A DNA stretch of 43,883 bases from Priapulus caudatus. Lineage: Eukaryota; Priapulida; Priapulimorpha; Priapulimorphida; Priapulidae. Location: the NCBI RefSeq assembly GCF_000485595.1, contig NW_014577349.1, positions 263,812 through 307,694 on the forward strand. Direction: 5' to 3'. A program made the position numbers and the translations under genes. The notes beneath the pieces were generated by a model. That model had not been told where the DNA came from, searched no databases, and saw nothing but the letters and a program-made list of their open reading frames with translations. Below are positions 1 through 43,883 of the stretch, in pieces. How positions within the stretch are numbered: the first letter of the stretch is position 1; every line of letters starts with the position of its first letter.

Positions 1-720
1 CAATTTTGAAACACAAAACTGCAATTCTGTCAATCGCGCTTCAACACAAAACTCAATTCTGCTCAATCCGCTACCACAACAACTCAATTTTGAAACACAA
101 AACTGCAATTCTGTCAATCGCGCTTCCACAAAACTCAATTTTCGTGCAACACAAAACTCAATTTGGTCATCCTGTTCCACAAAACTCAATTTCTGTCGAA
201 CCGGTTCACAAAAACTCAATTTTGTAAACACAAAACTAAATGTCGTCGAATCCGTTCCACAAAAGCTCACTTTTTGTAAAGTTTATGTAAACACAAAAAC
301 TCAATTCTGTCGAACCTGGGTTCACGAAACTAGATTCTGCACCAATGGTAGCCTCTCTTAACATGCGTGGTGCCATATTTGGCGCGCAAACAATAGTCTG
401 ACGTTTTGCTGGAGACCGGTTCGACCAGAATGACCTTTTGTGTGTTGTTTACAAAATTGAGTTTTTGTTAGCTACAAGCGATTGACAGAATTAAGATTTT
501 GTGTTTCACCAAAATTGAGTTTGTGCGACAGGCATTGACAGGAATGATTTTGTTGGCAATCCGGCTTGGAATCTCGATTTTGCTTGCCAAATATGGCCCA
601 ACACGCCATGTAAGGAAGGCTACTATTGTTTCTTCTGATCCAATGGTCAGCCCTCTTACATGCGTGTGCCATATTTTGCGGGGACAACAAATCGGAGTTT
701 TGTGGAAAATTACCTGTAAC
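1..720. mobile_element. Foldback-like repeat block (ACAAAACTCAATT sub-repeats)
   Basis: The stretch is a degenerate array of ~25-30 bp sub-repeats of the type ACAAAACTCAATTYTGT. From about 440 the complementary orientation (AAATTGAGTTTTTGT) takes over. Between the arms are facing copies of a segment resembling CCAAATATGGC plus CATGTAAGAAGGC, about 340-410 and 570-680. The same organisation occurs at 13345-13965 and 23722-24345, so this is a dispersed family with tandemly repeated inverted arms. No transposase is visible. The left end is cut by the window. It lies downstream of the chitinase exons in transcript direction. Confidence 0.6.
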
Positions 721-1235
721 AATGAGGGAGAGGTACGGATGTTCTTATGTTAGTTAGAACGTATATTACCTGTAACAATGAGGGAGAGGTACGGATGTTC
801 CTAGAGTTAGAACATCTCTTACCTGTAACAATGAGGGAGAGGTACGGATGTTCTTATGTTAGTTAGAACGTATATTACCTGTAACAATGAGGGAGAGGTA
901 CGGATGTTCCTAGAGTTAGAACGTATATTACCTGTAACAATGAGAGAGAGGTACGGATGTTTTTGTGTTAGTTAGAACGACTATTACCTGTAACAATGAG
1001 GAAGAGGTACGGATGTTCCTAGAGTTAGAACATCATTCTCTTACCTGTAACAGTGAGGCAGACGTACGGATGTTCCTAGAGTTAGAACGTCTCTTACCTG
1101 TAACAGTGAGGCAGACGTACGGATGTTCCTAGAGTTAAAACGTCTCTTACCTGTAACAAATAAAGCAGACGTACGGATGTCCCTAGAGTTAGAACGTCTC
1201 TTACCTGTAACAGTAAGGGGAATGTGCGGATGTCC
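711..1235 (-). repeat. 53-57 bp minisatellite derived from chitinase exon 4 end plus its splice donor
   Basis: Ten copies of the motif ACCTGTAAC start at about 712, 768, 821, 877, 930, 986, 1043, 1096, 1149 and 1203 (spacing 53-57). On the minus strand each unit reads as an exon tail ending TTACAG, then GTAAKAK... and a short intron start. The copy at 1203 is the real exon 4 end with donor CAG|GTAAGAG. The distal copies alternate 53 and 56 bp units and have the weaker donor CAG|GTAATAT. Chitinase-proximal copies keep GTAAGAG. Confidence 0.85.
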
Positions 1236-1307
1236 CTAGGATTGCCACCTCTCTGCGCTTCTCCGGGAAACTCCCAGTCAATGTCAAGTCCGTCGAAGCC
1301 ATGCTTT
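1205..1307 (-). CDS. GH18 chitinase, exon 4 (catalytic motif)
   Basis: This exon encodes the TIM-barrel strand with the family 18 signature DGLDIDWE (model residues 147-154). The last Glu is the catalytic acid in this family, and the preceding Asp residues of DxxDxDxE are all present. The exon starts after the acceptor TCTGTATATAG and completes an Arg codon split with exon 3. It ends LLLQ followed by donor GTAAGAGA, and its length (103 nt) fits phase 2 in and phase 0 out. The downstream part of the barrel and any chitin-binding domain are not found below 1205. They may lie beyond the window, or the gene may be broken. The exon end is the seed of the adjoining minisatellite. Confidence 0.9.
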
Positions 1308-1509
1308 CTATATACAGACGAAGTGCACACGGAAATTCGCCAGGTAATAATAGAATATATATGGAACCAAGTCCCCGCCCAGCAAAGAACGATTATCTAT
1401 GTTGTCAATGTTCTGTTCGTCGGAGACGCGTTCAACTTGATGTTCACTTGAGTATTAATACAAGCGCATGGAAAATATGAAGCAATGTGCGTATTGAACA
1501 TGTACACAC

Positions 1510-1669
1510 CTGAGAAATATGATGGCGTTCCTGGCGAAGTTTTCCCGCCCTTTATCAGTGGAACTCATTTTACTGAAGCGGCGCGGGCCAAAGTTGTAAC
1601 CGCCAACGGCTAGGAGAACCTTGAGCTGTGGATTCTTTCTCTTTAGAGCTAAGACCTCCTGATATTTCT
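1510..1669 (-). CDS. GH18 chitinase, exon 3
   Basis: The exon encodes KYQEVLALKRKNPQLKVLLA followed by VGGYNFG and then FSKM..RENFARNAIIFLR. This is the conserved second barrel strand (SxGG-like LLAVGGYNFG) and the following helix of family 18 chitinases. The acceptor is TTGATTTTTCAG and the donor CTCAG|GTGTGTAC. The 160 nt length carries two bases at each end, joining in frame to exon 2 (Glu codon) and exon 4 (Arg codon). The protein is secreted in the family and hydrolyses beta-1,4-GlcNAc polymers. Roles can be digestive, moulting-related or immune, and the sequence does not decide between them. Confidence 0.9.
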
Positions 1670-3059
1670 CTGAAAAATCAAGAAGTAGATCAACAATGAA
1701 GTACGTAACCAATGCTTCAGTACATAAGTTTCCTAAACGTTCCACAACGAGGGAAAAAGAAAATATACGTAAATCGTGAGAAAATAAGAACGTACCGCAT
1801 TTAAATTTCACCGCATAACACGTAAAAGGCTACCTGACGATGTTCGTATTCTTACGAGTGCACTGTCCTGTATAACCGACAGTAGGGACAACGTACGTCG
1901 AATACATGATTAGCATCGTACAACCCATCATCAGCTGACAACAACCATCATGAGCTGATCATGAGCTGATCAGTCATCAACATTTTTGCCCAGTGAACCT
2001 CAACGGCCCAACCTGCACAAGTTATAACATGCACCGCTGACAGGTTACCCAGGGTTTATAATTACTTACTCATTCACAAGTGCCGCCGGACAGCGTTTTA
2101 CGTTACACGATAAGCATGGTTGAACTGAGCCACGCAAGGTAACCGGAGCACATACGTTAATTTCGCACTCGAAGAACATATTTACGCGACTTCTTAAATC
2201 GTTCAAGGCGAGTTTTCGCGAGGCGCGTGGAGATGTTAGCGAAGACATCGTAATAGCCAATGAAAACATGGCGCAACTAGGGCGCTTGAAGGGCGATTGA
2301 AGCCAAAAGACGTTTTTGGCGACGGCCGGGGGACCATGAGTAGGGTTGGGGGAGCAGAGAGGTGTGGAGAAGTTTAATGACTGCACTTCGCTCAACAATT
2401 TTAGGCAAAAGCAGCTCGGTAGACAGTAGAAGATGTAATTATGGCAATAGATGATCACCTTCATCATTAATATAACTAATTAGCATCCAACTAGAGACTT
2501 AGAATTAAATCTGTGCTAGTAGGCACCGCGAGATAGAACGAACAGCTGTACGTTTGCTGTTTCTCTTGAGTGGCAGCTATGAAGTGAAATAATCTCTGTA
2601 GGACTGACACCTCTCTATAAAGGGCACTGTTGGGGGTTTCCCTGAAGGGACACTTACATACAGGTTAGACTGTATATCTTTCTCGTCCAAACGCCATCCC
2701 AAGATATATGTAACGTACTATACATCTCACGTTTCGGGAGACTGCGGCGCAGCTTTCTAGATCGGCTGGCAGACCACAGCGGACACCCAGACACCATGCA
2801 ACACACCAGGGCCGTAGCCTGGAGGGGGGAAGGGGGCAGCTGCCCCCTAGATTTTGGAGTAAAATTAAAAAATAATCTTAGCTAATAATCGTAAATAACC
2901 CTAACGTGATTTTTTTGGTCACTTATCCGTGAAAGCCTTGTCTCAGACCTACCCCTACGACACTATGGGCGTTGATCAAGAGCTGTGCCCGTCGCTCATC
3001 ATTACACAGTTGGGTCATGAAATTTTGGTCCTGCACACCACCCATCTGTAGCCGCTCAC
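1670..3059 (-). other. Chitinase intron 2, with unassigned repeat-like DNA
   Basis: This intron lies between exon 2 (donor AAAG|GTGAGCGG) and exon 3. About 2066-2467 holds an open minus-strand frame without family motifs, probably transposon-derived or chance. About 2812-2860 has a G-run/C-run piece (GGGGGCAGCTGCCCCC) of a type that also occurs near 39740, suggesting a dispersed element end. No further exon is supported. Confidence 0.6.
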
Positions 3060-3300
3060 CTTTATCGTTCCACTCGAACGTAGAGAGTCGGTAGTGGGGA
3101 GCGCCACCGAACGTCGCAAAGCTGTAGATGATGTGCGTGCAGAGGAACGGATCGACGTCGGCAGGCACGAAGCGACCGACGCCGGGCCTGTACTGCGACC
3201 AGTTCGTGTAGTAGCACACCTTCCTGTAGGCGCTCGCTGCCGTGCTGCCTTGCTGCTGCGCCGCCAGACACAGCAGTATCAGCGCGGACGTCGTCAGAGC
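3060..3300 (-). CDS. GH18 chitinase, exon 2 (signal peptide and first barrel strand)
   Basis: The exon starts with the hydrophobic core of a signal peptide ([14 protein letters not shown]). It runs into [19 protein letters not shown] and [13 protein letters not shown], the hallmark N-terminus of animal family 18 chitinases, and ends at TFEWNDK. The conserved Cys pair (CYY and LCTH) expected for the first disulfide is present. The acceptor is CCTAACCTACTCTTGCAG with a good branch-like CTAAC. The donor is AAAG|GTGAGC. Length 241 nt; joins exon 3 through a split Glu codon. No ATG precedes the hydrophobic core inside this exon, so the start must be upstream. Confidence 0.9.
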
Positions 3301-4012
3301 CTGCAAGAGTAGGTTAGGATACCGTGTATATAATCACTCTTTCGTATAATATAGTTAGCATATCATACATTTTTTTACAGTTTTTATATCGTCTTTAGAG
3401 TTATTATACCATATAAGTGTATATATTATCTCGGTTTTATTCGTTATTTAATTAAAGGTTTTCATTATTCGTTAGTTTAATCTAACTCAACTCACTTAAC
3501 TCAAGTTGTAGAAATTTCTTTTAGGTGTTATAGTCACGTTGAGGCAAGACTGTGGGATCCAGGGGACTGTTGATGTCCAGCAGAGTCCTAGACGCTACAT
3601 TACGTCTATTGAATTCAGGCGATGAATTCTAAATACCTATTATGAGAGCTAAGCTAAGGGTCTGTACTCTAATCTATATTGCATTTAGAGCGTAGATTGC
3701 TCGTGAAAGCAATCTGGCAACATCATCTTCGCGGTTATGATGAAACACGCGTCACGGCTGAGTCGTCTGCTAGTGTTAACACGCTGATAGCGTTAAGGTT
3801 TTACCCATCTCAATCCAGTTTTGAGTCTTTATCTCTTCGTCACGTCTCAGGCGTGCTACTGATCGACAGATCCTCGTGTCTCCCCCGACCTTATAAATCA
3901 CTCACACGCTCGCGCACGCACGCGCGCAGGTACATATGCACGCACACATGCACACACGCGCACGCACGAACGCTTACATACATACACGCTCACGTACACA
4001 CATGTGCGCTCA

Positions 4013-4090
<78 letters not shown>

Positions 4091-4232
4091 AGCCACGCAC
4101 AAATCACGTACACGCAGAAGTTACCATCGCTGTGACACGCGTAGGGTAGTCATTTATAGGTATATATAGGTATATATATATATATATATACTATACAAAC
4201 GATCGCAGACTCTCATGATGATTGTAACTCAC
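3301..4232 (-). other. Chitinase intron 1 with (GCAC)n/(AC)n microsatellite
   Basis: Intron between the proposed start exon and exon 2. It is AT-rich near 3320-3480. About 3900-4085 is a GCAC/AC microsatellite, purest at 4010-4085, followed by a (TA)n patch near 4175-4190. Open frames over the microsatellite are low-complexity artefacts. Confidence 0.55.
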
Positions 4233-4256
4233 CGTTTGGATGCGTAACAACTCCAT
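4233..4256 (-). CDS. Probable chitinase start exon (8 codons)
   Basis: On the minus strand an ATG opens MELLRIQT and is followed at once by a strong donor, ACG|GTGAGTTA. It is phase 0, exactly what exon 2 requires. The joined N-terminus [20 protein letters not shown] has a basic n-region and a 14-residue hydrophobic core, a good secretion signal with likely cleavage near STAA|SAYRK. The call rests on phase, donor quality and signal-peptide sense only. Another first exon further right cannot be excluded. Upstream sequence at 4257-4410 would be 5' UTR and promoter. A TATA-like CTATACAC (minus) lies near 4400-4408, without proof. Confidence 0.5.
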
Positions 4257-4578
4257 CACGATGGTATTCCCCGCACAAGCTCCCAATCCTCACCGACGAT
4301 GGTCCCGCGCCGGCTACCTGAACCCAGGCGAAGGAATCGCACGCGCACACACCCGCTCTCTCAGTCGCACACTCTAACCCGCTACTGACGAGCCTAGCTG
4401 TGTATAGGTCTGCGTGTGCGTGCGTAAGTGCGCCGAGTGAGATAACGCCACGGACTGCCCCGTCTCCGTGTGTATACGCCGAGCGAGAAGATTACCCCCC
4501 AACGTTTTATAGTTTATGCACAGGCTGCCTGCCTCTTTTCTGTAATGGTGCGTGGCCGGATCGGGATGTAACCCCTCG

Positions 4579-4627
4579 CGCTTCTCTCTCTCTCTCTCTT
4601 CTTCTTCTTCTCTCTCTCTCTCTCGTC

Positions 4628-4683
<56 letters not shown>

Positions 4684-4686
4684 CTC

Positions 4687-4748
<62 letters not shown>
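4579..4748. repeat. (CT)n microsatellite
   Basis: An almost uninterrupted CT tract of about 170 bp with a few TCT and CCT breaks. A second, poorer tract lies at 4838-4885 and a third near 4934-4945. On the minus strand this is GA-rich DNA upstream of the chitinase start. GA tracts can bind GAGA-type factors in some animals, but nothing here proves a regulatory role. Confidence 0.9.
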
Positions 4749-4750
<2 letters not shown>

Positions 4751-5943
4751 CAGACTGGCTCTCCTCCGTAGATGAGGGGTGATATAATCCCACGCTCCCT
4801 CTAATCACGCTCTCGCTGTAGTTACCCTGCGCTCTTTCTCCCTCTCTCTCTTTCTTTCTCTCTCTTTCTCTCTCTCTCTCTCTCTTTTTCTTGCTCGCTC
4901 GTTAGCTCGCTTGCTTGATTCGAGTCGGTAGCTTCTCTCTCTCTCTGCGTTGGCTTCGAGAGGGAGGTCTTTATATATCCGGCCCCGCGTGGGAGAGTCG
5001 TTCGCCGAGACGGGTTTTACACACCGCGACGAGAGGGTGAGAATAATCGAAGCAGGATGCGAGCGAACACAGGGCGCGTATATACGTTTACGATTTCACG
5101 CGCTCCTAAAAGTTTTTAAATTTTAGTTTTTCTTTCTTTTGTCGGGGTGGTCGGTACGCCACCGGGCAGGCGAGCGAACGCGGTAGGTACCGGCTGCACG
5201 CTAGGTGTGCGTTATATCAATGCATATCTAGCTCCCCGAGGCTATGCGGGCATGGTGACGTGCCGGTGATGCCGGTGCTGGTGGCGCCTACGCAGCTATA
5301 TAATCACAGGTATGTCGCTTGCACACAGGTAACGGTGGTGTCCGTTCTGAATACTTAATCACGGCTAGGCCGTGGCTGCGAATCCGGATTTTCGGACATG
5401 ACATCTCGTACACTTTATATGACGACGGAAATCATAACTGGTATAACCCTAACGCTAACACTAACCCTCACATTAACCTTATCCAAACTCATGTGCTAAC
5501 CCTGACATTAAGTTATCCCGCGCTAAATTCTGTGTATGTACAAGCATTCCGGGACAAGCGCTGGCTAAATCTCGGTATACGAACGTGCATAGTCTTGTTT
5601 AGGTCAGATAAAAGTACAGTAGTGTCTTAAATTGTGTCTGCAATTTTGTTTTATTTTATTTTCACGTCACTAGTGTATACCCATATAGACTATTCACTTT
5701 TATAATAACTTGGTTCATATAATGGCAAATACGGGGTAGTAACTTGGGCGACGACGAGGTAAAGAGTCTATTTACAATGTGGCCAGAAGACTGTCAAGAT
5801 AGATGCATGGTAAGGCAGGCATGGAAATGTACATGTTTATACTTTTATTGCTGATAAAATTGCCGGTTGGGTTATAAACGGGATATCCAGATTGGATTAT
5901 ACGTCGTTTGTAGCTGTGTATTTGATCACATGTAATTATATTA
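4749..5943. other. No recognised gene; possible core promoter and telomere-like remnants
   Basis: No coding exon is recognised. A TATATATCC box at about 4971-4979 is followed some 30 bp downstream by TCGTTC, a weak plus-strand core-promoter look. About 5440-5510 has degenerate CCCTAA-like repeats. The rest shows no clear structure. Confidence 0.35.
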
Positions 5944-5945
5944 TT

Positions 5946-5980
<35 letters not shown>

Positions 5981-5991
5981 TTCGTCTTCTG
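5944..5991. repeat. (TCT)n microsatellite
   Basis: A run of TTC triplets with few interruptions. The poly-Ser frame through it is low complexity and is not called as a gene. Confidence 0.85.
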
Positions 5992-6201
5992 CTATTACAA
6001 TTGCTCAGTGTAAATCTTTATATAATGACATCGGCAGTGCTGTTGTTTTACCGCCATTGCTGTCTGCATCGTGACGTAATACGCTAAATTGAGCATGCGC
6101 AGTCTACCCACGCTAACATAGCGCGGTTTAGGTTTTTTGTGCCTATATTTGTCTATGCACATGGGATATAAAGCTAAGGCTAACCCTAACTTAAACCCTA
6201 A

Positions 6202-6784
6202 AGCCCGGCGCGTAATTAACGTAAGTAATTTTACTCAGTCATATGATGCATGCGTCAAAATGCTCACGTGAAATATTTTCAGCGTCCGCCGCACACGTGA
6301 GTAAAATTACTCAAGGTATAAGTGGTAATGTAGATCACATGACTGTACAAAATAGCGGATACGGATAGTTCGTCTGCCTCCGAAGATGAAGAAATTTTAT
6401 TGTTTCTTTTACTGTGGTTTGGTTGCTCCATTTTCTCCCAATCTTTACAATCTGGACTACTAACGACGTATAAGCATTCATAATCGGGCCAAAAATCCAC
6501 CAATTTGTCTTCCGATAAAACATGCGAGTTTATATATACTGGGCGCAGCCATCTTTAAAATGATTTAAACGCATGCGCTGTAAGTACCAGTGTTGAGTAC
6601 ATTTATGCAGGTAGCGCGCACACGTTGAGTATTTTGACGCGTGAGTCAAAAATTATCAAATATGTTTGATATTGAGTTTCTTGATGCATGCGTCAGAAAA
6701 CTCAAGTAAAATCCGGCGCACACGTGAGTATTTTGACGAATGCATCATTTTACTGAGTAAAATTACTCACGTGTGCGCCGGGCT
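6202..6784. mobile_element. 583 bp inverted-repeat element with TAA target duplication (Harbinger-like)
   Basis: The ends are AGCCCGGCG... and ...CGCCGGGCT, each flanked by TAA (6199-6201 and 6785-6787). The terminal region repeats motifs such as CACGTGAGTAATTTTACTC, GATGCATKCGTCA and AAATACTCACGTG in inverted orientation for 100 bp or more at each side. A 3-bp TWA target duplication is typical of PIF/Harbinger elements. The middle holds a possible remnant of a DNA-binding domain. It inserted in CCCTAA-like DNA. Confidence 0.65.
6370..6521 (-). pseudogene. Possible MADF/Myb-SANT-like domain remnant
   Basis: Inside the inverted-repeat element a minus-strand frame reads EDKLVDFWPDYECLYVV then SSPDCKDW. 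Spacing and aromatic positions resemble the first helix of MADF-type domains (L-I-x-hydrophobic ... P-x-L-[WY] ... S-x-x-Y-K-[DN]). Such proteins accompany Harbinger transposases. Only about 50 residues are present, the usual Tyr before Lys is Cys here, and the frame then becomes Ser/Asn-rich. It is likely a decayed cargo fragment; the resemblance was judged by eye. Confidence 0.3.
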
Positions 6785-6827
6785 TAATCCTTATCCTAAC
6801 TCAATAGTTTCAATACGCTGCGCTCAG

Positions 6828-7035
6828 TGTTTACACTACCAACTTTGTGTTGACGAATTGGCGAGTTGGACCAACTTTCCAATTTGCCAACTCCGAGTTG
6901 GCAAAAATAAAACATGTTCTAATCTCCCAACAAGTTGCTATCGATCGGTTGGTTACGTTGCATTTACACTGCCGATTGTCGGTTGTGAAATTGGTCCAAT
7001 TCGCCAATTCGCCAACACAAAGTTGGTAGTGCAAT
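6828..7035. mobile_element. Short palindromic element (CACTACCAACTTTGTGTTG arms)
   Basis: The left arm reads CACTACCAACTTTGTGTTG then CGAATTGGCGAGTTGGACCAA, and the right arm is its reverse complement with few changes. The core (AACATGTTCTAA...CTATC, then TTTACACTGCCGATT) matches the core of the element at 42723-43169, so the two are related. Open frames over it read the same palindrome and are not genes. Confidence 0.6.
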
Positions 7036-7520
7036 CACAAATACCACAAAGTAATCCGGACCGTAGCTACTCTATAACGACTAGACTAGCCTTCCGTCAT
7101 CGTCTCCGGTGGCACGTCTCCACTGTACGACGGCTGCAAGAAGGTGTGAGTAGTGGTCATATATATATATAATTTAATTATTATTGGACCTTTTTTTATT
7201 TCGTGTGTAGCATCGTTTATCCGAACATTACAACTTTATTGCAAACTTTAATGCCCTGGTAACATGCACCATTTTCTTAAAAAAGGGGATCGCCGAAAAC
7301 TTGAATTGCGAGGTATAAAGCGGCTTTATGAGGTAGGTCGGATGATGTGGCACATACGTGACGAAACTCGCTCTGAGAACCCCCTCCAACCACAGATTCC
7401 TAAAACCATGTCAACGATGACAGACAGAGAAAGAGAGAGAGAGAGAGAGACGAGCGAGGAAATATTATACTAAGTATATATATGATTATATATATATATA
7501 TTATATTTATTTACTTTATA

Positions 7521-7553
<33 letters not shown>

Positions 7554-7687
7554 GATGTCGTTATATCACAACTACATCCGTTGGCTAAACGCGTACGTGA
7601 TAGCTATAGAGAGTTACTGGGGACACTGGCCCACCTAACCAATGCCGTGCTACGCTATTCGACACTGTGTCACGGGCACACCACTTA
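7036..7687. other. No gene seen; GA and TA microsatellites
   Basis: Contains a (GA)n run near 7425-7450 and (TA)n runs near 7480-7555. No exon with family motifs or good splice phase was found. Confidence 0.5.
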
Positions 7688-8532
7688 TGGGAGGGGACAT
7701 ATCTGTCAAAATTCAAAGCGTTCAGTGATCGATGATTGTTCAATTTGAACAGTCAATTTAATCATCAAACGTTTAACTTGATCATTGAGTTGTTCAATTG
7801 AACAGTCATTTAATCATTCAAACGTTCAATTGCATCGATTGATTTTCTCAATTTGATCGAGTTTGATTTGTTCAAATTGAACAGTCGTTAATCATTCAAA
7901 CGTTCATTGAGCAATTAAATAACAAAATGCCAAATTGAATCGCCGAAGTGACGATTTGACGAATTGTACGAATTGACAACCTGAAAGGCACGAATACTGA
8001 AATAGGCGTATTGAATCATGGAAGAGGCAATTGCGAGGCCCCGTCTATCGCCCAAATCAAACGCTATACCTACTGAACTTGCGCCCAGAGCATGACGGAA
8101 AGCGCGAGGTAGCGCGTACGTGGCTCAGGAACGCAATCGGCCGGCGTTTCCCAGCCTAAGTGCGTGTACCCGAGTGTACGTTTGATTTTGGCAATGAGTC
8201 ACAAGCCTCGTCCATTCCATGATTCCATCGCCGTAGTTCAGGTCTTCGTGCCTGTTCGATTCTTAATTACGTCAATTTCGTCAAATCGTCCAATCTCGGC
8301 GATTCCAATTTGGCAATTCGTTATTTAATTGGCTCAATTTGAACGCTTGAATGATTAAACGCCTGTTCAATGAACAATCAATCGATCAATTCGAACTTTG
8401 AATAGATTAAGATTGACTGTATAATTGAACAATCAAGTCGATTTCAATTGAACGTTTGAACGATTAAACGACTGTTCAATTGAACAATCAATCGATCAAT
8501 TGAACGTTTGAATTCTGACACATCCCCTCCCA
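7688..8532. mobile_element. 845 bp near-complete palindromic foldback element
   Basis: Ends TGGGAGGGGA and TCCCCTCCCA, each flanked by TA. The outer ~200 bp of each arm is made of sub-repeats around GTTCAATTGAAC and ATCGATTGA. The inner arms continue the symmetry (AATCGCCGA, GACGATTTGACGAATTG, AAATCAAACG) almost to the centre near 8100. Arms of about 400 bp with a very short loop make it a long foldback. The TA duplication fits a Tc1/mariner-type or similar integrase. No coding sequence is visible. Confidence 0.7.
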
Positions 8533-9009
8533 TACACCCTTATCTCGAGTGCCTTAACATATACCATCTTATATGGACTCTCGACACACTGCAGATTTTC
8601 GGCATTCAAATCGCGAGCATTCCGCACGCATGCACGTAGACCCATTTCCGCGGTCCACAGCTAGAGGGGTGGGCGAGGGTAGATCGCGGCACGGTAGTTC
8701 GTTCTAGGGCCTCTCGCTCCGCCCATGCATTCATGTATCATCGCCGGCGACTATGCTAGGACACCCTCGGGCTATGTCATGCCAGCGCTCATTCATCGAG
8801 TGCTGGATCGGGAGGCATGTTTCTAGGCAGCTTCTAGGACATAGCAGTCGCGCGCGTATCGCAAAAAGACATGCGCCCGTCTGCGTTTAGATGCCTGTTT
8901 GCTATGGCGCAGATCTGTCAATGATCGATAGGTGGCCGTGCTGACGCCGGTGAAGCACGACTATAGCCGCGTGATGTGGTGGTCGGGAGATAATTCTACA
9001 CATCATAAT

Positions 9010-9060
9010 CAAGAATCCATGATAGAACATGTCTATAAAATTTTATTATGCGGACTCTTG
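9010..9060. mobile_element. Micro-hairpin insertion H1 (copy A)
   Basis: Arms CAAGAATCCATGATAG and (with one extra C) CTATTATGGACTCTTG, 19-nt loop, 51 bp. The flanking direct repeat is blurred by indels here (TCATAAT / ACTATAAT) but exact in copy B. Confidence 0.7.
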
Positions 9061-11235
9061 ACTATAATACATAGATTCTTATAGAGACTATGTAGAGATA
9101 TTGATGGGAATCTGTGGGGTAGTCACTGGGTTACACATTGCAATCCGCCTAGCCGAGAGACGTAAATGGGGCTCGCAGCCCACCACCTACCCGTTAGAGC
9201 TAGCAGATTTCCGCTCGGCGTCCTTCGCGAACGACCTGCCCGATTAGCTGCGCACGAGTCTTCAAGCTTCGGCGAATGTTTAATGAGAGCTTTATTTCTG
9301 CTTGAATTAGGATGAATAATAGGTATGAACCGTGTTTCGCAGTCCACTGCATGCTCGTATCTTCGGAAAATAAGGGAGAAAGTTCGGAAGAAGAGGCATT
9401 GACGGGAAAATGAAATGAAGTGAGAGGAAGAGGAGGAGCGAGCGAAAAGTAGGAGGGCAGGAGGAGAGACATGAGTGAAAGGATAGGAAGGGATCAGCAG
9501 AACGGTGATGAAAGGTTAGAAAGAAAGAAGGATGTGAAATAGCGAAACAGGCAGAAAGAATGCCAATGGGATGAGCAAAAAGAGAAAGCTGGAAGGATTA
9601 GGAAGGCCAAAGTAAGTATGGAAGGAGAGGAATGACGGTATAAAGGATGAAAGGACAACGGGAGAAGAGACGATTGAGTTTGTGGCTCATTCAGCGTACC
9701 TCAGCCACCGCACGTGTTTGCAACGAAGCGTTTACACCCTGAAAACTCCCGAATTTCAGGACTACGTCCTTTTACTCTTTTGGCATCTGTGAAGTGAAGC
9801 CCGAACCGTCTATCAACGGACGCAAAACTCACGCACAACCATATTTCGTTGCGTCGAGCTTATCTCCCGGATGAATCTATTAACACTATAGATAGTAATT
9901 AGTTATCCCAGCGCCTTTTAGCATTAGGCGAAATTCTAACTTCTAGTGTTAAGCCTTCATCCCTATATATACCCTATAAGCATCAATACGAACCGGCAAC
10001 AACTTACGCTAGGCCGTGAATTCTATTTGGTGCACGAACAAAAACGAAACAAATAACTTTAGCTGTGGATGATTTCCCTTCCCTCCGGGCCGGTGCCATA
10101 AGCAAGAGAACTATTTAATTCCTTATTTACGGTGACGTTACACATCAGGTACACATCCGCGCATCCAGGATCGGTAAATTAATTGTCTCGTTCTACTTAC
10201 GGGACGACATTTACCGCGGGAAACCAGTTAGGTGCGGGGGGGTGGGCGTATCCCACACCACCAACGGTCGACCCTTCACAAAATTCGCCATATGCGTGCC
10301 GATTAGTTACTTTTCGGTTGGAATTCGTCCGAACAACATACATAGTTGCTAGTTATTTATTACAGGTATTCAAGCTATTTCAACGTTCACGGTGTAACAT
10401 CTTGCGGTATACGCTTTCCCCTCCGCAGCCACGTAAATCGTGAGACTCGTTACCGTAATGGTCTTTACGAGAGAAGACAAAATAGAAAAATAGTATCAAA
10501 GAACGTTTCGACGTAATTGCGACGCTTTCCGTTTCATATACCCGGAATATTCCCGAGATTATTAAATTATTCGCGCAGTGCTTTATAGATTAGCCTCAGC
10601 TGCCAACGAAGCCGCGCCGTAAACTAGTAAATGTCAGGTAGAACTTACGCACGCACAGCGAGCGACGCGCTCGAATTCCCCCGACCATCCAGTCGCGGTC
10701 GCGCCAGCGAAATTTTTTCCCACTCGAGTTCCGGACCCACCATAGATATTGTTTTGTAATATATGGCGTTCAGTGTATATTATATGCGTTTGCGGATTAT
10801 TAGTTAGTGTTCGAGGTGTCGTGTACGTGTTGGCCGGTTTAGGGATTTAGGTGGTACTTCAGTTTTAACATGTTGCTTCGGGAAGTCGACGTGAATGGTG
10901 TGCGCTGAATTTGGCTGTGCGTGCCGGAAACTCAAGTGGTAGAAAACAAATATTTCGCTGGCCCGGCAGGCTCACTCTTTTTCGTCTCTAAATAGTCCGC
11001 TCTCAGAATGAGGCGCCATAAACAACCCGGTGTGTTTTAATAGGCGCGGATGCGTTATTGGCTTTTTGTTGGCTCGTAACAGACAAATGGGAGGCAGTGC
11101 GAAGAATCCGCACAGGCCAGCAACGAGCCCGGGCAGTGACATGATATATTAACAGCTGGATTTCGTCACACTACGCTTCGCCGCTAGTACTGTCACAAAT
11201 AGCAAAATTGCTTTACGCAGCAATGGCGACGCAAT

Positions 11236-11500
11236 GGGGGTCGTTGTCGTATCAGATTACTACAGATATGCTACCGAGGTAGTTTTAGGTTGTTTAGTAT
11301 TATGTTTATATTTTTATATGAGGTATGTTTAGGAGTTAGGGTTAGGGTTTAAGCGGTTAGTTAGGTTAGGCGTTAGGGCTAGAGTTCAGGTTTAGGTTCA
11401 GGGTACACTTCTGTAGTACCAGTCGTGTACACTTGTGTGTTATACATACATGTACCTCGGGATACATATCTGTAGTACCTGTGATAATGACAAACGACCC
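11236..11500. mobile_element. Inverted-repeat element with telomere-like core (copy A)
   Basis: Ends about GGGGTCGTTGTC..ATCAG..TACTACAGATATG and its reverse complement, with TACCTCGG motifs inside. The core is a corrupted (TTAGGG)n stretch at 11335-11400. The copy B counterpart at 21797-22094 shows the structure more cleanly. Confidence 0.6.
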
Positions 11501-11654
11501 TTGCAATGGCACGTACTCACTCCACGTATGTGTAGCCGAGGCTGAACCATGCAATCGTCGTGTTGCGGTTGCCTGTCTAGTAGATCAATTAAAACGCGGA
11601 CCCATCGCGATACGTTATTGCATACATGTAAATTGTATTGTGATCTATTTCTGC

Positions 11655-12013
11655 GAACACGTGCATTTTGTGTGAGACGTGTGCGGTGTATGTGTGTACG
11701 CGCGGCAGTGGTCCGGCGTTGTGTGCCGGGCGCGTGTGGGGCTGCTGCGCGCGCGCGGTGTGGTGTGTGCGCGGGGTGGCGGTGGTGTGTGTGTGTGGCG
11801 CGCGCGGCGTGTTTGTCTGGTGTGTGACTGTTGCGGGTCGTGTGTCGTTGTGTGTGTGTGTGATGCTGTTGTGTGTTGACGCGGCAGCGCGTGGCCGTAC
11901 GTACGTGCGGCGCGCGCGTGTGATGTGATGCAGCGCGCGCGCACATCCCTCGTGTTGGTGGTGTGTGGTGGTTTGCGTGCGTGGTGTGTGTGTGTGCGTG
12001 CGTGCGGCTGTGC

Positions 12014-12045
<32 letters not shown>

Positions 12046-12060
12046 TTGTGTGCATTTGTG
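11655..12060. repeat. GT/GC-rich simple-sequence block (copy A)
   Basis: Irregular GTGTGCG-type DNA; the copy B counterpart (22255-22470) is about half as long. Open frames on both strands are low complexity. Confidence 0.75.
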
Positions 12061-13344
12061 AATCGCGAGCTATGGTAGGTGTTCAGATCCAGTTCTAGTT
12101 GAAAACACGCACTGGCCTGTCTTGTCTAGGCTGCGAGACAGGACCGAGGCATCAAGCCAAAACCACAGTATTATACCTTACAGCTAAGTAAGCCTTAATT
12201 GCAAATGCCTATTTAATGAATTCATCCCACCCAAAACTTGAATAAAAACGTACAAATTCTACATAGGTTGGTTCTTAGCTAAGAGAGCGCACAGTTTCAT
12301 GTTCGGTCTTGCAGCCATCTAACAGGATCCCAGGGAAGAATCAGGCCCGTGAACCCCAACCGCATCCGCACTTGCCGGAATCAATACTAGAAATAGCGTG
12401 AAAAAATCCACGAGCATGATGTCACTTAATTATGACCAACCAGGAACTTCTTTTGATCGAACTACGCGTTCACTGGTAGAGGAAAAGCCGGAAACAAGAT
12501 GAAGATCAGTGAAGAGTTATGACTCTCTCAAATTTAAAGTCAGCTCTGTTGTTGTTAACCACGTCACGTGGCTTGCTTGCTGTCTTTGCTGTCATTTGGT
12601 TGTTGGTAAACACTACAGGCTGTGCCTAATGTGCCACCATCGACCACGATCTCTTGTTTAAATTCTTCTCCGAGATTTACGATTAGATTTGCAATACTCG
12701 TAACAGATTCCCATTAAAGTATGCTTTATTATGACAGCAGAATGAGCAAAATATCTCTCTACCGTCTAAAGAATTAGTGTGACTGCAAGATGTTAAAAAT
12801 CACAAATTAGACATAACAGATGAATACATCGCGAAAAACCCACCCGAAACACTCTCACATCAGCGTACCTTATGTGCTTCCCCCATGGTCCCCCCCCGGC
12901 CCCCCACCGCCCCGTTTCGTCTCATATGGTTTAGTTATAGGCTAGTGCAGAGAAAAAAGGTAACATGTTATATGGAACGTGTGCACAGAAAATAGTGTGC
13001 AAGCATTAAAGCCACAACGATGAACCATCATGAAAGGCAATTGGGATCTCGCATGCTGGCACTTGCATTTGACTCTATGCTTCACGGACATATAATAACA
13101 GGCACTCGGACTGCGAATGTTGAAAACGCGTTAAAGTTGATTACGTACCGTAAATAGTAAAAGTTAAACAAAATTATGTCCACTTTTACACAAAATGTAA
13201 GTGATTCTCTGTCACTTCTTATGCCGTTAAATTGCTGCTTATACTTCCTGCTATTCGCCCCTTTTCTCTGCTTCGAGTAAAACAAATACTCATTGACTCA
13301 TACATAGCCATAGCAGGCTGAGAGGGTCTAATGTACGACGGCAC

Positions 13345-13965
13345 CATGTGGCGAACGCACAAACTCAATTTTGTCTAGCAAAACTCAATTCTGTCTCCAA
13401 AAACTCACTGGTTCGTGAACACAACTCAATCTCTGTCTCACAAAACGTCAATTTTCGTGAACACAAGAACTCAATTCTGTCAATAACTGTGCCCCACAAA
13501 AACTCAATTTTTGTGAACAACAAAAACTCAATTTCTGTGCATCCTGTCCCACAAACATCAATTTGTGACACACAAACTCATTACTGTGCAATCCTCGTCC
13601 ACAAAACTCAATTTTTCGTTAACACAAAATCAATTCTGTTCGATCCGGTTCCACAAAACTCGATTTTGTTGGCCCGAAATATGGCCACACGCATGTAAGA
13701 AGGGCCTACCATTAGGTCAGAAGATGGCTGTGGAGAAATGCTGATTCGACGGAGTCGCCACTCTGTTTCTTTAACTTGTGACCCATTTCTCCAGCCCACG
13801 TTCTGACCAATGGTAGCCCTTCTTACACATTGGGTGGCCATATTTGGGCAACAGAATTAGTTTTGTGTTCACATAAATTGAGTTTTGTGGACAGGATTGA
13901 ACAGAATGTGACGTATTTAGTGTTACACATAAATGAGTTTTGTCCAACAAAACTCATTTTTGTCA
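13345..13965. mobile_element. Foldback element with ACAAAACTCAATT sub-repeat arms (copy A)
   Basis: The left arm is a tandem array of ACAAAACTCAATTYTGT units. Then come facing copies of a segment (..CCAAATATGGCCACACGCATGTAAGAAGG.. in degenerate form) around 13670-13720 and 13800-13850, joined by a spacer holding TGGAGAAATG and its complement. The right arm has ATTGAGTTTTGT units. It directly abuts the element at 14009-14220. Confidence 0.65.
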
Positions 13966-14008
13966 AGTTTATAGGTACAAAAATGCCTGTCCTGCATGGC
14001 GCCCAGTA

Positions 14009-14220
14009 CTATGTCCCCCAGGGTACTGCCGGAACGTAACCTGGGTACGGTCCGGTATACCGGAACGTACCCTGGTACTATCTAATCTGCCGCCTACACC
14101 TACTTCCTAACCCTATACCCTAACCATAACCATATCAAATAGTTACCAGGGTACGTTCCGGTATACCGGACCGTGCCCAGGGTACGTTCCGGCAGTACCC
14201 TGGGGGACATAGACCCTATG
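14009..14220. mobile_element. Inverted-repeat element with CCCTAA-like core (CAGGGTACG family, copy A)
   Basis: Arms are built of CCAGGGTACTGCCGGAACG and GGTCCGGTATACCGGAACG motifs and their reverse complements, and the outer edge is CTATGTCCCCCAG. The core has TAACCCTATACCCTAACC. Same family as 24391-24617 and 38556-38897. Confidence 0.75.
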
Positions 14221-14555
14221 AGCCATAGCAAGCCGTGATAAATATATCAAATCGTCCAGGTTTTTTGGATTTTTAACTAGTTGAAAAACAATCTTATCGG
14301 GTAGGAATTTGAGGATATATGTAGTCCAGTCAGTACTTACTTTTCATGTAAAAAAATTGCAACAAAATTTTCGCAAACATACACCATGGAAAATTCGTGG
14401 CGTAGTCAATTTAACAGCTCAATCTTACATGTCATCACATTATGTCAAAGATAGTGAAGTTGCTCGAGCAAGCACACGCTAGCAATCAGCATCCGCTTCC
14501 CAAGACATTAATGAGGAACCTTGCTAATTGCGGTATAATGAGAGATGCAAGCAAT

Positions 14556-14595
14556 CAAGAGTCCATAATAGGAAATTTTCTATTATGGACTCTTG
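14556..14595. mobile_element. Micro-hairpin insertion H2 (copy A)
   Basis: A perfect 16-bp stem, CAAGAGTCCATAATAG / CTATTATGGACTCTTG, with an 8-nt loop; 40 bp in total. The flanks are an exact 7-bp direct repeat AAGCAAT (14549-14555 and 14596-14602). Its right arm is identical to that of H1. Confidence 0.85.
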
Positions 14596-15167
14596 AAGCA
14601 ATGCACCATATGGATATTTGTAAGAAGAGAAACAACGCTCTCGCATGAGGCTTGGGCAATAGAAGAGCAAATAATGCACGAAACCATGATAGACAACGAT
14701 GACAACACGCCCGTGATTAAACCATATGCACCATATGCATATTTGTAAGAAGAGAAACAACGCTCTCGCATGAGGCTTGGACAATAGAAGAGCAAATAAT
14801 GCACGAAACCATGATAGCCAACGATGACAACACGACTTGTGCACACTGATAGCATTATTTCTCATGTATACCTTTGCATGTCGCCAGCACTTTAATGTAA
14901 AAATTTGATGCGAGCAAGCACACGCTATCGCGTTTGTTTGAGGGCATCTTTTCTACATATGATAGTTTTCCATGAGAAAGTTTGATCGTGATTTAATTTG
15001 CAGCATCTGCAATCGCGTGATGAAATCAGCCGTTGTAACTATGACGGGAAGAATACGCAGAGAAAAATATAGTTGAAGCTTGATTGAAAATAAATGTGTC
15101 GGAAAAATTCTACTGATAACGAAACCGCCCATGCTGGACAATCTCAACAAAGCTCACCTGAACAACA

Positions 15168-15169
15168 CA

Positions 15170-15217
<48 letters not shown>

Positions 15218-15222
15218 CACAC
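15168..15222. repeat. (GCAC)n(AC)n microsatellite (copy A)
   Basis: Clean GCAC then AC units. The copy B counterpart (25620-25719) has stray single bases inserted throughout. A similar microsatellite lies at 17262-17325, with its copy B partner near 27800-27860. Confidence 0.85.
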
Positions 15223-15748
15223 ATTTCTATTTAGTAGTTGTTTCATGTTTACCTGTGAGATATTTAGGAGCAGTGTAATAGACTCTGTAGAGACAAACAA
15301 AAATAATACACAAACACAGTAGGAAATGAGACTAGCATAGTAAAACACAGTATACTCGATGACTTGTGCTGTAATCAAGTAAAAATCATTTGCATACAAA
15401 TCTTCTGTGATACTTTGAAATGATGCTATTATTTCCTTTGTTGAATCTTTGAAACATTATTTTGTTATGCATGAACTTGTTCACGTATTTCAAAAACGGT
15501 TCGTGTTCCCATTGTTGGTTCAGTTGTACGCACGAGATCGCCTTAACTCAACACCGCGTTTGAGCTTGCACTACAAAACTGCTGTTTTTCAATATAATTT
15601 AAACGATCAGCACAGTCACAAAACCTAGGTAAAATTACGTAATTATTAGTCAAACGTTTTTTAATGCAAAATGAAACGTATAATAGCAATACCGGGATAT
15701 ATTTCACACAGGAATATAACGTGGGTGCTTCACAGTATGGGATTACAT

Positions 15749-15804
15749 CAGGAGTGAATAATAATAGATTATTATTATAATAGATCTATTATTTTTCACT
15801 CCTG
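15749..15804. mobile_element. Micro-hairpin insertion H3 (copy A)
   Basis: Starts CAGGAGTGAATAATAATAGA and ends with its near-perfect complement (..TTTTTCACTCCTG), 56 bp. Flanking 7-mers are ATTACAT and ATAACAT (6 of 7 match). Confidence 0.75.
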
Positions 15805-16382
15805 ATAACATGGTGCTGTTATTTATTATCCTATTTCATAGATATTTACGTGCCATCCTTTCTAAACGCCACACTTCTACAAAGTATAGATGTTATTTAT
15901 CTCTGAGCACAAATTCCACGAGTTACAACGTGAGATCAAAAGTCCGTCCTTATAAATTGTTAAAGTAAAAAATAGACTTCGTAATACATCGCTACCGAAA
16001 TTGATTTGACTCGTTCGCATACAAAATTCCACGTATGCATCGTCCGCACACAGGTGGCACCAAGAGGGCAATCAGGCACACCGGACCGCACAGCGGGCAT
16101 TTAAATACAAGTATACACACATATAAAATGTACACATATAAAAACATGCTAAGCAGTGCAACACACATACACCAGCACTCGGCTTTTCCGAGCCTACCTT
16201 TCCCGTTTTACGGGTCACCATGAATTTACAACCAGTTACAAACTAAGCTACATCCAGGCATAACGCCTTTACTCACGGTACATGTTTTAAATCATAAATT
16301 GCATCCGTACATAGATAATCACTACACGACCATTGTCCTCAGTTATTATGGATATATATATATATATATATATATATATTAC

Positions 16383-16412
16383 CAGGAGTCTATCAATATT
16401 GATAGACTCCTG
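16383..16412. mobile_element. Micro-hairpin insertion H4 (copy A)
   Basis: A perfect 30-bp palindrome beginning CAGGAGTCTATCAAT. The flanks are an exact 7-bp direct repeat ATATTAC (16376-16382 and 16413-16419). Confidence 0.85.
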
Positions 16413-18319
16413 ATATTACCACGTACAACCCTGTTTGCATATCGGGCTAATTGAATTTGTCTTTCGACTGATCTATTCATAATTATGTACACATAACTCT
16501 ATATACGTTGTGTGCAGAGAACACTTCAAAAAATATTAGCTTTAGCCTTTCACACACATACCCTCCTCCCACCCTGAAAAGTTGCATCCGGTTACTCTAA
16601 AACATGTAATACGTTACGGCCCTTACGGGAGGACTGTGGCGTGGCGAGCATAGGACCCCGATGGTGGACCGAGCTTAGGTAGTTGGTTCTCTTTGGCTTT
16701 TCTACGCGTTCTATATTTGCGTACATACATAATTGCACCTTTGTCTCGTCATCTCCACACTTGGTATAGAGTAAGTTCGCTTGGTTTTCATGTCAAACAC
16801 TGACTCATGCCACTACTGCCGCCGTAAAAAACAACACAGAAGTTAACGTAAGTCGACTGTAGATTCTGCTATTAAATTATACACAGAAAAAAAAATACCG
16901 TCTAACAATACACGGGCTAGAAACTATATAATATAATAATTATAATATAACTATAATAATCGCTAAAAATGCCATGCAACAGAATTCAGTCCACTATCAG
17001 AACCGCATATATCTAATCAACGGCAGCGGGTATGCGTTATTTAGTGGCGCGCACACACACATGCGAATATCAGGTGTGATTTCTTGCATTTATAAGTAAA
17101 GTATAATCGATAGCGTAACGGCAAGATTTACACAATACTGCTTATCCAAACGTTTGTGATTCATTTATTATGTGAGAAAACAGAGGCCATGTTCACACAT
17201 ACAGGTAATTCTCGATGCGATGAATGAGTTTGTTTTCGACACGTAAGTAATAATATTTATGCGCGCACACACACGCACGTACGCACGCACGCACGCACGC
17301 ACACACACACCCACACACACACACAAGCACGTTATTGTAGAAAACTAGATTTAATGGCGTTACTAACGTGACGAGATCGATTTTCACACACAAGCAATAA
17401 TTGCAGACAGATACAAGTGACAAGATGCCTCTAGAGTTGAGCCTCGCGACTCTGAGTTGCGCGTTTTTGGAATACGATGCTCGGTTAATTGACACTTTAA
17501 ATTTACGCGAGCTTTTATTTTGAATAACGCAATTACCGACAAACGATGAAAATCATCATAATACTAAATAGCGACCACTGGCAGACATCAACATTGGGAG
17601 CAGTGGCGTGGTGTTGTCAGCAGTGTACGTGAAGCTTGCGTAAACGTGTAGATCGAACGCATTGTGTTGTACTTATTGTACATAAAGTGGGTGGAATAGA
17701 GAGAGCCCACACTGCACTGTGATTCTGACTACTGGTAAGTAATTTAGTACTTTGTTATGTTATTGCCGTATTTCTCCTCGATTCGTTTTCATCCTCAGAT
17801 AAAAATAACACGGATTAAAAAAACGGGTAATGAAAGTAGGAAAAATATAAAGAATAGAAATTTCACATGAAAAGCGAGCACTGAAAATCATTCGACAATA
17901 GCCGGTGCCCATAAATACATCGATTCGAAAAGACCACGAGAATGTGGACCACAAGAATGTGGCCGAATATTCTTTCCAAAAATCGTCAGAAATACCCATC
18001 TGTTAGACAGTCAGACAAACTGTCGTTAGCAGTTGTTAGCAATCACTACTTAGGTAGCGCCTCCACACCCGACGGTGGCGAAACTTTGGCGATCTTCTAG
18101 AATGCTGGAAGATTTTCTTGCAAGTGCGCTCTTGCAAGAATATGCCAAACGAACTGTGTATCAGTTGCCGTGAGAACCTGAGCGAGATAATTTAGTAATG
18201 AAAACCACCACAGGCAGCCATCACCGTGGTTGCTGCAGACATCTCAGGTGCTATAACATAATAGGCAACCTTTGTAGGCAGTAGCCGCATTGTCTTGAAA
18301 TCTGCTTCATGACAAGATG

Positions 18320-18494
18320 GACATGCTCTCCCCGATGACGACCTTAATGAAGATGGTAGATGGCGCCAGAGGCTGTGGTGCATCGCGTTGTCTCATATCC
18401 ACTCTAGGATGTACCAGACGGCTGTGCACTGCACCGTGACAACCTTAATGAAGTCGGTAGATGGCGCCAGTGGTCGTCGCATGTCGCACCGCTC
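18320..18494 (-). repeat. Decayed tandem copies of the APAF1 terminal exon end
   Basis: Downstream of the APAF1 stop, two degraded copies of the exon's last part follow with a period of about 102 bp. The motif GGCGCCA recurs at about 18362, 18463 and, inside the real exon, 18565. Each is preceded by an ACCTTAATGAAG-like or ACTTGCTGAAG-like string. The middle copy also preserves the stop region (TCTCATATCCACTCTAGG versus TCTCAGATCCGCTCCAGG). They are non-coding relics. The same array follows copy B at 28870-29046. Confidence 0.7.
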
Positions 18495-18724
18495 TCAGAT
18501 CCGCTCCAGGACGTACAGGATACCAGCGCTGTCCACTGTGACGAACTTGCTGAAGTCGGCAGAGGGCGCCACGTACTTTACGAAGCTGCCGCGCACGTGG
18601 AATGTCTGCAGCAGTTCTCCATCCTTCCGCCAGAACTTGACGCTATCGGAAGCGGACACAATGACGTTGCCGCCGGGCGATAAGTGAACGTCTGTCACCC
18701 AGCTGTTGTGCCGGGAGAGCACAT
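18495..18724 (-). CDS. APAF1: APAF1-like protein, terminal exon (intact, copy A)
   Basis: The exon encodes the end of the C-terminal WD40 propeller: SWVTDVHLSPGGNVIVSAS, a KFW strand, then SADFSKFVTVDSAGILYVL and the final ERI. The tail VTVDxxGILYxL is the diagnostic C-terminus of APAF-1, the cytochrome c-responsive apoptosome scaffold. The acceptor CCTATCCGCAG leaves an AT that completes an Asn codon with the A ending the exon at 29790, so splicing is in phase although the gap is 11 kb. Length 230 nt including TGA. A minus-strand AATAAA lies far downstream, near 17514-17519. The copy B version of this exon is frameshifted. Confidence 0.88.
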
Positions 18725-19155
18725 CTGCGGATAGGAAGGAAACCATCGTGAAGTGCCCTGACTGCAATCATATATATGTCATGCGTCAAGTCTGCATTGA
18801 GACAGCCATTAATGACCATGAAACAATGCTGAGATTCCATAATTATACAAACCCTTCTACTGAAATGTGGTATACGAAAATTAACATCAAAGAAGAAATC
18901 ATTACGTGGTGGTAAACTGATTGATGTCTACTTGCTGTTATTTCACAGCGTGAACGACTACGTGAATGACTAAATAATGTAACCAGTTCAAAACACAAAG
19001 ACACACGACAGAAATAACAGCCCACTGGAACATTGATATGCTCACATAAGGATAATATTATTTTATCAATATAAATATCATATATGTGTGTACGTGTGTG
19101 GGGTGTGTGCGTATATATATATATTGTGTGTGAGTTTACTATATATATATATAAT

Positions 19156-19378
19156 ATTGCTAAACGTGAAAATAGTGCCGTGAACGCTATACCATCGTTG
19201 CGACTACAGCCTGACCAATAACGGATGAAATAACGAGGAATCAACTTCTGCAGTTATTCACGAGTTCTGCGTGTTATCCCGCTTCTAATTGTTTTATTAA
19301 CACGCCTTGTTACGTTATTTTAGTGGGCTAATTATTAACTAATTAGGCTTCTAGCATCGTAAGTGTTTGAGAGAAGCA
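19156..19378. other. 223 bp spacer between duplication copies
   Basis: Unique sequence joining the TA-rich end of copy A to the start of copy B. It matches neither the left flank of copy A nor the right flank of copy B, so it is not explained by a simple head-to-tail duplication. No feature was recognised in it. Confidence 0.6.
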
Positions 19379-19716
19379 ATGCACGTAGACCCATTTCCGC
19401 GGTCCACAGCTAGAGGGTAGGATCGCGGCACGGTAGTTCGTTCTAGGCCTCTCGCTCCGCCATGCATTCATGTATATCGCCGGACTATGTAGACACCCTC
19501 GGGCTATGTCATGCAGCGCTCATTCATGAGTGCGTGATCGAGGAGGCATGTTTCTAGGCAGTTCTAGACATAGGTCGCGCGTTCGCCAAAAGACATCGGT
19601 GCGTTTAGATGCCTGTTGCTATGCGAGATCTGTCAATTATCGATAGGTGGCGTTGTGACGCCGGTGAAGACGACTATGCCGGTGATGGTGGTGGTCGGAG
19701 ATATTCTACATATAAT

Positions 19717-19767
19717 CAAGAATCCATGATAGAACATGTCTATAAAATTTTCTATTATGGACTCTTG
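19717..19767. mobile_element. Micro-hairpin insertion H1 (copy B)
   Basis: Arms CAAGAATCCATGATAG / CTATTATGGACTCTTG (two mismatches, both wobble-compatible), loop 19 nt, 51 bp. Exact flanking 7-bp repeat ATATAAT (19710-19716 and 19768-19774). Confidence 0.85.
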
Positions 19768-21796
19768 ATATAATACATAGATTCTTATAGAGACTATGTA
19801 GAGTATTATGGGATATCTGTGGGGTAGTCACGTGGGTTACACATTGCATCGCTAGGAGATGACGTAATGGGGCTCGCAGCCACCACCTACCCTAGAGCTA
19901 GCAGATTCGCTCGCGTCCTTCGGAACGACCTGCGAGATTAGCGCGCACGATTCAAGGTTCGGCGATTGTTTAATGAAGAGCTTTATATTTCTGCTGATAT
20001 TAGGATGAATAATATTGAACCCGTGTTTTCGCAGTTCCACTGCATGCCGTCGATATTTATTCAGGAAAATAAGGAGAAAGGTTCGGAAGAGAGGATTGAC
20101 GGGAAAATGAAAGAAGTGAGAGGAAGAGGAGGAGGAGGAAAAGGAGGAGGAGGAGGAGAGAATGAGTGAAAGGATAGGAAGGGACAGAGAAGGGATGAAA
20201 GGTTAGAAAGGGAAAGAAGGGATGTGAACATAAGCGAAAAGGAGAAAGAATGCAATGGGATGAGCAAAAAGAGAAAGGCTGGAAGGATAGGAAGGCAAAG
20301 AGTAAGTATGGAAGGAGAGGAATGGACGGAGAAAGGATGAAAGGCAACGACGGGAAGAAGAGACGATTGAGTTTGTTGGTCATTCAGCGTACCTCAAGCC
20401 ACCGACGTGTTTGCAAGAGCGTTCACTCCCGAAAACTCCCCGAATTCAGGACTAGTCCTTTTACTCTTTTGGCATGTGTGAAGTGGAAGCCCGAACCGTC
20501 TATACGGGACGCAAACTCACCGCACAAGCCCATATGGGTTGGTCGAGCTTATCTCCCGATGTCATTAACCTATAGAGTAATTAGTATCCCCAGGCTTTTA
20601 GATTAGGCGTAAATTCTAACTTCTAGTGTTAAGCCTTACCCTATATATACCCTAATAGCATAAATACAAACGGAAAAACTTACGCTTAGGCCGTGAATCT
20701 ATTTGGTGAACGAACAAAACGACAACAATAATTTAGCCTTGTGATTTCCCTTCCCTCCGCCGGTGCCATAAGCCAAGAGAACTATAATTCCCTTATTTAC
20801 TGTGACGTTACACAATCGGTACACATCCGCGATCCAGGATCAGGTAAATTATTTGTCTCGTTCATACTTACGGACGACATTACACGCGGAAACAGTAGAT
20901 GGGGGGGGGGGGTATCCCACACCACCAACGGCTCGACCTTCACAAAAGTCGCCATATGGTGCGTTTAGTACTTTTGGTTGGGAATCCCCTTGAACAACAT
21001 AATAGTTGCTAGTTATTTTATACAGTATCAGCTATTTAACGTTCAGGAACACTTGGGATACGCTTTCCCTCCGCAGCCACGTAAACGTGAGACGTTACCG
21101 TAATGTTTTAACGAGAAGACAAAAGAAAAAAGTATCAAAGAAACGTTCGACGTAATGTACGCTTTCCGTTTATATACCGGAATATTCCCGAAGATTATAA
21201 TTATTCGCGCGTGTTTATAATTAGCTCAGTTGCCACGAAGCGCCTAACTAGTGAAGTCGGAGAAACGCACGCACACGAGCGACGCGCCCGATTCCCCGAC
21301 TCCAATGGCCGGCAGCGAAATTTTTTTTCCCACTCGAGTTCCGGACCCACCATAGATAGTGTTTTGTAATATATGGTTCGTATATATATGGTTGGATTAT
21401 AGTTAGTGTTAGGTGTCGTGTACGTGTTAGGGTTAGGGATAGGTGGTACTCATTTTACATTGTTGCTTCGAGGAAGTCGAGTGAATGGAGTGCGCTGATT
21501 GGCTGTGGTCCGGAACTCAAGTGGGAAAAAATATTTCGCTGGCCGGCAGCTCACTCTTTTTCGTCTCAAATAGTCGTCTCAGAATGAGCGCCATAAAACA
21601 CCTGTGTTTTAATATGGACGGGATGCGTTTATTGCTTTCGTCGGCCGTAACAAGACAAATGGGAGGAGTGGACGAAATCGCACAGGCCAGCAAGAGCCCC
21701 GGGGCAGAGATGATATATAACAGGTGATTCGTCACACTACGCTTCGCCGCTAGCCTGTCACAATAGCAAATTGCTTTACGCAGCAATGGCGCAGAT

Positions 21797-22094
21797 GGGG
21801 TTGTTGTCGTATCAGATACTACAGATATGTACCCGAGGTAGTTTTAGGTTGTTTAGTATTATGTTTATATTTTTATATAATTAGGAGGTAGTTTTAGGTT
21901 GTTTAGTATTATGTTTATATTTTTATATGAGGTATGTTTAGGGTTAGGGTTAGGGTTAGGGTTAGGGTTAGGGTTAGGGCTAGAGTTAGGGTTAGGGTTA
22001 GGGTACACTTCTGTAGTACAAGTCTGGTACACTTTGTGTATACATACATGTACCTCGGGTACATATCTGTAGTACCTGATATGACAACGACCCC
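21797..22094. mobile_element. Inverted-repeat element with clean (TTAGGG)n core (copy B)
   Basis: About 42-bp inverted ends, GGGGTTGTTGTCGTATCAG then TACTACAGATATGTACCCGAGG, against the reverse complement at 22050-22094. The core at 21934-22010 carries about a dozen TTAGGG-type hexamers with one TTAGGGCTAGAG break. No coding sequence. Confidence 0.7.
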
Positions 22095-22254
22095 TTCAAT
22101 GGCACGTACCTACTCCACGTATGGTAGCCGAGGCTGACCATGCAATCGGCGAGTTGCGGTTGCTGTTCTAGTAATCAATAAAAACGCGGACCCATCGCGA
22201 TACGTATGGCCATCATGTAAATTGTATTGTGATCTTTTTGCGACACGTGATTTT

Positions 22255-22470
22255 GTGAGACGTGTGCGTGTATGTGTGTGCGCGCGCGCACGTGGGTGTG
22301 TGTGTGTGTGTGCACGCGCGCGTGGGTGTGTGTGCGTGCGTGTGTGTGTGTAGCTGCCGCGCAGCGTGTTGTTGTGCTGTGTCGTGTCGTGCGTAGCGTG
22401 GTGTGTGACTGTGTGGTGTGGATCGTGTGTGCTCTCATGTAGTGCAGCGGCGCGGCGGTCGGTGCATTTC
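22255..22470. repeat. GT/GC-rich simple-sequence block (copy B)
   Basis: Counterpart of 11655-12060, shorter and more regular (GTGTGTGTG with CGCGCG patches). Confidence 0.75.
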
Positions 22471-23721
22471 GTGAATCGCAGAGCTATGGTTAGGTACTTC
22501 AGATCCAGTTGCTAAGTTGAAAAACACGCACTGGCCTGTCTTGTCTAGGCTGCGAGACAGGACCGAGGATCAGCAAACCACATATATACCTTAGCTAATA
22601 ATTGCCTTAAATTGCAAATGCCTATTTAATGAATTCATCCCACCCAAAACTTGAAAAAAAACGTATAAATTCTACAATTAGAGTTTGTTCTCTTAGCTGA
22701 AGAGAGGCGCACAGTTTCATTGTTCGTCGTGCCAGCCAATTAACAGGATCGAGGAACGGAATCAGCTGGGCCGGTGAACCCCAACCCATCCAACTTGCCG
22801 GAATCAATACTAGCAAATAGGATTGAAAAAACTCGGGACGAGCATGCAGTCACTTAATTATGGACCAACCAGAACTTCTTTTGATGCGACTTACGCGTTC
22901 ATGGTAGAGGCAAAGCCGAACAAGATCGAAAGATCAGTAAAGATATGACTCTCCAATGTCAAAGTCAGCTCTGTTAGTATTACTCGTCACGTTGTGCTTG
23001 CTTGCTTGTCATTGCTGTCATTGTTTGTTGGTAACATACAGTGTGTGCCTAATGGCACCTCGAAATTCATTTTTAAATTTTCTCGAGAGATTTACGATTA
23101 GATTTCAATACTTCTAACAGATCCTTAACAGTATGGATTTTATTTTGATAGCAGGAATGAGCAAATATCTCTCTACTCGTTAACAGAATTAGGTGTGGGA
23201 AGCATGTTAAAAATACAATATTATGACATAAATGAAGTACATCCGAAAAACCACCCGAAACTCTCACATCAGTACTTATTTTCCTCCATCAGTTGTTATT
23301 CGGTCTCTATGTTTGAATGTTTAGCTAGCAGTGCAAGAGAGAAAAAGGTATACATGTTATTATGAACCTGTTGCACAGAAAATGTGTGAAGGATAAAGAC
23401 AACAACGATAGAAGCCTCATGAGAGCAAATTGGGATTCCATGTGGCACGCATTTGACCTATGCTTCACGGCAATATAATAACACGGCCACCGCGACTGCG
23501 CATGTAAAACGCGTTAAAGTGGATTTACGTCACCGTAAATAGTAAAAGAGTAGAACAAAATTATGGTCCACATTATTACACAAATGTAAGTGACTTCTCT
23601 TCATCTTTTATGGTTACATGCTGCATTATCATTCTATTTGCTATTCCGTTCGATGTAAACAAATACTCATGACTATACCATAGCCCCATGAGCAGCTGAG
23701 AGTGGTCTATGTACGGCGGCA

Positions 23722-24345
23722 CCATTGTGGGACAAAATCCAATTTTGTATAGCAAACTCAATTCTGTCTTTCCACAAACTCACTTTTGTTGAAACACATA
23801 ACGTCATTCTGTTCTCACAAAAGTCAATGTTTCGATGAACTCACAAACTCAAATTCTGTCAATCCTGTCCACAAACACTCAATTTCATGTGAACACAAAA
23901 ACTCAATTCTCGGTAACTCCTGCCACAAAACTCAATATTTGTGAACAACAAAAACTCCAATTCCTAGTCCAATCCTGTACCCACAAAACTCAATTTTTGT
24001 AAACACAAACTCAATTCTAGTTCAATCCGGTTGCACAAAACTCGATTTTGTTGCCCAAATATGGCACACGCAATGTAAGAAGGCTACCATTGTCAGAAAC
24101 TGGGACTGGAGAAATGTTCACGGTCGCATCTTGTTTCTTTTAACTTAGTGACCATTTCTCCCAGCCCAGTTTCTGTCACCAATGGTAAGCCCTTTCTTAC
24201 ATGGTGCTGCCATATTTGCGGCAAGAATTGAGTTATTGTTGATTTTCCAGAAATTGAGTTGTGGCAGACAGGATTGAACAGAATGAGTTATTGTGTCTCA
24301 CAAAGTGAGTCTCTGTCCAACAAACATCATTTTGCTCAAGATATC
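23722..24345. mobile_element. Foldback element with ACAAAACTCAATT sub-repeat arms (copy B)
   Basis: Counterpart of 13345-13965 with the same arm and core order and many single-base differences. Confidence 0.65.
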
Positions 24346-24390
24346 TAAGGCTACAAGAATGCTCTGTCCCTGCAATGGCGCCCCGGTACT

Positions 24391-24617
24391 TTATGTCCCC
24401 CAGGCTCCTGCACGGAACGTACCTCGACGTACGGTCCGTGTATACCGGAACGACTCCACCCCAGCGCCTCATCTAATGTGCGCCACACCTACTTCCTAAC
24501 CCTATACCCTAACCAATTAACCATATCAAATAGTTACCAGGGTAACTGTTCCGGGTATACCGGACCGTCGCCCAGGGTACGATTCCGGCTAGTACCTGGG
24601 GAGACATAGACCTATGA
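24391..24617. mobile_element. Inverted-repeat element, CAGGGTACG family (copy B)
   Basis: Counterpart of 14009-14220. Arms contain CCGGTATACCGG-like palindromic motifs in noisy form. The core has TAACCCTATACCCTAACC. Confidence 0.7.
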
Positions 24618-24966
24618 GCCAATAGCAACGCCGTGAATCAAATATATCAAATCATCCAAGGTTTTTGGATTTTTAACTAGTCTTGAAAACAAATCTATCG
24701 GGTAGGAATTGAGGATTATATGTAGTCCAGTCAGTATTACTTTTTCAGTGTAAAAAATTGCAACAAAATTTCGCAAAATTCACCCATGGAAAATTCGTGG
24801 CGTTAGTCAATTTTAACAGCTCATCTTACATCTGTCATCACATTATGTCAAAGGGATTAGTGAAGTTGGCTCGAGCAATGCACACGGTAGCAATTCAGCA
24901 TCGCATTCGCCAAACATTAATGAGGAACCTTGCTAATTGCGGTATAATGAGAGATGCAAAGTCAAT

Positions 24967-25006
24967 CAAGAGTCCATAAAGGGAAATTTTCCTATTATGG
25001 ACTTTA
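24967..25006. mobile_element. Micro-hairpin H2 (copy B, damaged)
   Basis: Recognisable as CAAGAGTCCATAAA... and ...CCTATTATGGACTTT. Indels break the stem that is perfect in copy A. Confidence 0.6.
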
Positions 25007-25619
25007 AGCACATGCATCCATATGGCTATGTTGTAAGAGAGAAACAACGCTCTCGCATCGAGGTGCTTGGGCAATAGAAGAGCAAATAATGCACGGAAAC
25101 CACTGATAGACAACGAGGACAACACGCCCTGATTTAAACCATATGCACCATATGCATATTTGTATAGAAGATCAAACAACGCTATCGCTATGAGGCTTGG
25201 ACAATAGAAGAGCAAAATATATGCACTGAAACCATGATCAGCCAAACGATCCGACACACCGACTTGTGCACACTGATAGCAGTTATTCTCATGTATACCT
25301 TTGCATGGTCGCCCAGCACTGTTAATGTAAAAATTTGCATGCCGAGCAGCACACGCATATCGCGTTGCTTGTTTTTGAGGGCATCTTTTCGACATCATTG
25401 ATAGGTTTTCCATGAGGAAAGTTTTGATCCGTGATTTAATGTTTGCCAGCATCTGAATCGCGTGATGAAATCAGCCGTTGTAACTATGACGGGAAGAATA
25501 CGCGAGAAAAATATAATTGAAGCTGATTGAAAAAAAAAATCAATAAATGTGTCGGAATAAAAATTCTATGATCTAACGAAACCGCCCATGCGTGGCAATG
25601 CTCAACAAAGCTCACCTGA

Positions 25620-25687
25620 ACACACACGCACGCTACGCCACGCACGGCACGCACGCACGCGACGCACGCCACGCAGCGCACGCACGC

Positions 25688-25719
<32 letters not shown>
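25620..25719. repeat. Interrupted (GCAC)n(AC)n microsatellite (copy B)
   Basis: Partner of 15168-15222. Single extra bases interrupt the GCAC units while the AC part stays clean, a pattern more like read error than mutation. Confidence 0.8.
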
Positions 25720-26265
25720 TTTCTATTAGTTAGCTTGTTTCATGGTTGTGAGGCCTTGTGAGATTATTTAGCGAGCAGTGATAATTAGAACTCTGTAGAC
25801 AAATAAAAATAATCACAAACACAGTATGGAATGAGACTAGCCCATAGTAAAACACAGTATACTCGATGACTTGTGCTGTATCAAGTAAAAATCATTTGCA
25901 TACAAATCTTCTGTGATACTTTGAAATGATGCTATTATTTCTTTTGTTTGAATCTTTGAAACATTATTTTGTTATGCCAATGAACTTGTTCACGTATTTC
26001 AAAAACGCGTTCGTTGTCCCATGTTGGTTCAGTTGTACGCACGAGGATCGCTTAACTCAACAACCGCACACGTTTGAGCTTGCACTACAAAACTGCCTGT
26101 TTTTCAATATAATTTAAAGCGATCAGCACAGTCACAAAACCTAGGTAAATTACGTAATTATTAGCATCAAACGTTTTTTAATGCAAAATGAAACGTATAA
26201 TAGCGATACCGGATATATTTCACACAGGAATATAACTCGTGGGTGCTACAGTATGGATATTACAT

Positions 26266-26324
26266 CAGAGAGTGATAATAATAGATTATTATTATAATAG
26301 ATCTATTATTATTTTCACTCACTG
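26266..26324. mobile_element. Micro-hairpin H3 (copy B)
   Basis: Same hairpin as 15749-15804 with small indels near both ends. Flanks ATTACAT / AATAACAT. Confidence 0.65.
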
Positions 26325-26902
26325 AATAACATGGTGCTGTTATTTATTATCCTATTTCATAGATATTTACGTGCCATCCTTTCTAAACGCACCACTGTCT
26401 ACAAAGTATAGATGTTATTTATCTCTGAGCACAAATTCGCACGAGTTAAAACGTGAGATCAAAAGTCCTCCTTATAAATTGTTAAAGTAAAAAATAGACT
26501 CGTAATACATCGCTACCGGAATTGATTTGACTCGTTCGCATACAAAATTCCACGTATGCGATCGTCCGCACACCAGGTGCACCAAGAGGGCAATCAGGCA
26601 CACCGGACCGCCACAGGCGGGCATTTAAATACAAGTATACACACATATAAAATGTACACATATAAAAACATGCTAAGCAGTGCAACACACATACACCAGC
26701 ACTCGGCTTTTCGAGCCTACCTTTCCCGTTTTACGGGTCACCATGAATTTACAACCAGTTACAAAAACTAAAGCTACATCCAGGCATAACGCTTTACTCA
26801 CGGTACATGTTTAAATCATAAATTGCATCCGTACATGATAATCACTACACGACCATTGTCCTCAGTTATGATGATATATATATATATTATATATATATAT
26901 TA

Positions 26903-26932
26903 CAGGAGTCTATCAATATTGATAGACTCCTG
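26903..26932. mobile_element. Micro-hairpin H4 (copy B)
   Basis: The identical 30-bp perfect palindrome to 16383-16412. The flanking repeat has lost single bases. Confidence 0.75.
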
Positions 26933-28869
26933 ATATTCACGTACAACCCTGTTTGCATATCGGGCTAATTGAATTGTCTTTCGACTGATCTATTCATAAT
27001 TATGCTACACATAAACTCTATATACGTTGTGTGCAGAGAACACTTCAAAAAAATATTTAGCTTTAGCCTTTCACACACATACCCTCCTCCCACCCTGAAA
27101 AGTTGCATCCGGTTACTCTAAAACATGTAATACGTTACGGCCCTTACGGGAGGACTGTGGCGTGGCGAGGATAGACCCCGATGGTGGACCGAGCTTAGGT
27201 AGTTGGTTCTCTTTGGCTTTCTACGGCGTTACTATATTTGCGTACATACATAATTGCACCTTTGTCTCGTCATCTCCACACTTGGCTATAGAGTTAGTTC
27301 GCTTGGTTTTCATGGTCAAACACTGCTCCAATGGCCACTACTGCCGCCGTAAAAAAACCATCACAGAAGTTAACGTAAGTCAGACTGTAGATTCTGCTAT
27401 CAATAATTATACACAGAAAAAAATAGCCGTCTAACAATACACGGCGGCTAGAAACATATATATATATAATTAATTATATATTAACTATAATAATCGCTAA
27501 AAATACCATGCAACAGAATTCAGTCACTATCAGAACCGCATATATGTAATCAACGGCAGCCGTGGTATGCGTTATTTAGTGGCGCGCACAGCACACATGC
27601 GAATATCAGGTGTGTGATTTCTTGATTTATAAGTAAAAGTATAATCGATAGCGTAACGGCAAGATTTACACAATACTGCTTATCAAACGTTTGTGATTCA
27701 TTTATGATGTGAGAAAACAGAGCCATGTTCACACATACAAGTATTCTCGATGCGTGAATGAGTTTGTTTTCGACACGTAAGTAATAATACTTATATCGGC
27801 GCACACACACGCACGTACCGCACGCACGCACGCACACACAACCACTCCACACCACACACAAGGCACGTTATTGTAGAAAACTAGATTTTAATGGCGTTAC
27901 TAACGTGACGAGAATCGATTTTTCACACACAAGCAATAATTGCAGACAGCATACAAGGACACAGATGCCTCTAGATTGAGCCCTCGCGACTCTGGAGTTG
28001 CGCGTTTTTGGAATACGCACATGCTCGTTAATTGACACTTAAATTTACGCGAGCTTTTATTTTGAATAACGCAAGTACGACAAACGATGCAAATCATCAG
28101 TAATACTAAATAGCGACCACTGGCAGACATCAACATTGGAGCAGTCTGGCGTGGTGTTGTCAGCAGTGTACGTGAAGCTTGCGTAAACGTGTAGATCGGA
28201 ACGCATTGTCGTTGTACTTATTGTACATAAAGTGGGTGGAATAGAGAGAGCCCAGCACTGCACTGTGATTCTGACTACTGGTAATAATTTAGTACTTTGT
28301 TATGTTTATTGCCGTATTTCTCTCCTCGATTCGTTTTCATCCTCAGATAAAAATAACACCGGATTAAAAAAACGGGTAATGAAAGTAGGAAAAATATAAA
28401 GAATAGAAATTTCACATGACAGATGCACTGAAAATCATTCGACAATAGCCGGTGCCCATAAATACATCGATTCGAAAAGACCACCGAGAATGTGGACACA
28501 AGAATGTGGCGCGAATATCTTTTCCAAAAATCGTCAGAAATACCCATCTGTTAGACAGTCAGACAAAACTGTCGTTAGCAGTTGTTAGCAATCACTACTT
28601 AAGGTAGCGCCTCCACACCGACGGGTGGCGAAACTTTGGCGATCTTCTAGAATGCTGGAAGATTTCTTGCAAGTGCGCTCTTGCAAGGAATATCGCAAAC
28701 GAACTGTGTATCAGTTGCGTGAGAACCTGAGCGAGATAATTTTACTAATGAAAACCACCACAGCAGCCGATCACCGGTGGTTGCTGCAGACATCTCAGGT
28801 GCTATAACATAATAGGCAACCTTTGTAGGCAGTAGCCGCATTGTCTTGAATCTGCTTCATGACAAGATG

Positions 28870-29046
28870 ACATGCTCTCCCACGATGACGACCTTAATGA
28901 AGATGGTAGATGGCGCCAGAGGCTGTGGTGCATCGCGTTGTCTCATATCCACTCTCTAGGATACCAGACGGCTAGTGCACTGCACCGCTGACAACCTTAA
29001 TGAAGTCGTAGATGGCGCCAGTGTGTCGTCGCATGTCGCACGCCTC
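28870..29046 (-). repeat. Decayed tandem copies of the APAF1 terminal exon end (copy B)
   Basis: Counterpart of 18320-18494, with GGCGCCA at about 28912 and 29013 and in the exon relic near 29118. Confidence 0.65.
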
Positions 29047-29270
29047 TCAGATCCGCTCCAGGACGTACAGGATACCAGCGCTGTCCAGCTGTGACGAACT
29101 TGCTGAAGTCGGCAGAGGGCGCCACGTACTTTACGAGCTGCGGCGCACGTGGAATGTCTGCAGCAGTTCTCATCCTTCGCCAGAACTTGACGCTATCGAA
29201 GCGGACACAATGACGTTCCGCGGGCGATAAGTGAAGTCTGTCACCCAGCTGTTGTGCCGGGAGAGCACAT
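29047..29270 (-). pseudogene. APAF1: APAF1-like terminal exon, frameshifted (copy B)
   Basis: It aligns along its length with 18495-18724 and keeps the acceptor CCTATCCGCAG and the stop region. About eight single-base indels (for example an extra G after GCTGTCCA, and losses in CATCCTTCGCC and GTTCCGCGGG) break the frame. It is net 6 bp shorter. It is the copy nearest the upstream exons, so if the sequence is right the last exon must be taken from copy A. If these are assembly errors, this is the real exon mis-sequenced. Confidence 0.8.
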
Positions 29271-29681
29271 CTGCGGATAGGAGGAAACCATCGTGAATGC
29301 CCTGACTGCAATCATATATATGTCATGCGTCAAGTCTGCATTGAGACAGCCATTAATGACCATGAAACAATGCTGAGATTCCACTTAATTATACAAACCC
29401 TTCTACTGAAATGTGGTATACGGAAAATTAACATCAAAGAAGAATCATTACGTGGGTAAACTGATTGATGTCTACTTTGCTGTTATTTCACAGCTCCTGA
29501 ACGACTACGTGAATGCAGCTAAATAGATGTAACCAGCTTCAAAACACAAGACACACGACAGAAATGAACAGCCCATGGAACATTGATATGCTCACATAAG
29601 GATAATATTATTTTATCATATAAATTATGTGTGTACGTGTGTTGGGGTGTGTGCGTATATATATATTGTGTGTGAGTTTAC

Positions 29682-29728
<47 letters not shown>

Positions 29729-29789
29729 CTATACGTATTATCCTCTCTTGATGTAGTCGACGCTAATCAGACCTGTATGCATCACTCAC

Positions 29790-29943
29790 TCAGCAGTCCG
29801 GTGTGGATATCCCACAGGAACACGAAGCCTTGATCATCGCCGGACGCGATGTAGCGGCCGCATGGAGAGAAGGCGCAGCTGCGCACGCAGTCAGAGTGTC
29901 CCGTGAACGACCGCAGCAGTTTGCCCGTGGTCGCACTCCACAG
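29790..29943 (-). CDS. APAF1: APAF1-like, WD40 blade exon h
   Basis: Encodes LWSATTGKLLRSFTGHSDCV, then FSPCGRYIASGDDQG and LWDIHTGLL. It has the GH and WD dipeptides of a canonical WD40 repeat, and GDDxG matches the equivalent APAF-1 blade (family knowledge). Acceptor CACTTGCAG, donor CTGA|GTGAGTGA, 154 nt, phase 0 in and 1 out. Splicing to the terminal exon makes an Asn codon. Next to the exon is the TA run where the duplication ends. Confidence 0.9.
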
Positions 29944-30170
29944 CTGCAAGTGCACACACACGCGCGCACGCACGCGTCGCCACACGTCACGACCGAACAT
30001 TCGACGACACATTACGGCGCGAACGTAGAAAATTTCAGTCGCAGAAATGCGTTAGTTGAGTGCAGAGGAAACGTTAGACTGACACGCAGGTGTTTCCAAT
30101 GAGACCACGTTGGTTCTAAGTAGGCATTAGGTGCACTTTGGCATTAATGCTAGAGTTAGGAAATCTGACA

Positions 30171-30386
30171 ACTACTGTATACGCCATATTTTTCGCATAC
30201 AGATATTTTCGCTACTTCAGACTTGACAGACAATTTCGCAAGTGGTTAATTTCGCGGTCTGTAAATTATAAAATATTTGGTATTATTCGGTATGAATTAT
30301 TCGCATTGTTATTTTCGCGGTCGGGGACGCATTCGTGAAATTTGCGAAAATTAAACCACCGCGAAATATACAGCGTATACAGTAGT
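30171..30386. mobile_element. 216 bp inverted-repeat element in an APAF1 intron
   Basis: Ends ACTACTGTATACGC and GCGTATACAGTAGT; inside are TTTTCGCGG / CCGCGAAAT stretches. Reading the ends as CTGTATACGC leaves a TA at each side, as in Tc1/mariner-type elements. Non-coding. Confidence 0.65.
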
Positions 30387-30497
30387 TTAATGCATTTTTC
30401 AGAAAAATTATGTGCCACTCCCACCGCTTTTAATTCCATTTGCTTATGCTGTCCAAAGTTATTGTCAGCATCGACACGCATATGTGATGTCACTAAC

Positions 30498-30623
30498 CTT
30501 CACTGAGCGGTCGACGGAAGCGGACACCATCGTCTTCTCGTCAGGTGACAAATCACAGCACAGCACCCACTCCGTGTGAGCGGCACAGCAAAGCACCTCT
30601 CGCCCCGTCGCCACGTCCCACAC
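30498..30623 (-). CDS. APAF1: APAF1-like, WD40 blade exon g
   Basis: Encodes VWDVATGREVLCCAAHTEWV, then CDLSPDEKTMVSASVDRSVK. This is one full blade with its Asp-containing D-R-S-V-K strand end. 126 nt, phase 0 both sides, acceptor CCTCCTGCAG, donor AAG|GTTAGTG. Confidence 0.9.
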
Positions 30624-31024
30624 CTGCAGGAGGACATCGCCATTAACGGGTTTTACACACACCGACAAGTTTGCTCACGAACGAACACTGTTACTCCACT
30701 AAATGCACAACTTGTCCGTTCACTTTAAACATGCGAAATGTGATAAAATAACCAATAAGAAAACACTTAATATAGTGGCATTGAAGTACGATCATACATA
30801 ATTCTTGTGGTACATTTAAATCCTCTCTGCAGATTTTATCGTTACGGTTTACATTTTGTTGATGAATGCATGTAACTAGCGGCAACCGACTCAGTAGCTT
30901 CTGCTTTGCTACGACGTTTTGCGTGCTCCTCAATCTACCACAATGCTACGAAAGCTTCAACGACTAATGCGCTTCTGATTCGTATAAGCCACGTGCATCA
31001 GATGGTGCAAATGTGGAATCTCAC

Positions 31025-31147
31025 CCTAATTGAACCGTCGTGCGAGCATGAGAGCACACGGGAATTCTCGTGGAACAGGCGACACCGCCAGACCACGTCC
31101 TGGTGACCCTCACAAATTACACAGCTGCCTTTGTCTAGCGACCACAC
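31025..31147 (-). CDS. APAF1: APAF1-like, WD40 blade exon f
   Basis: Encodes VWSLDKGSCVICEGHQDVVW, then RLFHENSRVLSCSHDGSIR. GHQ followed by the Arg-Leu and NSR-Leu pattern is characteristic of an APAF-1 blade, not a generic WD40 repeat (family knowledge). 123 nt, phase 0 both sides, donor AGG|GTGAGA. Confidence 0.9.
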
Positions 31148-31591
31148 CTGCGAATGCAATCAGAGGCGGCTAAAACGAGAGAGTTAATGTTACTTTAGGC
31201 AAGAACGTGTATTCCTATTACAAGCCAATAATGACAGAATGCATGCTATGAAGTAGTGATGAAATGCAATGAAACTGATTTCGTTTTTTTATTACTATAA
31301 TTGCTACAGTTGTCTCTATTTCTGCCATCGATTCATCTTGTTTGAACGAAGTTATTATCGAATCATAGCATTTGCTTTTACGTTGACAGCTAAAAAAACT
31401 TTTTTTGATATACGAAATATTCAACAAAACCACTCACGCACTATAATCACGTGTACATGATACACGGTACACGATGATCATTTCTCACTACTGGGTACTC
31501 CTAGCAAAACCGCAACGGACAGCACAATCATCGATTGGACCAAGCGGCCCTTGCGGATCACAGGCGTTGTTCAAGCCCAAGCCAGACTCAC

Positions 31592-31723
31592 CCGCAGGGT
31601 GTGGTCCTCCGCACACGTGACCAGCATGTCATCATCAGAGCTGAACACGCAGCAACGCACCGTCGCAGTGTGACCCACCAACTCCTCAGTCCTCACGATG
31701 GCACAACCAGCCAAGCGGAGAAG
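31592..31723 (-). CDS. APAF1: APAF1-like, WD40 blade exon e
   Basis: Encodes LLRLAGCAIVRTEELVGHTA, then CVFSSDDDMLVTCAEDHTLR. A divergent blade without the usual Trp at its start. 132 nt, phase 0 both sides, donor CGG|GTGAGTC. The acceptor GTGCACAG is preceded by a TA-rich, pyrimidine-poor tract, so this 5' boundary is the least certain of the set. Confidence 0.8.
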
Positions 31724-31739
31724 CTGTGCACGACAATGT

Positions 31740-31850
31740 CTTATATATATATACTGACCTGATGAAGAGATGTAATCTCGAAAGCTTGTCAATTAAACTT
31801 TAAACACCCTTATTCTATACCTTGACTTTGTTTTTATCTACACGGGTGTT
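31740..31850. repeat. Possible transposon 3'-end fragment
   Basis: CTGATGAAGAGATGTAATCTCGAAAGCTTG resembles hairpin-type 3' ends (CTGATGAAG...CGAAAGC) of retroelements common in invertebrate genomes. It lies in the intron between exons e and d, next to TA microsatellites. Family not assigned. Confidence 0.25.
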
Positions 31851-32106
31851 CGTGTGTCTTTACTTCTATATATATATATATATATATATTATTTACCAGT
31901 ATATATTACATACATGACAGTATTTTGCTTCACCTTGGGAAGAGTTGGCTAGAATTGTGAACATTTCATCCTGACAGAATATTGTGTACACTCAGGTGGA
32001 AAAACACATCTACAGAAGACATTTTTAGTTAGTTACAGGCTATCATAAAAAGATTTTAGTGGAGGATACTTAGCATGGACAGAAATTTATTTGATCAGCC
32101 ACTCAC

Positions 32107-32232
32107 TTTCAGTGTACCATCCTCACAGCCATAAGCTACAGTGCTGCCATCGTGTGACACGGCACATGATCGTATCCTTGACTGCTCCTTCTCTGTCTGA
32201 CAAATCACCTCACCTTCGTTGCCGCACAACAC
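32107..32232 (-). CDS. APAF1: APAF1-like, WD40 blade exon d
   Basis: Encodes VLCGNEGEVICQTEKEQSRI, then CAVSHDGSTVAYGCEDGTLK. It lacks the WD/Trp signature; the equivalent human APAF-1 blade is also divergent and has AFGDENG where this has AYGCEDG. 126 nt, phase 0 both sides, acceptor CTCGATCAG, donor AAA|GTGAGTGG. Confidence 0.85.
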
Positions 32233-32479
32233 CTGATCGAGTAATTTCCGTCAGTTTCGCAATTGATGCGCTTGCACGATTACAAAATCACTCATTCATC
32301 CCTTCGAATTCACGCATGTCGTGTGCAATTTTAAAGTGCTGACAGGTCACTGAACGGCGTCGTCCCGTGGAGTCGCGTACTTATAAGCTACTCACCAACC
32401 CTGCGCCTCACTATGTAACACGAGCCCCCCACCCTCTTCCAGTGAATGTTCGCGATAGGTGCACCGTGGTACTTCTCAC

Positions 32480-32602
32480 CAAGAGCCGGTTCCTGCTGTC
32501 AGGGGCCGCCACCGTCACCGTGCCGGTGGGAGAGTAGTGTACCCCGAAGTCTCTCTTCAGGGATGGCGACTGCGACTCCTCGTCTGAGCTGGCATTCCAA
32601 AT
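32480..32602 (-). CDS. APAF1: APAF1-like, WD40 blade exon c
   Basis: Encodes IWNASSDEESQSPSLKRDFG, then VHYSPTGTVTVAAPDSRNRL. It is an Asp/Ser-rich divergent blade at the place where APAF-1 also has a non-canonical blade. 123 nt, phase 0 both sides, acceptor TGTGATAG, donor TTG|GTGAGAAG. Confidence 0.8.
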
Positions 32603-32636
32603 CTATCACATATACGATTGCGCATGTAGCAGTGAA

Positions 32637-32800
32637 AAAAATACACGGGGGCTCGGGGCGATTTAGCCCCCGAAATGCCAAAAAGAGCCCCGGAAATGCC
32701 AAAAAGAGCCCCCGGAAATTTGCATAGAGTTCAATGCAAACCAAATTTTAGAATGCTATTTTCATGCACGCGAGCTTGAAAAGTAGCCCCCGAAAAATAA
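32637..32800. repeat. CCCCCGAAATGCC-type short repeats in an APAF1 intron
   Basis: Repeats of GCCCCCGAAATGCCAAAAAG (two to three copies) and later GTAGCCCCCGAAAAA. Probably a fragment of a dispersed element; non-coding. Confidence 0.45.
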
Positions 32801-33001
32801 ATTATGTTTTTTTCCCTGGCATGTAGCACTCGGTCGGATCGTCCCAGACACACACACACACACACACTGCAGAGACCGTTGAGGTCTCATATATACCTAC
32901 GAGCGCGCGATTCACACAAGTTAGAAGAGAAAGGGTTGAATTTTAATTCGACGACTGCAGACGTTTTTCTCTGCAGTCGACACGTACGGCAGAACGCTTA
33001 C

Positions 33002-33127
33002 CATTACTGTTTCGTCGTCCGAAGCAGAAACTAATCGATTGCCGTCTGGGGAGAAATCCAGCGAGTAAACCCAGCCGGTGTGACCTTTGTAGACTGACAG
33101 CAAACTCCCGGTGCACACGCTCCATAG
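33002..33127 (-). CDS. APAF1: APAF1-like, WD40 blade exon b
   Basis: Encodes [20 protein letters not shown], then [21 protein letters not shown] textbook WD40 blade with GH and SxSDDxT. 126 nt, phase 0 both sides, acceptor GTATTTCAG, donor ATG|GTAAGCG. Confidence 0.9.
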
Positions 33128-33482
33128 CTGAAATACAACGAATACAATAGTGCCATGAAGCAATACCAGTCCTTGGTGGTGACCGTAACTTTAACCACAT
33201 TTCCTGCCAATTTACGAAATGTACGGCTACCGCCTTTCTATGAGGCTAAATGGACTCTAGAGAGCTCGTTTCTGCTTTTCAGTTAAATGGATGATATCAG
33301 GAAACCAGATTAAGTATTCTCCACGATTCTATCAGGTCATTTCTTATAAAGAAATGAATATTAATTTGAAGGCCTTTCGCCTCTTGGCTGTTGCTGTTGA
33401 GAAACCCAACTGCAGCAATAAAGATAATTAGCAGCAGTACTGGTTTGTACTTTTTTTTTTGGTACAGGGAGTTTGTCTTTAC

Positions 33483-33611
33483 CTGCACAGAGTAATTGGA
33501 TAGACCACCAGCGACGATGCTAGCATCTGGGGACAGGCGGCAGCACAGCACGGCATTCCCGGACCTTGCATTGCATGTCTGCCTCTGCTTGCCACTCAAT
33601 GAATCCCAGAC
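33483..33611 (-). CDS. APAF1: APAF1-like, WD40 blade exon a (most upstream seen)
   Basis: Encodes VWDSLSGKQRQTCNARSGNA, then CRLSPDASIVAGGLSNYSVQ. The end NYSVQ followed by LW of exon b matches the order in APAF-1. 129 nt, phase 0 both sides, acceptor GGTCTTCAG, donor CAG|GTAAAGAC. It needs an upstream exon ending in phase 0. None is recognisable up to 43883, so CARD, NB-ARC and the first propeller lie outside the window or the locus is broken. Confidence 0.88.
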
Positions 33612-33950
33612 CTGAAGACCAACGTAGTAATATTACGACGTAAAAAGACATAACGTACGACGATAAAGACGTACGACGATAAGACGTACGACGATAAAGT
33701 CATAGGCATAGCAGCTTAGTCTTAGGCATAGCAGCTACGAGGTCTGCACTGCTAGTCTACGGCTGGTAACTCGGAGCAGCCGAGCGACCAGAACACGTAG
33801 ATGTTATTTAGTTCCAAGCGCGGCACAATGGCCCTCAGCAACCGCCTCACTTTCGTTTCAATACCGGCCTTTTATCCAGCAAAGCTACTCGGTATTATAT
33901 ATATGTGGGTGGCGTTGTTGGCCACCCACCAGCGAGATAAACACATTTTT
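33612..33950. repeat. Short ACGTACGACGATAA tandem and unassigned DNA
   Basis: Three copies of ACGTACGACGATAAAG-like units at about 33653-33700 and two GGCATAGCAGCT units just after. A GGGTGGC...GCCACCC hairpin sits at 33905-33930. No exon found. Confidence 0.5.
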
Positions 33951-34837
33951 ACATCAGCTACATTACTACATAGTTACATAGCTACATTACAACATAGCTA
34001 CATTACTACATAGTTACATAGCTACATTACAACATAGCTACAATGCTAATAACTACATTGCCACATTGCTGCATTACTACATTGCTACATTACCACATAG
34101 CTACATTACCACATAGCTAAATTACTACATAGCTACATTAAAACATAGCTACATTATAACATAGCTACATTACAACATAGCTACATTGCTAATAGCTACA
34201 TAACTACATAGCTACATTACAACATAGCTACATTACTACGTAGCTATATTACTACATTACTACACAGCTACATAGCTACATTACTACATATCTACATTAC
34301 TACTTTTCCACACTAGCTACATAGCTACATAGTTACATTACTACACTGATATATTACTACATAGCTGCATTACTACATATCTACATTACTACATTTCCAC
34401 ACTAGCTACATAGCTACATTACTACATATCTACATTACTACTTTTCCACACTAGCTACATAGCTACCGTACATAGTTACATTACTACACTGATATATTAC
34501 TACATAGCTGCATTACTACATATCTACATTACTACATTTCCACACAAGCTACATAGCTACATTACTACATGGCTATATTACTACATAGCTACACTAGCTA
34601 CATAGTAACATTACTACATTCCTACATTACTACGTAGCTATATTACTACATTGCTACATAGCTACATTGCTATACATAGCTACATTACTACATTGCTTCA
34701 TTACAACATAGCTACATTGCTACATAGCTACAATACTACATTGCTTCATTACAACATAGCTACATTACAGCATAGCTAGTTAGCTACATTACTAAATTGC
34801 TACATAGCTATATTGCTACATAGCTTATTGCTACAGG
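33951..34837. repeat. ~890 bp minisatellite (ACATAGCT/ACATTACT units)
   Basis: Degenerate 8-mers alternating TACATAGC and TACATTAC with variants (AACATAGC, TACATTGC) and longer higher-order blocks, such as the one containing TTTCCACACTAGC at about 34306, 34387 and 34445. It runs without a break into the 3' end of the SINE-like unit at 34838. Confidence 0.9.
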
Positions 34838-34961
34838 TGTCGACTGAAGCAAAGCGAGATAAAGAGCTTTGCTCAAAGGCACATCAACCACGGTGGAACT
34901 CGAACCAAAGGCCGTTTAGCCCGAATTCAAGTGTGCGCTACACTTAGACCATCAATGCCCC
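34838..34961 (-). mobile_element. tRNA-derived SINE-like element
   Basis: On the minus strand the unit starts GGGGCATTGA. It has a perfect RNA polymerase III A box (TGGTCTAAGTG) and, about 35 bp later, a near-consensus B box (GGTTCGAGTTCC). It then has TGATGTGCCTTTGAGCAAAG and a CTTTATCTCGCTTTGC tail region, a pattern seen in invertebrate tRNA-SINEs. It is not a functional tRNA, since the arms do not pair. The 3' tail continues into the minisatellite. Confidence 0.6.
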
Positions 34962-36800
34962 ACAACCCACCCACCGAAAAAAAATACGAAGCACATCGTT
35001 AAAACGTGGTACGCATCGTACGAACACAGATACGCGCGACGCCAGCGTCAGCCGTCGCAAGCCGCCGCCATTTGCACCGGTAGATCCACGCGTGACTAAA
35101 AGAATATTGCGCACTAACAGATAGAAGTCGTACTCTGTGAAAAGTAAAACGCTTACGCAAAAAACGAACACGCTTGATTGTAGCCAACAAAGAAGCTCTA
35201 ACGAGATCGTAGCAGATACTAAAGCCAAATCACGGCAAAAAAAACATTTGCACGGTACGAACGTCGCTGCACGCACCTGAACATATGGTTAGCAAACAAA
35301 CAAAAAACGTATATAAATGGTGAAAATAAATCGCTGCACGTCGGAATTTTGTTTTTGCGACTACGTGCGTACACAGATGTAATCAATAGCATATAAAGAA
35401 GGCCTTCTTTATTTGCTCTTGGTGTAATCGTGTTTGCGCGACTACGTATACGTATGCCCGCAGATACAAATCGAACACACAGGCTATTGTGCTGTGACCA
35501 CGTATGTGAACGCAGTTTTTACACAGAAACATCGGCTGCTGCTAAAGAAGTCAACTGCCGAAGTCATGCAAAAAAGCCCATCAAGCATTTAAACTGATTT
35601 TATTATTATTACTAATTGCTGTCGCTTACGGCTGGCGAATGTTTTGCTAAAATATCAATGCTGCGTTGCGAAAAAATCTGCTCATCTTCAGTTTCTTTGC
35701 ACGCAGAATTACAAAAAAATGAAAAAGTGTACTGGGGATCAATAAATCTCGTATTCGCGTAACGCACGCATGCGTGCCTAATACTCTAGTTATCGTGGGA
35801 TGATATTTTCCGTCATACTTGGAGGAGCGCTATGTAACAAGAGTAGGCGATATAGCGGAGCGCGTGTGTGCTACGTATTATAACAGGCACGTGTGATCGT
35901 ATAGTGACCAGGTTCGCGAACAGTAGATACGTGTGCTATTGTACTGAAGCCGCAGGCAGTATAATGCTATAACCACAGAATTATTGCAGTACCTCTAGTC
36001 TTTAATAATCAACATCATAGTGACAATCATATACAATACATAGGTGGCTACACAGGCCAACTAGAAAATACGCGTTACAAATGATTTATAGCTTACGATT
36101 TATATAGAGCATATATATATATTAGAGCAGCAGGCAGCAGCTAGGGTCCGCAGCGAGAGACGTCCGGCGGCGACGGTGACGAGCAACGAGAGCAGGTGAG
36201 AGAGCAGCGCGGTTGCTGACAGCGCCGTGAACTGTCTGTCTCTTTGTCCAAATCGGCGGGTTTTTATTCATCTTCAGGAATCCGTGGCCCGAGCGTGGTC
36301 AATGCCTTGTTGCGCGCGGATGGTGCAATACTGTCGTCATCTCCAACATTTTTATGGCTAAGTGAAGGTGAGAAGCTTCTCGCTCCGTGGCTAGCTAAGT
36401 GAAGGTGAGAGGCTTCTCGCTCCGGCGTGGGAATGGCGGCGTTTCGCTTCATGTTTCCATATTTCACATTTGTCGGCGACGTTCGTTGTTTGTTCTTCAT
36501 GAGTCGGCATGCGACATCAAACTGTGACGTGTTTCTCTCCGCCTTGTTTAGGTGCTAAACTGTCACTCTGCCGTCGTGGGTGATAACTTTTACTCGCGTT
36601 CCAGTGACTCATCGCAGTTTCTAATCGACGGGCGACGTGCCACTGCTGATGACGGAAATAAAATCGTTACAGTTTTAACCCTGGTTGGAATATAAAAAAC
36701 GATGCACGGGTCGCTGTGGCGCAATCACTTTCTCTTGAGGTCGTTACAATGATCGACACGGTTTCTCCGGATGGTTGGGTGACATTGTTCACTTGTTGCC
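34962..36800. other. Intergenic or intronic; no confirmed exon
   Basis: Contains micro-hairpin H6. A 30-bp direct repeat (GCTAAGTGAAGGTGAGA..) is doubled at about 36355-36425. A purine-rich stretch at 36125-36200 ends GAGAGCAG|GTGAGAGA and could be a 5' untranslated exon for the GPCR. No supporting reading frame exists for any of this. Confidence 0.4.
35384..35421. mobile_element. Micro-hairpin insertion H6
   Basis: 38 bp: CAATAGCATATAAAGAAGG facing CCTTCTTTATTTGCTCTTG, two mismatches, no loop. Flanking 7-mers ATGTAAT and GTGTAAT (6 of 7). The right terminus keeps the family end CTCTTG. Confidence 0.7.
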
Positions 36801-37059
36801 TTAGGCTATTTTGAATGATGTGTCACTTTGCTTATTCTAAGTTAAGAATATCTACTAATAAATCTATATGTAGCATGTCATCTGTATTATTACAGCGACA
36901 GTGTACGAGAAGACACGCTTTGCTCGGCCTCCGCATACATCGGCTGCTAAAACAACGCAGAACCCAACGCAGCTCCGCAGCGAACGAAGATAGTAGCACT
37001 CAACGACAAGAGAAACATAACGCCACCGATAACGAAACCTTCTGAAGCTGACTGAACTC

Positions 37060-38256
37060 ATGGCACAAGCGAACAACACCACGCTGAGCTGTGAGGAACT
37101 TGGATATGTGGTGATTGCTTTCGACGAGCTGATGCAGCCCACTGTTCTGCACGCGGTGTTTTTCAGCTTCATCGTCATCCTCGGCATTCCCAGCAACATT
37201 GTCGTGCTGATCGCGTATCGGCACATCCAGAAAGCGAACCACACAGATAAGTTCACGGCCGTCTTCGTGCGTCTGCTCTCTGGCTGTGACATCATCATCT
37301 GCTGCACCGTATTCACTCACTACATCAACATGAAGAACAACATCGCGCTGTGCACGCTCGAAACGTACCTGCAGATCATTCCCTTAACATTCTCATTCTG
37401 CATTCTTGTTGTGATTGCCGTGGAGCGGTACCTGGCAGTGTGCCACCCCCTGGTGAAGATGACAATTAAGCACATCGCTGCTTTGATTGGTATCTCGATG
37501 GCCACCGCGATCGTAGTGACACTGAATTATTCCATCCCGCACAGAATCGTCGCGCGGGACTGCTGCACGATCCCCGATGTCACGCTGCTAACGGTCATAG
37601 TGACGAAGGATGCTGCATCGCTCTACATCGTCATACTGCTGCTTCTCGTCGTTCTCTACGCCCTCATCTTCAGAGCGATCTACAAGCGGCAAACGAACAA
37701 GGTTGGCGCGCACAGTCACGACGCGAGCTCCACTCTTAACACGATATCCGTATCGGTGGCACCGGCCGCACAGCAGAAGAACAAGAACGATCTCTCCGAA
37801 GTGAAGCCAACCTGGGAAGCTGGGAGCACGCGCGTTGGAGAGCCAGGGAAGTCAAGCACCATTCACCTCCACGCCACTGATGAAGCCATGCCTCAGACAG
37901 CATGTTCTTCTCAAGCAGCATCTTCGCCGGCGGTACCCACAGCTTCCAATCAAATCCAGCTCCCTCGAAGAAGCCAGCCGGGTGGAAAAAAGTCCAGCGG
38001 TAAGACTACTCTCCAGTTGAAGTCAGCTCTCATGTTTAGCCTCATCACGCTGTCATTTTTTCTCGTCTGGCTGCCGTTCTGGCTGATGAACTTAGCACCT
38101 CTGCATGACTGGAACTTGGGAATTCCTATATTTATGCACCGATTCTATTATCTCAATACCTTAACAGATCCTCTTCTGTACGGTATATTCGATAGAAGAG
38201 TACGAACATATCTGTCTGGGATGAAGAAATCAGTGCACAATTGTTTGAAAATATAG
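37060..38256 (+). CDS. Class A (rhodopsin-like) G protein-coupled receptor
   Basis: A single-exon frame of 398 residues starting at ATG 37060, with seven hydrophobic segments. TM1 ~28-52, TM2 ~68-88, TM3 ~98-121 (Cys98 for the ECL2 disulfide, partner Cys168 or Cys169), TM4 ~138-156, TM5 ~186-208, TM6 ~322-344 and TM7 ~356-377. The TM3 end is ERY (122-124), a DRY variant. TM6 has WLP (337-339) and TM7 has DPLLY (370-374) in place of NPxxY. N-glycosylation sites are N5 and N6. The third intracellular loop is long (~210-320) and Ser/Ala/Gln-rich, and the C-tail is short. It resembles lineage-expanded orphan receptors of invertebrates. The ligand cannot be assigned. It is opposite in strand to the APAF1 exons. 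Confidence 0.9.
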   Translation: MAQANNTTLSCEELGYVVIAFDELMQPTVLHAVFFSFIVILGIPSNIVVLIAYRHIQKANHTDKFTAVFVRLLSGCDIIICCTVFTHYINMKNNIALCTLETYLQIIPLTFSFCILVVIAVERYLAVCHPLVKMTIKHIAALIGISMATAIVVTLNYSIPHRIVARDCCTIPDVTLLTVIVTKDAASLYIVILLLLVVLYALIFRAIYKRQTNKVGAHSHDASSTLNTISVSVAPAAQQKNKNDLSEVKPTWEAGSTRVGEPGKSSTIHLHATDEAMPQTACSSQAASSPAVPTASNQIQLPRRSQPGGKKSSGKTTLQLKSALMFSLITLSFFLVWLPFWLMNLAPLHDWNLGIPIFMHRFYYLNTLTDPLLYGIFDRRVRTYLSGMKKSVHNCLKI

Positions 38257-38325
38257 CTAGGTTTCGACATAATTTGAGGAAATGGTTACCTTTTCTCGTC
38301 GCTATAAGCAGTATATTCAATATAT

Positions 38326-38375
38326 CAAGAGCTAATAATACCTTAATAATATCACCAAGGTATTATTAGCTCTTA
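38326..38375. mobile_element. Micro-hairpin insertion H5, 3' of the GPCR
   Basis: CAAGAGCTAATAATACCTT pairs with AAGGTATTATTAGCTCTT around a 12-nt loop, 50 bp. The last base is A instead of G. The flanks are an exact 7-bp repeat AATATAT (38319-38325 and 38376-38382). It lies 70 bp after the GPCR stop codon. Confidence 0.85.
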
Positions 38376-38382
38376 AATATAT

Positions 38383-38388
38383 ATTAAA
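38383..38388 (+). promoter_or_regulatory. Possible polyadenylation signal ATTAAA
   Basis: The common variant hexamer ATTAAA follows directly after the H5 target repeat, 127 bp past the GPCR stop. No AATAAA was seen nearer. Confidence 0.35.
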
Positions 38389-38555
38389 CCCTGTAACAAC
38401 GAGTAATACAGAACTTAGCAGATAATTCATCCAAAATATTGTCATAGACTACAATGAAGCTAACACAGTTTCATAGTTGACAATTAGGGTCACACCAGCT
38501 GCATTAAGGACTGCCTGGCACAGACAATACTGTATCTAACAGAGTGTTGTACTAG

Positions 38556-38897
38556 GGCTGATAGGGTCTATGTCCCCCAGGGTACTGCCGGAACGTACCC
38601 TGGGTACGGTCCGGTATACCGGAACGTACCCTGGTACTAAATACTACTATCTAATATGCCAGACCGTACCTCGCCTACTCCACTAACGAGTCTAGGTAGT
38701 CGCCTACGCCTAGTCCCTAACCCTAACCCTAACCCTCACTCTAACCCTAACCCTAACCCAAACCCTAACCATATCAGCTAGATAGTTACCAGGGTACGTT
38801 CCGGTATACCGGACCGTACCCAGGGTACGTTCCGGTATACCGGACCGTACCCAGGGTACGTTCCGGCAGTACCCTGGGGGACATAGACCCTATGAGC
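38556..38897. mobile_element. Inverted-repeat element with (CCCTAA)n core, complete copy
   Basis: Ends GGCTGATAGGGTCTATGTCC and the reverse complement of GCTCATAGGGTCTATGTCC. Arms of about 75 bp carry repeated GGTACGGTCCGGTATACCGG motifs; the right arm has an extra motif copy. Both sides have TGTACTAG (38548-38555 and 38898-38905), an 8-bp duplication as in hAT-type insertions. The core at 38717-38770 is about eight CCCTAA-type hexamers. Confidence 0.8.
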
Positions 38898-38905
38898 TGT
38901 ACTAG

Positions 38906-39730
38906 GTATTGTTTCCGTGGGTTTTATTGATCTCTTTCGCCCACATATTACCTACGGCTGTGTAAAACTACAACATTTTGTCAGGAGGAAATTGCATGGC
39001 CCCCGCTTGTCACTTGAACTATCGAGAAAACGTGCTGGTAATCAATACATAACAAATGTCATTTACACATTAAAGATCAAGTGTCGTACTTTTAAGGATA
39101 CTGTTAGGGTTACGGATGGGTAACACTGTAAAGAGCATTGCAACATAACTGCTCATGAAATTCAATCAAATTAAAATCCATTACATACGAGAGATGTCTC
39201 TCTACGCTCTTGATAAATTTTTTTTTAATTCATCGCTAATTAAGTGACGGCAAAAATTGTTAAATTATACCCAAAAAATGTCTTTTTTGCTATTTTGCAG
39301 AGTTGGGACCTAAACTTTTAACCATCCAAGTTGCTCATGATATGAACTAAAAAAGGGTCCCTGGAATTTTTTTAAATGCTTTCATTTAGGAAATAAGTTG
39401 AAAATATGTACGAAAATTTGTAGTGATTTTCAAAACGCAACAATTTCGTAAACAAAGAGCCATAACTTATAAAATATAATTTTTTTTTTAATTCCAGGGA
39501 GATTTTTTTCCTTTGATATGTTAGCATTGAAACGTAACACAAAAATTTGGAATCGGAGTTATGTGTTTCGAGAAATAGCGTTTGAAAAATCAGCAACTTC
39601 AGTATTTTAACAATGGAAATATTAGCATTTTTCTAAATTTCCCATGAGTGAACGCCTGTGTTAAGAATTGACTAATGCCGGGATTTGGAATGGTTTGGGA
39701 GGCTACATACATAATTTCTACGTATACATA
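38906..39730. other. No gene seen; AT-rich DNA
   Basis: About 39180-39620 is AT-rich with poly-T/A runs and phrases such as CGAGAAATAGCG typical of old repeats. No exon, RNA gene or inverted repeat with target duplication was recognised. Confidence 0.4.
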
Positions 39731-39734
39731 GCCA

Positions 39735-39990
39735 GGGGCGGCAGGGGGGGGGCGGTCGCCCCCCCCTATTATTTGCAAGAAAAAGGAAAGAAGAAGAAGA
39801 AAAAAAAAAGAAGAAAAAAAGAAGCAGAAGAAGAAAAAGAAAAAGAAACATCTTGCAAATGTCTTGCAAATGATGGGTGGGGTGGGGGGTCACCCCCCCC
39901 CCCCCAATCCATTTGCCAAGAAAAGGTTTTAAAGAAAGAAGAACGAATTTCTTCTGCATAAATAGGGGGGATCGCCCAAAAAAATTGGAG
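39735..39990. repeat. Three-unit G-run/C-run repeat
   Basis: Units of a G run, a short centre (CGGTCG, GTCA, ATCG) and a C run, followed by TTTGCAAGAAAAAGG or TTTGCCAAGAAAAGG. They start near 39745, 39885 and 39965, with an AG-rich stretch (AAGAAGAAG) between. Similar to the piece at 2812-2860. Probably a dispersed element end; frames over it are low complexity. Confidence 0.55.
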
Positions 39991-42466
39991 TGAGGATTTG
40001 TAGGCCTACAAAAAGGCTGGACTCACATTTCATCAAACAAATTTCGAAAAATAAGGTTCGAAAAATTTCAATCCATTATAGAAACCCTGGTGGACTTAAA
40101 TTTGATAATCGACTGTTCAAGTGTTATTTGCCTTTGGAGTCCCCAAGTTGGGACCATCATTTTGTCTGGATGATGCGTTCCCGCGGAAAGTAGGCCACAC
40201 CACGTTTGAGGGCTGTTAAACAAACTTTATAAATTATAAATTACCAAACGTTTTCAGGACATTGAACCTCTAAATAATACTTTCTTAAACAATTGCTATC
40301 TTATATTTTACCTCCGCCCACGGAAGTGGAGGGATAATCGTTGAATTCGGTGTGTCTGGGTGGCGTTCTGTTACCACGGTTAGCCGTCAACCTGTGTGGT
40401 GTGTGTGTTGTGTTGGGCTGGTGTGTTGTGTGTGGTGTGTTTGTGTGTGTGTGTGTGTTGACGCGATTTCGGATTATTAAGGCTGGCGTCAAGAGAGTCA
40501 GCCAAGCCCAATCAACCGGGGCCTGCTGCTGGAGCTGGGCCGGCAGAGCGAGCATACATGTACGCTGCGGAATAATCGTGGGTTATTCGTGTTGTTTCTG
40601 TACGTGTTCGTGAGTCGTATGGGCGTATGGCGTATTCACGGCTGGCGAGGTAGTTCCTCTCCGTGAGTGCCCTCTGTCTTAGGTTTTTAGGTTAAAGTGT
40701 TGTATGGCTTCGCGGCCCGCGCGTGTGGTGTGGTTGCGTTTTGCGTGTCATTCTCTCTTTCGTGCTTCATGTTGTTTCTCTCCTATACATTAATTTCACA
40801 TCAATTATTGGTTTTCAAGTGCTTTTAACAATAGATTTTAAAGCGAAATCCCAACTGTTCCCCCCACAGTTCCCGGACGAACCCCCCTCTTTTTAATAAC
40901 TTTGAATTCCAGTTCATCAGCAATTGAATTTCAAAACCAACTTTCTAATGTAGTTTTCCGCGAAAGACCCCCCATTTCCCGATAACATAGCCGGTTCCCA
41001 AGAGCCCATACCACATTCAACACAAACTCTAGTTCAAAGGAGACCACCATTTTCACATCTGAGTTAGGTTCCAGAGGCCCCCCCCCACCCTGCATGTTTT
41101 ACACTTCGCAGTGGCACTACCAAGATTACCTATCCTCAATTAATTTTGTTGGGTGAGTCCCCTCCCCCACGGGTTTCATTTCTTCCTTGTATATCTGTTG
41201 CCTCCTTGGTTCCCTGCTGGCACAATTTTTTGTCAAGGCAATTTGGAGCTTTGATTATAAGCTAAAATATCCTTTTGAGAGCATTCCCAACCCCCTGGCC
41301 AGGGGCTCTGCCCCTGGGACCCCCGCCAGATGCACGTAAGGCGGGGGGCCCCTTGGGGGGAACGGATTTCTATCAACCGTTGCCGGCAAGGTACTTGCGT
41401 ACCACAGTGTGTCTACGAAGTACCGTACGCCAAAAAGGCGGTATGTTTGTCGATTTCAATCAATCCGTCAGCGTACAACCGTGCGTACGCAAATGTTTGA
41501 TATGGAAGCTTCCGCGTGTATAATTTCAACCTACCGCCCTCGTAGCTGCTGGCTGTTTGAGGGCGCGGCCTGAGATAAAACCCAAAACCATCCAATCTGT
41601 GCGGGAGCACATACCATAGGAACCAAACTGACGCCTCTCTTGTATGTAAACCCAGATTGGCTCTCAGTCTGTCTACAGGAAGTCGCTGGGGGATGTGAAT
41701 AGTTGTCCTTCATTTTTCGTTGTATGATTTGTGGTTTCAACCAACTCGATTTGAAAGGCAGCGGACCAAACGTATCGCGTGCGTGCGTTGCGTTGCACGT
41801 ACCACCCGTTGCGTGGCGTGCCGTGTGCATACGCTTACATCGTTGCGTGCGTGTGCAACTACAACGTGGAGTGCTTGCGTACGTAAGAAACGGGTCGTGC
41901 GTGCCCTGCGTAATCGTCAATCAGTGCGTGCTTGGTGGTGCGTGGGTGCACGTCAAACCGGCCTAAAACTACGAGGGGGGAGGGGCGCTTTAACGAAAAA
42001 ACAACTTGCCAACGGGCTAGTGAAACAAAAAAGCGTCAAAGGCTGGCCGCCCTGGTTCCTGTTGTACTATGGAAATTATTTATTTTATTTAGATGAGTAG
42101 AGATTTTATATAATTTTCTCAATAGAAAATTAATGCATGTGCTGCGTTATTGCTTGGAAACCACCTGCGGGGAAATTTTCGGAGTCGGTTTACGGCACCC
42201 TCGTCAGGTTCGTTGTAAGGTTACGCCAAAGTTTTTACGTCATTTTAGCTTGCACCTAAAAAACGGCCCGCTTGCGTACGCGAAAATCGTTGACTGAGAT
42301 AAAATTACTTACAATAGCTGTCGTGATGAATCGCCAACTAAGCAACGTCGATTGCGTACACAAGATTTACGCAAAATATTTTGCGTACGCAGCTTGATGA
42401 ATCATGAATCTACCCCTGGACCCCACCCGTCAGTGCAAGCGCACACGGTATCAGAGTCTACAGTTC
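39991..42466. other. No gene supported; GT-rich, C-run and TTGCGTACG-rich repeats
   Basis: 40380-40460 is GT-rich. 40855-41180 has several C runs in AT-rich DNA. 41280-41340 has GGCCAGGGGCTCTGCCCC, an element-end-like palindrome. 41390-42390 has many scattered TTGCGTACG / CGTACGCAA motifs. A plus-strand frame at 41720-42100 is made mostly of CGTGCGTTGCGT simple sequence and is not called a gene. Confidence 0.45.
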
Positions 42467-42590
42467 CTAGGGGCGTGTACAGGGGGGGTTCAGGGGGTCC
42501 GGACCCCCCCTGCTCGCGCAGAAAACGCATCTGAGGGGGTATAATTTCAATTCAAACCCCCCCTTCGCGTGCTCCTGTACACGCCCCTAG
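42467..42590. mobile_element. 124 bp inverted-repeat element (CTAGGGGCGTGTACAG ends)
   Basis: Ends CTAGGGGCGTGTACAG and its exact reverse complement. The interior has a GGGGGTCCGGACCCCC palindrome. The right flank runs into CGCCCCCCCGCC and CCTGGCGCCGCCCCTG, resembling another G/C-run element, so it may be nested. No clear target duplication. Confidence 0.6.
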
Positions 42591-42722
42591 TTTCGCCCCC
42601 CCGCCTAAGAAAATACCCTGGCGCCGCCCCTGTACATAGCTGCCCATGGGTCCGATCTATCAAATAAAGTGGGTATTGAAATTTCGACCGAAAATCACCT
42701 CCCAACCCTAGCGGTATCCTTA

Positions 42723-43169
42723 AGCTGGGTTTACACTATGGCAAAATCGACGAGACGACCAGTTTTTCAACGCTCTATCAACCTCTCTAAAACAGATGTT
42801 CAAAGCTTTTACGTTATCGACTGCGAGTTGGCAAACTTTTCAACATTTGACCAGTAATGTGCGCACGGGGACACGTGTATACGCATTTTTACACGTCATA
42901 ATTCGCACCAGTGTGGCACCGATAGCGTCTATAGCGATAGCGGTGGAGGGACACATCTCCTGAATGCTATTATCGGAGTGGCTGAGTAGTGAATTGATCA
43001 ACTCGCTGACCAAAGGTTGAGAAAATAGAACATGTTCTAAATTCTCAACTAGTTCCTATCCGCCCGTTGAGCGCCTAAATTTTACGTTTACACTGCCGAT
43101 TTTCAGTCGATTAGTAGAAATGTCATGCTCGTCAACTTTCCCGCAAAAGTTGACAGTGTAAACCCAGCT
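42723..43169. mobile_element. 447 bp inverted-repeat element with TTA target duplication (Harbinger-like)
   Basis: Ends AGCTGGGTTTACACT and AGTGTAAACCCAGCT, each flanked by TTA (42720-42722 and 43170-43172). Internal segments match the relic at 6828-7035 (AACATGTTCTAA, TTTACACTGCCGATTTTC). Non-coding. Confidence 0.7.
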
Positions 43170-43172
43170 TTA

Positions 43173-43635
43173 AGCAGACACTACCAAGCTACCTTTTTTC
43201 TTGTGCACGCTGGCCACTTACAGCAAGGGTTGCATGTTAGGTACATCTGCTGCTTAGGCAAACGTTGAGAAATCCTGTAAGATGTGTGTGATGCACGAGT
43301 GCGTACAACACTGAGCTGTCATTTATACTCATATTTCCGGTGACTGTTCGACTGTTCGTCTATAGTCTGGTTGGTCTTGTGGGCTAAAAATGGGTCCACA
43401 TGGGTGATTGACCCGGTAAGCATCGTGGAATAGGAGCCGTTGATCTCAGAGGTCACTGGAGATCACAGTTTATCGGAGACCAAAAACAGTCATTTGTGGC
43501 TTAACGAAGACAGGCAGAGTTCGTTTCATTATCGAGTACAAACATGTTCGTTGACCCCACAAATGAGTGGGTGGGTGGGGCTAAATCTGACCTCCAAGGT
43601 CATGTAAGGTCGCGCTAGAGGTCACTTTCCATTAT
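43173..43635. other. No feature recognised
   Basis: Mixed-composition sequence without an open frame carrying family motifs, and without inverted-repeat boundaries. Confidence 0.4.
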
Positions 43636-43639
43636 TACA

Positions 43640-43800
43640 CAATGAAAATTTCTAGACGCTCCCTGTACATTTCTTATTGTGCAGTAGAACTTTCTAGAAC
43701 TTTCCTTCATATTCCATATGGCACAACGAAACTTTCTAGAAACTTCCTGTACATTCCATATTGCGCAATAGAACTTTCTGGAAACCTCTTGGATATTCGA
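43640..43800. repeat. 42-bp tandem array with heat-shock-element-like cores
   Basis: About four units with period 42 and core TTCTAGAAACTTCC or variants. Two units have the full three-box pattern TTCnnGAAnnTTC (about 43691 and 43733) and the other two are degenerate. Because 42 is divisible by three, a repetitive minus-strand frame stays open; that is a by-product, not a gene. Confidence 0.7.
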
Positions 43801-43883
43801 TGTTGACAAGCTTTGCAATGACTCGCAATAAGGCCCACGTACAATCCCTTACGTACGGTGACATTAATATAGATTAAGGCCAC

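Follow-up and report, generated by a model that had tools for sequence, protein, structure and literature searches.

The window, by which we mean the whole 43,883-nucleotide stretch of Priapulus caudatus DNA analysed here, contains fragments of a gene resembling GH18 chitinases, together with an open reading frame for a rhodopsin-type GPCR. The only strong relative of the latter among the proteins searched is an oxytocin-receptor-like protein of Priapulus caudatus (55% identity over 86%). Several repeats are also present: a tandem repeat with units of 53/109 bp, a satellite with units of 8/16/32 bp and two copies of a GC-rich palindromic repeat family. A 10.5-kb segment of the window is also present as a noisy tandem duplication. 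Over the 10,919 columns of the alignment of its two copies there are 307 mismatches and 1008 letters of gap, the gaps being mostly one base long. The duplication probably results from the assembly of noisy reads and not from a biological event. The positions of these features, and of the elements described below, are given in Table 1.

Table 1. Features of the window (positions without a prefix) and related elements at other loci.
Feature	Position	Strand	Description	Flanking repeat
Tandem repeat	709-1239		units of 53/109 bp
GH18 chitinase-like gene pieces	1455-3333	-
Tandem duplication	8630-19157 and 19379-29701		10.5 kb, noisy
GC-rich palindromic repeat family	14009-14223 and 38568-38897		CCCAGGGTACTGCCGGAACGTACCCTGG...; latter copy includes a stretch of CCCTAA and, internally, a 31-bp tandem repeat
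H2	14556-14595 (span 14549..14602)	.	40-bp palindrome; noisy second copy starting at ~24967	AAGCAAT, exact, 14549-14555 and 14596-14602
H3	15749-15804 (span 15742..15811)	.	56-bp palindrome; second copy at ~26266-26324	ATTACAT/ATAACAT (6/7)
H4	16383-16412 (span 16376..16419)	.	30-bp perfect palindrome, arm type CAGGAGTCTATCAATA; second copy at 26903-26932	ATATTAC, exact
H1	19717-19767 (span 19710..19774)	.	51-bp palindrome; noisy second copy at 9010-9060	ATATAAT, exact
Satellite	33957-34835		units of 8/16/32 bp (TACATAGCTACATTGC)
H6	35384-35421 (span 35377..35428)	.	38-bp palindrome	ATGTAAT/GTGTAAT (6/7)
Rhodopsin-type GPCR reading frame	37033-38256 (reading frame at 37060-38253)	+
H5	38326-38375 (span 38319..38382)	.	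50-bp palindrome, arm type CAAGAGCTAATAATACC; just 3' of the GPCR reading frame	AATATAT, exact
Nested copies	L098 9820-9983; L098 4264-4456; L108 4945-5030		3/32 copies lie inside another copy
CATAGA palindromes	L100:4405-4459; L110:1742-1773		second palindrome type	GTTCCCAC (8 bp); GTGTGAC (7 bp)
L127	70-912		843 bp, fold-back, inward H4-type arm pair; inverted repeats 366 nt, 95%	ATAATAT, exact
L154	G000:C944:104440-106100		~1.58-kb relative of L127
L174			inverted repeats 324 nt, 99%	7 bp, exact
L175				8 bp, after extra TCTCCTG
L176/L177			682 bp, H1/H2 arm type	GTACAAT, exact 7 bp

An earlier note on this DNA had described six near-perfect palindromes, H1 to H6, each flanked by a 7-mer direct repeat. 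All six are present, and the 7-bp repeats directly abut the palindromes, being exact in H1 (the copy at 19717), H2, H4 and H5 and having one mismatch in H3 and H6. H1, which has the same arm type as H2, begins with CAAGAA and not with CARGAG. The six loci are indeed independent, although H1 is not the sole duplicated one: H1 to H4 each occur in both tandem copies and, because their second copies lie in the tandem duplicate, the number of loci is six and not more. The contig of the window also carries a third copy of the H1 flanks and of the H2 flanks (C289:197360 and 217121). An Rfam search gave nothing that reaches the gathering threshold.

We then compared the window with 300 dinucleotide shuffles of itself, using a scan for the terminal motif plus a palindrome. 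The scan found seven palindromes (the seventh being the second copy of H4), six of which have a 7-bp repeat with at most one mismatch and four an exact one; the corresponding means for the shuffles were 0.22, 0 and 0, and the maxima 2, 0 and 0. Next, the genome (385,217,808 bases in 2952 contigs) was searched for the terminal pattern CARGAG-N(18-48)-CTCYTG, with the reversed pattern as control. The pattern matched 6549 times and the control 752 times, an excess of ~5,800. Counts no higher than background, which the earlier note had named as a refuting outcome, were not seen. The claim of a real, non-random family with fixed-length duplications of the transposase type is upheld by these counts and by the 7-bp repeats, and the hairpin family is both real and abundant.

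The flanking repeats were analyzed in a sample of 243,883 bases, consisting of the window and 20 stretches of 10 kb, which were picked for holding a pattern match (the first matches, on one contig; 26,520 N). Among the 30 strict pattern rows in this sample, the exact abutting repeat is 7 bp long in 16, 8 bp in one, 4 bp in one and 3 bp in one, while 300 shuffles of the sample contained no exact 7-bp abutting repeat. A tolerant finder gave 34 rows, which correspond to 32 elements once a segmental duplicate and a row due to chance are set aside. Their duplications are exact in 23 cases and have one mismatch in nine, a count conditioned on the presence of a repeat, as the finder permits up to two mismatches. 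Hairpin-like copies of 61-193 bp are also present. The 200 kb of fetched stretches contain 46 arms with the family motif, five of which lack a partner at a distance of up to 75 nt. Of the five, one is a true single arm, and the other four come from an 89-bp copy and a nested one. Long elements must be rarer than the tiny ones, because none was seen among the arms of this 200-kb sample. Palindromes of a second type, starting with CATAGA, were also observed at two loci and could have been left as scars by some other transposon.

When the target sites of the 32 elements were read in both orientations, the consensus ATAWTAT was obtained, and 28 of them have both T in the second position and A in the sixth. 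Three copies lie inside another copy, and deleting the inner copy together with one duplication rebuilds palindromes of 43, 44 and 141 bp. Such nesting seems to exceed what the small share of these copies in the sequence would lead one to expect, and AT-rich centres may be preferred targets. The earlier note had proposed a search for empty sites, and the uninterrupted state is directly visible only in the three nested copies. The joined flanks of six tiny copies, searched against the one assembly, matched nothing but the places from which they came and duplicates of these, which are occupied as judged by length; for these six flank pairs, neither an empty site nor a locus in both an element-occupied and a scar form was seen. 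When empty sites were sought within the fetched sequence, the matches listed were AT-rich simple repeats and the known duplicate copies.

The two arms of a tiny copy belong together. They differ at 0.97 of 14 positions inside an element, compared with 4.1 between elements. Position 3 agrees between the arms in 43 of the 43 palindromes kept among the matches listed (49 sequences entered the test, and six were removed for having more than four mismatches). Genome-wide, patterns with mixed A/G at this position number 376 + 352, against 193 + 147 for the controls, which after subtraction of the control leaves ~388 of 5797 (~6.7%). In the H4 arm type, C or G at position 8 is concordant in all 50 copies (the best 50 of 99 listed), where 13.4 mixed copies would be expected if the arms were independent (P about 1.6e-7).

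The centres behave differently from the arms. The same 50 of 99 copies, whose 16-nt arms have one of two forms, contain 33 distinct centres, two of which recur six times each. This turnover favours a repair joint, because a mobile unit would transmit its centre, whereas a joint would be repeated only if the same microhomology were reused. Some of the differences may be sequencing errors and, since the assembly is noisy, the diversity of centres is inflated to some degree. Read by eye, the filler in copies of 65-151 bp resembles arm motifs or simple repeats and not the inner inverted repeat. Filler that resembles the arms is consistent with polymerase-templated end joining, by which the centres would have been made.

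The earlier note had guessed that the hairpins could derive from a larger transposon that duplicates 7 bp. This holds for the arm types that were followed up, those of H1/H2, H4 and CAGGAGTAGATAATAGGG, whose arms are the first 16-20 nt of the inverted repeats of larger elements, mostly of 0.6-0.85 kb. The H4 arm alone has 391 + 381 matches in the genome. The long element with this arm, L127, belongs to a family dispersed in the genome, with 468 candidates at first look, of which 40 were scored; of nine further members whose ends were read, seven have exact 7-bp duplications and two have one mismatch. These long elements share the subtypes of the tiny copies, namely C/G at position 8 and T/A at position 15. 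At eight further H4-type places (L128-L135), the duplication is exact in five, has one mismatch in two and is lacking in L133. In the L127 relative of ~1.58 kb, L154, the centre has an extra stretch that, by eye, is bounded by CAGTCCTCGCCAAA...TTTGGCGAGGACTG.

For the CAGGAGTAGATAATAGGG arm, 629 + 594 matches were found, compared with 228 + 216 for its inner repeat, so many of these ends lack an intact inner repeat, with the reservation that a longer and hence stricter pattern was used for the inner repeat. Of nine long pairs of this type, one is not a single element; the other eight have exact duplications, which are 7 bp long in four and 8 bp long in four (the latter read by eye, as the script tested 7). 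The H1/H2 arm has 184 + 187 matches, and one of the two long pairs listed is a true element, L176/L177. Four relatives of H2, of 40-45 bp, have an exact duplication in two cases, one mismatch in one and none found in one (L183). Pooling the long elements (n=21) gives 14 with exact 7-bp duplications, four with exact 8-bp duplications, two with one mismatch and one with an 8-bp duplication plus extra bases; L126, L168/169 and L178/179 proved not to be single elements and were left out. The lengths of the inverted repeats were measured in L127 and L174, the remaining long elements being known from their ends. Viral contigs carrying the H2 arm were considered and rejected: none of 20 loci has a partner arm, and 19 share one conserved stretch, from which L019 differs.

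The arms of the tiny copies mostly leave the long repeat at 16-20 nt. In 42 H4-type copies, the 84 arms match the L127 repeat for 16 nt (58 arms), 17 nt (9), 18 nt (16) or 19 nt (1), the search pattern having demanded the first 16 nt. None of the 84 passes 19 nt, although the repeat is 366 nt long. Earlier departures, at 9, 13 and 14 nt, are seen in three right arms of another 11 H4-type copies. Of the 12 arms of the H1/H2 type, 11 end at 16-17 nt: those of H2 match the L176/L177 repeat for 16 and 17 nt and the right arm of H1 for 17 nt, while its left arm departs at nt 6. Three copies of the CAGGAGTAGATAATAGGG type were tested, and 20 nt per arm are kept in two of them and 16 nt in one.

We consider it likely, with a probability of about 0.82, that the hairpins are excision footprints of a DNA transposon with long inverted repeats, cut in the staggered manner of P-type elements. 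The 30-56-bp hairpins themselves are probably not transposing units. Because the arms end at 16-20 nt of a much longer repeat and the centres differ from copy to copy, a scar explains them better than an insertion; the view of the hairpins as inserted units and the suggestion of hairpin-mobilised DNA are both unsupported. According to the proposed mechanism, such a transposon, whose inverted repeats measure 366 nt in one copy and 324 nt in another, would insert at an AT-rich palindromic ATAWTAT site and duplicate 7, sometimes 8, bp of the target. Its transposase would later nick one strand at the edge of the element and the other ~17 nt inside, as in the P element, and the two short inverted-repeat tails would be sealed by microhomology or filler synthesis. 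The product would be a duplication, up to 16-20 nt of the left repeat, a variable centre, up to 16-20 nt of the right repeat and the second duplication. The same origin probably extends to the arm types of H3, H5 and H6. Several observations tell against the scar model: the failure of the six flank pairs to show a site in two states; the lack of a transposase with these ends at the eight P-type loci inspected out of 64; the 20-nt arms of the CAGGAGTAGATAATAGGG type and its recurring 40-mer (the same in four of 49 sequences among the matches listed), a recurrence that a mobile unit would show; the H4-type centres that recur; and the missing duplications of L183 (one of four H2-like copies) and L133 (one of eight H4-type places).

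As an alternative, the hairpins would be self-mobile, ultra-short palindromic elements, perhaps synapsed as cruciforms, which are moved by the transposase of the long elements. The recurrent H4-type centres speak for this, tiny copies bear duplications of their own (exactly 7 bp in 16 of the 30 strict rows), and one 40-bp palindrome is found at different sites with different duplications (ATGATAT in L100 and ATATTAT in L107). However, copies with the same arms mostly differ in their centres, and the arms finish near the expected end of a staggered cut. Moreover, the distance of the THAP site from the end is ~70 bp in Galileo and 41-63 bp in P (PMC3688188), and the scars keep less than that. 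We therefore regard self-mobility as unlikely. A 30-bp duplex, moreover, can hardly bring its two ends together. Equally improbable, in our opinion, is that the palindromes are both scars and units, in which case a 30-40-bp footprint would be remobilised, for example as a cruciform, and spread; if true, these would be among the smallest mobile DNA of any animal nucleus.

Excision could also be followed by gap repair, in which copying proceeds inward from both edges of the gap, with the sister as template, and is aborted, so that the outermost ends of the repeats remain as internal-deletion derivatives. Defective copies of Galileo have been ascribed to gap repair that suffers abortion, slippage or template switching (PMC4168063), and copies of 61-193 bp exist here. 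Arms of any length would then be expected, yet none of the 84 goes beyond the limit given above, and the longer copies (L128-L132 and L134) leave the repeat at 9-18 nt. Aborted repair may explain a minority of the copies, but as a general account it is less probable still than mobility of the hairpins. The AT-rich context and the noisy, duplicated assembly would be in favour of chance palindromes or an assembly artefact. This explanation is refuted by the shuffles, the excess over the reversed control and the sharp 7-bp length of the duplications, and we give it practically no weight.

It is well supported that the parents of the hairpins work like cut-and-paste elements of the P type, and excision, rather than another route, would have made the hairpins. 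The P superfamily, and Galileo in particular, is the best fit, because of the 7-8-bp duplications, the palindromic AT-rich target, the long inverted repeats and the offset of the cut (PMC2775673, PMC4168063, PMC1562414). The enzyme is thus presumably a Galileo-like member of the P superfamily, although the membership of the parents is not proven. The P-type transposase domain PF21787 has 64 matches in the genome and none in 14 control genomes. The long elements sought by the earlier note were found, but not their transposase: at the eight of the 64 P-type loci that were fetched, no CARGAG ends with a duplication surround the domain, with one lone arm-like match in L120, and none of the eight fits as a direct parent. 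The widest pair of facing inner repeats within 10 kb spans ~1.4 kb (best 100 of 444 rows). The hAT superfamily, for which an 8-bp duplication is the rule, does not fit, as 7 bp is the rule here.

Taken together, the hairpins are most likely excision scars of Galileo-like elements, and they would number in the thousands should the arm types examined prove typical. Excision scars usually consist of a few bases and are hard to recognise. Those described here keep 16-20 nt per side plus the duplication, so a scar can be assigned to an arm type. They may record both the departures of transposons and the repair of the break by the cell. The ~5,800 matches above control would allow departures to be counted beside residents, and the scars would give the cleavage offset of the transposase without biochemistry. 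They would also sample thousands of natural double-strand-break joints in a phylum with almost no repair genetics. For the annotation of repeats, palindromes like these need not be MITEs.

Titles and the starts of abstracts in the literature, with few subscription journals among them, gave no genome-wide footprints and no priapulid elements of such a kind. The 6-7-bp duplications of the Dada superfamily are similar to those found here, but Dada has RNA-gene targets and its described families lack terminal inverted repeats (PMC3706591); since the ends here are inverted repeats, Dada does not fit by that definition. The P-MITEs of Anopheles gambiae are likewise transposase-less elements with P-type ends, but they have 8-bp duplications and sizes, according to the family names listed, of 205 to 675, far above those of the scars (PMC1562414). 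Galileo and 1360 of Drosophila resemble the parents in their 7- or 8-bp duplications and long inverted repeats and, less clearly, in their palindromic AT-rich target (PMC4168063, PMC2775673). The Galileo target is GTANTAC (PMC4168063, PMC2775673), whereas ATAWTAT has the same inner bases with A/T instead of G/C at the outer positions. The word footprint is absent from the main text of two Galileo papers (PMC3573991, PMC4168063). A close parallel to the hairpins is provided by the P footprints of Drosophila melanogaster. In these, the target duplication and the tails of the termini are retained around a joint that varies. The cut made by the P transposase gives the transposon end a 3' extension of 17 nt (PMC10983969), and the arms described here are likewise cut near 17 nt. 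Unlike P, whose duplications are 8 bp (PMC1562414), the Priapulus elements mostly have 7-bp duplications, one arm type keeps 20 nt, and thousands of pattern matches are present in one genome.
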